Part shown: one piece after another, positions 1 through 64,000 of the stretch | Position numbering within the stretch: the first letter of the stretch is position 1 | Layout of the letters: each line of letters opens with the position of its first letter | From: Buttiauxella agrestis | GTDB lineage: Bacteria > Pseudomonadota > Gammaproteobacteria > Enterobacterales > Enterobacteriaceae | Direction: 5' to 3' | NCBI RefSeq assembly: GCF_900446255.1 | Contig: NZ_UIGI01000001.1 | Span: forward strand, 1,204,763-1,268,762 | Length of the DNA: 64,000 nucleotides | Notes under the pieces: model-generated | What the model was told of the DNA's origin: nothing | The model's database searches: none | Seen by the model: the letters and a program-made list of their open reading frames with translations, nothing else | Translations under genes and position numbers: made by a program

Positions 1-2
1 TC

Positions 3-305
3 ACGACGCTGTTTAAAAACCTGAAAACCGTGAAGCGCGCGTTTATTTGTTCCATTAAAGAGCGAGCAGACGAGCAGCCTAACTTGTTGATTGGTATTGA
101 AGCCGAAGGGGATATCGAAGCGATTATTCGCCAGGCAGGAAGCGTCGCGACAGATACTTTACCGGGCGATGAACCCGTTGATATTTGTCAGGTTGTCGAA
201 GGCGAAAAGGGCATCAGCCACTTTATGATGGCGCACATTACGCCATTCTATGAGCGCCGCTGGGGAAGCTTCCTGCGCGATTTCAAAACCAATCGAATTA
301 TCTGA
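3..305 (+). CDS. sseB: SseB, enhanced serine sensitivity protein (C-terminal part)
   Basis: The reading frame is open from the window edge and ends in TGA; the beginning of the gene lies outside the window. About 100 residues are visible, including a TLPGDEP segment and the ending FKTNRII, which match the C-terminus of E. coli SseB. SseB is known for raising tolerance to serine when overexpressed; its molecular function is not settled. An internal GTG at 30 is not a start, because the frame continues upstream with SseB-like residues. The gene converges on the RpiR-type regulator, with 4 bases between the two stops. Confidence 0.93.
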   Translation, partial: TTLFKNLKTVKRAFICSIKERADEQPNLLIGIEAEGDIEAIIRQAGSVATDTLPGDEPVDICQVVEGEKGISHFMMAHITPFYERRWGSFLRDFKTNRII

Positions 306-309
306 TGAT

Positions 310-1083
310 TTATGCTGTTGCTTGCAGCAGCAGTAAATCAATCAGCATCACCAGATTTGACTCAAAAGACGTAATCCCTGCGGCTTCGGCCGCAAAATGA
401 ATCGCCTCGTCATACAGCGGAAAATGCACATCGGCCAGTTCGGATAAACTGTTTGGCGATGCTCGCGTGAACGCCACAATCGACATCCCCACATTTTGCG
501 CAATCCGCGCCTTATCTAAAACCTGTTCGGTTTCACCGCTGCGTGAAATGGCGATAAAAACCTCATATTTAGAGGCATTACTCAGGAAAATTCCCCGGCT
601 ATCGCCTGGCCCGGAAATGAACGCCGTTTTACCCAATACCTGAAGTTTTTTGGTCAGGTATTCGGCGAACAAATACGAAAAACCGGCACCGTACAAAAAG
701 AAGCTCTCTTTTTCACGCAGTAGCGTGGCGAACTGCGCCATTAATTCCGGCGTTACCCAACGGAACGTCTGACGGTAATTCTCCACGAACTGGTCAAACA
801 GAATCGGCAGCGTGGCGGCGGGTTGTGCTGGTTGATTAGCGATATGCGGCGTGCTGGAAAGCAGTTGTTTGCAGTGCCAGATAAACTCGCTAAAACCACT
901 AAATCCGAGCTTCTGGCACAACCGCATAATGGTCGCGCTGGAAACAAACGTCGCCTGGGCAAGTTCCCGCACCGTAATATTCCCCACCAGCAACGGATGG
1001 TTAGTCAGGTGCGAGAGCACGCGATACTCAGCGCGGGTCAATGAATCCCCGCGCTCAAGTAAACCGACCAGGCGGTTATCCAT
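310..1083 (-). CDS. RpiR/MurR-family regulator with SIS domain
   Basis: A 257-residue protein. The N-terminal HTH_6 domain (about residues 1-75) contains VRELAQATFVSSATIMRLCQKLGF, the typical helix-turn-helix of this family. The sugar-isomerase (SIS) domain (about 110-240) carries LYGAGFS and ISRSGETEQ, which bind a sugar phosphate. Family members sense phosphosugars and control nearby catabolic genes, so the likely targets are the PTS IICB and 6-phospho-alpha-glucosidase genes further upstream on the same strand. Its ATG overlaps the sseA stop in a TAATG junction, which implies translational coupling to sseA although the two are functionally unrelated. The target assignment is inferred from position. 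Confidence 0.85.
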   Translation of the reverse strand: MDNRLVGLLERGDSLTRAEYRVLSHLTNHPLLVGNITVRELAQATFVSSATIMRLCQKLGFSGFSEFIWHCKQLLSSTPHIANQPAQPAATLPILFDQFVENYRQTFRWVTPELMAQFATLLREKESFFLYGAGFSYLFAEYLTKKLQVLGKTAFISGPGDSRGIFLSNASKYEVFIAISRSGETEQVLDKARIAQNVGMSIVAFTRASPNSLSELADVHFPLYDEAIHFAAEAAGITSFESNLVMLIDLLLLQATA

Positions 1084-1934
1084 TATTGCGCTTGCGCCGG
1101 TTCAACGGGTAAATCAGAGCGCGCTCCCCATTCACTCCAGGAACCGTCGTACAGTGAAACACCGTTAACGCCAAGCGTGGTTAACGCCAGAACGACTACG
1201 GCGGCCGTTACGCCTGAGCCGCAACTTGCAATAATCGGCTTATCAAAGCTGACGCCCTGACGGGTGAATATTTCGTTCAAATCGTCGGTGGTTTTCAATT
1301 GGCCGTTTTCTACCAGGTCATTCCATGGAACGTTGAACGCACCAGGAATATGCCCGCGTCGCAAACCTGGACGAGGTTCATCGACTTGCGCGTTAAAACG
1401 CGGAGCAGGGCGGGCATCAACTATTTGTGCCGTTCCTTCATGGCTAACCAGCAAAACATCGGTCAGACGTTTAATGACCATCGGGTCGAAATTCACGTCG
1501 AACTCACCTTCCGGCAATTCAACATCACCTTGCTGAAGAGGCAATTCTTCGCGCTGCCAGTCGGCCAGGCCGCCCGCCAGAATAGAGACATTTTCCACAC
1601 CAAAAGTCCGCAGCATCCACCAGGCGCGAGGCGCGGAGAACAAGTTGCCTTCATCGTAAACCACCAGATGTTTATCGCTGCTAATACCCAGTTCGCGCAT
1701 GGCAACGGCAAACGCTTCGGCACGCGGCATCATATGGGGTAGGGGACTGGTGTGGTCGGAAAGGGCTTCGATATCGAAAAACACTGCGCCAGGCAGATGG
1801 CCGGCACGGTATTCGCCAGCGACATCACGATGCTCCTGGCCCGGAGGCAACATGCGAGCATCAATAATCTGGATATTTTCGTCATTAATATGTTCTGCGA
1901 GCCAGTCGCCCGCAACGAAGAAAGTGGTGGACAT
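1083..1934 (-). CDS. sseA: SseA, 3-mercaptopyruvate sulfurtransferase
   Basis: A 283-residue protein of two rhodanese domains. The C-terminal domain holds the active-site loop CGSGVTA with Cys238, the signature that separates mercaptopyruvate sulfurtransferases from thiosulfate sulfurtransferases. It transfers sulfur from 3-mercaptopyruvate to thiol acceptors or cyanide in the cytoplasm. I chose the ATG at 1934 because a GGAGG lies just upstream and the protein then starts MSTTFFVAGDWL as in E. coli; the frame stays open upstream to 1997 but without homology. The gene sits between the alpha-glucoside genes and their probable regulator, about 106 bases after the glucosidase stop. Confidence 0.95.
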   Translation of the reverse strand: MSTTFFVAGDWLAEHINDENIQIIDARMLPPGQEHRDVAGEYRAGHLPGAVFFDIEALSDHTSPLPHMMPRAEAFAVAMRELGISSDKHLVVYDEGNLFSAPRAWWMLRTFGVENVSILAGGLADWQREELPLQQGDVELPEGEFDVNFDPMVIKRLTDVLLVSHEGTAQIVDARPAPRFNAQVDEPRPGLRRGHIPGAFNVPWNDLVENGQLKTTDDLNEIFTRQGVSFDKPIIASCGSGVTAAVVVLALTTLGVNGVSLYDGSWSEWGARSDLPVEPAQAQ

Positions 1935-2040
1935 GATTGCCTCCGAATCGTTATTTACTCTCGGATTGTCGGTGTTTTTCACCAAACCGACAAGCAACCA
2001 TGTCCACTGCTGCGAAGTGCGCCGTAAATATTCGATAAAG

Positions 2041-3411
2041 TTACGCTTTCACGGCTTCGCCATCTTTCCACGCTTGCTGTAACTGTGGCCAGTAATCGCG
2101 GTTTGCTTCAATCATATCGTCGAGAATTGCTTTTGCATGCTGCATCGTCGGCACGGTGCGGTTAAGAGTAAACGCCTGCAATGCTTTCTCGTAACTGCCT
2201 TCGATGGTGGCTTCAACCAGCAGTTGTTCAGAGGCTAACTGTTGCATGAGCAGTGTCTGATGGAACAGCGGAACCGCGCCCATGCGCACTGGCTCTGGCC
2301 CTTCCGAGGTGATGTAAGCCGGAACTTCAACCATTGCGTCATACGGCAGGTTGGCAATTGCCCCTTTGTTTTCCACAATCACCAGATGGCGTTGACGCAA
2401 ATCAAAGGCCAGCGAACAGGCGACATCAACGATAAATGCCCCATGGACACCAACGTGGAACGCATCCGGCAAAATACCGGTTTTTTTATACTCGTCGGCG
2501 GCAGCAAACAGTTTCTTCTCGCGCCCATCCATCACTTCGTTGGCGCGAGTGTAATCAGGGTTTTGGTGCTCAACGATGTCGTTTGGCATCAGGTAATACT
2601 GCAAATATGGGTTCGGCAGGAATTCCGGAAAATGGTCCATAATCGGTTTGATATGACGCCAGGTTTTCACCCATGAAGGATCCGAATGTTGCGGATCGGT
2701 TTGCGCGGCGTCTTCCGTCAGCAGGCCAAATTTAGCGATATGGCGGCGCAACTCTGGCAGGCGATCTTCACCATCGACCAGCACACGGGTAAACCAGCCG
2801 AAATGGTTGAGACCGAAGTAATCGACTTCCAGCTTGTGGCGATCCACACCAAGAATGGCACCCATATTACGCATGGCGGCGACGGGCATATCACAAATGT
2901 TCAACACGCGTGCTTTCGGGCGCAGGCGGCGCACGCCTTCTGCGACAATCGCCGCTGGGTTGGAATAGTTCACAATCCACGCTTTTTGATGGGCGTAACG
3001 CTCAACAAAATCACACAGCTCGACCATCGGTAAAATAGTGCGCAAACCATATGCCAGCCCACCGGGGCCACAGGTTTCTTGCCCGACAACACCGTGGCGT
3101 AGAGGGATTTTTTCATCCTGCTCACGCATTTTATATTGCCCGACGCGCATTTGAGCGAAGACGAAATGCGCGCCGCTAAAGGCAACTTCCGGGTCGGTGG
3201 TGACGGTAAATTTAATGCTTTGGCTGTGGTCGCGAATGACTTTCTCAACCACCGGCGCAATCACTGACTGGCGCTCACCATCAATATCGTAAAGGCGAAT
3301 TTCAGCTAACGGGAAATCGGCCAGGCGCACCATCAGGCTTTTAACAATGCCCGGCGTGTAAGTACTACCGCCACCGGCAATGGACAAAATAAATGGGGGT
3401 TTAAACATCAT
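2041..3411 (-). CDS. aglB: 6-phospho-alpha-glucosidase, glycosidase family 4
   Basis: About 456 residues. It has the family 4 NAD-binding loop GGGSTYTPG near the N-terminus, the CDMP motif with Cys173 that marks 6-phospho-alpha-glucosidases (the beta enzymes have CN(V/I)P), and NHFGWF. These enzymes use NAD+ and Mn2+ to split phosphorylated alpha-glucosides such as maltose 6-phosphate and sucrose-isomer phosphates. It lies 8 bases after the PTS IICB gene, whose product would supply the phosphorylated substrate. Two ATGs are adjacent; the second (3408) is better spaced from the AAAGGAG site. It resembles Klebsiella AglB and Bacillus GlvA. The exact sugar is not readable. Confidence 0.9.
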   Translation of the reverse strand: MMFKPPFILSIAGGGSTYTPGIVKSLMVRLADFPLAEIRLYDIDGERQSVIAPVVEKVIRDHSQSIKFTVTTDPEVAFSGAHFVFAQMRVGQYKMREQDEKIPLRHGVVGQETCGPGGLAYGLRTILPMVELCDFVERYAHQKAWIVNYSNPAAIVAEGVRRLRPKARVLNICDMPVAAMRNMGAILGVDRHKLEVDYFGLNHFGWFTRVLVDGEDRLPELRRHIAKFGLLTEDAAQTDPQHSDPSWVKTWRHIKPIMDHFPEFLPNPYLQYYLMPNDIVEHQNPDYTRANEVMDGREKKLFAAADEYKKTGILPDAFHVGVHGAFIVDVACSLAFDLRQRHLVIVENKGAIANLPYDAMVEVPAYITSEGPEPVRMGAVPLFHQTLLMQQLASEQLLVEATIEGSYEKALQAFTLNRTVPTMQHAKAILDDMIEANRDYWPQLQQAWKDGEAVKA

Positions 3412-3419
3412 TGACTCCT

Positions 3420-4964
3420 TTAGAGAAACGTCTCTACTGCTTCACGCATTTTTTTGACATGTAGCCCGTAGACCACCTGAACGTTATTACCTTGTTTAAT
3501 CACCCCTTTAGCACCAGTCGATTTCAGGCGGGGCTCGTCGATAGCTGAGACATCGCGCACCGTAACTCGCAGGCGGGTGTAACAGTTGTCGACCACTTCA
3601 ATATTTGCGCGGCCACCGAGGCCTTCGATAATCGCTTCACCCAAGCCATCGTTGCTGCCTTTGGCTTGATATTCTTGTTTGCTATACAGTTTTGTCTCTT
3701 CGTCATCGCTTTCACGGCCTGGTGTTTTCATATCGAAACGACGAATCAGGAAGTGGAACACCACGAAATAAATCACCGACATCATCAGCCCGACAGCGAT
3801 GTACATCGGCCAGTTGGACTTCTCCGTGCCTAGCGGCAGGTTATAAAGAATGAAATCGATAATGCCGTTTGCGCCGATGGCGTGAACGCCCAGCAGATAG
3901 AACAGCATCATGCCGATGCCGGTTAGAACCGCATGCACGCCGAACAGCAGCGGAGCGACAAACAGGAAGGAAAACTCCAGCGGCTCGGTCACGCCAACCA
4001 GCATCGACGTTAGCGCTGCGGGAATCAGAATCGCTTTGGCTACGGCTTTACGCTCGGGTTTTGCGGTCATATACATGGCGAGAGCGGCGGCAGGCAGGCC
4101 GAACATTTTGCTAATGCCTCGCGCATCCCAAACCACGGTGCTGCTGAGTTGATGGACGCTCGGACACGCCATTTCCGCGAAGTAAATATTGCGCGCTCCC
4201 TGGTAAACACTGCCGCAAACATCAGCCGTGCCGCCTAACTCGGTATACAGGAAGGGGGTGTAAACCAGGTGATGCAGGCCCGTTGGCACCAGAATGCGTT
4301 CCAGGAAACCGTAGATGGCAACGCCAAACGCCCCGGCTCCCTTAATCGCCAATGCCAGCGCACTGATGCCGTGCTGGGCAAATGGCCAGAGTTCGCTCAT
4401 GACCACGCCGAGCAACATCGACACGGGGAGCATAATAATGGCGACAAAACAGTGGCCTGAGTAAATCGCCATCGCGCCAGAAAACTGTACGCCGGAATAG
4501 CGGTTGTACAGATATCCTGAAAGCGCCCCGGTCAGTATCCCGGCAAAAACACCCATCTCAAGCACTTGCACACCTAAAACCATGCTTTGCCCAGCGGCCC
4601 GCATTTGATCGGCTGGCGCTAACTCGCCCTGCAATTGCAGCGTTACGTTCATCGCATTAATGAAGACGATAAACGTGACCAGGCCAATCAATGCTGCATA
4701 GCCTTTGTCTTTTGCTGCAAAACCAATGGGAATGCCAACGCCAAATACCAGCGCCAGATTTGCCAGCACTGAAACGGCAGATTTAGAAATCAGAACGCCG
4801 GTATGTTGAATCGAAGGGTGACCGAGAAAAGGTAAATATTCAGCGAGGTTACCGTTGCCCAATACATTACCAAACGCGATAAATAAACCGACGATCGGCA
4901 AAATAAGCACTGGGCCATAGAGCGATTTTCCGAAATTTTGTAGGGCATTAACGGCACTTTTCAT
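3420..4964 (-). CDS. aglA: PTS alpha-glucoside transporter, IICB subunit
   Basis: 514 residues. The IIC permease domain (about 1-410) has many hydrophobic helices and GVTEPLEF, the conserved substrate-site motif of the glucose/maltose PTS family. The IIB domain (about 430-514) carries the phosphorylation site NCYTRLRV with Cys461. No IIA domain is fused or encoded nearby, so phosphate probably comes from the glucose IIA protein, as in related MalX/AglA systems. It imports an alpha-glucoside across the inner membrane and phosphorylates it at C6 for the glucosidase encoded next. It is the first gene of the minus-strand cluster and is divergent from yfhM. Confidence 0.88.
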   Translation of the reverse strand: MKSAVNALQNFGKSLYGPVLILPIVGLFIAFGNVLGNGNLAEYLPFLGHPSIQHTGVLISKSAVSVLANLALVFGVGIPIGFAAKDKGYAALIGLVTFIVFINAMNVTLQLQGELAPADQMRAAGQSMVLGVQVLEMGVFAGILTGALSGYLYNRYSGVQFSGAMAIYSGHCFVAIIMLPVSMLLGVVMSELWPFAQHGISALALAIKGAGAFGVAIYGFLERILVPTGLHHLVYTPFLYTELGGTADVCGSVYQGARNIYFAEMACPSVHQLSSTVVWDARGISKMFGLPAAALAMYMTAKPERKAVAKAILIPAALTSMLVGVTEPLEFSFLFVAPLLFGVHAVLTGIGMMLFYLLGVHAIGANGIIDFILYNLPLGTEKSNWPMYIAVGLMMSVIYFVVFHFLIRRFDMKTPGRESDDEETKLYSKQEYQAKGSNDGLGEAIIEGLGGRANIEVVDNCYTRLRVTVRDVSAIDEPRLKSTGAKGVIKQGNNVQVVYGLHVKKMREAVETFL

Positions 4965-5286
4965 TTAGCAGTCTCTTATTATCACTTTGGCTAAACACCG
5001 CGTTAGGGCAGCGACTCAGCTTGAAATGTAGCAATAATATGAACTGATGATCTATCTATCTTATTGTTTTAAAAACAAATGACTCAGAAGGTAACATGTA
5101 ACCTTTCAGGGCGTGATCGTGCTTCCATTTTGAAACCGAATACGGAATGAATGCGTTGCAAAAATAATCTTTTCCTTGCGAGTCAGCGCGCAATGCAATT
5201 TTTTCATACTTTCGTTTTTTTAATGTACCCGCATAATACAAGTAATACTGGGTGGACTAATGGGCCATATTGGCCAGGGATAAAGC
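4965..5286. other. divergent promoter region aglA / yfhM
   Basis: These 322 bases between two divergently read genes contain no convincing gene. They are A+T rich and include a near-palindrome ATTGTTTTAAAAACAAAT at 5063-5080 and a repeated GTAAC at 5091-5104. Either is a plausible operator for the RpiR-type regulator of the alpha-glucoside genes. I could not identify -10/-35 boxes with confidence on either strand. Confidence 0.4.
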
Positions 5287-8200
5287 ATGAGAATAATACG
5301 TCTGGGCGCGCTGGCTGCGACTCTGCTGGCTGCACTGTCTCTTTCTGGGTGTGACAATAACGATAAACCGCAGGCGGTGGCGCAGGGTAACTCCTCGACC
5401 CAACAACCTGTTGAAAAAGCGGCAAAGCCAGATGCCTCTCAACTTGAAAAGCTGGCGAAGAATTCTGCGGGCAAACCGCTGAACTTGCTGGATGCTTCGG
5501 AAGTACAGCTCGATGGCGCAAGCACGCTGGTTCTCACCTTCTCTATTCCCTTAGACCCCAACCAGGATTTCTCACGCGTGGCGCATTTGGTGGATAAAAC
5601 CAGCGGCAAAGTCGATGGGGCCTGGGAGCTTTCCACAGACCTCAAAGAATTACGTCTGCGCCATCTTGAACCCAAGCGTGAATTAATACTGACGGTTGAT
5701 AGCGGGTTAATTGCCTTAAATAAAGCGACCTTCGACAGGAATTTTGAGAAGAAAATCTCAACCCGTGATATTCAGCCGAGCGTCGGTTTTGCCAGCCGAG
5801 GCTCCTTACTGCCCACTAAGGTTATCGCCGGTTTACCCGTGATGGCGCTAAACGTTGATAAAATTGACGTCAATTTCTACCGTATTAAAAGTGAATCATT
5901 AGGCTCCTTTATCAGCCAGTGGCAGTACCGAAATTCCGTGTCTAACTGGGAGTCTGATAATTTACTCAAGCTTGCAGACCTGGTGTACACCGGGCGGTTT
6001 GATCTTAACCCTGCTCGCAATACCCGAGAAAAACTACTCTTGCCGTTAGGCGAAATTAAGCCGCTGCAAGCGCCTGGTGTCTATATCGCCATCATGAATC
6101 AGGCTGGGCATTACAGTTACAGCAATGCGGCAACGTTGTTCACCCTGAGCGACATTGGTATCTCGGCGCACCGTTACCACGACCGTTTAGATGTGTTTAC
6201 GCAGAGCCTGGAAAACGGGGCGGCGCAATCCAGTGTAGAAATCACATTGCTCAATGAGAAAGGGCAAACCGTGGCTCAAGCTAAGAGCGACGGTGATGGC
6301 CATGCCACGCTTGAAAAAACCGATAAAGGGACGTTATTGCTGGCGCGTACCGCTGAGCAAACCACCATGCTTGATTTGAGCCGCCCGGCGCTGGACCTGG
6401 CTGAATTTAACATTGCCGGTGAGACAGGCTTTAGCAAACAGTTCTTTATGTTTGGTCCACGTGATTTGTATCGTCCGGGCGAAACAGTGTTGGTGAATGC
6501 CTTGCTGCGTGACGGCGATGGCAAAGTCCTTCCTGAGCAACCTGTAAAAATGGAAGTGGTAAAACCTGACGGCCAGGTTGCCAGAACGCAAGTATGGAAA
6601 CCCGAAAATGGCCTGTATCAGTTCAGCTATCCATTAAATCAAGATGTCCAAACTGGCAACTGGCAAGTCCGTGTGAATACGGGTGACAACCAGCCGCGTA
6701 TCTGGACATTTAAAGTCGAAGACTTTATGCCTGAGCGTATGGCGCTCAACATCACAAGCCAGAAGCAACCTGTTAGCCCTGATGAATCCGTCAGCTTCCA
6801 GATTGCCGGGCGTTATTTATATGGCGCGCCTGCCTCCGGGAATAACCTGCAAGGCCAGCTGTTCTTACGCCCATTGCGTGAAGCTGTGGCGGCTTTACCG
6901 GGATTCCAGTTTGGTGACGTAAACGAAGAAAATCTCACCCGTAACCTGGATGAAGTCCAGCTCCAGCTTGACGAGCAGGGCAAAACAACGGTCAGCACAG
7001 ACAGCCAATGGTCTGATGTTCATTCACCGTTAAAGCTGGTTCTACAAGCTAGTTTGCTGGAGTCCGGCGGCCGCCCGGTCACGCGACGTGCGGAGCAAGC
7101 AATCTGGCCTGCCGAAGCGCTGCCGGGTATTCGTCCTCAATTTGCCAGCAAAGAAGTCTACGATTACCGCACCGATAGCACCCGTACTCAACCGATCGTC
7201 GACGAAGATACCAACGCGGGTTTTGACATTGTTTATGCCAATGCAAAAGGTGAAAAGCTGGCGGTTTCTGGCCTTGATGTCCGGTTGATTCGCGAGCGTC
7301 GCGATTACTTCTGGAGTTGGGAAGAAGGGCAAGGCTGGCAGTCGCAGTATGACCAAAAAGATTTAGTAGAAGCGGAACAAAAACTGGATCTCGCGGCGGG
7401 CGAAACAGGCAAAGTCGCTTTCCCGGTGGAGTGGGGTTCTTACCGTCTTGAAGTGCGCGACACCGAGAACGAAATTGTAAGCAGCATCCGTTTCTGGGCA
7501 GGTTACAGCTGGCAAGATAATAGCGACGGCGAAGGTGCTGTCCGTCCTGACCGCGTCACACTGAAAATTGACAAGCCGAGCTACAAAGCAGGCGACACCA
7601 TCAATCTGCATATCTCTGCTCCGGCAGCAGGTAAAGGCTACGCGATGGTGGAGTCCAGCGAGGGTCCGTTGTGGTGGAAGGAAATTGATGTGCCAGAAAA
7701 AGGGCTGGATATTGAAATTCCCGTCGACAAAAGCTGGCAGCGCCATGACTTGTATTTGAGCACGCTGGTGATTCGCCCGGGTGATAAAAACCGTGCTGCG
7801 ACGCCAAAACGCGCTGTGGGGATTTTACATCTGCCGCTAGGGGATGAAAGCCGCCGTCTGGCGCTCGAGTTAGATGCTCCGGCCAAAATGCGCCCTAACC
7901 AAAACCTCACGGTGAAAGTCAAAACTAAGGCGATTAATGGCGTAATGCCGAAGCAAATTAACGTGCTTGTGTCAGCCGTTGATAGCGGTGTGCTGAATAT
8001 TACCGACTACAAAACGCCGGACCCATGGGACGCTTTCTTTGGTCGTAAGCGTTACGGGGCGGATTTGTACGATATCTATGGTCAGGTAATTGAAGGTGAA
8101 GGGCGTTTGGCTGCATTGCGCTTTGGTGGTAGTGGCGACGAAGGTGATGAACTCAGTCGTGGCGGTAAAAAACCGGTAAATCATGTCACTATCATTGCGC

Positions 8201-10251
8201 AGCAAGCTCAACCGGTGCAATTGAACGATAAAGGTGAAGGGACGGTCTCCCTGCCAATTGGCGATTTTAATGGGGAACTGCGCGTGATGGCGCAAGCCTG
8301 GACCGACGATCGTTTTGGCAATAGCGAAGATAAAGTCGTTGTCGCCGCACCGCTGGTGACTGAGCTTGCAGCTCCGCGCTTTATGGCGAGTGGAGATTCC
8401 AGTCGCTTAGCGATGGATCTCACTAACCTGACCGATAAACCACAGCAACTGAGTATCAACCTCAGCGCCAGTGGCCTGATTGCACTGGATTCCGCACCGT
8501 CGCAGACGGTGCAACTGCTTCCCGGTGCGCGTAAAACGCTGTTTATTTCGGTGCGTGGGTTGCAGGGATTTGGTGATGGTCAGCTAGAGGCGCAAATCAG
8601 CGGCCTTAATCTGCCAGGTGAAACGCTGCCAGCTATTCAGAAACAATGGAAACTCGGGGTTCGCCCTCCTTTCCCGGCGCAAAATATCAACAGCGGTGCA
8701 GTACTGGCTCCGGGCGAAGTATGGGATATTCCACCGCAGCATATATCAGGATTAGCTCCCGCAACGCTTGAAGGACAAGTGCTGCTCAGTGGGCGTCCGC
8801 CGCTGAACCTGGCACGCTATATCCGTGAACTTAAAGCGTATCCATATGGCTGCCTTGAACAAACAACCAGCGGGCTTTTCCCATCGCTTTATACCAACCA
8901 GGCACAGTTAGCGTCTTTGGGAATCAAAGGAACCACGGATGACCAGCGCCGCGCTGCAATCGATCTGGGAATCTCGCGCCTGTTGGATATGCAACGCGAC
9001 GACGGTAGTTTTGGCTTGTGGGATAAAGAGGGGCCGGAGGAATACTGGTTAACTGCTTATGTCACTGATTTCCTGGTGCGTGCCAGTGAGCAAGGATACA
9101 GCGTAAATACCGATTCTCTGAACAAAGCTAACCAGCGCCTGCTGCGTTATCTTCAGGATTCAGGATTGATAGCACTGCGTTACAGCGATGATGCTGCTGC
9201 CAGTAAATTCGCGGTGCAGGCTTATGCCGGACAAGTGCTTGCACGTCAGCAAAAAGCACCGTTAGGCGCGCTACGTGAATTGTGGTCACGTCATAACAGT
9301 GCGCGGGCTGGTTTACCTTTAGTGCAACTGGGTGTGGCGCTGAAATTGATGGGCGATGCGCCACGTGGTGACCAGGCTATCAACTTAGGACTGAAAACCA
9401 ATCGTAGCGACGAACGTATCTGGATGGCTGACTACGGCAGCGAACTGCGTGATAAAGCCATGGAGTTGAGTCTTCTGGAAGAGAACAAATTGCTGCCAGA
9501 GCAGCAAAATCAATTGCTGATGGAGCTTTCTAATCTCGCTTACAGCCAACGCTGGCTTTCCACCCAGGAAAGTAACGCGCTGTTCCTGGCAGGTCGTAAC
9601 TGGCAAACAGCGAAAGGAGACTGGCAATCGCAGGTGTCATTTATTGCCGAACCACTGGCGGGCACGCAATCCATCACGCGTAATCTGAATGCCGAGCAGC
9701 TCGCAGGGTTGCAGGTAACTAACACCGGTACGGGTAATTTATACCTGCGTTTAGACAGTGTGGGTTATCCGCAGCAGGCTCCGGCACCTTACAGCAACGT
9801 TTTGCATATTGAACGTCAGTTCCTGGATGCAAAAGGCAATCGTAAGTCATTGTCTGAACTGAAAAGCGGCGAGCTGGTGATGGTCTGGCTGGATGTTTGG
9901 GCAGATAAAAATGTGCCGGATGCGTTAGTTGTTGATCTGTTACCCGCAGGTCTTGAACTCGAAAACCAGAACCTTTCTGAAAGCAGTGCCAGCCTGAGTG
10001 ATAGTGATAATCAGGTTCAGGGTTTACTGAATCAGATGCAGCAGGCGGATATTCAGCATATGGAATTCCGTGACGATCGCTTTGTTGCCGCATTGCCGCT
10101 TAACGAAAGCCAACATGCGACCCTGGTTTACCTTGCTCGTGCTGTCACACCGGGAACCTACCATGTCCCTGTATCACAAGTTGAATCGATGTATGTGCCG
10201 CAATGGCGGGCAACGGGAGCCAGCACCGGTATGCTGACTATACATCCGTAA
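5287..10251 (+). CDS. yfhM: YfhM, periplasmic alpha-2-macroglobulin lipoprotein
   Basis: 1654 residues. It begins with a lipoprotein signal peptide whose lipobox is LSGC, so it is anchored by lipid. The order is macroglobulin-like domains, bait region, then the thioester domain with YGCLEQ (Cys1189, Gln1192), whose Cys and Gln form the reactive internal thioester. Bacterial alpha-2-macroglobulins trap proteases that breach the outer membrane. The stop is 13 bases before pbpC, whose product repairs peptidoglycan; this pairing is widespread and supports a joint envelope-defence role. Length and both signature motifs match the intact E. coli protein. Confidence 0.95.
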   Translation: MRIIRLGALAATLLAALSLSGCDNNDKPQAVAQGNSSTQQPVEKAAKPDASQLEKLAKNSAGKPLNLLDASEVQLDGASTLVLTFSIPLDPNQDFSRVAHLVDKTSGKVDGAWELSTDLKELRLRHLEPKRELILTVDSGLIALNKATFDRNFEKKISTRDIQPSVGFASRGSLLPTKVIAGLPVMALNVDKIDVNFYRIKSESLGSFISQWQYRNSVSNWESDNLLKLADLVYTGRFDLNPARNTREKLLLPLGEIKPLQAPGVYIAIMNQAGHYSYSNAATLFTLSDIGISAHRYHDRLDVFTQSLENGAAQSSVEITLLNEKGQTVAQAKSDGDGHATLEKTDKGTLLLARTAEQTTMLDLSRPALDLAEFNIAGETGFSKQFFMFGPRDLYRPGETVLVNALLRDGDGKVLPEQPVKMEVVKPDGQVARTQVWKPENGLYQFSYPLNQDVQTGNWQVRVNTGDNQPRIWTFKVEDFMPERMALNITSQKQPVSPDESVSFQIAGRYLYGAPASGNNLQGQLFLRPLREAVAALPGFQFGDVNEENLTRNLDEVQLQLDEQGKTTVSTDSQWSDVHSPLKLVLQASLLESGGRPVTRRAEQAIWPAEALPGIRPQFASKEVYDYRTDSTRTQPIVDEDTNAGFDIVYANAKGEKLAVSGLDVRLIRERRDYFWSWEEGQGWQSQYDQKDLVEAEQKLDLAAGETGKVAFPVEWGSYRLEVRDTENEIVSSIRFWAGYSWQDNSDGEGAVRPDRVTLKIDKPSYKAGDTINLHISAPAAGKGYAMVESSEGPLWWKEIDVPEKGLDIEIPVDKSWQRHDLYLSTLVIRPGDKNRAATPKRAVGILHLPLGDESRRLALELDAPAKMRPNQNLTVKVKTKAINGVMPKQINVLVSAVDSGVLNITDYKTPDPWDAFFGRKRYGADLYDIYGQVIEGEGRLAALRFGGSGDEGDELSRGGKKPVNHVTIIAQQAQPVQLNDKGEGTVSLPIGDFNGELRVMAQAWTDDRFGNSEDKVVVAAPLVTELAAPRFMASGDSSRLAMDLTNLTDKPQQLSINLSASGLIALDSAPSQTVQLLPGARKTLFISVRGLQGFGDGQLEAQISGLNLPGETLPAIQKQWKLGVRPPFPAQNINSGAVLAPGEVWDIPPQHISGLAPATLEGQVLLSGRPPLNLARYIRELKAYPYGCLEQTTSGLFPSLYTNQAQLASLGIKGTTDDQRRAAIDLGISRLLDMQRDDGSFGLWDKEGPEEYWLTAYVTDFLVRASEQGYSVNTDSLNKANQRLLRYLQDSGLIALRYSDDAAASKFAVQAYAGQVLARQQKAPLGALRELWSRHNSARAGLPLVQLGVALKLMGDAPRGDQAINLGLKTNRSDERIWMADYGSELRDKAMELSLLEENKLLPEQQNQLLMELSNLAYSQRWLSTQESNALFLAGRNWQTAKGDWQSQVSFIAEPLAGTQSITRNLNAEQLAGLQVTNTGTGNLYLRLDSVGYPQQAPAPYSNVLHIERQFLDAKGNRKSLSELKSGELVMVWLDVWADKNVPDALVVDLLPAGLELENQNLSESSASLSDSDNQVQGLLNQMQQADIQHMEFRDDRFVAALPLNESQHATLVYLARAVTPGTYHVPVSQVESMYVPQWRATGASTGMLTIHP

Positions 10252-10264
10252 CAGGCTAAACAAA

Positions 10265-12586
10265 GTGCGAAAGCCTTTACGCTGGCGGCACCGCTATCTA
10301 TTCGTGGTGCTGCCGCTCATTTTATTGCTGGGTATTTGGCTGGCGGACAGGCTTTGGCCGTTACCGCTTTCTCAGGCAAATCCAGCGCGAGTTGTGGTCG
10401 CGGCGGATGGCACTCCGCTGTGGCGCTTTGCCGATGAGAATGGCATCTGGCGTTATCCCGTCACCGTTAGAGATGTCTCACCCCGTTACCTCGAAGCCTT
10501 AATCAATTATGAGGACCGCTGGTTTTGGGATCACCCAGGGATCAATCTGCTGTCGATAATTCGTGCTGGCTGGCAGGATCTTCTCAGTGGCAAAGTGATT
10601 TCTGGCGGCAGTACGTTGACCATGCAAGTGGCTCGTTTGCTTGATCCGCATCCTCGAACATTGGGTGGCAAAGTTCGACAGGTATGGCGAGCGTTGCAAC
10701 TTGAGTGGTATCTCTCAAAAGAACAAATCCTCACGCTTTATCTGAATCGTGCCCCTTTCGGGGGGACGTTACAGGGTGTGGGGGCAGCCAGTTGGGTGTA
10801 CCTTGGGAAATCCCCGCAGCAGTTGAGTTATGCAGAAGCCGCTTTATTGGCAGTGCTGCCGCAAGCGCCTAGTCGTTTGCGCCCTGACCGTTGGCCCGAA
10901 AGAGCACAAGCCGCGCGCAATAAAGTCCTGCTGCGCATGGCGGAGCAAGCCGTCTGGGAGCCGCAGCAGGTAAAAGAATCCCTTGAAGAACCGGTATGGC
11001 TGGCACCAAGACAGATGCCGCAACTGGCGCCATTGCTTTCGCGTTATCTGGTGAGTCGCAGTAAGGCGCAGAAAATAACGACCACGCTCGATGCGCCGTT
11101 GCAGCGCCAACTCGAAGAGCTGGCACTGAACTGGAAAGCTCAACTTCCCCCACGCTCGTCACTCGCGATATTGGTGGTTGACCACACCACTATGGAAGTT
11201 CGCGGTTGGGTTGGCTCGGTTGATATTAATGATCAAAGCCGTTTCGGGCATGTAGATATGGTGACGGCCATTCGCTCACCTGGCTCGGTATTGAAACCCT
11301 TTGCCTATGCTCTTGCGCTGGACGACGGGCTGATTCACCCCACGTCGTTGTTACAGGATGTTCCCCGGCGCTTTGGCGATTATCGCCCTGGAAATTTCGA
11401 CACTGGTTTTCATGGCCCGGTCAGCATGAGCGAAGCGTTGGTGCGCTCGCTTAATCTTCCGGCTGTTCAGGTTCTTGAGGCGTATGGTCCAAAGCGTTTT
11501 GCTGCGCAGTTGCGTAATGTGGGTCTGGACCTGCGTTTTCCGCCGGGAAGTGAGCCTAATCTTTCGTTGATACTGGGTGGCGGCGGTGCTCGTTTAGACC
11601 AGATTGTCGCCGCTTATAGCGCGTTTTCACGCCATGGCCGTGCCGCACAGTTGCGCTTGCAGCCCGGACAACCGCTCGTTGAACGGCCATTGATGTCTGC
11701 CGGAGCGGCGTGGATTATTCGTCGAATTCTGGCAGGAGAAGCACAACCGCAACCGGACTCAACATTACCTGCTGTCGTGCCGCTGGCATGGAAAACGGGT
11801 ACCAGTTATGGCTACCGCGATGCGTGGGCTATCGGGATCAATCCTCGCTATCTGATTGGTATTTGGACCGGACGCCCGGACAGCACGCCGGTTGCAGGGC
11901 AGTTCGGAACGGGCAGTGCCATTCCGTTGTTAAACCAGGTGAACAACTTGCTGCAAGCCAGTTCCGCCGTGCAGAAGGCGCGTCTGCCGGTTGATCCTCG
12001 TCCAGCCTCTGTTTCTGAAGGGCAAATTTGTTGGCCGGGTGGGCAAAATCTGGCTGCCGGAGACAACAATTGCCGACGCCGATTAACCAGCTGGTTGCTG
12101 GATAATAGCCAACCGCCCACGCTTGAAGCCCCGGGGCAGGAGGGCGTGCAGGGCGCAAGAAAGGTTGTCTGGTTGGATGATAACGGTAAACAGGTTGCCG
12201 CTGATTGTTCGGGCGCGAAACAACAAATTATCTCTTTGTGGCCGTTGCCGCTAGAGCCGTGGCTGCCCGCGAGTGAAAGAAGGTCTGCGCGTTTACCGCC
12301 GGTTTCAGAGCAATGTCCTCCGCAGCAGAAAGATGAAGTTACGCCTTTATTGTTGTTAGGGGTTCGTGAGGGCGCTATTTTGAAGCGCCTGCCTGGAGAA
12401 TTACGCTTAGCGCTTCGTCTTAGCGCTCAAGGTGGGCAAGGAAAACGCTGGTGGTTTTTGAATGGCGAGCCGGTAGGTGACAATAGCAATGGAATCGCGT
12501 TGGATCTGGACAAACCGGGGGCGTATCAGGTTTTAGCTCTAGATGAGGCGGGGCAGATAGCGGCCGCTCATTTCACGTTGCAATGA
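10265..12586 (+). CDS. pbpC: PbpC, penicillin-binding protein 1C
   Basis: 773 residues starting at GTG. It has an N-terminal membrane anchor (about 10-28), then a glycosyltransferase 51 domain with the catalytic glutamate in NYEDRWFWDHPG and the GGSTLTMQ motif. The transpeptidase domain has SVLK (Ser341, Lys344), SLN and KTGTS. The C-terminus is the BiPBP_C domain typical of PBP1C. It makes glycan strands from lipid II in the periplasm. It directly follows yfhM, so the two are probably one transcript. Confidence 0.95.
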   Translation: MRKPLRWRHRYLFVVLPLILLLGIWLADRLWPLPLSQANPARVVVAADGTPLWRFADENGIWRYPVTVRDVSPRYLEALINYEDRWFWDHPGINLLSIIRAGWQDLLSGKVISGGSTLTMQVARLLDPHPRTLGGKVRQVWRALQLEWYLSKEQILTLYLNRAPFGGTLQGVGAASWVYLGKSPQQLSYAEAALLAVLPQAPSRLRPDRWPERAQAARNKVLLRMAEQAVWEPQQVKESLEEPVWLAPRQMPQLAPLLSRYLVSRSKAQKITTTLDAPLQRQLEELALNWKAQLPPRSSLAILVVDHTTMEVRGWVGSVDINDQSRFGHVDMVTAIRSPGSVLKPFAYALALDDGLIHPTSLLQDVPRRFGDYRPGNFDTGFHGPVSMSEALVRSLNLPAVQVLEAYGPKRFAAQLRNVGLDLRFPPGSEPNLSLILGGGGARLDQIVAAYSAFSRHGRAAQLRLQPGQPLVERPLMSAGAAWIIRRILAGEAQPQPDSTLPAVVPLAWKTGTSYGYRDAWAIGINPRYLIGIWTGRPDSTPVAGQFGTGSAIPLLNQVNNLLQASSAVQKARLPVDPRPASVSEGQICWPGGQNLAAGDNNCRRRLTSWLLDNSQPPTLEAPGQEGVQGARKVVWLDDNGKQVAADCSGAKQQIISLWPLPLEPWLPASERRSARLPPVSEQCPPQQKDEVTPLLLLGVREGAILKRLPGELRLALRLSAQGGQGKRWWFLNGEPVGDNSNGIALDLDKPGAYQVLALDEAGQIAAAHFTLQ

Positions 12587-12691
12587 GCTAATAGTCTAAT
12601 TTTTAGGCTTTCGCATTGAAAATGTTGCTGACATTCATCTTATTTTAAAAAAATGTTATCTGCATCCATAGGCAATGCGAGACTTGCTCAT

Positions 12692-12697
12692 TATAAT
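12692..12697 (+). promoter_or_regulatory. candidate -10 box of ndk
   Basis: A perfect TATAAT lies 67 bases upstream of the ndk ATG in the pbpC-ndk intergenic region. No good -35 hexamer is visible at the usual spacing, so this is a tentative call. Confidence 0.4.
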
Positions 12698-12763
12698 CGG
12701 CGCCAAATCATAACCGGTTATCCCATCAGGGACCGGGCAAACAGAACAGACACAGAGGTAATC

Positions 12764-13195
12764 ATGGCTATTGAACGTACTTTTTCCATCATCAAACCAA
12801 ACGCGGTGGCAAAAAACGTTATTGGTAACATTTATGCTCGTTTTGAATCCGCAGGGTTTAAGATTGTTGGCGCAAAAATGCTGCACCTGACTTCTGAGCA
12901 GGCTCAGGGTTTCTACGCTGAGCACGAAGGCAAACCTTTCTTTGATGGCCTGGTTGCGTTCATGACTTCCGGTCCAATCATGGTTAGCGTCCTGGAAGGT
13001 GAAAATGCCGTTCAGCGTCACCGTGATATTCTGGGTGCAACTAACCCAGCGAACGCACTGGCTGGGACTCTGCGTGCAGATTACGCGGACAGCTTCACCG
13101 AGAACGGCACACACGGTTCTGATTCTGTAGAGTCAGCGGCTCGTGAAATTGCTTATTTCTTCGCTGAAGGCGAAGTTTGCCCGCGCACTCGTTAA
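12764..13195 (+). CDS. ndk: Ndk, nucleoside diphosphate kinase
   Basis: 143 residues, the full length of the family. The phosphohistidine site lies in NGTHGSDS and the N-terminus is [15 protein letters not shown]. The enzyme moves the gamma phosphate from ATP to other (d)NDPs through the His intermediate and balances NTP pools. The ATG at 12764 follows an AGAGGT ribosome-binding site; the frame is open for 37 codons upstream without homology. A strong terminator follows at 13288, so ndk is probably transcribed separately from rlmN. Confidence 0.97.
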
Positions 13196-13287
13196 TAAGC
13201 ATTTACTGTTAAGCGGCCGTTACATTTTATTTGTATGTAGTTCGCTTTCAGTCATGGCATCTGTGCCATAGAATTTGTACAATGCTG

Positions 13288-13327
13288 CGCCCCGGACGAG
13301 CCTGCTCTCCGGGGCGTATCTTTTTTT
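13288..13327 (+). terminator. Rho-independent terminator after ndk
   Basis: CGCCCCGGA at 13288-13296 pairs perfectly with TCCGGGGCG at 13308-13316 across an 11-base loop, and a run of seven T follows from 13321. Confidence 0.85.
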
Positions 13328-13373
13328 AACCCACCTGGGGCCGTAACGTGTAACAACGAGGCCGGAAGAAAAT

Positions 13374-14540
13374 ATGTCAGAGCAAATTGTCACTCCTGAG
13401 ACAGCCGTTTCAGTCGTTTCCAACAAGTCAGAAAAAATTAACCTGTTGGACCTAAACCGCCAGCAACTGCGTGAGTTCTTCGCTGATATGGGCGAAAAAC
13501 CATTCCGCGCCGATCAGGTCATGAAATGGATGTATCACTATTGCAGTGATGACTTCGATGATATGACTGACATCAACAAAGTTCTGCGTAACAAACTCAA
13601 AGAAGTTGCTGAGATCCGTGCACCGGAAGTCGCTGAAGAACAACGTTCTGCTGATGGCACCATTAAATGGGCTATCAGGATTGCCGATCAGCTGGTGGAA
13701 ACCGTGTATATCCCGGAAGAAGACCGCGCCACACTGTGTGTTTCTTCACAAGTGGGTTGTGCTCTGGAATGTAAATTCTGTTCTACGGCTCAGCAGGGCT
13801 TTAACCGTAACCTGCGTGTTTCTGAAATCATCGGCCAGGTCTGGCGTGCGGCGAAAATTATCGGTGCGCAAAAGAAAACCGGCGTTCGTCCTATCACCAA
13901 CGTGGTGATGATGGGCATGGGTGAGCCGTTGCTGAACCTGAACAACGTGGTACCGGCGATGGAAATCATGCTTGATGATTTCGGTTTTGGTTTATCCAAA
14001 CGTCGCGTAACGCTTTCTACTTCTGGTGTGGTTCCTGCGCTCGATAAATTGGGCGACATGATTGATGTGGCATTGGCCATTTCTCTACATGCTCCGACCG
14101 ATGATATTCGTGACGAAATCATGCCAATCAACAAAAAGTACAACATCGAGACTTTCCTGGCTGCGGTTCGCCGTTATCTGGAGAAATCCAACGCCAACCA
14201 GGGCCGTGTCACCGTAGAATACGTTCTGCTGGATCACGTTAACGATGGGACTGATCATGCGCATCAACTGGCAGAATGCCTGAAAGATACGCCATGTAAA
14301 ATCAACTTGATCCCATGGAACCCGTTCCCGGGCGCACCATATGGCCGTAGCTCCAATAGCCGTATCGACCGTTTCTCAAAAGTATTGATGAGTTATGGCT
14401 TTACGACCATCGTGCGTAAGACTCGCGGTGATGATATTGACGCAGCATGTGGTCAGTTGGCGGGTGAAGTTATCGACCGCACCAAGCGTACGTTACGTAA
14501 ACGTATGCAAGGTGAACCTATTGATGTTAAAGCAGTCTGA
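13374..14540 (+). CDS. rlmN: RlmN, dual-specificity 23S rRNA/tRNA adenine-C2 methyltransferase
   Basis: 388 residues. The radical-SAM cluster motif CALECKFC (Cys129, Cys133, Cys136) binds the 4Fe-4S centre, and GMGEPLLN follows. It methylates C2 of A2503 in 23S rRNA and A37 in several tRNAs, supporting translational accuracy. The reaction passes through a methyl-cysteine intermediate. The gene is followed by an unusually long 439-base spacer with several hairpins before rodZ. Confidence 0.96.
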
Positions 14541-14979
14541 TTAGCATTCGTTTAAATCAGATTCGTGCCACGCGGTTGAATTGCTGCGTGGCGCAAAAAA
14601 CACATAGTGATATCTTGCAGTTATGCAAGTTTCGCGAGTGTCTTTAAGATTAATAATTACGGTGCGTTTCACTGCCTTTTAAGGCAGTATGTAGCGGTAC
14701 AACAATAGTTTAGGCGCATCTATTTAAGCCATCACAGTCGCAATCCGCTGACAACATTACAAATGCTGTCTATGGTTAACTCATCAGTGATGAAGTTGTT
14801 CAGGTTAAGCGGTTCGTTTAAGTGAACAAGTTGTTTGAACTAAATGTTATGTTGTCTGAAGGTGTTGCCTTCAGACAACAAATTTGTTTCGCGGAGCGGG
14901 AGTTGTGGCGTAGCGGAAATGCTGTGCGACAAGGCTCCTGCCTAATTCCTCAATCGAACAGTTCCAGCAGTTGTAGCTA
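14541..14979. other. rlmN-rodZ spacer with three hairpins
   Basis: No gene is evident in these 439 bases. Three perfect inverted repeats are visible. GCCACGC at 14567-14573 pairs with 14585-14591 and is followed by A rather than T, so it is not a plus-strand terminator. ACTGCCTT pairs with AAGGCAGT around 14671-14688. A 13 bp stem, TGTTGTCTGAAGG at 14850-14862, pairs with 14868-14880 over a 5-base loop. The last could be an attenuator or part of a small RNA or leader ahead of rodZ. Confidence 0.5.
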
Positions 14980-15981
14980 ATGAATACTGAAGCCACTCAC
15001 GAATCAAATGCAGCAAAAACCACGGGTGAACGTTTACGTGTTGCCCGTGAAGAACTCGGTCTTAGCCAACAAGCCGTGGCAGAACGCCTGTGCCTGAAAG
15101 TTTCTACCGTTCGGGATATTGAAGATGACAAGGCGCCAGCTGAGTTAGCATCGACCTTCCTGCGTGGTTATATCCGGTCCTATGCACGTCTGGTGCGTAT
15201 TCCGGAAGAAGAACTGTTGCCAATGATGGAAAAACAAGCACCAGTCAGAGCTGCTAAAGTCGCTCCGATGCAAAGTTTTTCTCTGGGGAAACGCCGTAAG
15301 AAACGTGACGGCTGGCTGATGAGCTTTACCTGGCTCGTGTTGTTTGTTGTTGTCGGTCTGACCGGCGCCTGGTGGTGGCAAAACCATAAGGCAGCGCAGG
15401 AAGAAATCTCGACAATGGCTGATCAATCTTCAGCTGAACTTTCTGCCAGCAACAGTAACTCCCAGTCAGTACCATTGACTACCAGCGATTCATCTACTGC
15501 TGATACCTCTGCACAGCAACCTGTGCAGACCCCAGCACCGCAATCGACTTCTGCGACTGATCCAGCGCAAAGTCAGGCTGCGGCAGCAACGGCTCAACAA
15601 ACTACCCCGGCGGATTCTTCCGCTGTGGTAGCACCAAGCCAGGCTCCAGTTGATAATGCCCAGACAACGACGCCACCGGCACCCAATACAGCTCTGCCAA
15701 CCGACCAGGCTGCGGTAACAACTCCTGCGGCTGACCCTAATGCATTAGTCATGAACTTCAATGCTGATTGCTGGCTGGAAGTGACCGATGCGACGGGTAA
15801 AAAATTATTCAGCGGTATGCAGCGTAAAGATGGCAATTTAAATTTAGCCGGTCAGGCACCGTATAAGTTGAAAATTGGTGCTCCGGCGGCAGTACAGATT
15901 CAGTTCCAGGGTAAACCTGTCGATCTGAGTCGTTTTATCAGAACTAGCCAGGTTGCACGTCTTACAGTAAGTGCTGAATAA
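14980..15981 (+). CDS. rodZ: RodZ, cell-shape protein linking MreB to the membrane
   Basis: 333 residues. The N-terminal cytoplasmic Cro/CI-type HTH (about 15-80, with [22 protein letters not shown]) binds MreB rather than DNA. A positively charged KRRKKRDG stretch precedes a single membrane helix (about 112-132). A low-complexity Ser/Thr/Gln/Pro/Ala linker follows (about 140-255), then the C-terminal periplasmic DUF4115 domain (about 255-333). It keeps the rod shape by anchoring the elongasome. The gene is 36 bases upstream of ispG, so co-transcription is likely. Confidence 0.95.
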
Positions 15982-16017
15982 TCCAGCCTGCATGACGCGT
16001 AATTGTGGAGATTTGTA

Positions 16018-17139
16018 ATGCATAACCAAGCCCCAATTCAACGTAGAAAATCCAAACGGATCTATGTTGGGAATGTGCCAATCGGCGACGGGGCACCGAT
16101 CGCCGTCCAGTCAATGACCAACACCCGTACTACGGATGTTGAAGCCACTGTCAACCAGATCAAAGCGTTAGAAAAAGTAGGCGCCGATATCGTTCGTGTA
16201 TCGGTTCCCACTATGGACGCGGCCGAAGCCTTTAAGCTTATTAAACAGCAGGTCAATGTCCCGTTGGTCGCTGATATCCATTTTGACTATCGTATCGCCC
16301 TCAAAGTTGCTGAGTATGGTGTCGATTGTCTTCGCATCAACCCAGGAAATATTGGCAGCGAAGAGCGTATTCGCATGGTTGTCGATTGCGCCCGGGATAA
16401 AAACATTCCGATCCGCATTGGTGTAAATGCCGGTTCTCTGGAAAAAGATCTCCAGGAAAAATATGGCGAGCCTACGCCGCAGGCATTGTTAGAGTCTGCG
16501 ATGCGCCATGTGGATCACCTCGATCGTCTTAACTTTGATCAGTTCAAAGTTAGCGTGAAAGCCTCCGATGTTTTCCTTGCGGTGGAATCTTACCGTTTAC
16601 TGGCTAAACAAATTGATCAGCCGCTGCATCTCGGCATTACCGAAGCAGGCGGTCTGCGTGCAGGCTCAGTGAAATCAGCGATTGGTCTGGGCTTACTGCT
16701 TTCTGAAGGTATTGGTGACACGCTGCGCGTATCGTTAGCTGCCGATCCGGTGGAAGAAATTAAGGTCGGTTTTGATATTCTGAAATCTTTGCGCATTCGC
16801 GCTCGCGGTATTAACTTTATCGCCTGCCCAACCTGCTCGCGCCAGGAATTCGATGTAATCGGAACCGTTAACGCCCTCGAACAGCGCCTGGAAGATATCA
16901 TCACACCAATGGATGTTTCGATTATTGGTTGTGTGGTGAACGGGCCGGGTGAAGCGCTGGTTTCCACTTTGGGTGTGACGGGTGGCAACAAGAAGAGTGG
17001 TTTTTACGAAGACGGTGTGCGTCAAAAAGAGCGAATGGATAACGACAACATGATTGCGCAGCTTGAAGCGCGTATTCGTGCCAAAGCGTCCATGCTTGAT
17101 GAATCGCAGCGGATTAGTATCCAGCAGTTGGAAAAATAG
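16018..17139 (+). CDS. ispG: IspG, 4-hydroxy-3-methylbut-2-enyl diphosphate synthase
   Basis: 373 residues. An N-terminal TIM barrel is followed by the iron-sulfur domain with CPTCSR and a third cysteine in [10 protein letters not shown], which bind the 4Fe-4S cluster. It reduces methylerythritol cyclodiphosphate to HMBPP, the sixth step of the MEP isoprenoid pathway, using flavodoxin electrons. The ATG at 16018 gives [12 protein letters not shown] as in E. coli; a possible upstream start adds five residues without support. Confidence 0.96.
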
Positions 17140-17149
17140 TGCGAAACAT

Positions 17150-17232
17150 GGGAAGCATTCGGCTTCCCGTGTATGATTGAACCCGCCAGACGTTTCGCTT
17201 TCGCAAACAGTCTGATTTCGGGTTCATTTTTT
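17150..17232 (+). terminator. tandem hairpins between ispG and hisS
   Basis: A first stem, GGGAAGC at 17150-17156, pairs with GCTTCCC at 17162-17168. A second, TGAACCCG at 17178-17185, pairs with CGGGTTCA at 17219-17226 and has an inner CAGAC/GTCTG pairing; six T follow directly. The second is a good intrinsic terminator or attenuator placed 25 bases ahead of hisS. Confidence 0.65.
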
Positions 17233-17256
17233 GTATAAATTCGGTAGAGAATAAAC

Positions 17257-18531
17257 GTGGCAAAAAACATTCAAGCCATCCGCGGCATGAACGATTACCT
17301 GCCTGGCGAAACCGCCATCTGGCAGCGCATTGAAGGCATTCTGAAACAGGTGCTCGGCAGCTACGGTTACAGTGAAATCCGTTTGCCGATTGTAGAGCAG
17401 ACCCCGTTATTCAAACGCGCCATCGGTGAAGTGACCGACGTGGTTGAAAAAGAGATGTATACCTTTGAGGACCGCAACGGCGATAGCCTGACTCTGCGTC
17501 CTGAAGGCACCGCGGGCTGCGTGCGTGCCGGTATCGAACATGGTCTTCTGTACAATCAGGAACAGCGCTTGTGGTACATCGGGCCGATGTTCCGCCATGA
17601 GCGTCCGCAAAAAGGGCGTTACCGTCAGTTTAATCAGCTGGGCGTTGAAGTCTTTGGTCTGCAAGGGCCAGATATTGACGCAGAACTGATCATGCTGACT
17701 GCGCGCTGGTGGCGTGCGCTGGGTATCGACCAGCACGTCAGCCTTGAGCTGAACTCTATTGGTTCGCTGGAAGCACGCGCTAACTATCGTGATGCGCTAG
17801 TGGCATTCCTTGAGCAGCACAAAGAAAAGCTCGACGAAGATTGCCAGCGTCGTATGTACAGCAATCCACTGCGTGTGCTCGACTCCAAAAATCCTGAAGT
17901 GCAGGCACTGTTGGATGATGCGCCAACGCTTGGCGATTATCTGGACGAAGATTCTCGTGAACACTTCGCGGGCCTGTGTCAGTACCTGGATGCTGCGGGT
18001 ATTGCGTATACCGTAAATCAGCGCCTGGTGCGCGGTCTGGATTATTACAACCGTACCGTTTTCGAATGGGTTACCAGCAGTCTTGGTTCTCAGGGCACCG
18101 TTTGTGCTGGCGGCCGTTACGACGGTTTAGTCGAGCAGCTCGGTGGTCGTGCGGCACCAGCTGTTGGTTTCGCAATGGGCCTTGAACGTCTTGTTTTACT
18201 GGTTCAGGCTATAAATCCGGAATTTAAAGCAGAATCTGTTGTCGATATTTACCTGATATCGTCAGGTCAGGGAACGCAAGCTGCGGCAATGTTATTAGCC
18301 GAGCAATTGCGTGACCAGGTCCCAGCTATCAAACTGATGACCAACTATGGCGGTGGCAACTTCAAGAAACAGTTCGTCCGTGCAGATAAGTGGGGCGCTC
18401 GTGCGGCTCTGGTGCTGGGTGAAACAGAAGTCGCAAATGGTCAGGTGGTCGTGAAGGATCTGCGCACAGGTGAGCAAACTACCGTTGAACAAGCCAACGC
18501 GGTGGCTCATTTGCAGGCGCTACTGGGTTAA
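17257..18531 (+). CDS. hisS: HisS, histidyl-tRNA synthetase
   Basis: 424 residues starting at GTG. This is a class II synthetase: motif 2 is in [15 protein letters not shown], the histidine-binding signatures are LVRGLDYYN and the GRYDGL loop, and motif 3 is GFAMGLERL. The C-terminal anticodon-binding domain runs from about residue 330. It charges tRNA-His with histidine in the cytoplasm. It heads a run with yfgM and bamB, with 36 and 10 bases between genes. Confidence 0.97.
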
Positions 18532-18567
18532 TTTCCCCAGTGATTAATCGTTAAGGAGAAGGACTGC

Positions 18568-19188
18568 GTGGAAATTTACGAAAACGATAACGAACAGGTT
18601 GATGCGGTAAAACGCTTCTTTGCCGAAAATGGCAAAGCGCTGGTAGTGGGTGTCGTACTTGGCATTGGCGCACTGGTTGGCTGGCGTTACTGGAACAGCC
18701 ATCAAGCTGAAAGCGTAATGGCTTCTTCTCTTGAATACCAAACAGTGACAGATGCTGTGCGCGCAGATAATCCTGCCACACTGGCTGCCGCTGAGAAATT
18801 CGCAGCCGGCACAAAAAATACTTATGGTGCTCTGGCAGCACTGGAATTAGCGCAGAAGTATGCTGATAACAATGACCTCGCTAAAGCGGCAACTCAGCTG
18901 CAGCAAGGTCTTGCCAACACGACGGATGAAAATCTGCAGGCGTTGATTAACGCACGTCTGGCACGTGTTCAAATTCAACAGAAGCAATCTGATGCGGCGC
19001 TGAAAACCCTCGACAGCATTAAAGGTGAAGGTTGGGTAGCGATTGTTGCTGATTTGCGCGGTGAAGCGCTGCTCAGCAAAGGGGATAAGCAAGGTGCGCG
19101 CGATGCGTGGAGCAAAGGCTCAAACACTGATGCTTCTCCAGCCCTGCGTGAAATGATGCAGATGAAAATTAATAATTTGTCGAGCTAA
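18568..19188 (+). CDS. yfgM: YfgM, SecYEG-associated periplasmic chaperone partner
   Basis: 206 residues starting at GTG after AAGGAGAAGG. A short cytoplasmic N-terminus is followed by one membrane helix (about 22-42), then a TPR-like helical periplasmic domain. In E. coli YfgM binds SecYEG together with PpiD and helps newly exported proteins; it also affects RcsB stability. The position between hisS and bamB is the conserved one. Confidence 0.93.
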   Translation: MEIYENDNEQVDAVKRFFAENGKALVVGVVLGIGALVGWRYWNSHQAESVMASSLEYQTVTDAVRADNPATLAAAEKFAAGTKNTYGALAALELAQKYADNNDLAKAATQLQQGLANTTDENLQALINARLARVQIQQKQSDAALKTLDSIKGEGWVAIVADLRGEALLSKGDKQGARDAWSKGSNTDASPALREMMQMKINNLSS

Positions 19189-19198
19189 GAGGGACCCG

Positions 19199-20380
19199 AT
19201 GCAATTGCGTAAACTACTTGTACCAGGGCTGATTTCTCTGACGCTGCTCAGCGGTTGTTCACTGTTTAGCGGTGAAGAAGACGTGGTTAAAATGTCTCCA
19301 CTGCCGACAGTTGAAAACCAGTTTGAACCTGAAAAAACATGGAGCACTTCTGTTGGTAGTGGTATTGGTGATTTTTATTCCAATCTGCACCCAGCGTGGC
19401 AGGACGGCAACGTGTACGCTGCTGACCGCCGTGGCACCGTTAAAGCCGTAAACGCGGAAGATGGTAAAGAAGTCTGGTCCGTTGATCTGTCTGAAAAAAC
19501 GAATTTCTATTCCAGCAACCTTCCGGCACTGCTTTCTGGTGGCGTAACGGTTGAAGGTTCGCACGTCTACGTCGGCAGTGAAAAAGCACAGGTTTATGCG
19601 CTTAACACCTCTGATGGTAGTATTGCGTGGCAAAGCAAAGCGGCTGGCGAAGTGCTTTCTCGCCCGGTTGTGAGTGACGGTTTAGTTCTGGTACATACCA
19701 GCAACGGCCAGCTTCAGGCACTTGATGAAGCTGACGGTGCGGTGAAATGGACCGTAAACCTGGATATGCCAGCGCTTTCCCTGCGCGGCGAATCAGCTCC
19801 AGCAGTAGCGTTTGGTGCAGCTATTGTCGGTGGCGATAATGGTCGTGTCAGCGCAGTGTTGATGAAACAAGGTCAGCTGATTTGGCAGCAACGTATTTCT
19901 CAGGCAACCGGTGCGACTGAAATCGACCGTCTGAGTGATGTTGATACCACGCCGGTTATCGTGAATGGTGTTGTATATGCCTTGGCATACAACGGCAACC
20001 TGACTGCGCTGGACTTACGTTCAGGCCAGGTGATGTGGAAACGTGAACTGGGTTCAGTGAACGATTTCATCGTGGATGCGAACCGCATTTTCCTCGTCGA
20101 TCAGAATGACCGCGTTGTGGCGTTAAACGCTGATGGCGGCGTGACTCTGTGGACGCAAAGCGATTTGCTGCACCGTAATTTGACCTCTCCTGTTCTGTAC
20201 AACGGTTATCTGGTTGTAGCGGACAGCGAAGGCTATATGCACTGGATCAATGCCGACGATGGTCGCTTTGTTGCTCAACAGAAAGTGGACAGCTCTGGGT
20301 TCCAGACTGAGCCAGTTGTTGCCAGCGACAAACTGTTGATTCAGGCGAAAGATGGTACGTTGTACGCTATCAAGCGTTAA
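19199..20380 (+). CDS. bamB: BamB, outer-membrane assembly lipoprotein
   Basis: 393 residues. The lipobox LLSGC (Cys at about 19) follows a signal peptide. The rest is an eight-bladed beta-propeller of PQQ-like repeats; recurring GxVYAL and AxxGxxxW patterns are visible. BamB is a subunit of the BAM complex that inserts beta-barrel proteins into the outer membrane. It starts 10 bases after yfgM behind a GAGGG site and ends at a clear terminator. Confidence 0.96.
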   Translation: MQLRKLLVPGLISLTLLSGCSLFSGEEDVVKMSPLPTVENQFEPEKTWSTSVGSGIGDFYSNLHPAWQDGNVYAADRRGTVKAVNAEDGKEVWSVDLSEKTNFYSSNLPALLSGGVTVEGSHVYVGSEKAQVYALNTSDGSIAWQSKAAGEVLSRPVVSDGLVLVHTSNGQLQALDEADGAVKWTVNLDMPALSLRGESAPAVAFGAAIVGGDNGRVSAVLMKQGQLIWQQRISQATGATEIDRLSDVDTTPVIVNGVVYALAYNGNLTALDLRSGQVMWKRELGSVNDFIVDANRIFLVDQNDRVVALNADGGVTLWTQSDLLHRNLTSPVLYNGYLVVADSEGYMHWINADDGRFVAQQKVDSSGFQTEPVVASDKLLIQAKDGTLYAIKR

Positions 20381-20406
20381 ACTTACCTGACGTAATAGCA
20401 TGAGCG

Positions 20407-20444
20407 AAACGGTTCCCGTAGTCCGGGAGCCGTTTCCTGTTTTT
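20407..20444 (+). terminator. terminator after bamB
   Basis: AAACGGTTCCCG at 20407-20418 pairs with CGGGAGCCGTTT at 20424-20435 (one G-U pair) over a 5-base loop, followed by CCTGTTTTT. Confidence 0.8.
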
Positions 20445-20502
20445 AGAAACGATGTGAATTGACGTCGTTTTATGATGAATTTTGAGTAATGAGGCTTTTA
20501 TC

Positions 20503-22008
20503 ATGGTACCTGTGGTTGCGCTCGTCGGGCGCCCTAATGTCGGAAAATCCACGTTGTTTAACCGCTTGACGCGTACCCGAGATGCGCTGGTCGCGGATTT
20601 CCCGGGGCTGACTCGCGACCGCAAGTATGGTCGTGCTGAAGTGGAAGGTCGCGAGTTTATTGCTATTGATACCGGTGGTATTGATGGTACTGAAGATGGC
20701 GTTGAAACACATATGGCTGCGCAGTCGCTTTTAGCGATTGAAGAAGCTGATGTCGTACTGTTTATGGTTGATGCCCGTGCCGGCTTGATGCCTGCTGATG
20801 AAGCTATCGCTAAACATTTGCGTTCACGTCAGAAGCCAACCTTCCTGGTGGCGAACAAAACAGACGGTATGGACCCGGATCAGGCAGTAATTGATTTTTA
20901 CTCCCTGGGTTTAGGTGAAATTCACCCAATCGCTGCTTCTCACGGCCGCGGTGTGACAACCCTGCTGGAACACGTGCTGATTCCGTTTATTGACGAAACT
21001 AACCCACGCGAACCAGAAGAAGAAATCGATGAAGATGCAGCCTATTGGGCGGCATTTAATGCTAAGCATGGCATTGTTCCTGAAGGTGAAGAAGAAATCG
21101 AAGAGGAAGAAGAAGAAGCCTTCAATCCTATCGATTTGCCTATCAAACTGGCTATCGTTGGCCGTCCAAATGTAGGTAAGTCAACGCTTACCAACCGTAT
21201 TTTGGGTGAAGATCGTGTAGTGGTTTATGACATGCCTGGCACCACGCGTGACAGCATCTATATCCCGATGGAACGTGATGAGCGTGAATATATTCTTATC
21301 GACACCGCGGGTGTGCGTAAGCGTGGCAAAATCACTGAAACCGTTGAGAAATTCTCGGTAATCAAAACCCTGCAAGCGATTGAAGACGCTAACGTTGTTA
21401 TGTTGGTGATTGATGCTCGCGAAGGTATTTCCGACCAGGATTTGTCTCTGCTCGGCTTTATCCTGAATAGTGGGCGCTCACTGGTGATTGTCGTCAACAA
21501 GTGGGACGGCCTGAGCAACGAAGTCAGAGAGCAAGTTAAAGAGACCCTGGATTATCGTCTTGGCTTTATCGACTTTGCTCGCGTGCACTTTATCTCCGCA
21601 CTGCATGGCAGTGGCGTGGGTAACTTGTTCGAATCTGTTCGTGAAGCTTATGACAGCTCCACGCGTCGCGTAAGCACTGCGTTGTTGACTCGCATCATGA
21701 CTATGGCTGCAGAAGATCACCAGCCGCCGTTAGTTCGTGGTCGTCGCGTTAAGCTGAAATATGCGCATGCCGGTGGTTATAACCCGCCAATCGTTGTGAT
21801 TCACGGCAACCAGGTTAAAGACCTGCCGGATTCCTACAAGCGCTATTTGATGAACTACTTCCGCAAATCGCTGGATGTGATGGGCACGCCAATCCGTATT
21901 CAGTTCAAAGAAGGGGAGAACCCGTTTGCCAACAAACGTAACACCCTGACACCGAACCAGATGCGTAAACGTAAGCGTTTGATCAAGCACATCAAGAAGA
22001 GCAAGTAA
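20503..22008 (+). CDS. der: Der (EngA), tandem GTPase for 50S ribosome assembly
   Basis: 501 residues. It has two GTPase domains, each with GRPNVGKST (near residues 9 and 217), DTxG and NKxD motifs. An acidic linker rich in Glu separates them, and a C-terminal KH-like domain ends in basic [14 protein letters not shown]. Der is essential and acts in maturation of the large ribosomal subunit. The ATG at 20503 behind GAGG gives [12 protein letters not shown] as in E. coli. The linker region (about 165-215) is longer than I recall for E. coli. Confidence 0.96.
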
Positions 22009-22026
22009 TTATCTGCTCCTGAAAGA

Positions 22027-22055
22027 AAAACCCGGTTTTTATACCGGGTTTTTTT
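22027..22055. terminator. terminator between der and eutC
   Basis: CCCGGT at 22031-22036 pairs with ACCGGG at 22043-22048, flanked by A and T runs that extend the stem. The A/T symmetry lets it stop transcription from both sides, which suits the convergent der and eutC. Confidence 0.8.
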
Positions 22056-22076
22056 ATGGCTGAAATAAAAATTCTG

Positions 22077-22844
22077 CTATTCAGATATAGGCTTAACCAT
22101 TTGATGTAACGCCGGATTATCGCTTTCGTCTTTTAACTTCACACCTGTTAAGCGGCGTAAAAATGCTTGTTCAAGAAGCCAGGCCAGTTTAAAGGCCGCT
22201 GCTGTATGGCTCAAACCTTCAGGCCGGATATTCGAAATACAATTGCGCTCCGACTCCAGGCGTTTACGTTCAGGTTTCCAGGTTAAATAAACCCCCAGAC
22301 TGTCTGGGGAAGAAAGCCCCGGACGCTCGCCAATCAGCATCGCTACCGCTTTGCAGTGAAGTATTTCCCCAATGTCATCACCCAGGGCCACTCTCGACTG
22401 ATGCGCCAGGACAATCGGGGCCAGCGTGAGTCCGAGCGTGTTGATATACGGCAGCAGCTCGCGAACCAGCGCAACAGCCTGACGGTGTACCGCATGTGAA
22501 GAAAGTCCGTCACCAATGACGATCAGCAGATCGTCACATCGGGGCTGGGTGGTATTCAACATTTCGCGGCTTTCATCGCTTAATATGCGCCCTAAATCCG
22601 GGCGGTTAAGATAGATATGTCGGTCTTGTGCTGCACTCTTGACTGTCAGTGTCGGTAATCCCAGCTCACTTAATGCATTACTGAGATCGTCGCTATGAAA
22701 GGGCTGATGGACGGCATCTCGGGCCTGCGCGTGGGCAAGGCCAAAGTTGAGCACTTCTTTGGTGGGCAGGCTCGCACCGCTGCGCCCAAGAGCGATACGG
22801 GCGTCGGTGAATTCCCGCAGCAATGTCCAGGCATCGGAATTCAT
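22077..22844 (-). CDS. eutC: EutC, ethanolamine ammonia-lyase small subunit (short form)
   Basis: 255 residues. VIGDGLSSHAV, the IGERPGLSSPDSLGVY motif that binds the B12 cofactor, and ERNCISNIRPEG place it firmly in the EutC family. With EutB it splits ethanolamine to acetaldehyde and ammonia using adenosylcobalamin. The ATG at 22844 overlaps the eutB stop as ATGA; a GTG at 22850 is an alternative. It is about 40 residues shorter at the N-terminus than the eut-operon EutC, whose first residues direct the enzyme into microcompartments. No shell genes are present here. Confidence 0.92.
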   Translation of the reverse strand: MNSDAWTLLREFTDARIALGRSGASLPTKEVLNFGLAHAQARDAVHQPFHSDDLSNALSELGLPTLTVKSAAQDRHIYLNRPDLGRILSDESREMLNTTQPRCDDLLIVIGDGLSSHAVHRQAVALVRELLPYINTLGLTLAPIVLAHQSRVALGDDIGEILHCKAVAMLIGERPGLSSPDSLGVYLTWKPERKRLESERNCISNIRPEGLSHTAAAFKLAWLLEQAFLRRLTGVKLKDESDNPALHQMVKPISE

Positions 22845-24229
22845 AAGCACACTCCATGCGGCAGCGCGGTTAACAAGGGATGGCTGGCCCCCGTCAGGCG
22901 TAACTGCCCATGGGTATCAATAATTTGCATACGCGTCAGCCACTGCGCAAATTCTGGTGCGTGTTTCAGTCCCAGTAAACGGCGGGCATAAAGCGCATCG
23001 TGGAAAGACGTGCTTTGGTAATTTAGCATAATGTCATCCGCGCCCGGCACGCCGATTAAGAAGGTGAGGCCTGCGTTACACAGCAGCGTGAGCAGGGTGT
23101 CCATATCATCTTGATCGGCTTGTGCATGATTGGTGTAACAGACATCGCAACCCAACGGTAAGCCCATCAATTTGCCGCAGAAATGATCCTCCAGGCCAGC
23201 ACGAATAATCTGTTTGCCGTCATACAAATATTCCGGGCCAATGAAGCCGACGACGGTATTTATCAGCAACGGATTAAAATGGCGTGCCACTGCGTAAGCA
23301 CGGGCTTCACAAGTTTGTTGATCAACGCCATGATGCGCATTGGAAGACAGGCAACTGCCTTGCCCGGTTTCGAAGTACATCACGTTATTGCCGAGTGTGC
23401 CGCGGTTTAGACTCAGCGCCGCGTCATGCGCTTCCTGTAAAAGCGCCAGATTTATGCCAAAACCGCTGTTGGCGGCTTCGGTTCCTGCGACGGATTGAAA
23501 CACTAAATCCACAGGCACTCCGCGTTCAATCAATTGCAAAGTGTTGGTCACATGCGTCAGAACGCAGGATTGAGTTGGAATGGCAAACCGGCTGATGATG
23601 TCATCGAGCATGTTATTCAACCGCTCTAGCACGGGCAGGCTGTCACTTGCAGGATTAATACCGATAACCGCATCACCTGCGCCATAAAGCAGTCCGTCGA
23701 GCATGCTGGCGGCGATGCCTTTTAGATCGTCGGTAGGATGGTTGGGTTGCAAACGTACGCTGAGATGCCCGGGTAAGCCGATAGTATTGCGGAACCTGGT
23801 GGTGATCTGGCATTTGCTGGCAGCCAGAATTAAATCCTGGTTGCGCATTAATTTACTGACTGCTGCCGCCATTTCCGGTGTGATGCCTTTTGCGACCTCG
23901 CGTAGCGTCTGAGTATCCGTAGTGTCATCAAGTAGCCAGTCACGAAAATCGCCGACGGTTAAATGGCTGATGGCCTGAAAAGCGTTTTTATCATGGGTAT
24001 CAATAATCAGGCGGGTGACTTCATCGTCTTCATAGGGGATCAGCGGGTTATCGAGGATTTCCCGTAGTGGAATATCTGCCAGCGCCATTTTAGCCGCTAT
24101 GCGTTCTTCTGCGCTTTGAGCCGCGACCCCTGCCAGGTTATCCCCGGAACGCGACGGGGAGGCTTTGGCCATTAACTCTTTGAGGCCGGCAAACCGATAA
24201 CTGCGATGCGCCAGAGTTGCGTGATACAT
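22841..24229 (-). CDS. eutB: EutB, ethanolamine ammonia-lyase large subunit
   Basis: 462 residues, normal for EutB. Recognisable segments include KCQITTRFRNTIGLPGHLS, RLQPNHPTDD, FQSVAGTEAANSGFG and MYFETGQGS, which build the substrate and B12-radical active site in a TIM barrel. The AAGGAGGAAAG ribosome-binding site lies directly upstream. It is co-translated with eutC. No regulator (EutR), reactivase (EutA) or microcompartment genes are adjacent, so this is an isolated two-gene unit between der and yfgJ, a place where E. coli has none. Confidence 0.94.
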   Translation of the reverse strand: MYHATLAHRSYRFAGLKELMAKASPSRSGDNLAGVAAQSAEERIAAKMALADIPLREILDNPLIPYEDDEVTRLIIDTHDKNAFQAISHLTVGDFRDWLLDDTTDTQTLREVAKGITPEMAAAVSKLMRNQDLILAASKCQITTRFRNTIGLPGHLSVRLQPNHPTDDLKGIAASMLDGLLYGAGDAVIGINPASDSLPVLERLNNMLDDIISRFAIPTQSCVLTHVTNTLQLIERGVPVDLVFQSVAGTEAANSGFGINLALLQEAHDAALSLNRGTLGNNVMYFETGQGSCLSSNAHHGVDQQTCEARAYAVARHFNPLLINTVVGFIGPEYLYDGKQIIRAGLEDHFCGKLMGLPLGCDVCYTNHAQADQDDMDTLLTLLCNAGLTFLIGVPGADDIMLNYQSTSFHDALYARRLLGLKHAPEFAQWLTRMQIIDTHGQLRLTGASHPLLTALPHGVCL

Positions 24230-24349
24230 CTTTCCTCCTCAGCATAGAGCCAGAATTGAGCCAGTATCGGGAGTGTTATTGATGATTAATGGCGGGTTTG
24301 TCTCTATCATCAAAAGACAAATATAGTCGAAGAGTTGTCAGGAAAGATT

Positions 24350-24571
24350 ATGGAAACGAAATGCCCGGTGTGTGAAAACCCACTCCAGCCAACCGATGCA
24401 GGCGCGCACTGTGAAGTCTGCAAGCAGGATTTTCGTCTTGAGGCTCGCTGCCCGGATTGCCACAAGCCGCTGGAAGTTTTAAAAGCCTGCGGCGCGGTGG
24501 ATTATTTTTGCCAGAATGGGCATGGTTTGATTTCGAAGAAACGCGTCGAATTCGTACCCGTTGTCGAATAA
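24350..24571 (+). CDS. yfgJ: YfgJ, small zinc-ribbon protein
   Basis: 73 residues with four CxxC pairs or equivalents (CPVC, CEVC, CPDC and a later Cys-His set), a rubredoxin-like zinc-ribbon layout. The ending CGAVDYFCQNGHGLISKKRVEF matches E. coli YfgJ. Function unknown. The ATG at 24350 follows AGGAAAG; a TTG at 24335 is in frame but lies upstream of that site. It converges on xseA with 3 bases between the stops. Confidence 0.9.
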   Translation: METKCPVCENPLQPTDAGAHCEVCKQDFRLEARCPDCHKPLEVLKACGAVDYFCQNGHGLISKKRVEFVPVVE

Positions 24572-24574
24572 GTT

Positions 24575-25957
24575 TTAGCTTTTCGCCGCCGTTTTACGCT
24601 TGCGTACAGGCTTTACCGGTGTAATGCCGGTGACCTGGCTTTCCACCCAGCCATCTTCCAGACGCGTTGTCAGCGTATCCCCAGAATTGACCTGTTTGGT
24701 TTTCTTCAGCACTTTGCCATCTGTCGCCGTTGTGACGCTATAACCACGCGCCAGTGTCGCCAGCGGGCTGACCGCTTCAAGCTGTGCGATAGCGGTACCA
24801 AAGCGTTGGCGAGTCTGGCTAAGACGCGCCGTGACCACCTGCGATAAACGATATTCCAACTGCTGTAAACGAGTCTGCGCGCGATGGATTCGCGGCTGAG
24901 GTTGTTGCTGGTTCAAACGCTGCATCAGGCGCTGCTGCTGTTGCGAACTGCGGCGCAGTTTTGCGTCCATCGCCACGGTCAAACGCTGCTGTAAACGCTC
25001 AAGCGTTGTTTGCTGGCGAGCCAGGCGCAGTTGCGGATGTTGTTGTTGCAGGCGATGTTGTAAGCGCGTGAAACGCTGCGTGCGTTGGGCGAGATAATAG
25101 TCCATCGCCATTTCCATACGCTGCTGCGATGACTGCAACTGGCGCAGTAATTCGAGCTGATTACGGCTGACAATCTCCGCTGCGGCTGAAGGCGTTGGCG
25201 CGCGAACATCAGCGACAAAATCGGCGATCGTGACGTCAGTTTCATGCCCTACGGCGCTAACGATCGGGATCTTGCTTGCGAAGATAGCCCTGACAACACG
25301 CTCATCGTTAAAGCTCCATAAATCTTCCAGCGAACCGCCGCCGCGCCCGACAATCAGCACATCACACTCTTTGCGCACGTTTGCCAGCTCAATAGCGCGC
25401 ACGATTTGCATCGGCGCATCAACGCCCTGAACAGCGGTCGGATAAATAATTACCGGTAGAGAAGGGTCGCGGCGTTTGAGCACGTGCAAAATATCATGCA
25501 GGGCAGCACCGGTTTTTGAGGTAATGACGCCGACCTGGTGCGCCGGTGTTGGTAATGGCTGCTTATGGATTTGTTCAAACAAACCTTCAGCAGTGAGGCG
25601 TTGTTTCAGCTCTTCGTATTGCTGCTGCAACAAACCTTCGCCCGCCGGTTGCATGCTTTCAACGATAATCTGGTAATCACCGCGTGGCTCGTACAGCGTC
25701 AGAGTCGCACGCACCAAAACCTGCTGCCCATGTTGCGGACGGAAGGTGACGCGGCGATTGCTGTTACGGAACATCGCACCACGAATTTGTGCGGTATCGT
25801 CTTTGAGTGTGAAGTACCAGTGACCGGAAGCCGGTTGGGTGAAGTTGGAAATTTCACCGCTGATCCAGACTTGCCCCATCTCTTGTTCCAGCAGCATTCG
25901 AACCGTCTGATTCAGACGGCTGACGGTAAAAATTGATGGAGTATTTATCGTTGGCAT
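24575..25957 (-). CDS. xseA: XseA, exodeoxyribonuclease VII large subunit
   Basis: 460 residues. The N-terminal OB-fold (about 1-110) is followed by the catalytic domain with [15 protein letters not shown] and [11 protein letters not shown], then a long Gln/Arg-rich coiled-coil (about 270-400) that binds XseB subunits. Exonuclease VII degrades single-stranded DNA in both directions. It is divergent from guaB. The coiled-coil is unusually rich in QQQ runs, as is normal for this protein. Confidence 0.95.
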
Positions 25958-26050
25958 GTGACCTGGATCAAATTCTAAATCAGCAAGTTATTCGGTCAAT
26001 AGTACCTTTCGTATTCTCCCTGGCAAGGAGTTTTCTTAAAAAAGTGTGGA

Positions 26051-26075
26051 TGCAATCGATTCCGCTCTGTATAAT
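26051..26075 (+). promoter_or_regulatory. guaBA promoter with PurR-type operator
   Basis: TATAAT at 26070-26075 is preceded by TGCAATCGATTCCGCT at 26051-26066, which resembles the PurR site at the same place in the E. coli guaBA promoter. Purine excess would repress guaBA through PurR. A GGTTGAGATATTG leader follows before the guaB ATG at 26127. Confidence 0.7.
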
Positions 26076-26126
26076 GCCGCGGCAATATTTTATCTGTTCT
26101 CATTCACCCCAGGTTGAGATATTGCC

Positions 26127-27593
26127 ATGCTACGAATCGCTAAAGAAGCACTGACGTTTGATGACGTTCTCCTCGTTCCAGCTCACTCTACAGTTCTGCC
26201 TAACACGGCCGATCTCAGCACCCAATTGACCAAAACTATTCGTTTGAATATCCCTATGCTGTCCGCAGCCATGGATACCGTAACGGAAGCCCGTCTGGCC
26301 ATTTCTTTGGCTCAGGAAGGTGGACTTGGTTTCATCCACAAAAATATGTCGATTGAGCGCCAGGCTGAAGAAGTCAAACGCGTGAAAAAACACGAAAGTG
26401 GCGTTGTGACTGACCCACAGACCGTGCTGCCGACAACCACTCTGCACGAAGTTAAAGAACTCACCGCACGTAATGGTTTCGCGGGTTATCCTGTTGTCAC
26501 CGAAGCCAACGAATTGGTCGGTATCATCACCGGTCGTGACGTTCGCTTCGTCACCGACTTAAACCAGCCTGTTAGCGTGTACATGACCCCGAAAGAGCGT
26601 CTGGTTACCGTGAAAGAAGGCGAAGCACGTGATGTTGTGCTGTCTAAAATGCACGAAAAACGTGTTGAGAAGGCGTTGGTTGTCGATGGCAACTTCCACC
26701 TGCAGGGCATGATTACCGTAAAAGACTTCCAGAAAGCAGAACGTAAACCTAACGCCTGTAAAGACGACCAGGGCCGTCTGCGTGTTGGGGCTGCCGTTGG
26801 CGCAGGTGCGGGCAACGAAGAGCGTATCGACGCTCTGGTAGCCGCTGGTGTCGATGTTTTACTGATTGACTCCTCTCACGGTCACTCCGAAGGCGTTCTG
26901 CAACGTATTCGTGAAACTCGCGCTAAATATCCTGACCTGCAAATCATTGGCGGCAACGTGGCTACGGCGAACGGCGCTCGCGCGCTGGCTGACGCTGGTG
27001 TGAGTGCGGTTAAAGTCGGTATCGGTCCAGGCTCCATCTGTACCACTCGTATCGTCACCGGCGTGGGCGTTCCACAAATCACTGCGGTTGCTGACGCAGT
27101 TGAAGCGCTGGAAGGTACGGGCATCCCGGTTATCGCTGACGGTGGTATCCGTTTCTCTGGTGATATTGCGAAAGCTATCGCAGCAGGCGCTTCTGCGGTG
27201 ATGGTTGGCGGTATGTTGGCAGGGACTGAAGAATCTCCAGGTGAAATCGAACTTTACCAAGGCCGTTCTTTCAAATCCTACCGCGGTATGGGTTCCCTGG
27301 GCGCGATGTCTAAAGGTTCTTCAGACCGTTACTTCCAGACCGACAACGCCGCGGACAAACTGGTGCCGGAAGGTATCGAAGGCCGCGTGGCTTACAAAGG
27401 CCACCTGAAAGAGATCGTTCACCAGCAAATGGGTGGCCTGCGCTCCTGCATGGGTCTGACCGGCTGTGGTACTATCGACGAACTGCGTACCAAAGCGGAA
27501 TTTGTACGCATCAGCGGTGCGGGCATTCAGGAAAGTCACGTTCACGATGTGACGATTACTAAAGAGTCCCCGAACTACCGTATGGGTTCTTAA
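26127..27593 (+). CDS. guaB: GuaB, IMP dehydrogenase
   Basis: 488 residues. A TIM barrel is interrupted by two CBS domains (about 93-205). The catalytic loop [11 protein letters not shown] carries Cys305, and the NAD/IMP site includes GIGPGS and [11 protein letters not shown]. It oxidises IMP to XMP, the committed step of GMP synthesis. It is the first gene of the guaBA operon; guaA follows after a 66-base gap with an intrinsic hairpin. Confidence 0.97.
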
Positions 27594-27603
27594 AATTTCT
27601 GCG

Positions 27604-27627
27604 CCCGGCTTTATGCCGGGTGTTTTT
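27604..27627 (+). terminator. intercistronic hairpin guaB-guaA
   Basis: CCCGGC at 27604-27609 pairs with GCCGGG at 27615-27620, loop TTTAT, followed by TGTTTTT. As guaA has no obvious own promoter, it probably acts as a partial terminator that sets the guaB/guaA ratio. Confidence 0.6.
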
Positions 27628-27659
27628 ATTTTGTTTCACTTGCCTCGGAATTAGCCTCA

Positions 27660-29237
27660 ATGACGGAAAATATCCATAAACATCGCATACTTATCCTTGA
27701 TTTCGGTTCTCAGTACACTCAACTTGTAGCGCGCCGTGTGCGTGAACTGGGCGTTTACTGTGAGCTGTGGGCATGGGATGTCACTGAAGCACAGATTCGT
27801 GATTTCAACCCAAGCGGTATCATCCTTTCGGGTGGCCCGGAAAGTACTACTGAACACAACAGCCCACGTGCGCCTGAATATGTCTTCACCGCAGGTGTGC
27901 CAGTATTTGGCGTGTGCTACGGCATGCAGACCATGGCGATGCAGCTTGGCGGCCACGTTGAGGGTTCTAACGAACGTGAATTTGGTTACGCGCAGGTCGA
28001 AGTTAAAACAGACAGCGCACTGGTTCGCGGTATCGAAGATTCGCTGAGTGCGGATGGCAAACCACTGCTCGATGTCTGGATGAGCCACGGCGATAAAGTC
28101 ACCGCGATCCCTTCAGACTTCGTGACCGTTGCCAGCACCGAAACATGCCCGTTCGCGATTATGGCGAACGAAGAAAAACGTTTCTATGGTGTGCAGTTCC
28201 ACCCGGAAGTGACCCATACCCGTCAGGGCCAGCGTTTGCTGGAGCGTTTTGTTCTGAATATCTGCGGCTGCGAAGCGCTGTGGACTCCGGCAAAAATCAT
28301 CGAAGACGCGATTGTTCGCCTGCGTGAACAAGTGGGCAATGACAAAGTGATTCTGGGCTTGTCAGGTGGCGTGGATTCTTCCGTTACCGCAATGCTGCTG
28401 CATCGCGCGATTGGCGACCGTCTGACTTGTGTATTCGTTGATAACGGCCTGCTGCGCTTGAACGAAGCTGAACAAGTGATGGATATGTTTGGCGATCACT
28501 TCGGTCTGAATATCATTCACGTTAAAGGCGAAGAGCGTTTCCTGTCCGCGTTGGCGGGTGAGAACGATCCGGAAGCAAAACGTAAAATCATCGGCCGCGT
28601 GTTTGTTGAAGTGTTCGATGAAGAAGCGCTGAAACTGGAAGATGTGAAGTGGTTGGCGCAGGGCACCATTTACCCTGACGTTATCGAATCTGCTGCTTCT
28701 GCGACCGGTAAAGCACACGTCATCAAATCACACCACAACGTGGGCGGCTTGCCGAAAGAGATGAAGATGGGTCTGGTTGAGCCGCTGCGTGAGCTGTTCA
28801 AAGACGAAGTGCGCAAAATTGGCCTGGAACTGGGCCTGCCATACGACATGCTTTACCGCCACCCGTTCCCGGGGCCAGGTTTAGGCGTGCGCGTGCTGGG
28901 TGAAGTGAAGAAAGAGTATTGCGACCTGCTGCGTCGTGCTGATGCGATCTTTATTGAAGAACTGCATAAAGCGGATCTCTACAACAAAGTCAGCCAGGCA
29001 TTTACCGTGTTCTTGCCGGTACGCTCTGTTGGCGTGATGGGCGATGGCCGTAAATACGATTGGGTTGTCTCACTGCGTGCAGTTGAAACCATCGACTTTA
29101 TGACCGCGCATTGGGCGCACCTGCCATACGATTTCCTTGGCCGTGTTTCCAACCGCATTATCAACGAAGTTAACGGTATTTCCCGTGTGGTTTACGATAT
29201 TTCTGGCAAACCGCCAGCGACTATCGAGTGGGAATGA
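27660..29237 (+). CDS. guaA: GuaA, GMP synthase (glutamine-hydrolysing)
   Basis: 525 residues. An N-terminal class I glutamine amidotransferase (GVCYGMQ nucleophile, FHPEV histidine) is followed by the ATP pyrophosphatase domain with the SGGVDSS P-loop and the C-terminal dimerisation domain. It turns XMP into GMP. The coding region remains full length although an element is integrated at its end: the last codons ACT ATC GAG TGG GAA are the left attachment core, and the stop TGA uses two bases from the element. The uninterrupted allele would read TAA, as seen after the right core. Confidence 0.97.
29220..29235 (+). other. attL core
   Basis: ACTATCGAGTGGGAAT forms the final sense codons of guaA. 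It is identical to the copy at 47536-47551. The next bases (GA) come from the element and complete a TGA stop, so guaA is not truncated. Confidence 0.9.
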
Positions 29238-29285
29238 TTTAACGTCTGGCAATAGCCTGCACGTAAAAGCAGTAAAACACCTCTA

Positions 29286-29310
29286 AGCCCGCGTAACTGC
29301 GGGCTTTTTT
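29286..29310 (+). terminator. element-borne terminator behind guaA
   Basis: AGCCCGC at 29286-29292 pairs with GCGGGCT at 29299-29305, loop GTAACT, followed by a T run. It lies inside the element, so it replaces the native guaA terminator displaced to 47601 and shields the integrase gene from guaBA transcription. Confidence 0.8.
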
Positions 29311-29321
29311 GTTTTTGTGTT

Positions 29322-29523
29322 TGGTACTTTCTGGCAGCTGTTAGCAACGGGAAGCACGGTTTTTTTAATGGAATTTTTGATGGTACTCTCTGGTTTCGAA
29401 TTCAGGTTTGAAAAAGTACCATGTGATAAATTTCGGTTGAGTTATGGTATTTGTTTTTTATAACTCAATTAAAAACAGATAGTTAAATGACTTTTCTGAA
29501 TTTTTTACAACATGGTATTTTTT
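29322..29523. repeat. candidate integrase arm-type sites, left end
   Basis: A short motif recurs in both orientations: TGGTACTTTCTGG at 29322-29334, TGGTACTCTCTGG at 29381-29393, AGTACCAT at 29415-29422, ATGGTAT at 29444-29450 and ATGGTATTTTTT at 29512-29523. The last is repeated exactly near the right end (47462-47473). Clustered short repeats near both ends are what arm-binding sites for a tyrosine integrase look like. They also occupy the integrase promoter region. Confidence 0.5.
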
Positions 29524-29544
29524 GATAAAGGAAAACAATAAACC

Positions 29545-30735
29545 ATGTTGACTGACACCAGGCTGCGTCACCTTAAGCCGAAGGAGAAACTCTATAAAGT
29601 TAATGATCGTGATGGTTTGTATGTTGCGGTCACTCCGGCTGGAACGATCTCATTTCGTTATAACTATTCAATAAATGGAAGACAGGAGACCGTTACTTTT
29701 GGCCGCTATGGTGTTGGAGGGATCACGCTTGCAGAAGCGCGTGAACGGCTCAATGAAGCCAAAAAAATGGTTGCCGGTGGAAGATCGCCTGCGAGGGAAA
29801 AAGCCAGAGATAAAGCGCGTATCAAAGATGCGGAGACCTTTGGTGCGTGGGCTGAGAAATGGTTACGCGGTTATCAAATGGCTGAATCGACGCGTGATAT
29901 GCGGCGTTCGGTATATCAAAGGGAGTTGAAGTCAAAATTTGCCCAGCAGAAACTGAGTGAGATTACACATGAAGACTTACGCGCATTAACCGACAACATT
30001 GTCGAGAGAGGGGCACCGGCGACAGCTGTACACGCCAGAGAGATTGTATTGCAAGTCTATCGCTGGGCTATTGAGCGCGGTCAGAAGGTGGAGAATCCAG
30101 CTGATCTGGTACGTCCTGCAAGCATTGCAAAATTTGAAGCTCGTGATAGGGCACTGACGCCAGGTGAGATCGGGCTGATGTACCGTTATATGGAATGCGT
30201 AGGCACGACGCCATCAATCAGAGCAGCGGTTAAACTATTACTGTTAACGATGGTACGTAAAAGTGAGCTTACTAACGCGACCTGGAACGAGATCAATTTT
30301 AGTGAAGCAGTATGGACGATACCAAAGGAGAGGATGAAACGACGTAATCCACATTTGGTTTTTCTTCCCCGACAGGCAATGGATATTTTGATTGCTCTCA
30401 AAACCTTTGCCGGTAGCTCTGATTTTATCCTTCCTTCGCGCTACGATTCCGATGCGCCAATGAGTAGCGCTACTTTAAACCGGGTTTTGACACTGACGTA
30501 TCGTCTGGCACAGAAAGAAGGGCAGTCATTGCCCAAGTTTGGCCCCCATGATTTACGGCGTACAGCTAGCACCTTACTACACGAGGCCGGGTACAATACT
30601 GACTGGATTGAGAAGTGCCTTGCGCATGAACAGAAAGGGGTACGGGCTGTTTACAACAAGGCAGAGTACCGCGAGCAGAGATCAGAAATGCTGCAAGATT
30701 GGGCGAATATGATTGATGAATGGATCAGTAAGTAG
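29545..30735 (+). CDS. int: tyrosine-recombinase integrase (P4-like, guaA-specific)
   Basis: 396 residues. The N-terminal DUF4102 arm-binding domain (about 1-90, with LYKVNDRDGLYVAVTPAG) is followed by a core-binding SAM-like domain (about 95-185) and the catalytic domain with Arg238, His335-xx-Arg338, His361 and Tyr370 all present. It is preceded by AAAGGAAAA at a good distance from the ATG. The gene reads away from the attL core, 308 bases from the guaA stop. It should integrate and excise the element between the two 16 bp cores. Confidence 0.94.
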   Translation: MLTDTRLRHLKPKEKLYKVNDRDGLYVAVTPAGTISFRYNYSINGRQETVTFGRYGVGGITLAEARERLNEAKKMVAGGRSPAREKARDKARIKDAETFGAWAEKWLRGYQMAESTRDMRRSVYQRELKSKFAQQKLSEITHEDLRALTDNIVERGAPATAVHAREIVLQVYRWAIERGQKVENPADLVRPASIAKFEARDRALTPGEIGLMYRYMECVGTTPSIRAAVKLLLLTMVRKSELTNATWNEINFSEAVWTIPKERMKRRNPHLVFLPRQAMDILIALKTFAGSSDFILPSRYDSDAPMSSATLNRVLTLTYRLAQKEGQSLPKFGPHDLRRTASTLLHEAGYNTDWIEKCLAHEQKGVRAVYNKAEYREQRSEMLQDWANMIDEWISK

Positions 30736-30788
30736 TTTATAATCAGTAGGTTAAGTGTTTATGCTTCCTGTTTCTACACTAGAAGGAC

Positions 30789-30807
30789 AATTTTAGCCGC
30801 TAAAATT
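30789..30807. repeat. palindrome TTTTAGCCGCTAAAA, copy 1
   Basis: A perfect inverted repeat with 9 bp arms and one central base lies between int and the next gene. The same 15 bp core occurs at 34829-34843 and 35375-35389. It may be an operator or partition-type site of the element. Confidence 0.6.
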
Positions 30808-30862
30808 TATGGGATATGTACCGAGTTATGATCTGAAATTACATAAAAAAGGAAAAGCAAGA

Positions 30863-31492
30863 ATGCCTGAGTTGTCTGTGATTATACAGTGGATGGATCA
30901 ATATCCTAAGATCGGTTGGCTGTTGCTGCTTGTTTATATTGTACTTGGTGTGGTTCGTCACCGAGTTATTAATGCTGAATCCGGCAGCGTCTTTCGTGGA
31001 CTACTGAATTTCAGGAAACGCCGGCTAGAGCAAATGCTTACGCAGCCCTATCTGAATGAAAAGGATGTCAGGCTGGCAAAACTTGAGCTTCGCCAACGCA
31101 GCCTTTATAGGCTTACAGGCGTGTATAACTATCGTCTGCAGGATTTGAGCGTAATAATGTGCGACCGCTATGGGCTGAGGGCTGGTTATCTCAAGCCGTG
31201 GCGTAACTGGCTCAAAGAACAGGATGGACAGATAATTTTCAACAGGAAATGGCATTGTTTTCGCTGGCGTCTTTTTCTGGCGGGGCAGATTGCAAATGCA
31301 GCCCTACTGGCAGCATTTATTGTGTTTATAGTTTCTCATGCTTCAGCCGAAATGATCGCACCACTTATGATGCTTTTCATGCTTGTATGGTGGTTTCCGT
31401 GGCTAATGGTGACATCAGTACCCACGCCTGCGTGGACTCGCGAAATGGATGCATATCTGGAAAAATTTAATGGTGAACAGACCAGGGTATAA
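30863..31492 (+). CDS. unknown membrane protein
   Basis: 209 residues from the ATG at 30863, chosen because AAAAGGAAAAG precedes it; the frame is open to 30809. One hydrophobic helix lies near the N-terminus (IGWLLLLVYIVLGVV) and two more in the second half (NAALLAAFIVFIV and MIAPLMMLFMLVWWFPWLMV). Between them is a basic, Arg-rich soluble stretch of about 100 residues. I do not recognise a family. It lies between the integrase and the regulatory/replication genes. The final codons contain CCAGGGTATAA, which is repeated just downstream. Confidence 0.65.
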   Translation: MPELSVIIQWMDQYPKIGWLLLLVYIVLGVVRHRVINAESGSVFRGLLNFRKRRLEQMLTQPYLNEKDVRLAKLELRQRSLYRLTGVYNYRLQDLSVIMCDRYGLRAGYLKPWRNWLKEQDGQIIFNRKWHCFRWRLFLAGQIANAALLAAFIVFIVSHASAEMIAPLMMLFMLVWWFPWLMVTSVPTPAWTREMDAYLEKFNGEQTRV

Positions 31493-31528
31493 GAGTATCT
31501 ATTATTGATATGCATTTATGTTTAATTG

Positions 31529-31577
31529 CCAGGGTATAAAGGCCACATATGAGCGATTTTGGGAGCATATACCCTGG
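31529..31577. repeat. inverted repeat between convergent genes
   Basis: CCAGGGTATA at 31529-31538 and TATACCCTGG at 31568-31577 are perfect inverses. A further direct copy, CCAGGGTATAA, ends the upstream gene at 31482-31492. It could be a bidirectional stop signal or a binding site. Confidence 0.45.
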
Positions 31578-31652
31578 ATAACTTAAAAGTTAATTCTCAG
31601 GGTAATAACATGTGTTTTTGTTAGATTTTTTCAGTTAACTTATGCAACCTGG

Positions 31653-32636
31653 CTAAATATGATTATTAATATGAAATTCTTTTCTTACAGATGCTAATGC
31701 TTTAGACACAGCCTGACGTGTCATAGAGAAGTGATAATTTCCCGTTAAAATCTGTGCAACCTCAGATTGATTAAACCCCTGATTTATTAATATAAGTATT
31801 CTTTTCTTAGTGTCAGAAAATTTAGAATCAGCCATGCGTTGTGCAATATTTCTCAGTTCACCTATATCTGCTGGCGTCAAAGTTTGAGCCAGAATCCAAT
31901 GAAAAAAATAGGCGTCAATTAATCTATCCCCTGAGTTTGCATTGGCTTTATTTGGTTTAGCGCATTGCCGTCTCAATCTTATTAGTTCTTTATTAAACTG
32001 TTCGGAAGAACGCTTTCCTTGTCTGTACTTGGGATTCCATTGGCCATCGGTCAGTTTGGGCTTATGGTTCGAGCAATATCGATGGCTAAGGACCAATTTT
32101 TCATGATCGGAATACTCTATATCGTTAGCAGCATATTCTGATATTTCACTAATAAATTGAGAGTATTCAGTCTGGTTACCGCAAAACTCGCAAAAACCGA
32201 GTTTACGCTGTGAATTTATAGTTACCCCTTTTGCAGGTGAGGATTTCTTCGGCCGCTTGGATGCACACTCACTAACTAACTCAATAAGGGATTCAATCGT
32301 AGCAATAAGGCATTTATCAAGAGAAGTTTGACGATCTAACGTCAGGATAAAATTACGCAAAAGAAGTTTTTGTGCCTGCGCTACGACATTAAAACCCACT
32401 TTTTTGATTAGTTCACTAAATCCTATATCTGCGCCAGAAATGTAGTCCTTATGACTTAGTGGCAGGGAATTTATATAAGCCGCTACTGCAGGGTAAATCA
32501 CTTCCTGTACCAGACGCAGTATTGGATACCTCCGTGAAGCTATGGAATACGGAGAGCCACGTTCTATAAATATTTTGATTGCTGTTGTGATTGTAGGGTC
32601 ACAGCCTTCCCAGATAGTAATTTTCATGTCAACCAT
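31653..32636 (-). CDS. unknown zinc-finger and HTH protein of the element
   Basis: About 328 residues. A central FCEFCG followed by HRYCSNHKP (C-x2-C ... C-x3-H) looks like a zinc-binding site. The C-terminal segment GFNQSEVAQILTGNYHFSMTRQAVSKALASVRKEF looks like a helix-turn-helix of the Trp-repressor/sigma-like kind. No known family is recognised. The start is uncertain: ATG at 32636 or 32627, with no strong ribosome-binding site, and the frame is open to 32729. It is divergent from the AlpA gene and may control it or the replication genes. Confidence 0.65.
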   Translation of the reverse strand: MVDMKITIWEGCDPTITTAIKIFIERGSPYSIASRRYPILRLVQEVIYPAVAAYINSLPLSHKDYISGADIGFSELIKKVGFNVVAQAQKLLLRNFILTLDRQTSLDKCLIATIESLIELVSECASKRPKKSSPAKGVTINSQRKLGFCEFCGNQTEYSQFISEISEYAANDIEYSDHEKLVLSHRYCSNHKPKLTDGQWNPKYRQGKRSSEQFNKELIRLRRQCAKPNKANANSGDRLIDAYFFHWILAQTLTPADIGELRNIAQRMADSKFSDTKKRILILINQGFNQSEVAQILTGNYHFSMTRQAVSKALASVRKEFHINNHI

Positions 32637-32713
32637 TTTAGCCAATGAATAGGTTTTAGCAAGTGGTAATGCTTGGCATTGTATAGGCCTGATTGGAAAC
32701 TGGAGGAAGGCAA

Positions 32714-32944
32714 ATGCAAACAAAGGCAAATAGCACGCTTATTAATAGAAAAACACTTCTGAAAATGATCCCATTGTCAGCCCGGACTATTTATAACCTT
32801 GAGCAACGAGGCGAATTTCCTCGCCGTATAGCGCTAACCAGCCGAAATGTTGCATGGCAACTATCTGAAGTTGAACAGTGGATTGCGGATCGTAAATCAG
32901 CAATGTTTAAAGCGGCTAGACCCGGTATTGTTTTAGGTAGGTAA
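32714..32944 (+). CDS. alpA: AlpA-family excision/transcription regulator
   Basis: 76 residues. It has the AlpA/Xis-like winged-HTH pattern: LINRKTLLKMIPLSARTIYNLEQRGEFPRRIAL, then WQLSEVEQWIADR. These proteins activate integrase genes or assist excision in P4-like elements. The ATG at 32714 is supported by GGAGGAAGG. It is followed after 5 bases by repA, so the regulator and replication genes probably form one operon. Confidence 0.85.
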   Translation: MQTKANSTLINRKTLLKMIPLSARTIYNLEQRGEFPRRIALTSRNVAWQLSEVEQWIADRKSAMFKAARPGIVLGR

Positions 32945-32949
32945 CGGTA

Positions 32950-33807
32950 ATGTCATTGAACATAATGGAAGCGTTTGAAGCTAAGCCACAACCAATTGAT
33001 TACGTTTTGCCAAATCTTGCTGCTGGTACTGTCGGAGCGATTGTCTCTCCGGGAGGTGTTGGAAAGTCAATGCTGGCATTACAACTTGCCGTGCAGATTA
33101 CTTGTAGCGTAGACCTTTTAAACTTTGGTGAATATCCAGCCGGGTTAGTGGCCTATCTGCCAGTGGAGGACTCGGCGACTATCATTCACCATCGTTTATA
33201 TGCTTTGGGAAAATATCTAACAGCACGTCAGCAGCAGATTGTAGCTGATAAGTTACTAGTTGAACCTTTGGTAGGAAAGTGTCCAAATATTTTAACAGCA
33301 AGTTGGAGCAACTTGATTAATGAGATTTCAAAAGGCAGAAGGTTAATAATTTTGGATACTCTTCGCCGTTTCCACCAGGAAGATGAGAATAATAGCGGAG
33401 CAATGTCCAAAGTCATTGGAAAGCTAGAAGGTATTGCTGCTGATACTGGTTGTTCGATTATATTTCTACACCATTCAAACAAAGGCGCTGCCACGATGGG
33501 AGTTGGTGATATTCAACAGGCAAGCAGGGGTAGTAGTGTCCTGGTTGATAATATACGGTGGCAATCTTATCTAGCTGGCATGACGGCCTCGGAAGCGAAG
33601 ACCTACGGTATTGCTGATGGCATTCGAGGTCAATTTGTTAGATTTGGAATTAATAAAGCAAATTATGGTGAACGTGCCCCAGATCGTTGGTTACAGAGAC
33701 ATGAGGGGGGAGTATTAAGAATAACGGCGCTCAGCTCGAAGAATAATAAAAAACTTACTAAAGAAAGAACATCGGCCTGGAGTGGTGCTGACAATGACAA
33801 CTGGTAA
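32950..33807 (+). CDS. repA: RepA-like replicative helicase (IncQ type)
   Basis: 285 residues. It is a RecA-fold ATPase with Walker A SPGGVGKSM (about 33-41), Walker B RRLIILDTL and the motif SIIFLHHSNKG. This is the arrangement of the hexameric RepA helicase of RSF1010/IncQ plasmids and related AAA proteins of integrative elements. It would unwind the origin for copying of the excised circle. It overlaps repC by 14 bases. No RepB primase is visible, so priming must come from the host or a helper. Confidence 0.85.
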   Translation: MSLNIMEAFEAKPQPIDYVLPNLAAGTVGAIVSPGGVGKSMLALQLAVQITCSVDLLNFGEYPAGLVAYLPVEDSATIIHHRLYALGKYLTARQQQIVADKLLVEPLVGKCPNILTASWSNLINEISKGRRLIILDTLRRFHQEDENNSGAMSKVIGKLEGIAADTGCSIIFLHHSNKGAATMGVGDIQQASRGSSVLVDNIRWQSYLAGMTASEAKTYGIADGIRGQFVRFGINKANYGERAPDRWLQRHEGGVLRITALSSKNNKKLTKERTSAWSGADNDNW

Positions 33808-34576
33808 TAAAGTGGCACCCACAAGTACAGCATGGCAAGCCCGAGTAATTCTGTACCAGCCAAGCCAGCGTCCTAAGGAGCTAAAGGGGCAATGGATGGA
33901 GACAAGTTTCGGACGTTGTCGTGTTACCGGACGGCTCGGACAGCGTCATGCCGATATCGTGGAGACAATACTATATGTTGCCGAGAGACGTCGTGAAATT
34001 TCTGATGGTGGAATCGAATTATTAGTAGATCCAGCGAAATTACGTCGAACGCTATCCGATGCACAATATAGTTATGGTCGTATACAGAAATTGCTTTTAG
34101 ATCTTCGCAGCGCAACAGTTGAAATCATAACGCCAGAACTGGAGAAAAGCGGCGACTATATAATAGGGGGACTAATCGATCATGTAGTGCCATCACCTAT
34201 GACTCGTCCAGATCCTTTGACTGGGGGAGAACGCCGTTTATGGCGTGTCCGTCTGGGTGTTGCATTAGCGATGTTACTCCAAAAAGATTTGTCATTTTAT
34301 TATCATCCTGGCCCCATAGCTCGGCTACAACATGGTATTAGCCAAGCAGTCGCTCGTCATGTCTTGACCCATAGGAATAATCCTTTAGGGGGGTGGTTTA
34401 TGGATACGTTGATATTAGCAGTGTGCGGTGAAGGAACGAGTAATATGACTTTACGTAATTACCGTCGGAGATTGAAAGAAGATGCCGGGCAATTGCTTGA
34501 GATTGGAATTGATTTGAACGGTTCTAAGATAAAGCGTGTCACAACGGCCCGATATTATGTCACAACGGCCCGATAG
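33794..34576 (+). CDS. repC: RepC-like replication initiator
   Basis: 260 residues from the ATG at 33794; two in-frame GTGs at 33782 and 33785 are alternatives. The central part (QARVILYQPSQRPKELKG, LGQRHADIVETILYVAERRR, YSYGRIQKLLLDLR) agrees with initiators of the IncQ RepC type, which bind iterons through winged helices. The C-terminus is repetitive (VTTARYYVTTAR) because the first two iterons run through the end of the gene. With repA it would allow replication of the excised element. Confidence 0.8.
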   Translation: MTTGNKVAPTSTAWQARVILYQPSQRPKELKGQWMETSFGRCRVTGRLGQRHADIVETILYVAERRREISDGGIELLVDPAKLRRTLSDAQYSYGRIQKLLLDLRSATVEIITPELEKSGDYIIGGLIDHVVPSPMTRPDPLTGGERRLWRVRLGVALAMLLQKDLSFYYHPGPIARLQHGISQAVARHVLTHRNNPLGGWFMDTLILAVCGEGTSNMTLRNYRRRLKEDAGQLLEIGIDLNGSKIKRVTTARYYVTTAR

Positions 34577-34616
34577 TGTGTTATAGCGGCCCGGTAGCGT
34601 GCTACAGCGGCCCGAT
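34534..34616 (+). repeat. four tandem 21 bp iterons, candidate oriV
   Basis: The core CGGCCCGAT (third copy CGGCCCGGT) occurs at 34545, 34566, 34587 and 34608, exactly 21 bases apart. It sits in a wider unit like GTCACAACGGCCCGATA. Two units are inside the 3' end of repC and two beyond it. Tandem 20-22 bp repeats beside an IncQ-like initiator gene are the expected binding sites in its origin. Confidence 0.85.
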
Positions 34617-34823
34617 TTTTTTACTATTCAGCAGTATTTACAGGATCGTTCAGGATCTACAGGCTTTAAAATCACCTGCCTGAGCAGGCGCTTTCAAATC
34701 TAGAATCGGCCAAAGGCCGATGGTTGTACGCCAGAAGAAGAGATTGCGTACACACTCGATATATCGACACTTGAGGCAGATTTTATGACATATGAGGTAC
34801 GCCCCTAGCTTTATGCATAGGGG

Positions 34824-34848
34824 GCAGATTTTAGCCGCTAAAATCTGC
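34824..34848. repeat. palindrome TTTTAGCCGCTAAAA, copy 2
   Basis: This is the longest copy: 12 bp arms, GCAGATTTTAGC and its inverse, around one central C. It lies in the non-coding region between repC and trbJ. Confidence 0.65.
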
Positions 34849-35064
34849 AGAGCACATGCTGAGACATAGTAATTAAACTAGCTCATAAAAAATTAAAAGA
34901 CTTCTTACAATATATCGAAACATGAATAAAATTGGCGGACGCCAATATATAACTACTAAAGGTCATTTTCAAACAGGAGAAATATAGTTTCCTTGCAAAA
35001 AACACATTTGCTGCAGATTTTTATTCGAGTAATCCTGCATTAATACTTTAAGAAAACACATCCT

Positions 35065-35100
35065 GTACACAGGTATACACAATACGTACACAGGTATACA
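35065..35100 (+). repeat. paired 15 bp direct repeats upstream of trbJ
   Basis: GTACACAGGTATACA occurs at 35065-35079 and 35086-35100, again 21 bases apart. Each copy is itself roughly dyadic. A pair of sites two helical turns apart upstream of the trb genes suggests a regulator operator. Confidence 0.6.
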
Positions 35101-35334
35101 ACGGCAACAGTGGGGCAGGACATGTAAAGTAGGCCCACCGCAGGCGGTATTCCAACTTTACTATTACCTATTCGCCGCACAGCTGCTCAAGGGAAGCCTG
35201 CTCTGCGAGGCTAATCGGCTACCGCCGATATGGAGAGCCATATGACTGTTGCTCAGACGCAGCTTTCCATACGCCAGCGACTGTTAACAGTGAGAGTGTT
35301 CAATATAAATAACCAGTTAATATTGAGGTGCAAT

Positions 35335-36129
35335 ATGAAGCTATTGGTTCAGATGTTTACATCATTGAGAGGGATTTTAGCCGCTAAAAAAACGGTGCCC
35401 ATTTTCATTTCCGTATCGTTTATCGCTCTGGCGGCTAAAGCCGGGATTCCTGTTATTGATGGTACTAACGTGGTTCAAACGACAATCAGCGCAGTCAATA
35501 ATGTTCAGGCCGTTGCAAAACAAATCCAGCAGTATCAGACTCAACTCCAGCAGTATGAAAACATGCTGCAAAATACTGCCGCACCTGCAGCATATATCTG
35601 GGATCAGGCCAATTCCACTATCAACAAATTACTACAGGCTCAAGACACGCTTAACTATTACAAGAACCAGGCCGGGAGTCTGGACTCATATCTAAAACGT
35701 TATCAGGACATTAACTACTATAAATCTTCTCCTTGTTTTAATAGCAATATTGAGTGTACTTCAGCCGAGATCGACGCACTTCGTAGTGCTGAGCGGAATA
35801 ATTCAGAAGCGCGTAAAAAAGCGAATGATGCCGTTTTCAAAGTAATAGACCAGCAGCAGCAAACCTTGCAGCAAGATGCTGATAATGTCGCAGAACTCCA
35901 GTCTCAGGCGAGCGGGGCAACAGGTCAGATGAAGGCAATTCAGGCCGGAAACCAACTTGCCAGTGCTCAGGCCAACCAACTGCTGCAGATACGCTCACTT
36001 CTGGTAGCCCAACAGAATGCCGCAATGACACTGGCTCAAGTACAGGCAGATAAAGAAGCTCAACAGACAGTAGCTGATGAGAAAGTATTAGCTGGGGATA
36101 ATAAACCAAGCCCTAAGCGAGTTTGGTGA
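35335..36129 (+). CDS. trbJ: TrbJ, P-type conjugal transfer protein
   Basis: 264 residues from the ATG at 35335, chosen for the GAGGTG site upstream and the signal peptide that then starts the protein; the frame is open to 35230. The signal peptide ends near ALAAKA. Mature features are GIPVIDGTNVVQTT, the Gln-rich helix QIQQYQTQLQQYENML and APAAYIWDQANSTINKLL, all typical of TrbJ, the VirB5-like minor pilus component that contacts recipients. The palindrome copy 3 lies in its first codons. trbK and trbL follow. Confidence 0.88.
   Translation: MKLLVQMFTSLRGILAAKKTVPIFISVSFIALAAKAGIPVIDGTNVVQTTISAVNNVQAVAKQIQQYQTQLQQYENMLQNTAAPAAYIWDQANSTINKLLQAQDTLNYYKNQAGSLDSYLKRYQDINYYKSSPCFNSNIECTSAEIDALRSAERNNSEARKKANDAVFKVIDQQQQTLQQDADNVAELQSQASGATGQMKAIQAGNQLASAQANQLLQIRSLLVAQQNAAMTLAQVQADKEAQQTVADEKVLAGDNKPSPKRVW
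35375..35389. repeat. palindrome TTTTAGCCGCTAAAA, copy 3
   Basis: The same 15 bp core as at 30791 and 34829, here inside the signal-peptide codons of trbJ, 40 bases after the start. Confidence 0.6.
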
Positions 36130-36138
36130 GGAGGCAGA

Positions 36139-36312
36139 ATGAATAATAAATTCTTGATGTCATTTGTTGTAATCATTTCGTTGATTCTATGTTCTTGTGA
36201 AAGAAAAAATAAGGAGTGTTTATTTCCGCCTGGAAGTACTACTGATGGACATAAATACGATAACTGTGCTCTTCGTAGCAATAATACCCCAAGTCATAAG
36301 AGAGATTGGTAA
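36139..36312 (+). CDS. trbK: TrbK-like entry-exclusion lipoprotein
   Basis: 57 residues beginning MNNKFLMSFVVIISLILCSC. The hydrophobic stretch ends in a lipobox-like LCSC, so a lipoprotein is predicted. The rest is small and polar. A strong GAGGAGG lies 5 bases before the ATG. Size, lipoprotein signal and position between trbJ and trbL equal those of trbK in IncP-type transfer operons, where TrbK blocks entry of a second copy of the same plasmid. Sequence similarity beyond this layout cannot be judged by eye. Confidence 0.75.
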   Translation: MNNKFLMSFVVIISLILCSCERKNKECLFPPGSTTDGHKYDNCALRSNNTPSHKRDW

Positions 36313-36314
36313 TT

Positions 36315-37661
36315 ATGAAAGTTGCAAGCAAACTTACATTTTTAGGTGTGGTTTTTTTCTTTTCTATGAATACCTACGCAGGACAACTGGATAGCAGTGG
36401 CTTACTTGATACTTTATTAGATAAGTATCAGCAAGTTGCCAGTACATGGACGACAGTAATTGGTAATTATGCAAATTGGCTATTTTGGGGGCTGGTATTA
36501 ATAAGTATGGTATGGACGTTTGGTATAATCGCTATGAAAGGGGGCGGCTTACAAGATTTACTTGCTGAAATAGTAAGGTTTTTCACTGTGAATGGTTTTT
36601 TCTATTATCTTTTAAGCAATGGTCCCGCGATATCTAAATCTATAATTGATTCTATGAGAGAGCTTGCCGCAAATGCTTTAGGAACCAGTGCTGGCATTTC
36701 ACCTTCAAGTATAGTTGATATGGCCTTTGTGATATTAACGAAAATAAGTTCTGCCGCATCGATCTGGTCACCAATGATCTCCACTATTATGATCACTGTC
36801 GCGATAATCGTTTTGGTTGTAATGTCCCTTATCGCGATAAATATGCTAATAATGTTGGTTTCTGCGTGGGTGCTATGTTACGCAGGAGTTATATTGCTTG
36901 GTTTTGGTGGATCGAAATGGACTTCTGATATAACAATTAATTATTTGCGCACTGTTTTATCAATTGGTATTCAGCTGTTCACAATGACATTAATTATTGG
37001 CATTGGACAGTCATTTATAGATCAATATTTTTCTATTATTAAAGATGATGTTCCTGATCTTAATAGCCTTATTGTTTTGCTTCTGGCGTCAATTATCCTA
37101 TTAGTATTAACGAATAAGTTGCCACTGTTGTTATCAGGTGTTGTAGGAGGGGCGTCTTTACAAGGGATTGGTGGGTTTGGGGCGGGTATGATTACCGGCG
37201 CTGCAGCCACTGCCATCAGCGGTGCTGGAGCAATGGCAATGGGGGCATCAGCTCAAGTCAGCGGCGGAGCCTCTGCATTAAAGGCAGCGTTCGAATCTGC
37301 ACAAGCTGCAATGGCCGAAGAGTCGGGCTCCGGTGGCGTAATTGGTGGTTGTGAAGATACAGCTTCTGTAGACACGTCGGGAGAGCAGCCATACGGTAAA
37401 GGTAGCTCCAGTGGGGGAAGCGAAGGTTTTGCTGCTTCCTTCTCGCGTGCTGGCCGCATGGCAAGTCATATGGGAAGCAGTATGGCTAGCGGGGCTGCTG
37501 AGTACCAGTCAATGAAGCGAAGTGGCAACTCTTCTCGTGTCCAACAGACTATTGGAGGGGAGTTGGCGACTCAGATACGTAAGCAAACAGCTACTCGTCG
37601 GGATAACCGCACACATGATGATTTTGCCGGAGATAGCTTATCCGGCAATAATAAATCTTGA
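36315..37661 (+). CDS. trbL: TrbL, VirB6-like inner-membrane transfer protein
   Basis: 448 residues. A signal sequence (ending near NTYA) is followed by several membrane helices (about 45-280), including the LLLASIILLVLTNKLPLLLSGVVGG segment characteristic of TrbL/VirB6. The C-terminus (about 290-448) is low-complexity, rich in Gly, Ala and Ser, and soluble. TrbL forms part of the inner-membrane channel of P-type conjugation systems. It starts 2 bases after the trbK stop; the TTG at 36306 is a less likely start. None of the other trb genes follows. Confidence 0.9.
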   Translation: MKVASKLTFLGVVFFFSMNTYAGQLDSSGLLDTLLDKYQQVASTWTTVIGNYANWLFWGLVLISMVWTFGIIAMKGGGLQDLLAEIVRFFTVNGFFYYLLSNGPAISKSIIDSMRELAANALGTSAGISPSSIVDMAFVILTKISSAASIWSPMISTIMITVAIIVLVVMSLIAINMLIMLVSAWVLCYAGVILLGFGGSKWTSDITINYLRTVLSIGIQLFTMTLIIGIGQSFIDQYFSIIKDDVPDLNSLIVLLLASIILLVLTNKLPLLLSGVVGGASLQGIGGFGAGMITGAAATAISGAGAMAMGASAQVSGGASALKAAFESAQAAMAEESGSGGVIGGCEDTASVDTSGEQPYGKGSSSGGSEGFAASFSRAGRMASHMGSSMASGAAEYQSMKRSGNSSRVQQTIGGELATQIRKQTATRRDNRTHDDFAGDSLSGNNKS

Positions 37662-37743
37662 ATCACGCGCGTCAGTTAACGAGATAGCATGAACTGACGC
37701 TTTCACTGAGCGAACTTTATTCCTGCAACTCAAAGGAAAAACC

Positions 37744-38178
37744 ATGTCCAGGACTCCCTATTCACGGTTACGCATTGAGGGCTTCCGCAAAGCAGAGGTT
37801 TCCCTGAGACTTGAAGAAATGGACCCCAGTGGTACGCCACTCTATGAGTCCATTAAAGCACGTATTATTTCAGGTGAGCTGACGTATGAGCAGGGACGTT
37901 CAGAGATTCTTGCATACTACACAAAAGCAGATACCGCCGGGCCTGCGACAGTGGGGGAAATGCTGGTAGAGGAATTTCTAAAACCGCTGAGCATGTCCCA
38001 TGATGAACTGGCGGAATCTATGGGTATTTGCAAGCAGGATATTGAAGATATTATCTGCGGTTTGCGTCGTCTTACGGATGATGAGGCTCGCGTTCTTGCT
38101 GACATATTTGGGACTGATGAGGACTTCTGGTGCAATCTGCAGGTGCTGCAAGATCGCCCTGAGCAACGGCGTAAGTAA
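37744..38178 (+). CDS. HigA-like XRE antitoxin/regulator without visible toxin
   Basis: 144 residues. The C-terminal half (TVGEMLVEEFLKPLSMSHDELAESMGICKQDIEDIICGLRRLTDDEARVLADIFGTDEDFWCNLQ) follows the HigA-type antidote pattern closely. The N-terminal half, with ISGELTYEQGRSEILAYY, resembles the antitoxin_VbhA-like helical motif. It has an AGGA site before the ATG. No HigB or Fic toxin is encoded next to it: upstream is trbL, downstream the opposite-strand CoiA remnant. It may be an orphan antitoxin or a regulator of the transfer genes. Confidence 0.7.
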   Translation: MSRTPYSRLRIEGFRKAEVSLRLEEMDPSGTPLYESIKARIISGELTYEQGRSEILAYYTKADTAGPATVGEMLVEEFLKPLSMSHDELAESMGICKQDIEDIICGLRRLTDDEARVLADIFGTDEDFWCNLQVLQDRPEQRRK

Positions 38179-38466
38179 TCAACGGGAGCAGGTCAGCCCC
38201 TCAAGTGTCATGAAATTCGACCACTTGGCTTCACTTTTCCACCAAGGGGCGCATAGGGGATGTACCTTAAGTGACCAGTGCCAGACTTTGACCGTCCTGC
38301 ACTTGGCGACCAAGCGGCCACCACAGCTCGGGCAGGTTCCCTTGAGCTTTGGATGAGCCTCTACGCGCTTTTCATTCACAACCGCCAATCTCACGTTTCG
38401 CCCTTCTTTTGATGTGGAGATAATGCCAGTATCGCCCTCGAATCCACTCCCTTTACCGTTGGCCAT
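38179..38466 (-). pseudogene. truncated CoiA-like zinc-finger protein
   Basis: 95 residues. CPSCGGRLVAKCRTVKVWHWSLK and HPLCAPWW resemble the N-terminal zinc-ribbon region of CoiA-like proteins, which are normally over twice this length and continue into a nuclease-like domain. Here the frame ends after KWSNFMTLEGLTCSR, 1 base after the stop of the convergent HigA-like gene. The remainder seems lost at the junction between the trb part and the Gabija-like part, which fits a recombination joint. Confidence 0.55.
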
Positions 38467-38557
38467 ATGCTATGGTACAGCTTAAGCGATAGTTAGTAAT
38501 CGATAATAAGTCTTCCATAATAACAAGGCGTTGCATAATCTGGCGGGGGCAAACCAT

Positions 38558-40870
38558 ATGCATCTTCACTCTCTGGCGTTTAAGAATTTCCGTAGGTTGA
38601 AAGATGCGCGTATCGAGTTTGCGAACGACCTGACCATATTTGTTGGAGCTAACAATAGCGGAAAGACATCAGCAACTCACGCAGTAGACCTGTTCTTGTC
38701 CGGCTCTAAAGACAAGTTCACTGTCAATGATTTCAGCGCAGATTGCTGGCCGGCTTTTGAAAATTTCCCGGCGGAAGATGCGGTTGAGCAAGGCCACGAA
38801 TTGCCGGCAATAACTCTTGATGTGTGGATAAGCGTTGATCCGGATAATCTCTACCGGGTCGTGGATCTCCTGCCCAGAGCCGCATGGGAAGGTGCACTCG
38901 TCGGTGTCCGGATTGAGTTTACCGTGAAGGACGCGACCCAAACGCTGGCCAGCTACCGTAAGATGGCGACCGAGGCTGCGAAGTTCGCCCAGAATAAGGC
39001 GGAGCATGGCGCAGATTACAAACCTTGGCCTCGCAACATGCGCGACTACCTCGCGCGCGAGCTGAAGAATGAATACGGCCTGCGCTATTTCATTCTCGAC
39101 GAAGCGTCGCTATCCCCCGCTAACGCTGGCGAGACGTACACGCCGAAAGAGATCCTGGGAGACACCGAGCGAACGGGACACTCAATCATCAATTCGCTGA
39201 TTAAGGTGGACTTCCTGAGCGCTCAACGACACTTGAGCGACGGTAACTCACAAGCTCGAACCGAGGACTTGTCCAAGCGACTCAGCCGTTTCTACACTCG
39301 CAACCAGAGCAAGCGCGAAGACGACCACAACGCCCTGCGCGCGTTGGCGCTCTCTGAAGAACAACTGACGAAGCATTTTTCGGACGTGTTCAAGGACACG
39401 TTCAAATCGCTGCGCAAGCTCGGTTATCCCGGCCTTTCCAACCCTGCACTGGAGATTCGCGCAGCCCTACGGCTGGAGCGACTGATGGGCGATCAACAGG
39501 CCAAAGTTCACTACCTACTCGAAGAAGCGACCGGTGGCGTAGAAGCCCTGTCTCTCCCCGACAGCTACAACGGGTTGGGTTTTAAAAACCTCATCTACAT
39601 GGGCGTCGAACTCCTCGACCTCCACGCTGCGTGGTCGGTCACAGAGGAAGGCGAGGAAGGAAAACGCCAGCCAATCCACCTGATGTTTATCGAGGAGCCG
39701 GAGGCGCACATGCACGCGCAACTCCAGCAGGCCTTCGTTCGCAAGCTCACCGAACTCATCCCGTCCGAAGGGGCGGACGGTTACGGCACGCAGTTCGTGA
39801 TCACGACGCATTCCCCGCACATCCTGTACGAGCGGGGCTTCAAACCGATCCGCTATTTCCGCCGTTCGGCCGAAATCGGTTCCAAGCAATGCTCTTCTGT
39901 TTTCAACCTCTCAGCCTTCTACGAGAGCAACAAAGACGACCGGGATTTCCTCCAGCGATATATGAAGCTGATGCATTGCGACCTCTTCTTCGCTGACGGC
40001 GCAATCCTTGTTGAGGGTAACGTCGAGCGCCTCGTACTTCCGTTAATGATTGGTCACGGTGCTAAGAAGCTGAACGCGGCTTATCTCAGTATTCTTGAGG
40101 TCGGTGGTGCTTTCGCCTTTCGTTTCCAGAAGCTGATTGAGTTTCTCGGCTTGCCGACCCTGATCGTGACTGATCTCGACAGCGTGTACCCGCCCAAACC
40201 TAAGAAGACTGCTGACGCCGCTGCCCAAGACGATAATGACGCTGGCGATGACGAGGACGATGATCTCGACGATGAGGCCGCGGCTGAAGGGGATGAGCCG
40301 AAGCCAAGCTCAAAATGCCCTGCAGGAACGGCTGGAGCTGTTACGGCAAACCAGACCCTTCGCCAGTGGCTCCCCGGCAAGATACTGATTGAAGACCTTC
40401 TGGCCGCAACGCCTGAAAGTAAGCTGCAAGCGCCGCAAAATGGCTTGGGTGCACATGTGATGGTGACGTATCAGTGCCCTGTAACCGTGAAGTGGGGAGA
40501 GGAGACTGCTGAGCTGAAGAGCCGAACCCTCGAAGAGGCCTTCGCCTATCAAAACCTTGAGTGGTGCCAGAAGAAGGAGCACCACGATCTGAAGCTGAGA
40601 TGGAGCAAGGCGGGAACGATGCCGCTGGCCGACCTTGCTTCGAAAATCCATACTCGCGTCAAAGGCCAGCATTTCAAGAAAACCAACTTCGCCTTGGGCC
40701 TGTTGGCTAGCAGCGACGCGACGTGGGTCGTCCCTACTTACATCCAGCAGGGCTTAGACTGGCTGACGCAGCACGTCACAATTGTAGAAGAGGTGTTGGA
40801 TGGCACGGCTGAAGTCGTCGGTGTCGATGAAGCTCCTGTCCAACCTCAAAATGTTCTGGTGGAACAATGA
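38558..40870 (+). CDS. gajA: GajA-like OLD-family ATPase/TOPRIM nuclease (Gabija)
   Basis: 770 residues from the ATG at 38558; the frame is open to 38531. The N-terminal SMC-like ATPase has Walker A GANNSGKT (30-37), and Walker B FIEEPEAHMHAQ near 378 is followed by TTHSPHILY. The TOPRIM domain has the glutamate in LVEGNVERLVLP (near 485) and TDLDS (near 537). This is the architecture of GajA, the nuclease of the Gabija anti-phage system. It overlaps the helicase gene in ATGA. It is larger than the best-studied GajA and has an Asp/Glu-rich insertion just after TDLDS (about 553-580). The coding sequence is more G+C rich than the trb genes. Confidence 0.85.
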   Translation: MHLHSLAFKNFRRLKDARIEFANDLTIFVGANNSGKTSATHAVDLFLSGSKDKFTVNDFSADCWPAFENFPAEDAVEQGHELPAITLDVWISVDPDNLYRVVDLLPRAAWEGALVGVRIEFTVKDATQTLASYRKMATEAAKFAQNKAEHGADYKPWPRNMRDYLARELKNEYGLRYFILDEASLSPANAGETYTPKEILGDTERTGHSIINSLIKVDFLSAQRHLSDGNSQARTEDLSKRLSRFYTRNQSKREDDHNALRALALSEEQLTKHFSDVFKDTFKSLRKLGYPGLSNPALEIRAALRLERLMGDQQAKVHYLLEEATGGVEALSLPDSYNGLGFKNLIYMGVELLDLHAAWSVTEEGEEGKRQPIHLMFIEEPEAHMHAQLQQAFVRKLTELIPSEGADGYGTQFVITTHSPHILYERGFKPIRYFRRSAEIGSKQCSSVFNLSAFYESNKDDRDFLQRYMKLMHCDLFFADGAILVEGNVERLVLPLMIGHGAKKLNAAYLSILEVGGAFAFRFQKLIEFLGLPTLIVTDLDSVYPPKPKKTADAAAQDDNDAGDDEDDDLDDEAAAEGDEPKPSSKCPAGTAGAVTANQTLRQWLPGKILIEDLLAATPESKLQAPQNGLGAHVMVTYQCPVTVKWGEETAELKSRTLEEAFAYQNLEWCQKKEHHDLKLRWSKAGTMPLADLASKIHTRVKGQHFKKTNFALGLLASSDATWVVPTYIQQGLDWLTQHVTIVEEVLDGTAEVVGVDEAPVQPQNVLVEQ

Positions 40871-42756
40871 CCAGCCGTGCTGGAAAGCCGGATACGCCGG
40901 CTGATATCGAACTGAGAACCTTGCTAGATGATGATGCGTCTACCGGGTTCGTGATGGTTTCAGGTGCAGGGTCGGGAAAAACGACCTCGATCGTCAAAGC
41001 GCTCGATCATCTTCTCAAAACACGAGGCCCCGCTCTACGAGCTCAGTCCAAAAAGATTGCCTGCATTACTTACACAGAAGTCGCGGTCGGCGAGATTTGG
41101 GGTGATGTCGGCAACAACCAGTTGTTCCACGTGTCCACAATCCACAGCTTCCTCTGGGCGGCCGTGAAGCCGTTTCAGAGCGACATCGCAGACTGGGTCG
41201 GACGTCGGCTCGACAAGAAAATCACCGACACTGAAACTGAGATTGAAGGCTTCACGAACAGGACGCGGGCATCGACGCGAGAACGTAAACACGCCGACCT
41301 AGCGCGGTATCAAGCCCAAAAGCTCACGATCGGTGATGTGAAGCGCTTCACCTACGGTGTCGGAAGCGACTACCCGAAGGGTATTCTGGGGCATGGCGAC
41401 GTTATCAAGCTTTCGACCGAGCTGATCCGGGATCTGCCGGTTATCGCCAAGGTTGTTGGGCAGAAGTATCCCTTCATCTTTGTCGATGAGAGTCAGGACA
41501 CCGATCCGGAAGTTGTTGCGGCATTAAAGGCGATCTCAGCTTTGCTCGGTAATAAGTTTTGCCTCGGATTTATTGGCGATCCGATGCAAAAAATTTACAT
41601 GTCCGGGGCCGGCGTCATAGCCCCTCTAGACGGTTGGAAACTTATTGAGAAGCCTGAAAATTTTCGCTGCCCCGTCGCAGTCCTCGATGTGATCAATCAA
41701 ATCCGCGCGGGCGCTGACGGTCTTGCTCAGACCGGAGGCAAAACGAAAGAGGTCGGAGGCGCACGCGTTCCGGTCCAAGGTTCCGCGAAGCTGCTCGTGG
41801 TGTCCAAGGCCGACCGTACCCAGAGCCTTGCCGAGGCGCGACAGTGGCTAGCCCATCACAACAACGACCCCCTTTGGCTTAGCGATGAAGCTGACGCTGA
41901 CGTAAAGGTCTTGGTGATTGCCCATCGAATGGCAGCCAACCGCCTTGGCTTCGGCTCCCTTTACGAGGCCTTCCACGACAAAACGTCTGACGGTTTCAAA
42001 GACGGGTTCGATGATGGCACACATTGGTCTGTCGCCCCTTTGTTGAAGCTGCTGGCCCCCTTGATGCTGGCCAATGTCGATGACGATCAATTCAAGGTTA
42101 TGAGCCTTCTGCGTCGCCATGCGCCTTTTTTGCAGCGCGAGTACATGCAGGCGAACGCCGTGCCCGGCATCTTGAAGGATATGGACACTCGAGTGAAGGC
42201 GCTCGCGCTGATCTGCGGAGAGTCTTCAGCAACTCCTGCATTCGCTGCGTTCGAACACCTGCGAGATGGAGGCATGTTTAAGCTGGATGAACGCATCCTA
42301 GCGGCAATGGCCGAATACGATGCTGCGGCTCCATCGGCTGAAAGCGGCAACCATGCCGCTTTGGTGAAGCTCCTTCACACGCCGATCCGGCAACTATGGG
42401 GCTATCGTCGCTATATCGAGGAGCAGTCGCCGTTTGAGACACATCAGGGGGTAAAGGGTGCGGAGTTCAACCGGGTCCTCGCGATCCTCGATGACGAAGA
42501 AGGTCGCCATAACCAGTTCCATTACGGGAAGTATTTCGGCATAACGCCTCTCTCCGACACGGACGAGCAGAACATCCGGGATGGCAACGAAACGACAATT
42601 ATGCGCACCCGTCGACTTCTGTATGTCTGCTGTTCTAGAGCTGGCGAGGATTTGGGAGTCGTGTTTTTTGCGGATGATCCTGCGCAGGCTCATGCCGCCA
42701 TCGTCGCGTCGGGTCTCTTCTCCACTCAGGACGTGATCAATCTTGCCGCGTCCTAG
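40867..42756 (+). CDS. gajB: GajB-like UvrD/Rep-family helicase (Gabija)
   Basis: 629 residues. Superfamily 1 helicase motifs: Walker A SGAGSGKTT (32-40), ITYTEVAVGEI (motif Ia), FVDESQDTDP (motif II, near 205), GDPMQKIY (motif III), HQGVKGAEF (motif V region) and TRRLLYVCCSRA (motif VI, near 581). In Gabija, GajB senses DNA ends or nucleotide depletion and activates the GajA nuclease. It is translationally coupled to the OLD gene. Length exceeds the usual GajB. No other defence gene is fused or adjacent on this strand. Confidence 0.85.
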   Translation: MTSRAGKPDTPADIELRTLLDDDASTGFVMVSGAGSGKTTSIVKALDHLLKTRGPALRAQSKKIACITYTEVAVGEIWGDVGNNQLFHVSTIHSFLWAAVKPFQSDIADWVGRRLDKKITDTETEIEGFTNRTRASTRERKHADLARYQAQKLTIGDVKRFTYGVGSDYPKGILGHGDVIKLSTELIRDLPVIAKVVGQKYPFIFVDESQDTDPEVVAALKAISALLGNKFCLGFIGDPMQKIYMSGAGVIAPLDGWKLIEKPENFRCPVAVLDVINQIRAGADGLAQTGGKTKEVGGARVPVQGSAKLLVVSKADRTQSLAEARQWLAHHNNDPLWLSDEADADVKVLVIAHRMAANRLGFGSLYEAFHDKTSDGFKDGFDDGTHWSVAPLLKLLAPLMLANVDDDQFKVMSLLRRHAPFLQREYMQANAVPGILKDMDTRVKALALICGESSATPAFAAFEHLRDGGMFKLDERILAAMAEYDAAAPSAESGNHAALVKLLHTPIRQLWGYRRYIEEQSPFETHQGVKGAEFNRVLAILDDEEGRHNQFHYGKYFGITPLSDTDEQNIRDGNETTIMRTRRLLYVCCSRAGEDLGVVFFADDPAQAHAAIVASGLFSTQDVINLAAS

Positions 42757-43431
42757 TCTGTTACAGGCCTACCGTCCTATCAGAAGGGCTATCGACGTGT
42801 GGTGCCTAGGAGATCGTTCCGCGTCCTCATTCGGTGAGATGTCGAATATCCGCTACTGGTCTGATGTGACGTTCGACAAATCGCGAGGGTAAGGTTGAAA
42901 TGTCCCAGACCCAGTCATGCTTCCAACGCCCGATTGTAGTCGTGGCTAATTTGTTCTTGTTTCACGATAGGGAGCGCCGACGGGTCCTTAGCTCGAGGTA
43001 TGGTACTAATCATGGTGTTGGTAACTAATTTGTTTATAACTTACTGATAAGTAAGGTGATAATACTCTATCAACAATCGGGTGGAAATGGGTTTGCTTGT
43101 AAGTTATTGATCTTATTACAATAATATGTAATTGATAACAACCTATCCCATATCATCAACGGTATTTTCATGGCATCCGAAAGGCATGCCATGAAAAAGT
43201 CGCCGATACTATGGCTAGCTACATGACGCTGGCATGGTATCGGGAAAGCGTATCAGCCACTCCTGGTGAGGCATGGGCGGCTTGAGTATTCGTGGCATCA
43301 AGATCGCAACCCTTCTCGGGCATCATGAGTGACTGCATTTATCTCTCCGACGACAATGCCTTTCAACAAAGGTAAAGATGCAAAGAACAGAAAGGCAATT
43401 AGATTCTCGAATCATGTTGGAATGTCGAGGA
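42757..43431. other. spacer between the two defence modules
   Basis: 675 bases between convergent genes, with no gene I can support. It changes from G+C-rich to A+T-rich near 43000. From 42999 it resembles the right end of the element (TATGGTACTAATCATGGT against CATGGTATTTTTTATGGT at 47461), followed 75 bases later by an att-like core. At 43165-43176 TTTTCATGGCAT pairs perfectly with 43186-43197 over a 9-base loop; no T run follows it on either strand. Confidence 0.6.
43074..43088 (+). other. degenerate internal att-like core
   Basis: CAATCGGGTGGAAAT matches CTATCGAGTGGGAAT of the attachment core at 12 of 15 positions. It lies at the same distance (about 75 bases) from a TATGGTA motif as the true attR core lies from CATGGTA. 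It may be the old right end of a smaller element. Confidence 0.5.
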
Positions 43432-46400
43432 TCACCTTGCGTCCCATCGTCGCTTCAGAGAAATTAGCCTATTGTCGCTATTTAGCGAGCTGTTCGCTTC
43501 CTCTATTTGTTTCAATATCTCTTCTGTCCCATATGGCCATGCCAGCGCGTTGTCTGGTAGAACGGCATGAAGTAAAGCCAGTGCCTGTTCCGGGTACCGG
43601 TCTACTATGTCGCCTCCTGATCGACGAAGTTCAGGCAGCATCAAATGGTCACGCTCGATTCTGCCCAAGAACGGCAAAACCAATGCAGCTATGGTAGGAA
43701 ATTCATCGCCACTGGAGAAAGCCAATTCGCAAAGGCGAGCCGACGTGTTGGGTGTTCTGGCTGAAAGTTGGCGCGGCCAAATCTGCAGCAGTTCGGGGAG
43801 CTGTCCTTTCCATAGTTCGTGTGAGTTTTCGTTTATCTCGTCAGACCATCGTTGAGCCTGCCATAGTACTCGTGTTCGAAACTCGTCATCGACTGCCAAT
43901 AGTAAGCTGCGCATCTCGTCATTGGAGATACAACGCTCGCCGGTGATGTCGTCGACAGTTCTCCACCCGACAAGGATCATACCTGCGATGATTTCACCAT
44001 ATGAGCGTCGCGATGGGAGAGGGTTAACGGCGAACTGCAGCATATCATTCTTCAACCGCATATAGAGCTCTCGATTTGGAGTTCTCGCCCTCCACAAGAA
44101 GCCTGACCATGCTGCGTCGCGATCGTCCCTGTTGTTACCCTGAAGCGCAGGCAATAAGTAATGCTCTGTCCATTTCTGGTCGACAGCGAAAAACCAGGTG
44201 AGGTTGTGGAAAAAGATCACAATCGCATGTCTGCGCAAGTCACCTGGAAGCGCCAATAGAGCCTCAGCGCGAACAAGCCATTCGGAAGTAATATCTTGAT
44301 TTTTATTCAGATTATCCGTGCGGGGATCGTTAAAAAGCACCTGCGCGATCTTACCTGTAGGAGAATTAATCGCTTCCATAGCCCAGTCTGGTTCCTTGGA
44401 ACCTCGAATAATACCCGAACGACCTTCGTTCGGCGATTCACGGAGGACGCCAACCAGCTTACTCAAAATACGGTCGAAAATAGGAAAGTAGTCTTTGCTT
44501 AGCTTCGTACTGGCATTTTGCAGCCAATCGGTCGCGGGGCGGAGAATCGTTGCAAGCTGCGCATTTGGATAACGAGATAGTCGTTCGGCAATCAACCAAG
44601 CTAATCTCGACTTGTCATTCTTCCGTGCCTCTGAGGTAAGGAACTGTTGCCATGCCCAATTTGGAAAATTCCCTCGTTTGGCAGCATAGGTCAACGCAGC
44701 AAAAGCGCGCGCAGGGCGCTGAGCGGCCAGGCCGGAAAAAGGATCGTTCTCGATGAGAAAATCGTCTGATCGACCACTACGTTCCTTCGCTCGCAGCAGT
44801 ACTAGTGAAAGGGGGATTTCTGCTAGTTCCTCATGGCTGGTGTTAGTCCTGACCCATCCAGTCCGACCTTCCAACGATTCAGCAGCCCTCCCGCCATAGT
44901 CCTCTTTCCAATCGGGCACAGCAGCACGGAGCAGTTTCGCTTGTTTACGGGTATTGGCTGAAAGCTTGCATTCTGAGTTTTGAAGCCACTGAATGCGATT
45001 TAGAATCGAGCAAGCTCGTCTGCTATCGAAGGCTGCAATCTTCTCGCGCTGCCATCGCTTTGGGCCTATCAACAGCTTTTGTTCGATTAACTTACGCGAT
45101 GCTCCACTGAGTTTCTTCCATCGCTCTGAGATGACCAGTAATAGGTCTCGTTGATGGTAACTATCCCAGAATGCGGTATTGCTTAAAGACGATATGAATA
45201 GTCCAAATTCATTATCTGAAACAACACTTTTTTTACCTGATGCCCATATTCGTAGCCGAGCAAAAATGGTGTCATCTTCCGTAGGCCATGATAAAAATTC
45301 TCGTTTAGCGGCTGATTTATTAGTTTGAACTAGTTGTGTGAACAGCTCCGCAAATTGGATAACTAATGCTGAAAGCCCATGCGTTCGATGATAGTCGTCG
45401 ACATCTTCAATATTATCCTTGACTAATGGGCTTATATTTCTAAGGCTGTAGCCACCAATTTCTTGTTCAAGTGCAAGAGCCAGTTCGAGATTCTGTCGTA
45501 GGGCTTTAACAATTGCTGAACACCATTCATCAGGAACAGCGATTGTTTCGTGCGTTTCAGGATATTTCACGTCCATCCACAGCAAGTGATCTTCATCTGT
45601 CTGAGCAGTCTCTGCTTCGGGCGGCTTCGGTGTATTCCTGGAAGAAGGCCTTGCAGAAAGGTGAGGCCGGAGCACCTCTCCAAACCGCCTAACTATTGCG
45701 CTACTCCATCCCTCAACCTTAATGACATCTTGCAGGTTATACCACTCTTGATAAAAGTCTTCGACGTGGCTCCAGGTTTCAAAAAGCAAACGCCAAGAGT
45801 TGCGAATGTTCTGACGTATTGGGTGATTGCTTCGCTCTAGCTCCCAAGAGATGAGCCGTTGAATGTTCTGATTAAGTGACGACTGATGGGATGCCCACCA
45901 TACAGCGGCAGGCTGGTCGCAAACCTTTGCGAGCCATACGCCCAATTTATCTATGCGCGGAACAATACGTGGGAAATGATTAGCCCAATGTCCGCGAAAC
46001 GCAGTAAGATTTTCATCGCGGATCGCTGCTTTATCAAGATGATTAATTTCGAAGGCATCCCACGCATTGGATGGTGTTTCTCGCTTGGCATAATTATCTT
46101 CAGGATCTGGTTTAGTCGGCAGGGGGTCTGAATCAAGGCCATATAGATCGAATGGATCAATATAGGGTTCTTTGCTACTAAGTGAGATTGAATTAACCGG
46201 CCTTGCGAATCGTCGGTATTTGTCGAACACACAAAGCCATTCAGCAGGGGGGAGAACCTCCCCCTCGCAGAACCTCTTTACGCCTTCGTAGGTTGAAATA
46301 ACATGTGTCACCTGACCCCGTTCATGAGGCTGAAGCGCTGTCGGTCCTTTTTTGGATGTCTCAATAACCTTTGTGAACCAGTCATCAGGATTACGGGCTC

Positions 46401-47277
46401 GCTCTGCCCAAGCGTCAAGAGATTGCCATAAGGCAGCATGAACATCATCTGGACTATATGGGATGGCCTCAACACCTTTGTGCCGCCATCGTGCGACGGC
46501 ATCGTCATGGTCGCCAGATTGGAAAGCATAAGCGTTTTCGCGGTTCCCTGAGGTTTTACGCAAAGCTTCAAGAAGGTATTGAACTGGAGGATCGTCGGCC
46601 GTATACCCAACAAATACAACAATATACTTTCCAAGTATTTCACGAATGAAGGTTGTTGCCCATCCGTCCGATAGATATGCACGACCAAATTCTGAACTTG
46701 AGAGAACAAAGCCATCATTCTCAGCAGCTGTATAAGTCGGCGTTGAGCGGCCATGGAGATAAACTATTCCGTTGATCTCATTTGGAAGTGAAGGGTTCGG
46801 TAACCTCGGTGGTTGCCATACGCGAAGATTGCGCCCGCAGTCATCAAACAATCTGTCGAAGTTCGTCGTGACTAATTGAACAGTGCCTTCTGGCGTCGTC
46901 GCTAAGTCTAGCAAAATCCTGTGTGCAGTCAGATCGCAATCCGCAGGTGGTTTTAATGCAGATGCTACCGCCTCCTCGATATCGCGTGAGGCAAAGTCTC
47001 TTTCTAGAAGCCCGAAAACACGGTCAGCAGATATTACGCCGGGTATGCCAACACGCTGGTCAATCTCTCTAGCCTCTTGGATTAGTCTATAGGCAGGACT
47101 ATTTTGGTCGACACCAAGCCTAGCAACTACTTGACTTGCTAAGCCAAAGAAATCAGGTAATTGAGCACGCGCTCGGGAAACGCCCGCCCCGCAAAAGAAA
47201 ATTACTCGGCCCTGATCTCTGGCAAGAAGTAGATCATCAGGGATTGATGGGCCGTCGGCTAAAAATCGCAAATCCAT
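43432..47277 (-). CDS. large SIR2-domain defence protein (DSR-like)
   Basis: 1281 residues. The N-terminal SIR2 NADase domain (about 1-290) shows FFCGAGVSRAR (30-34 GAGVS), VTTNFD with Asn139, YLHGRS with His175 and VFVGYTADDPP. The Asn and His are the catalytic pair of defence sirtuins. The remaining 1000 residues are largely helical without recognised motifs, as in defence-associated sirtuins, where this part senses phage proteins. Activation would deplete NAD+ and stop infection. GGAGG precedes the ATG. It is a single-gene module at the right end of the element. Assignment to DSR1 or another subtype is not possible by eye. Confidence 0.8.
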   Translation of the reverse strand: MDLRFLADGPSIPDDLLLARDQGRVIFFCGAGVSRARAQLPDFFGLASQVVARLGVDQNSPAYRLIQEAREIDQRVGIPGVISADRVFGLLERDFASRDIEEAVASALKPPADCDLTAHRILLDLATTPEGTVQLVTTNFDRLFDDCGRNLRVWQPPRLPNPSLPNEINGIVYLHGRSTPTYTAAENDGFVLSSSEFGRAYLSDGWATTFIREILGKYIVVFVGYTADDPPVQYLLEALRKTSGNRENAYAFQSGDHDDAVARWRHKGVEAIPYSPDDVHAALWQSLDAWAERARNPDDWFTKVIETSKKGPTALQPHERGQVTHVISTYEGVKRFCEGEVLPPAEWLCVFDKYRRFARPVNSISLSSKEPYIDPFDLYGLDSDPLPTKPDPEDNYAKRETPSNAWDAFEINHLDKAAIRDENLTAFRGHWANHFPRIVPRIDKLGVWLAKVCDQPAAVWWASHQSSLNQNIQRLISWELERSNHPIRQNIRNSWRLLFETWSHVEDFYQEWYNLQDVIKVEGWSSAIVRRFGEVLRPHLSARPSSRNTPKPPEAETAQTDEDHLLWMDVKYPETHETIAVPDEWCSAIVKALRQNLELALALEQEIGGYSLRNISPLVKDNIEDVDDYHRTHGLSALVIQFAELFTQLVQTNKSAAKREFLSWPTEDDTIFARLRIWASGKKSVVSDNEFGLFISSLSNTAFWDSYHQRDLLLVISERWKKLSGASRKLIEQKLLIGPKRWQREKIAAFDSRRACSILNRIQWLQNSECKLSANTRKQAKLLRAAVPDWKEDYGGRAAESLEGRTGWVRTNTSHEELAEIPLSLVLLRAKERSGRSDDFLIENDPFSGLAAQRPARAFAALTYAAKRGNFPNWAWQQFLTSEARKNDKSRLAWLIAERLSRYPNAQLATILRPATDWLQNASTKLSKDYFPIFDRILSKLVGVLRESPNEGRSGIIRGSKEPDWAMEAINSPTGKIAQVLFNDPRTDNLNKNQDITSEWLVRAEALLALPGDLRRHAIVIFFHNLTWFFAVDQKWTEHYLLPALQGNNRDDRDAAWSGFLWRARTPNRELYMRLKNDMLQFAVNPLPSRRSYGEIIAGMILVGWRTVDDITGERCISNDEMRSLLLAVDDEFRTRVLWQAQRWSDEINENSHELWKGQLPELLQIWPRQLSARTPNTSARLCELAFSSGDEFPTIAALVLPFLGRIERDHLMLPELRRSGGDIVDRYPEQALALLHAVLPDNALAWPYGTEEILKQIEEANSSLNSDNRLISLKRRWDAR

Positions 47278-47535
47278 TCCTCCGCACTGTACTTTTATGT
47301 TTAGGCTACCAAAACATGCCTCTCAGTGGTTGAAGTTTTGATTAGCTCCTTTATTGTCTAGATTCACTAATACCTATGTGTTTGTTGTGTGTTAGATCGA
47401 ACCCGAGTAACTTAATCTAAAACTAACTTAAACTGTGATCTAATTCGTACCAATAGCTAGCATGGTATTTTTTATGGTATTAGATAGTGATACTGTTTTA
47501 AGTAATTGATTTTTAATAATTAAATATTTGTGTTA
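47278..47535. other. right-end region of the element
   Basis: 258 A+T-rich bases between the SIR2 start and attR. It must hold the SIR2 promoter (reading left) and contains the repeats CATGGTATTTTTT at 47461-47473 and ATGGTAT at 47474-47480, plus GTACCA at 47448, which match the candidate arm sites of the left end. No gene is seen. Confidence 0.55.
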
Positions 47536-47551
47536 ACTATCGAGTGGGAAT
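47536..47551 (+). other. attR core
   Basis: The second copy of ACTATCGAGTGGGAAT. The following AA would complete a TAA stop in the frame of guaA, so this is the original chromosomal gene end displaced by 18.3 kb. Confidence 0.9.
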
Positions 47552-47600
47552 AACGAGCCGTCAGGCATAACTATCACTATCTCGTAGTCAGTTGAATCGA

Positions 47601-47628
47601 AGCCCATTTTTTAATGGGCTTTTTTTTT
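47601..47628. terminator. original guaA terminator
   Basis: AGCCCATT at 47601-47608 pairs with AATGGGCT at 47613-47620 over TTTT, followed by a long T run. It lies 50 bases past the attR core and now serves only as the terminator region facing the convergent ppaC-like gene. Confidence 0.8.
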
Positions 47629-47638
47629 ATGATGTCAT

Positions 47639-48529
47639 TTAACCGAGCCGCTCATGCAGCCAGGGAAGAAGCTGTTTTTTGCGACTTAACATCCCGGCGA
47701 TGGTGCAGGGTGCGTTATCGGTAAGTGCGGGGCCAGCAAAGTAGAGCCTTGAGCATTCAGCGCTGATATCGGTCAGCATCAAAACCACCAGGTCAGCTCC
47801 TGAAGTCGTGACCCGCTGCTCCATCGCTGATTTAAGCTCATCGATAAGCGGTTCTGCCTGGTCCAGAGAATATAATTCGAGTTGTGCGGTCAGTACTTTA
47901 TTCCCCGAAATATCAAACACTTTACTGTCTTTATTCAGCAGTTCGTCTGCGCTTAAACCGACAATATCTGTCTTGGCGGTCAGCAAATCACGAATGAAAT
48001 CTTCACGATCCACTTTGGCGAGAGAGCAAAGCTCATCTACAGCCTGGCGGTCTTCATCAGTGGTCGTCGGCGAGCGAAGTGCGACGGTATCACTCAACGC
48101 CGCTCCCAAAAGCAAAATGGCTTCGCTGGGGGAAATCTCATGGCGAAGGGTCGGAGTCATCAGCTGCCATAACAATGTCGCACTGCTGCCGACAGGTTTT
48201 ATCCACACTTCAGGAGGGAGTTGGGTGATCAGGCCACCAAGACGGTGATGGTCGATAATGCCGATGACATTGCTTTCATTGAGTGAAGCGGGTCCCTGAG
48301 CGGGTTCGGTGAAATCAACCAGCCAGACATCTTTGCCAGCAAGCGAATCATCAAGCAGCGGCGGAGGCGTCAGGCCTGCATGGCGAAATATATAGTTTGT
48401 TTCTCTGTTTAACTCACCGAGGCGAAACGCCTGGGCATTTCGCCCTTTAATCGTCAGCCAGCGCGCAGCCATGTACGCAGTGCAGACGGTATCGCTATCG
48501 GGATTTAGATGGCCAAAGACATGTATCAT
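47639..48529 (-). CDS. ppaC: manganese-dependent (family II) inorganic pyrophosphatase
   Basis: 296 residues. The DHH domain has GHLNPDSDTV, VDFTE and IIDHHRLGG, and SDTVALRSPTTT carries further metal ligands. The C-terminal DHHA2 domain ends with SRKKQLLPWL, the substrate-binding signature of family II pyrophosphatases. It hydrolyses pyrophosphate to phosphate with Mn2+. E. coli K-12 has no such gene here and uses the unrelated family I Ppa. It lies just outside the element, so it belongs to the chromosome. Confidence 0.92.
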   Translation of the reverse strand: MIHVFGHLNPDSDTVCTAYMAARWLTIKGRNAQAFRLGELNRETNYIFRHAGLTPPPLLDDSLAGKDVWLVDFTEPAQGPASLNESNVIGIIDHHRLGGLITQLPPEVWIKPVGSSATLLWQLMTPTLRHEISPSEAILLLGAALSDTVALRSPTTTDEDRQAVDELCSLAKVDREDFIRDLLTAKTDIVGLSADELLNKDSKVFDISGNKVLTAQLELYSLDQAEPLIDELKSAMEQRVTTSGADLVVLMLTDISAECSRLYFAGPALTDNAPCTIAGMLSRKKQLLPWLHERLG

Positions 48530-48679
48530 CTACTCTCTCCTTGTCACAAATTTATTCTGTGCACTTCACTGCGTGTCGTTAGAGTATAGGATGCCATCCG
48601 CGCTCATTTCACAACCTTCAGGCGTGAAGCATCGACCACCTGTTTGGCGGTTAGAATATCAATGTTTTGAAGTGAGGCG

Positions 48680-48868
48680 TTACCGGCTAGTATTGTCCAC
48701 GGACAGGCTACTTTGCTGTGCTTCTACTTTGTCCTGATGATGGTACCAGGCACCGATGGCAGAATAGACAAAACGGCCAAAAAGGAAGAGAAAACTGATG
48801 AGCAGAATAATGCGGGTCATACGATTATTAAATTTATGTCGTCTTCGCATACTCGTAACCTGTGTCAC
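48680..48868 (-). CDS. yfgG: YfgG, small inner-membrane protein
   Basis: 62 residues: MTQVTSMRRRHKFNNRMTR, one hydrophobic helix (ILLISFLFLFGRFVYSAIGAW), and a polar C-terminus with EAQQSSLSV. It aligns nearly throughout with E. coli YfgG (63 residues), which is linked to tolerance of nickel and cobalt and to biofilm. The gene position beside pdeF is conserved. Confidence 0.88.
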   Translation of the reverse strand: MTQVTSMRRRHKFNNRMTRIILLISFLFLFGRFVYSAIGAWYHHQDKVEAQQSSLSVDNTSR

Positions 48869-49216
48869 GCAAATGATCCTTGATGTTTACCCGTCAACCG
48901 CGGGCGACAGCAATATTTAGGCATAGCGATGCCTGAAGGTCAAATCCTGTTCTTCCTGGAAATGAACGCGAAATCATTTCTCCTTGTTATATAAACATTT
49001 CTTAATATTAGTTGATTAGTATATCTCCAGTTACTTTTTTGAATAAATCGTAAATAAAGGACATACTCATTGGGGAAATTGATTTAGATCATATTCATAA
49101 CGGAATCCCTAACTAAAATCTGCACTCTATCCCATAGCAATATGGGCATAACGTCCGGGTTGGATACCTGTTCGAAACTTACCCGAGCTGGATGATAGGG
49201 TTCCTGGCGAATTTCA
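48869..49216. other. yfgG-pdeF divergent spacer
   Basis: 348 bases with no gene. It is A+T-rich in the middle and contains the FNR-type pdeF promoter at 49079-49119. The transcribed leader to the pdeF ATG would be about 90 bases. Confidence 0.6.
49079..49119 (+). promoter_or_regulatory. FNR-type class II promoter of pdeF
   Basis: TTGATTTAGATCAT at 49079-49092 matches the FNR consensus TTGAT-N4-ATCAA at 9 of 10 positions. A TAAAAT at 49114-49119 is a suitable -10. With a start near 49126 the FNR dyad is centred about 41 bases upstream, the classical activating position. It predicts anaerobic induction. Confidence 0.6.
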
Positions 49217-51463
49217 ATGTCTCTGGCAAGCTGGTACAAGAACAATAAGAACAAATGGTGGGCGCTGCCTCTGGTGCTGCCGAGTCTGCTGCTTCCCATT
49301 GCTGTTTGGTGTAATGCTAATACCGTGATGGAAGGGAGCCGCGTCTTCCTCGTCTATATGCCGCTTGGTCTGATGACGGCCTTCACACTGCTTTTCGGTT
49401 GGGCCGCTTTCCCAGGCATTATTCTCGCGTTGTTAATCCGTTACGTTCCCCTGAAAGGGGAAGTCACCGCACTACTGTCGGTGATTCATTTTCTGATCCC
49501 CATTGCGGTGAGTTGGGGAGGCTACCGTATATTCGTGCCCCGGCGCAGTTCGGTGATGTTTGGCATCATCAAATTAACTGCGCAACGTATGCTGTGGCTG
49601 GTCATCGTCAACTCAGTGATTTTTATGATTATCTATCAGCTTGGGCTTTTCTTCGGCTGGTATGACGGTGTCAATTCAACGGTCGCGGAAAACCCGTTTC
49701 ACGTCCGCACGCTAATTAATTTCCAGGCTGTGCTTGTTGGCTGCCTGACGGGAATGCCATTTTTCTATTCCATCATTCGCATGTGCCGAAACCCGCGCTT
49801 TATTTTTTCGTTTTTGTCGCGGATGAAAGCCCAAATGCAATCGGGCGTCACCAAAGGTGAGATTGCATTATGGGCAGTCATTGTTGTGGTGCTGATGAGT
49901 TTGTTATTAATACCGATTGACGATGTCAGTAGCATTTTCACGACCGATTACACCTTAACGCTGATTCTGCCGCTGATGTTGTGGGGCGCGATGCGCTTTG
50001 GTTTTCTGTTTATCACTACGATCTGGATGGTGATTCTCACTATCTTGTGTAGCGGTTTTCAAAACTACTTACCGCAGTATATGGGCTTCCAGCTTCACCT
50101 GGCGATTGCTTCATCCTGTTATGCGGTTTTTTCTATTACCATTTATTTGATGGCGGTTGTCACCACGCGCCAGCGTTTTTTGCACAACAAAGCGCGACGC
50201 GTTGCTTTTATCGACCCCGTGGTACAGATGCCAAATCTGCGGGCGCTTAACCGCGATTTATCCCGTTACCCGTATTCGGCTCTGGCTTTTTTACGCGTAC
50301 CTGAGCTTGAACTCCTGGGCCGCAACTATGGCGTGCAGCTTCGCATTCAATATAAGCAGCAGCTAAATGATTACTTGCAGCCAGTGCTTGAGGATAGAGA
50401 AAAGGTTTATCACTTGTCGGGTCATGAACTGGCGGTGCGGGTAAATTATGATGATTACCATGAGCGTATTGAAGCTATCGACCAGCGCGTAAAACAGTTC
50501 CGTTTTATGTGGGATGGAATGGCAATGCAGCCGCAAGTGGGCATGAGTTATTGCTACATTCGCCAGCCGGTGACTCATATTTATTTCTTGTTAGGCGAGC
50601 TCAGTACGATGGCGGATTTGTCGCTCGCGACGTCTAAGCCTGAGAGCTTGCAGCAACAGGGCACAAACCCTGTGCAGAATGCGATAAAAAATAAAGTCGC
50701 CATGATGAATCGTGTGCAAAGTGCCATTGATTCAGGGGATTTCGTTTTGATGGCACAGCGAATCGAAGGGATTCGAGGCGACCATTACCATGAGATTTTG
50801 CTGCGCATGAAAGGGGATAATGAAGGCGATAATTTGTTTATGCCTGATACCTTTTTGCCAGTGGCGCATGAGTTTGGCTTGTCATCTAAAATCGATAAAT
50901 GGGTGATTGAAGCAACGCTACAATTCATGGATGCGCACCGTGAACAACTCCCCGGCAGCCGTTTTTCGATTAACCTGACACCGGCTTCGGTCGGGCGTTT
51001 GCAGTTTGCCAGTGAAGTCAAATGCCTGCTGGCGCAGTATAAAATTCAGCCCTGGCAGCTCATTTTTGAAGTGACCGAAAGTAACTCGTTAACCAATCTT
51101 GAGCAGGCCAATATGACGCTGACCACATTGCAAAACATGGGGTGCCGCGTGGCGATCGATGATTTCGGCACGGGTTACGCAAGTTACGCACGTCTGAAAG
51201 ATATTAGTGCCGACATCCTAAAAATCGACGGCAGTTTTATTCGCAACATACTGACCAGCAGTCTGGATTACCAGATTGTTGATTCCATCTGCCAGTTAGC
51301 ACGCATGAAAAAGATGCAGTTAGTTGCCGAGTATGTCGAAAATGAAGCGGTGAAAGCGGCAGTACAAAGCCTGGGGATTGATTACATTCAGGGATATTTA
51401 ATCGGGCGTCCGCGGTTACTTGAATCACTTCTCATTAAACAGCGCTTACAGGTGAAAAACTAA
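49217..51463 (+). CDS. pdeF: PdeF (YfgF), membrane cyclic-di-GMP phosphodiesterase
   Basis: 748 residues. The N-terminal half (about 1-320) holds about eight to ten membrane helices of the MASE1-like sensor. A degenerate GGDEF domain follows (about 335-480; no GGDEF signature). The EAL domain (about 500-745) contains HEILLRMKG in place of the EAL signature, EVTESN, DDFGTGYASYARL and KIDGSFIRNI. It hydrolyses c-di-GMP; the E. coli protein is active anaerobically and affects the cell surface and peroxide resistance. Its ribosome-binding site is weak. Confidence 0.93.
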   Translation: MSLASWYKNNKNKWWALPLVLPSLLLPIAVWCNANTVMEGSRVFLVYMPLGLMTAFTLLFGWAAFPGIILALLIRYVPLKGEVTALLSVIHFLIPIAVSWGGYRIFVPRRSSVMFGIIKLTAQRMLWLVIVNSVIFMIIYQLGLFFGWYDGVNSTVAENPFHVRTLINFQAVLVGCLTGMPFFYSIIRMCRNPRFIFSFLSRMKAQMQSGVTKGEIALWAVIVVVLMSLLLIPIDDVSSIFTTDYTLTLILPLMLWGAMRFGFLFITTIWMVILTILCSGFQNYLPQYMGFQLHLAIASSCYAVFSITIYLMAVVTTRQRFLHNKARRVAFIDPVVQMPNLRALNRDLSRYPYSALAFLRVPELELLGRNYGVQLRIQYKQQLNDYLQPVLEDREKVYHLSGHELAVRVNYDDYHERIEAIDQRVKQFRFMWDGMAMQPQVGMSYCYIRQPVTHIYFLLGELSTMADLSLATSKPESLQQQGTNPVQNAIKNKVAMMNRVQSAIDSGDFVLMAQRIEGIRGDHYHEILLRMKGDNEGDNLFMPDTFLPVAHEFGLSSKIDKWVIEATLQFMDAHREQLPGSRFSINLTPASVGRLQFASEVKCLLAQYKIQPWQLIFEVTESNSLTNLEQANMTLTTLQNMGCRVAIDDFGTGYASYARLKDISADILKIDGSFIRNILTSSLDYQIVDSICQLARMKKMQLVAEYVENEAVKAAVQSLGIDYIQGYLIGRPRLLESLLIKQRLQVKN

Positions 51464-51464
51464 A

Positions 51465-51478
51465 CGCCCGTGTGGGCG
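51465..51478. terminator. hairpin between convergent pdeF and ppx
   Basis: CGCCC at 51465-51469 pairs with GGGCG at 51474-51478, loop GTGT. The stem is short and T runs are poor, but the position between two convergent stops suits a bidirectional terminator. Confidence 0.45.
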
Positions 51479-51495
51479 CTTAGATTTGTTAATCA

Positions 51496-53037
51496 TCAAG
51501 CCGCGATGTTCGGGCTGGCTTCTTCTTCAATTTTAAGTTTCCAGCCTGGCGTATTATCCCAGTATTGCTGTTCCCGTTCTAAGTCCAGCAACACCAGTGT
51601 GTTCTGGCTGAACCAGTCATGTGGGAAACGCAGCGTCCACTGATGCTCGTCCGTTTCCAGTACCAGCGTTGGTGGCGTGGTTGTCGCCTGGCGTTGATTG
51701 TTGAGTAACACCGCCAGGCGCAGAATCTGGATTAACGGCAAGAACTGCTTTTTCTTAAATAGCGTGAAGCGCGGCAGATCGTCAATTTTTACCCCTTTAC
51801 GGTGATAACGCACTAACGATGCAATAAGCGTCTGCTGTTCCTGGTTAAATCCAGGCAGGTTGCTGTGTTGCAGAATATAAGCCGAATGGCGATGAAGCCC
51901 GCTGTGGTTAATATTCAGCCCGACCTCATGCAGCATGGCTGACCACTTCAACAGCGCGGACATTTGTGGATTTGCCTGTTTCGGGTTTTGCACTTCCCAC
52001 TGCTGATAAATATGTTCGGTGGTCGCCAGTACGCGCTTGGCCTGATCGCTGTCGATATGATATTGGTCAGCCAGACTTTGCGCAGTACGGATGCGTATGT
52101 CCTGATGGCGGAAACGGCCTTCCATTTCATACAGCACGCCTTCACGCAACGCCCCGTCAGACAAACGCAGTTCACGGATAGCCAATGAGTCAAACACGCC
52201 GCACAGAATCGCCAGCCCCGGCACAAACACCGCTTTGCGTTCCTCGGATAAACCCGACAGGCTCATTGCGCTGAAACTTTTGTACTTCAACACTTCATCG
52301 CGCAGCATTTCCAGGCGCTCAGGCGTAATAATTCCGTCTTTTTCACCCATGCTGACCAGCACTTCGTGGGCCGCTTTGATAGTGCCAGAGGCGCCCATCG
52401 CCACATTCCAGCCTTGTAAACGGTACTGCCAGGAAAGATTCTCCAGCTTTTGTACCGCAGCAAGCCGCGCGCGTTTGAAGTTTTCGGCGTTGATAGCGCC
52501 TCGTGGGAAAAAGTTTTGCGCAAAGCTCACACAGCCCATACGGCGGCTTTCGACCAGCATCGGCTCGAAATCTTCGCCGATGACTAACTCGGTCGAACCG
52601 CCACCGATATCAATTACCAGTTTGCGGCCTTTCTCAGGTTGGGTATGTTCCACACCCATGAAAATCAGGCGCGCTTCTTCATTACCGGAAATAATCTCAA
52701 TCGGGTAGGGGATAACCTGCTCGGCGCGTTTGAGAAACTCTTCGGCGTTCACTGCCTGACGCAAACTGTGCGTGCCGACGATGCAGACGTTATCGGCCGA
52801 GAAACCCTGCAAACGTTCAGCAAATAACGCAAGGCATGACAGCCCACGTTCCATCGCCTCTTCGCTTAACTCGTTGTCGGCATTCAGACCATCAGCCAAA
52901 TGAACACGTTGTTTCAGGCGTCCGATGATTTGCATCGCGCCGTCAACCACACGGGCAATAACCATGTGGAAGCTGTTCGAGCCAAGGTCTACCGCAGCGA
53001 ATTCTTGCGGTCGTGGAGCATGTTTTTTTATTGGCAT
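51496..53037 (-). CDS. ppx: Ppx, exopolyphosphatase
   Basis: 513 residues. The N-terminal ASKHA-fold domain has [17 protein letters not shown] and [13 protein letters not shown], the phosphate-binding loops; the C-terminal part is an HD-like domain with [19 protein letters not shown]. It removes terminal phosphates from polyphosphate and also hydrolyses pppGpp. It follows ppk after 23 bases in the conserved ppk-ppx operon, so synthesis and breakdown are co-expressed. Confidence 0.96.
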
Positions 53038-53060
53038 GATTTTATAGTCAGCATGATGCG

Positions 53061-55121
53061 TTATTCAGGTTGTTCCAGAGACTTGATGTAATCGTAAATC
53101 GCCAACTGTGAGCGCACCTTGCGGCGATTACCGCGCGGAACATAGCGGTTGCTCAACTCTTTGTCGAGATAGCGGGCTTTCACTGTGTCACTGAACAAGA
53201 TTTCAATAATATCCAGCACCCGTTGTTTCAGGCGCGGATCGAGGATGGCAACCGCAACTTCGATACGGTAATCAATGTTGCGCGTCATCCAGTCGGCAGA
53301 CGAAAGATACACTTTCTTATCGCCACCATTTTCAAATATATAGACCCGGTCGTGTTCCAGATAACGGTCTACGATACTGATAACCCGAATGTTATCGCTG
53401 ATCCCCTCCAGATTTGGGATAAGCGAGCACATACCGCGTACCAGCAAATTCACCTTCACACCCGAGCTTGACGCAGCATACAGCCTGTCTACCAGCCCTT
53501 TATCGACCAGGTTATTGAGTTTCAGAGTAATGCCAGACGGTTCGCCGTTTTGCGCATTCGCAATTTCTTTATCGACCAAATCGTAAAGCAGGCGGCGTGA
53601 GTTCTGCGGCGAAACCATCAGATGTTCGAACGTTACCGGGCGATACGGGTTTTCGATAAAGTTGAATACCCGCCGCACTTCATTGGTGATGCGTGCATCG
53701 CAGGTCAACAAGGAATAGTCGGTATAAAGACGGGCGGTTTTCTCGTTAAAGTTACCGGTGCCGATGTGGGCGTAACGCACCACTTCTTCGCCTTCTTTAC
53801 GGGAAATCAGGAATAATTTTGCGTGGATCTTCAGACCCGGTGCCGAGAAAATGACGTGAACCCCGGCTTCGGTCAGGCGCTTCGCCCAGTGAATGTTGGC
53901 TTCTTCGTCAAAACGCGCTTGCAGCTCAACCACCACGGTGACTTTCTTGCCATTGTGCGCGGCATGAATCATTGACTCAATAATGCGCGAGTCTTTCGCG
54001 ACGCGGTAGATATTGATTTTAATCGCCAGTACGCTCGGGTCGAACGAGGCCTGACGCAGCAATTCCAGCACGTGTTCAAAAGTGTGGTACGGGTAATAAA
54101 GCAGCACGTCACGGTTACGAATCGCATCAAATCCGTTACGGAATTTATCGAACCAGATATGGCGCAGCCGCGGCAGAGGTTTGTTGATTAAATTGGCTTT
54201 ACCGACATTTGGGAAGTTAATGAAATCTTTAAAATTGTGGTAACGGCCACCGGGAATAATGGAGTCGTAGTTAGTGATAGTCAGCTTATTACGCAGCATT
54301 TCGACCATCGCATCAGGCATATCGCGTTGGTAAACAAAACGCACCGGCTCGGCGGTGAGACGCTGTTTTAAGCTTGATGACATCAGTTCCAGCAGGCTGG
54401 ACTCCATTTCTGTCACCAGGTCGTATTCTGCGTCGCGGGTCATTTTCATTGAGTAAGCGTTCAACGAATCGTAATCGAAGAACCCTTTGAAAATGTCATC
54501 CAGGCAATAACGCAGAATGTTATCGAGCAGGATCATTGGCTTGCGGCGACGCGGTGCTTCCGGCGGCAAATTCACGAAACGAGGCACTTTATCGGACGGG
54601 ATTTCTAGCAGGGCGTAACGAATATCGCTGCCCTGAATAATCTCAACCGCCAGATAGGTGTAATCATCTTTAAGGAACTGCACCAGATCGGTTTCGTTAT
54701 TGATGAGAATCGGTGTGATGTGCTGGCGCAAATAGTGTTTGAAGTAATGACGCAGCCAGTTTTGCTGATTTGGCGAAAGCTGACGTTCATTGATCAGGAA
54801 GATCTGATTACGCGCCATTTCCAGCAGCAAATCGTTATACAACCCATCAAATTCCTGGTCGGCCTTTAGCACGCGCGCCTGAATTTTATTGAGTAAATGG
54901 CGCGAATTAGGTGCCGTACCTTGTTCTTCGCTGATCAGAATGCGCCGTTTTAGTTCGGCGAAACGGACCTTGTAGAATTCATCAAGGTTATTCGAATAGA
55001 TGCCGAGAAAACGCATTCTCTCGATCAGCGGGTTAATTTTATCCGCCGCTTCCTGGAGCACGCGTTCGTTAAAATTCAACCAGCTCAGTTCTTTTTCGAT
55101 GTACAGCTTATCCTGACCCAT
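53061..55121 (-). CDS. ppk: Ppk, polyphosphate kinase 1
   Basis: 686 residues. It starts [22 protein letters not shown]; the four-domain layout (N, head, C1, C2) is visible with KIHAKLFLI and [22 protein letters not shown], which holds the autophosphorylated histidine. It polymerises ATP gamma phosphate into polyphosphate at the inner membrane. It is the first gene of the operon with ppx. Confidence 0.97.
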
Positions 55122-55275
55122 TAGCCCTCACACTCCGTTTTCGTGGACGTTAAAATGCCGTCACGTCTGTCATTATGGCGAGCTTTGGCGGGGAATGTCC
55201 AACGCTGGCCGTAAAGTATGACAAAACGCGATTTAAGATGTGATTTACGTTAAGTAAGCGTCGTAGGTCGGAGAA

Positions 55276-55299
55276 ATGAAAAAGGGGCAAAAGCCCCTT
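55276..55299 (-). terminator. terminator of the purMN operon
   Basis: Read on the minus strand, AAGGGGC (55299-55293) pairs with GCCCCTT (55288-55282) over TTTT and is followed by T residues. It lies directly after the purN stop. Confidence 0.75.
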
Positions 55300-55303
55300 A
55301 ATT

Positions 55304-55944
55304 TTATTCGTCTGCGGCATAACCTTGCGGTGGCAGTTGAGTGCCATCAAGCCATGCGCTGTTATCGCGCATCTCTAGTCGCCCGTCGATAAACCAGGAA
55401 ACAACCAGCGGATAAATAGCGTGTTCTTGATTTTGCACACGCGCGGTGATGTCTTCTTCATTATCACCTTCAAACACGGGAACCGTAGCCTGAAGAATGA
55501 CCGGGCCGCCATCCAGTTCGTCAGTGACAAAATGCACCGACGTTCCGTGGACTTCATCGCCATTTTCCAGAACCTGACGATGTGTATTCAGGCCTGGATA
55601 TTTAGGCAACAAAGAAGGATGAATGTTAATCAAGCGGCCCGCATAGTGCCCGACAAACTCCGGGCTAAGAATGCGCATGTAACCTGCCAGAACCACCAGA
55701 TCGGGCGCGTAGGCGTCAATCTCAAGCATCAGCTCACGATCGAACGCTGCGCGATCGGCGAACTGGCTGGCCGTTAATGCGTGAGCAGGAATTTGCGCTT
55801 CACGCGCACGCTCAAGCCCAAAAGCATCGGTTTTATTGCTGAATACAGCCGCAACGGTGCCATTAATTTTTTTATGCTTGCAGGCATCAATAATCGCCTG
55901 AAGATTGCTTCCGTTACCGGAAACCAGCACCACAATGCGTTTCA

Positions 55945-55945
<1 letters not shown>
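55304..55945 (-). CDS. purN: PurN, phosphoribosylglycinamide formyltransferase 1
   Basis: 213 residues. VLVSGNGSNLQAIIDA near the N-terminus binds the phosphate of GAR; NIHPSLLPKYPG contains the catalytic Asn-His and HFVTDELDGGPVI the Asp. It transfers formyl from 10-formyl-THF in the third step of purine synthesis. The ATG overlaps the purM stop by one base (TAATG), which couples translation. Confidence 0.96.
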
Positions 55946-57003
<1,058 letters not shown>

Positions 57004-57024
57004 TTAGAAATAAAAAACGCCGCA

Positions 57025-57051
57025 ATTCTAACAGTGGAGGCAAACGTTTGC
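57025..57051 (-). promoter_or_regulatory. purMN promoter with PurR box
   Basis: GCAAACGTTTGC at 57040-57051 is a perfect PurR half-site palindrome. On the minus strand a TAGAAT at 57030-57025 is a likely -10, so bound PurR would cover the -35 region. This is the conserved regulation of purMN. Confidence 0.8.
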
Positions 57052-57144
57052 GAGCCTCTTGTTAAGCGGGATGTAATTATTATCGTTCTATACTGATTTC
57101 ACCCAGTTTGATCTCGAAGCGGTGGCGCGGTGTTAAAAAAGCGG

Positions 57145-57150
57145 TATAAT
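57145..57150 (+). promoter_or_regulatory. candidate -10 box of upp
   Basis: TATAAT lies 47 bases upstream of the upp ATG in the purM-upp divergent region. A -35 is not clear. The leader contains GGGGAG before the start codon. Confidence 0.5.
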
Positions 57151-57196
57151 CCGGCGATTTTTTTTATGGTGGCCAACTATCTCGGGGAGAAAGAGT

Positions 57197-57823
57197 ATGA
57201 AGATCGTGGAAGTCAAACACCCACTCGTCAAACACAAGCTGGGCCTGATGCGTGAGAACGACATTAGCACCAAACGCTTTCGTGAACTCGCCTCAGAAGT
57301 TGGCAGCTTGCTGACTTACGAAGCCACGGCGGATCTGGAAACTGAAAAAGTCACTATCGAAGGCTGGAACGGCCCGGTAGAGATCGATCAGATTAAAGGC
57401 AAGAAAATTACCGTTGTGCCAATCCTGCGTGCAGGCCTGGGCATGATGGAAGGTGTGCTGGAAAACGTTCCAAGCGCACGTATCAGCGTTGTGGGTATCT
57501 ACCGTAACGAAGAAACCCTGGAGCCAGTCCCTTACTTCCAGAAACTGGTTTCTAACATTGAAGAACGCATGGCGCTGGTGGTTGACCCAATGCTGGCAAC
57601 CGGCGGTTCTATGATTGCGACCATCGACCTGCTGAAAAATGCCGGTTGTACCAGCATCAAAGTGCTGGTTCTGGTTGCTGCACCAGAAGGTATCGCTGCG
57701 CTGGAAAAAGCGCACCCGGACGTAGAGCTGTTTACCGCTTCTATCGATCAGGGCCTGAATGAGCACGGATATATTATTCCTGGCCTCGGCGATGCCGGGG
57801 ACAAAATATTTGGTACTAAGTAA
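57197..57823 (+). CDS. upp: Upp, uracil phosphoribosyltransferase
   Basis: 208 residues, the usual length. [16 protein letters not shown] is the PRPP-binding loop, and [18 protein letters not shown] at the C-terminus binds uracil. It makes UMP from uracil and PRPP. It is followed by a strong hairpin and then uraA, the uracil permease; the two form the salvage unit. Confidence 0.97.
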
Positions 57824-57829
57824 AAATTG

Positions 57830-57858
57830 AGCCGACTTCGAAAGTCGGCTTTTTTTTG
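57830..57858 (+). terminator. terminator between upp and uraA
   Basis: AGCCGACTT at 57830-57838 pairs with AAGTCGGCT at 57842-57850, followed by eight T. uraA has no obvious own promoter, so some read-through is likely. Confidence 0.75.
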
Positions 57859-57906
57859 ATTTGTTCGAGCCGTTATTTCTAAAAACAATACTCAGAGGAA
57901 AACACA

Positions 57907-59190
57907 ATGACACGCCGCGCCATTGGAGTGAGCGAAAGACCACCCCTGCTGCAAACGATACCGTTAAGTTTGCAACACCTGTTCGCGATGTTTGGTGCCA
58001 CCGTTCTGGTGCCTATTTTGTTCCACATCAACCCGGCGACGGTACTGCTGTTTAACGGGATTGGGACGCTGCTGTATCTCTTTATCTGTAAAGGCAAAAT
58101 CCCGGCTTATCTGGGTTCAAGCTTTGCGTTCATTTCTCCTGTGCTGCTGCTCCTGCCGCTGGGTTATGAAGTCGCGCTTGGCGGTTTTATCATGTGTGGC
58201 GTGCTGTTTTGTATTGTGGCGCTGATTGTGAAAAAAGCCGGTACTGGCTGGCTGGATGTGATGTTCCCACCTGCGGCGATGGGCGCAATCGTGGCGGTTA
58301 TCGGCCTTGAATTGGCGGGTGTGGCGGCAAATATGGCGGGTTTACTGCCTGCTGATGGCACTTCACCAGATTCAACGACCATCATCATTTCTCTGGTTAC
58401 GCTTGGCGTGACTATCTTTGGTTCTGTGTTGTTCCGTGGTTTCCTGGCCATCATCCCGATTCTTATCGGTGTGCTGGCGGGTTATGCACTCTCCTTCGCC
58501 ATGGGCGTGGTAGACATCACGCCGATTATCGAAGCGCACTGGTTTGCATTGCCAACCTTCTATACCCCACGCTTTGAATGGTTCGCTATCTTCACCATTT
58601 TGCCTGCGGCGCTGGTGGTGATTGCTGAGCACGTGGGTCACCTGGTCGTGACGGCGAACATCGTGAAGAAAGATTTGATTCGCGATCCTGGCCTGCATCG
58701 CTCCATGTTTGCTAACGGCATTTCGACTATTTTCTCAGGTTTCTTCGGCTCTACGCCGAATACGACTTACGGCGAAAACATCGGCGTCATGGCGATTACC
58801 CGCGTGTACTCCACCTGGGTTATTGGCGGAGCGGCGATTCTGGCCATTCTGCTTTCTTGCATTGGTAAGCTGGCGGCGGCGATTCAAGTCATCCCGGTTC
58901 CGGTCATCGGTGGTGTTTCACTGCTGCTGTACGGAGTGATTGGCGCGTCCGGTATTCGCGTGTTGATCGAATCAAAAGTCGATTACAACAAAACGCAAAA
59001 CCTGATCCTGACTTCAGTGATTCTGATCATCGGCGTGAGTGGCGCGAAAGTGCACATTGGCGCCGCAGAGCTGAAAGGCATGGCGCTGGCGACGATCGTG
59101 GGTGTGGGTCTGAGCCTTATCTTCAAATTGATCAGCGTCTTGCGCCCGGAAGAAGTGGTGCTGGATGCCGAAGAAAACGACGTAAAATAG
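57907..59190 (+). CDS. uraA: UraA, uracil:proton symporter
   Basis: 427 residues with 14 predicted membrane helices of the NCS2/NAT fold. PLLQTIPLSLQHLFAMFGATVLVP opens it; AEHVGH carries the glutamate that contacts uracil, and FGSTPNTTYGENIG the signature with the second binding glutamate. It imports uracil for Upp. The downstream gene hda starts about 100 bases later. Confidence 0.96.
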   Translation: MTRRAIGVSERPPLLQTIPLSLQHLFAMFGATVLVPILFHINPATVLLFNGIGTLLYLFICKGKIPAYLGSSFAFISPVLLLLPLGYEVALGGFIMCGVLFCIVALIVKKAGTGWLDVMFPPAAMGAIVAVIGLELAGVAANMAGLLPADGTSPDSTTIIISLVTLGVTIFGSVLFRGFLAIIPILIGVLAGYALSFAMGVVDITPIIEAHWFALPTFYTPRFEWFAIFTILPAALVVIAEHVGHLVVTANIVKKDLIRDPGLHRSMFANGISTIFSGFFGSTPNTTYGENIGVMAITRVYSTWVIGGAAILAILLSCIGKLAAAIQVIPVPVIGGVSLLLYGVIGASGIRVLIESKVDYNKTQNLILTSVILIIGVSGAKVHIGAAELKGMALATIVGVGLSLIFKLISVLRPEEVVLDAEENDVK

Positions 59191-59292
59191 CCGTTTAGCT
59201 TTAAGCTGGGCGGCGCGCTCGCCCGGTTCTCCTGATCCTCATTTCTGTGATAGACTCTCTGCGTTTTTCTGCCTGTTATGGTTGAGGTAATT

Positions 59293-59994
59293 CTGAATAC
59301 GCCGGCACAGCTATCACTGCCACTCTATTTACCTGATGACGAAACTTTTGCGAGTTTCTGGCCGGGTGATAACCCTGCTTTACTCGCTGCACTCCATTCT
59401 GTGCTCCGCCAGGATCATAGCGGCTATATTTATTTCTGGTCGCGAGAAGGAGGAGGGCGCAGCCATCTGCTACATGCCGCCTGTGCGGAACTCTCCCAGC
59501 GTGGCGAAGCTGTCGGCTATGTGCCGCTTGATAAACGCACCTGGTTTGTCCCGGAAGTGCTCGATGGCATGGAACAACTTTCGTTGGTGTGCATCGATAA
59601 TATCGAGTGTGTGGCGGGCGACGAACTGTGGGAAATGGCGATTTTTAATCTCTATAACCGCATTCTGGAATCTGGTAAAACCCGCCTGCTGATCACCGGC
59701 GATCGCCCACCGCGCCAGCTGAATCTGCAATTACCCGATCTCGCATCGCGCCTGGATTGGGGGCAAATCTACAAGCTACAGCCATTATCGGATGACGATA
59801 AACTCCAGGCCCTGCAATTGCGTGCAAAGCAGCGTGGTTTTGAATTGCCAGAAGACGTGGGACGTTTCCTGTTGAAGCGTCTGGACCGGGAAATGCGCAC
59901 ACTGTTTATGACGCTCGATCAGCTTGATCATGCGTCGATTACCGCACAGCGAAAACTGACTATCCCGTTTGTGAAAGAGATTTTAGGGCTTTAA
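59293..59994 (+). CDS. hda: Hda, DnaA-inactivating AAA+ protein
   Basis: 233 residues if started at CTG 59293. The protein then begins with the N-terminal clamp-binding motif QLSLPLYL shortly after NTPA, exactly as E. coli Hda, which is also read from CTG. TTGAGGT stands 5 bases ahead of this CTG, whereas the in-frame ATG at 59278 has no ribosome-binding site. The AAA+ domain shows GRSHLLHA and LVCIDNIE. Bound to the DNA-loaded beta clamp, Hda triggers ATP hydrolysis by DnaA and prevents re-initiation. Confidence 0.93.
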
Positions 59995-60000
59995 TTCTGG

Positions 60001-60060
60001 TGGCGGATGTCGCTTACGCTGAAACCGTGTAGGTTGGATAAGCGAAGCGTCATCCGACAT
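60001..60060. repeat. REP/BIME-like element
   Basis: GTAGGTTGGATAAGCGAAG followed by CGTCATCCGAC forms the imperfect hairpin typical of enterobacterial REP sequences, and an opposite-facing GGCGGATGTCGCTTACGC precedes it. It lies between the convergent hda and arsC genes, a usual REP position. Confidence 0.75.
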
Positions 60061-60068
60061 AACCTAAA

Positions 60069-60422
60069 TTACAAAATCTCCAGCACCGACTCCGGCGGGC
60101 GACCAATTCTTGCTTCACCATTTGCCAGCACAATCGGGCGCTCAATCAATTTAGGGTTTTCTATCATCGCCTGAATTAACTGATCTTCGCTTAACGCGGA
60201 ATCTGCCAGATTTAACTCCTTGTACAAATCCTCTTTCTGACGCATCAAATCGCGCGCGCTGGCAAAGCCTAACTTGCTTAATAACGATTTGAGCGTTGCG
60301 GCATCTGGCGGGGTTTCCAGATACAGCACAACTTCAGGTTCTACACCATTCGCTTTTAGCAGGCTTAACGTTTCACGGCTCTTAGAGCAGCGCGGATTGT
60401 GGTAAATAGAAACGGTGGACAT
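60069..60422 (-). CDS. yfgD: YfgD, ArsC-family arsenate reductase-like protein
   Basis: 117 residues. The thioredoxin-like ArsC fold has the reactive Cys12 in HNPRCSKSRE and ends with RPIVLANGEARIGRPPESVLEIL. Plasmid ArsC reduces arsenate with glutaredoxin; this chromosomal paralogue, shorter than ArsC proper (about 141 residues), has no established role. It lies 11 bases after bepA and is probably co-transcribed with it. Confidence 0.88.
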   Translation of the reverse strand: MSTVSIYHNPRCSKSRETLSLLKANGVEPEVVLYLETPPDAATLKSLLSKLGFASARDLMRQKEDLYKELNLADSALSEDQLIQAMIENPKLIERPIVLANGEARIGRPPESVLEIL

Positions 60423-60433
60423 CGTAACTCCTG

Positions 60434-61897
60434 TTACATCTTAGAATACTGAAGGAAGCGTTTTTGCAATTCGCGGAACTGATCGATTCTCGCGTCATAA
60501 CGAGCCTGCTGCAAGCTGCCGAGTTTCACTTGCGAACTGGCGCTACTGAGCAGAGTAATAGCCTGATCGAGTTTGCCGACAAGCGCCATGACTTCTGCAC
60601 GAGCCGCCAGTTCCTGGTCACGGTTGCCCAATGCCGCCTCGGCTTGCGCTAACAAATCCCAGCCGTTGCTGTCATCAGGATGGCTAAACGTATAACGATT
60701 CAGAATGGCTGCGGCCTGAGCGGGCTGTTTTGCCTGGACATAAGCGTTGGCAAGGTTAAGTTGCAACACCGGGTTTTGCTTCAGATCCGGGGCGTTTTTC
60801 AGGCGGTTTACCGCATCTGCCGTTTTATTCTGCCCAAGATCGATATCCGTCGCTAAGTCGAGATACCAGGTATTGGCAGGCTGCGCGACCAGTAACGGTT
60901 GCAACAGCTTGCGAGCTTCATCCCATTTACTGCTCCCCATCGCCTGTAGTGCGCGACCATAGGCAGAGGCATGTTGTTCACGGATATTGCCCTTCGCCCA
61001 ACTATCTAACAAATCACTGGTTAACTGGTTACGCCCGGAATTGTACATGCCGAGCGTACGCGCTTTCGCCATGTAAAAATCTTCGGAAGATTGCACGACG
61101 ATCGGGCGCATCTGGTTGGCGCGGTTTCGGGCATCGGACAAACGGCTTTCCGGCAATGGGTGAGTCAGTAGGATTTCCGGCGGACGCGATGAATAGCGTG
61201 ATTGATCGAGCAGCTTCTCGAGGAAAGTTGGCATCGCTTGCGGATCAAAACCTGAACGCTGCAACACCTGAATACCAATGCGGTCTGCTTCCTGTTCGTT
61301 TTGCTGCGTGAAGCTGATCATGCCTTGCTGCGTTCCCGCAAGGGTGCCGCTTAATGCCGCCATCCCGGCCTGCGGGCTAGCCATTGCCAGTAAAATCGAG
61401 CCTAACGCGCCAACCCAGGTGAGTGGGGCGTTCTTTTTCTGATCTTCCATAGCGCGTGCCAAATGGCGTTGCGTGACGTGGGAGATTTCGTGCGCCATAA
61501 CCGATGCAAGCTGGCTTTCATTATCGGCATAACGGAACAGTGCTGAGTGCAGCACCACGTTGCCGCCAAAGAAAGCAAAGGCGTTGATTTCATCGTTGTT
61601 GATCAAGAAGAAATGGAACGGTGTCTTGACGGAGTTGGCATGGCTAACTAAACGCATACCGAGATGGTTAATATACTGTACGAGCAAAGGATCATTGATT
61701 AAAGGAGCGCTGCCTCGCAGCTGACGAACATAATAGTCGCCCATCTGCAATTCCTGGCCTATCGACAGAGTGCTTCCCGCAGACGTGCCCATATCAGGCA
61801 GTTGATCGGTAACATCTGCAAAGGCGGGTGTTGCCGGGCCAGCGAGTAGAGCGGCCATTAGAGTTGCAACCAGCGGTTTTTTCAACTGCTTGAACAT
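60434..61897 (-). CDS. bepA: BepA, periplasmic metalloprotease/chaperone
   Basis: 487 residues. A signal peptide (cleaved near AFA-D) is followed by an M48 zinc protease domain with HEISH and the third ligand in EQEADRIG, then C-terminal TPR repeats (about 310-480). It helps assemble LptD and other outer-membrane proteins and degrades misfolded ones. The gene is divergent from perM. Confidence 0.96.
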
Positions 61898-62108
61898 ACG
61901 TCCTGTCCTGTTTAATCAAAGTTAATCTTCGACACGTATTAGGTGGTTTTGTTCGCCAGCCTTGATGAACTTTAGCCCACACCGTGATTGAAACCTATCT
62001 TAGCCGTGGCAATTTTAAACTGCTATTGAACAGAGATAAAAAGCGAAGTCTTTACAGTGACATTTAGATACAATCTCTTTTCGCTCAATGCTGTCAGGGA
62101 AGGGTTGT

Positions 62109-63179
62109 ATGCTCGAAATGTTGTTGCAATGGTATCGACGACGGTTTAGCGATCCAGAAGCTATCGCGCTACTGGTTATTCTGGTTGCAGGTTTTGTCAT
62201 CCTGTTCTTCTTCCATGGACTTTTAGCGCCGCTGCTGGTGGCGATTGTTCTGGCTTATTTGCTGGAGTGGCCAACCGCGCGACTTCAACGTGTCGGGTGT
62301 TCCCGAACCTGGGCGACGACGATTATCCTGGTGCTTTTCGTTGGCATTTTGCTGTTGATGGTTTTGGTCGTAGCCCCCGTGGCCTGGCAGCAAGGCATCT
62401 ATCTGATTCGCGATATGCCAGGAATGCTGAATAAACTTTCTGATTATGCCGCCACACTCCCAAGACGTTATCCGGCGTTGGTAGATGCGGGCATTATTGA
62501 TGCCATCGCTGAGAATATGCGTGGCCGCATGATGGGGATGGGTGACCAGGTCGTGAAATACTCGCTGGCTTCGTTAGTGGGTTTACTCACGCTGGCGATT
62601 TACCTGGTGCTGGTTCCGCTGATGGTGTTCTTCCTGGTCAAAGACAAAGAGCAAATGCTCAATGCGGTGCGCCGAGTCTTACCGCGAAATCGTGGGCTTG
62701 CAGGGCAGGTCTGGCTGGAGATGAACCAGCAAATCACCAACTATATTCGCGGCAAAGTGTTAGAAATGCTGGTCGTGGGCGTGGTGACGTATATCGGTTT
62801 TGTGATTTTTGGGTTGAATTATTCACTGCTGCTTGCCGTGCTGGTGGGGTTCTCGGTGCTGATTCCATACATCGGCGCGTTTGTCGTGACCATTCCAGTG
62901 GTCTGCGTGGCGTTGTTCCAGTTTGGCATTGGCCCAGAATTCTGGACGCTTTTCGCCGTGTATCTCATCATTCAGGCGCTGGACGGCAACCTGCTGGTGC
63001 CGGTGTTATTCTCTGAAGCGGTGAATTTGCATCCACTGGTGATTATTCTGTCGGTCGTGATATTTGGCGGTTTGTGGGGATTTTGGGGCGTGTTCTTCGC
63101 CATTCCACTTGCTACGCTTATCAAAGCGGTGGTTCATGCCTGGCCGGATAGCTTACTGATAGACGACAAGACGAATTAG
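62109..63179 (+). CDS. perM: PerM, AI-2E-family transporter-like permease
   Basis: 356 residues from the ATG at 62109, chosen because GGGAAGGG precedes it and MLEMLLQWYRRRFSDPE matches E. coli; the frame is open to 62088. About eight membrane helices; a conserved C-terminal region PYIGAFVVTIPV and QALDGNLLVPVLFSEAVNLHPL is typical of the AI-2E family. Substrate unknown. A bidirectional terminator follows. Confidence 0.92.
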   Translation: MLEMLLQWYRRRFSDPEAIALLVILVAGFVILFFFHGLLAPLLVAIVLAYLLEWPTARLQRVGCSRTWATTIILVLFVGILLLMVLVVAPVAWQQGIYLIRDMPGMLNKLSDYAATLPRRYPALVDAGIIDAIAENMRGRMMGMGDQVVKYSLASLVGLLTLAIYLVLVPLMVFFLVKDKEQMLNAVRRVLPRNRGLAGQVWLEMNQQITNYIRGKVLEMLVVGVVTYIGFVIFGLNYSLLLAVLVGFSVLIPYIGAFVVTIPVVCVALFQFGIGPEFWTLFAVYLIIQALDGNLLVPVLFSEAVNLHPLVIILSVVIFGGLWGFWGVFFAIPLATLIKAVVHAWPDSLLIDDKTN

Positions 63180-63189
63180 AGACAGTAAA

Positions 63190-63214
63190 AAGCCGACGTG
63201 AAGTCGGCTTTTTT
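63190..63214. terminator. terminator between perM and bcp
   Basis: AAGCCGAC at 63190-63197 pairs with GTCGGCTT at 63203-63210, with A residues before and T residues after, so it can act for both convergent genes. Confidence 0.85.
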
Positions 63215-63233
63215 AATATTTTTATTGCGATAA

Positions 63234-63704
63234 TTAAGCGTTTTCTTTCAGCCAGTTCACCACGATATCGTGATGGTTGCTGGTTTTGAAATCATCAAAC
63301 ACTTTCTCAACTTTTCCTTCGCCATCCAGCAGGAAGCTGATGCGATGGATACCATCGTAGGTTTTACCCATAAACGATTTCTCACCCCAGACGCCAAATT
63401 GCTCGCAGACTTGATGGTCTCCGTCAGAAAGCAGCGTGAAGTTGAGTAACTCTTTTTCGGCAAAACGTGAAAGCTTTTCGGGTTTGTCGGTGCTGATGCC
63501 CAGCACTTCCACGCCTTTCTTTTTCAACTCGTCCATGTTGTCGCGCAAACCGCACGCCTGCACGGTACAGCCTGGCGTCATCGCTTTAGGATAGAAATAA
63601 ACCAGAACGCGCTGTCCCTGGAAGTCGGTTAAATTTATTTGCTCGCCGTCTTGATCGGGCAAGCTAAATTTCGGTGCGCTATCACCGGCTTTCAGTGGGC
63701 TCAT
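63234..63704 (-). CDS. bcp: Bcp, thiol peroxidase (peroxiredoxin Q)
   Basis: 156 residues. It is an AhpC/TSA-fold peroxiredoxin with peroxidatic Cys46 in TPGCTVQAC and resolving Cys51 five residues later, the atypical 2-Cys pattern. It reduces peroxides with thioredoxin. It starts ATG after GGAGAGTTGT and lies 14 bases behind gcvR on the same strand. Confidence 0.96.
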   Translation of the reverse strand: MSPLKAGDSAPKFSLPDQDGEQINLTDFQGQRVLVYFYPKAMTPGCTVQACGLRDNMDELKKKGVEVLGISTDKPEKLSRFAEKELLNFTLLSDGDHQVCEQFGVWGEKSFMGKTYDGIHRISFLLDGEGKVEKVFDDFKTSNHHDIVVNWLKENA

Positions 63705-63718
63705 TACAACTCTCCGTC

Positions 63719-64000
63719 TTAATCATCTTGCTGTGGATAATTCACAACGTTAATACTGCCCTGTGCTTTGAGTTCTGTACAGAGGGCCTTGAACGCATCT
63801 TCGATAACGCTCGCATCCTGAGATGCCGGACTATGAGCCGTAATCTGAATGTAGAGCTGTGCCGGATTGCCATCCTGAGCGGGTTGTGTCCGTGAGCTAA
63901 GCTCCGCGATATTCATGTGATGAATATCAAAAAGATTGGTAAAACGCTCGATTAAATGAGGCGAATCAGTGACTTCGACCTGAACCCAGACTGTCGCAGG
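63719..64000 (-). CDS. gcvR: GcvR, repressor of the glycine cleavage operon (C-terminal part)
   Basis: 93 residues are visible; the gene runs off the window. The frame continues upstream of the internal ATG 63916 as PATVWVQVEV, so that ATG is not the start. The visible part is the second ACT domain, with DSPHLIERFTNLFDIHHMNIAEL and ITAHSPAS as in E. coli GcvR. GcvR binds GcvA and blocks gcvTHP activation when glycine is low. Confidence 0.93.
   Translation of the reverse strand, partial: PATVWVQVEVTDSPHLIERFTNLFDIHHMNIAELSSRTQPAQDGNPAQLYIQITAHSPASQDASVIEDAFKALCTELKAQGSINVVNYPQQDD

Follow-up and report, generated by a model that had tools for sequence, protein, structure and literature searches.

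A guaA-integrated element with trbJ-trbK-trbL, an IncP-type oriT and predicted KorB operators as a possible satellite of IncP plasmids

Gene content of the element at guaA

The window analysed here is a 64,000-nucleotide stretch of Buttiauxella agrestis contig NZ_UIGI01000001.1, and its chromosomal setting is enterobacterial, with guaB-guaA at the left and ppx at the right. An integrative element of approximately 18.3 kb (29226..47541) is located at the guaA 3′ end and is flanked by two GAGTGGGA att cores. Its att repeats, two copies of the 16-bp sequence ACTATCGAGTGGGAAT in direct orientation, occupy 29220-29235 and 47536-47551, and GAGTGGGA is also the insertion site reported for GIsul2 (PMC9376610). 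The tyrosine integrase gene (29545..30735, plus strand; Pfam Phage_integrase, E 6.3e-23) encodes a protein with 86% identity to the GIsul2 integrase in pAB3. It is followed by orf227 (30809..31492, plus strand), an open reading frame (ORF) for a predicted membrane protein that belonged to no family in Pfam or NCBIfam at their cut-offs or in PHROGs, and that has relatives at 78-85% in five other loci (L001, L002, L003, L037 and L048). A conserved protein without a Pfam family, orf358/orf324, is encoded on the minus strand (31653..32627; start codon inferred from relatives). A RepA-type replicative helicase gene (32950..33807, plus strand; Pfam AAA_25, E 5.9e-30) has a product 62% identical to GIsul2 RepA. 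The next gene (33782..34576, plus strand) is assigned to RepC by position only, since no significant match to GIsul2 RepC was obtained (E 2.4). Iteron-like 21-bp direct repeats (34533..34637; repeat family D1) form a candidate oriV. Downstream of the transfer genes, the element contains a gene for a HigA-like antitoxin or regulator (37744..38178, plus strand; TIGR02607, E 1.5e-17) and two defence systems as cargo: the Gabija pair gajA-gajB (38531..42756, plus strand; PADLOC GajA E 3.8e-277, GajB E 3.1e-231) and a Dsr1-type SIR2 gene (43432..47277, minus strand; PADLOC Dsr1 E 5.7e-100).

Three transfer genes, all with open reading frames, are encoded contiguously on the plus strand. The VirB5-type trbJ (35335-36129) matched the NCBIfam TrbJ equivalog at E 1.6e-112, and the VirB6-type trbL (36306-37661, TTG start) matched TIGR02783 (E 1.1e-80) and Pfam TrbL (E 6.7e-30). 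The 57-aa lipoprotein ORF that intervenes (36139-36312) reached the cut-off of no Pfam or NCBIfam model and matched no curated TrbK family. It is considered TrbK-like by its position between trbJ and trbL and its lipoprotein-type cysteine (lipobox recognised by eye); its C-terminal PSxK(R/K)xW-like ending is common to TrbK of RP4 and R751, to which its identity is only 22-23%. Of the 34 backbone proteins annotated for the IncP plasmid pDS1, a query set that holds no TrbK because trbK is missing from that annotation, TrbJ and TrbL were the sole ones with a match in the element (E≤0.01), and TraI, TraG, TrbE, TrbB, TraJ, TraK and KorB gave none at this threshold. No relaxase or coupling protein was detected by Pfam among the element ORFs scanned. 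The NCBIfam, Pfam and pDS1 comparisons thus confirmed the preliminary description, in which trbJ-trbK-trbL stood alone without relaxase, coupling protein or any other pore gene. Its statement that no relaxase is visible holds for the copy in the window, but not for a set of related islands that carry traI (L063-L067).

That description mentioned neither the oriT nor the traJ remnant nor the KorB operators, all of which were added by the present follow-up. An IncP-type oriT (35094-35234, minus strand) is located directly upstream of trbJ, with a predicted minus-strand nic site between 35116 and 35115. Its local alignment scores were 136 to the RP4 oriT and 147 to the pDS1 oriT, as compared with maxima of 31 and 37 in 200 shuffles, and blastn matches to IncP plasmids reached 83.2% over 142 bp (MF990207). 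An imperfect inverted repeat lies within the region, as does a nick-like stretch. A scan for the bare nick site ATCCTGC gave 12 matches where about 8 were expected and was not informative; the assignment rests on the long alignment. Such oriT-like DNA was present in 210 of 5426 E. coli genomes, at 194 chromosomal and 21 plasmid places. GIsul2 in pAB3 (L050) was found to have an IncP-type oriT too, scoring 155 to RP4; the accessible parts of Guedon 2017 and Zhang 2022 make no mention of it.

Alignment with relatives (alignment A1) placed a 5′ remnant of traJ at 35242..35266 on the plus strand, the remainder being missing in comparison with the E. coli relatives. An IncP traJ is open between oriT and trbJ in eight E. 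coli loci (L001, L002, L052, L077, L078, L080, L081 and L082), is interrupted by a stop codon in L003 and L079, and is lost in the window, L029 and L048. In L063-L067, relatives with a guaA-type integrase or in other families, traJ and the relaxase gene traI are both present. Because traJ is lost, the window copy would depend wholly on the TraJ of a helper plasmid.

Predicted KorB operators in the element and its relatives

KorB of IncP plasmids binds the 13-bp operator TTTAGC(c/g)GCTAAA (PMC2680271) and is described as both a repressor and a partition protein in the accessible parts of PMC5577506, PMC7314908 and PMC11790492. Three exact operators were predicted in the element and none in the remaining 46 kb. 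OB-1 (30792..30804) is located 3′ of the integrase gene and just before orf227, OB-2 (34830..34842) forms the centre of a 25-bp palindrome (34824-34848), and OB-3 (35376..35388) lies inside the 5′ end of trbJ. The background was 100 exact sites in those genomes of the family without a TrbL hit (371 of 392), which corresponds to about 0.002 sites expected in 18.3 kb and to P of about 1e-9 or less for three, with genome sizes of 2.5, 3.2 and 4.0 Mb assumed. The positive control, a 42-kb part of RP4, contained eight. Three or more operators were found in 5 of the 371 TrbL-negative genomes versus 8 of the 21 with a TrbL hit, the latter including IncP plasmids. The five TrbL-negative ones were G291, with three operators on a filamentous-prophage-like contig and one elsewhere, and G129, G142, G155 and G181, with three each. 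No exact KorA operator was present in the window, and two-mismatch matches were not above chance.

The trbJ operator is shared by RP4, R751 and the rest of the IncP plasmids in the comparison (with a T centre in pDS1), which leaves OB-1 and OB-2 as the island-specific sites; the idea that the islands had gained the trbJ-internal site on their own was dropped for the same reason. One relative, L040, retains it only in a one-mismatch form. Of the 19 elements tabulated, 16 had one or more exact operators elsewhere than in trbJ, the exceptions being L035, which has two T-centre operators instead, GIsul2 (L050) and L065. Outside this count stand L030, L038 and L044, which are cut by contig ends; L034, a 16 kb region with trbK, a stop-bearing trbL and no operator; and L036 (15.8 kb), with a truncated trbL and no operator. 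Short duplicates and other systems (L004-L028 and L053-L062) were omitted. In an alignment of nine elements (alignment A3), OB-1 appeared as a conserved footprint within otherwise diverged DNA. An operator of the relatives at one time placed before orf358 was rejected, as it sits beyond the orf358 3′ end.

These predicted sites may serve expression control or partition alike. If they were partition sites only, KorB and IncC of the helper would segregate the excised island, perhaps destabilising the helper, and the operators would have no role in trbJKL expression. SGI1 acts likewise with the IncC parABS system, and in IncP plasmids the ParB role belongs to KorB (PMC5577506 and PMC10954446). 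OB-2 would suit such a role, lying between the iteron-like repeats and oriT where no gene start is recognised, whereas OB-1, just before orf227, and OB-3, inside trbJ, fit local control equally well. We regard partition as the only function as rather unlikely. A chromosomal KorB site in Pseudomonas putida KT2440 is cited in PMC7314908; no paper on KorB operators of mobilizable islands was found in a search made largely of literature outside subscription journals.

Conservation and divergence of TrbJ, TrbK and TrbL

Purifying selection acts on trbJ and trbL, and trbK evolves faster. The pairwise dN/dS ratios (sum of dN over sum of dS, with pairs of undefined or very small dS dropped) were 0.066 for trbJ (10 copies, 43 of 45 pairs, dS near saturation), 0.095 for trbL (10 copies, all 45 pairs) and 0.301 for trbK (12 copies, 60 of 66 pairs). 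Reading frames of trbL were open in 14 of the 20 copies read and not open in six; two further loci (L036 and L044) have a truncated or degraded trbL. Sequences matching the trbJKL stretch were found in 266 of 5426 E. coli genomes at 275 places, 35 of them on plasmids, and 203 of the genomes had a place that covers at least 80% of the stretch, as judged by coverage and not by reading frame. The preliminary description had allowed that these genes might be decayed relics in most relatives; with 14 of 20 trbL copies open, this was not what we found, though six are broken.

Phylogenetic trees of TrbJ and TrbL, some branches of which are long, placed the islands of the window type in one clade beside enterobacterial IncP plasmids (support 96/99 and 100/100) and grouped GIsul2 with the relaxase-bearing island L066 (98/97 and 100/100). 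Since the two lie in separate clades, trbJKL without a relaxase probably arose at least twice. A second type of island, which has a different integrase and is found beside tRNA genes, also holds trbJKL (L052, L068 and L035).

Such a pattern could also result from stepwise reduction, in which relaxase-bearing IncP islands of the arrangement oriT-traJ-traI-trbJKL lose their transfer region, so that trbJKL would be a decaying leftover and mobilisation would proceed by oriT alone. The graded series from traI with traJ (L063-L067) through traJ only to no traJ (the window, L029 and L048) would be expected of this process, as would the six broken trbL copies and the stops within traJ. However, the purifying selection on trbJ and trbL spans large synonymous distances, the state without relaxase occurs in two separate clades of the trees, that of the window type and that of GIsul2, and 203 of the 266 matching E. 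coli genomes keep most of the stretch. A mere residue of reduction is accordingly judged unlikely.

TrbJ and TrbL were compared between nine island copies and their four nearest IncP counterparts (pDS1, CP075702 and one plasmid each from G002 and G384). Across mature TrbJ (aa 30-250), the two groups had no residue in common in only 3 of 221 columns, and the nonsynonymous difference was 0.070 between groups versus 0.060 and 0.055 within them. In TrbL aa 26-325, by comparison, 92 of 300 columns had no common residue, 51 of them being fixed, and the nonsynonymous difference was 0.301 between groups versus 0.042 and 0.119 within. Island TrbK was only 21-26% identical to TrbK of the likely IncP helpers; across three islands, identities were 21-28% with TrbK of the CP075702 type and 26-38% with that of the AP025659 type. 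The same division was seen among IncP plasmids themselves: between AP025659 and CP028855 (L074/L075) on one side and CP075346 (L076) on the other, TrbI was 100% and TrbJ 94-95% identical, whereas identity was 33-35% for TrbK and 61% for the TrbL core. With TrbI constant and TrbK and the TrbL core differing, trbK and the trbL core thus vary together as a unit, which fits the rule given in PMC8923210 that the exclusion partner of a donor is usually encoded beside the exclusion gene. The same source reports that transfer of pKPC_UVA01 requires trbJ and trbL but not trbK. Judged from these alignments, TrbK and TrbL look like an exclusion-type pair, of which the island carries its own, third type.

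The preliminary description had proposed that the three proteins remodel the pore of a helper, evading or imposing exclusion and altering recipient choice. Remodelling and exclusion gained partial and indirect support from the purifying selection on trbJ and trbL and from the island-private TrbL core and TrbK. An altered choice of recipient through TrbJ found no support, mature TrbJ being nearly identical in type, and exclusion switching is favoured over a change effected by this tip protein. Structure models had mean pLDDT values of 65 for TrbJ, with no PDB match at E≤0.001, and 45 for TrbL, and sequence searches of the PDB with TrbJ and TrbL profiles returned nothing meaningful.

The genes might instead act in recipients only, chromosomal TrbJ and TrbK excluding IncP plasmids or protecting against contact killing by an IncP pore from within a defence island, as could be suggested by the protection that RP4 TrbJ and TrbK confer on recipients against the RP4 pore (PMC11045733), by the neighbouring Gabija and Dsr1 genes and by KorB operators that would keep the genes on only without a helper; but this is improbable, as such a role needs neither the conserved trbL nor oriT, and island TrbK, if type-specific, should not exclude the IncP plasmids compared.

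A proposed relation to IncP plasmids and known systems

Taken together, a dependence on an IncP-type helper appears well supported, in agreement with the preliminary description, the oriT, the KorB operators and trbJKL all being of IncP kind. We lean towards reading the locus as an integrative mobilizable element at guaA that lacks a relaxase, parasitises conjugative plasmids of IncP type and alters their pore and exclusion, though not by a wide measure of confidence. The sequence evidence for the att sites, the oriT, the operators, intact genes, selection and the island-private divergence of TrbL and TrbK is direct, and for the oriT, the operators and the private TrbL/TrbK type it is solid; excision, mobilisation, pore replacement, exclusion specificity and KorB binding are inferred. 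The integrase would excise the island, as published for GIsul2 only, and RepA together with the iterons may support replication of the circle. The relaxosome of the helper (TraI, TraJ and TraK) would then nick the IncP-type oriT of the island, and island TrbJ, TrbK and TrbL would replace their counterparts in the type IV pore. TrbJ would keep the helper type, and TrbL and TrbK would act as an exclusion pair of the island's own. Once in the donor pore, island TrbL could escape helper TrbK in recipients, by which helper-bearing cells would be open to the island, and island TrbK would mark island-bearing cells. Bound by KorB, the operators would link the island to its helper, with the helper repressor setting expression, the helper partition protein acting on the circle, or both. 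KorB being chiefly a repressor, the operators alone fail to explain an activation when a helper arrives. Several observations speak against a satellite reading: the window copy lacks traJ, six of 20 trbL copies are not open and two more loci have a truncated or degraded trbL, three of 19 elements, including GIsul2, have no exact operator outside trbJ, and the trbJ operator is ancestral to IncP plasmids.

The concept of a pore swap is not new. The same hypothesis was published for GIsul2 in section 3.2 of Guedon 2017 (PMC5704250), and Hochhauser et al. 2023 used VirB5 and VirB6 annotations to find relaxase-less integrative mobilizable elements in E. coli defence islands. Other accounts of GIsul2 are Harmer 2017, known here through citing papers, and Zhang 2022. 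Excision and integration of GIsul2 were demonstrated in 2022 (PMC9376610), and its mobilisation by an IncP helper is, in the accessible parts of Guedon 2017 and PMC9376610, a proposal only; our literature search found no report of conjugative mobilisation of GIsul2 or of transfer of any relative. KorB operators on such islands and a private TrbK-TrbL pairing were not found in print.

A broader reading, which we advance tentatively and with somewhat less than even confidence, is that of a widespread family of chromosomal IncP-plasmid satellites with at least two unrelated integrase types. Its members would combine an IncP-like oriT with a private TrbK-TrbL type that re-types the helper pore, and through their KorB operators they would read or hijack the ParB-type master regulator of the helper. 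This would imply that TrbK exclusion acts on TrbL in the donor, and that no fewer than three natural TrbK-TrbL types occur in a common pool of plasmids and islands. If so, Gabija-like phage-defence genes would spread among enterobacteria on IncP-plasmid satellites, and the natural set of TrbK-TrbL types would make the target of IncP entry exclusion directly testable. Furthermore, the principle of SGI1, a parasite that re-types the pore of its helper and uses the helper's control proteins, would extend to a second, unrelated class of pore, where control would run through KorB, a ParB-type protein.

Among known systems, GIsul2 resembles the window element in its insertion at the guaA 3′ end with GAGTGGGA, its integrase (86%) and RepA (62%), its contiguous trbJ-trbK-trbL without a relaxase, its IncP-type oriT and its trbJ operator. 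However, its TrbJ is only 53% identical, and its TrbL 43% over a partial match; it has no exact KorB operator outside trbJ, and an unrelated gene occupies the RepC position. It carries sul2 and arsenic cargo in place of Gabija and Dsr1, and the window element is hence a sister lineage and not GIsul2 itself. Relaxase-bearing IncP islands (in Brucella suis and Burkholderia glumae, and IME_E35BA of E. coli ST131) share the guaA-type integrase, trbJ, trbL and oriT, and KorB operators are also present in the relatives L063-L067. These islands encode TraI and TraJ, whereas the window element encodes neither and had no match to a TraI-type MobP relaxase. The IncP plasmids of Enterobacteriaceae (pDS1, CP075702 and pMCR_1511) share a TrbJ of about 80% identity, the oriT and the trbJ KorB operator, but possess complete tra/trb systems and a different TrbK and TrbL core. 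SGI1 is alike in outline, with no relaxase of the usual kind, a few pore subunits of its own and reliance on control proteins of the helper; its swapped pore subunit disables the exclusion of the helper (PMC5389848) and it hijacks the IncC parABS system (PMC10954446). It differs in having an F pore type, TraN/TraG/TraH, the trmE site and the activator AcaCD, where the window element has guaA, TrbJ/TrbL and KorB operators.

Reading frames in the window and related islands

At 35242-36129 of the window, the start codon left behind by the lost traJ shares its reading frame with trbJ, and the two form a single longer open frame (35230-36129). The layout in the related island L048 was equal to that of the window, and in a further related island, L029, a stop separates the traJ start from trbJ. 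The trbL of the window is an open frame. Six of the 20 trbL copies read were broken, and in four of these (related islands L037, L079, L080 and L081) the length of a T-run at about codons 91-98 varied. Judged from sequence, these length differences suggest that the channel gene has a hotspot for mutation here or is phase-variable.

The module and KorB operators beyond guaA

In E. coli, a second type of island with a different integrase was located between tRNA-Thr and a tRNA-Ser feature (L052, 8586-19513; also L068 and L035), carrying the same oriT-(traJ)-trbJ-trbK-trbL module as the guaA islands. traJ was present in L052 and L068 and was not found in L035. Sequence matches to the KorB operator, TTTAGC(c/g)GCTAAA, also occurred in all three, those of L035 being centre-T forms only. 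Three exact operator sequences (at 892, 1871 and 8278) lay on L047, a filamentous-prophage-like contig of 9.3 kb, from a genome in which no TrbL match was found.

IncP plasmids and GIsul2

Among enterobacterial IncP plasmids, the trbK-trbL pairs of L074 and L075 differ from that of L076 despite identical TrbI, as if a cassette had been swapped. An IncP-type oriT lies upstream of trbJ in GIsul2 itself (L050, 10465-10584), closely resembling the RP4 oriT (score 155).
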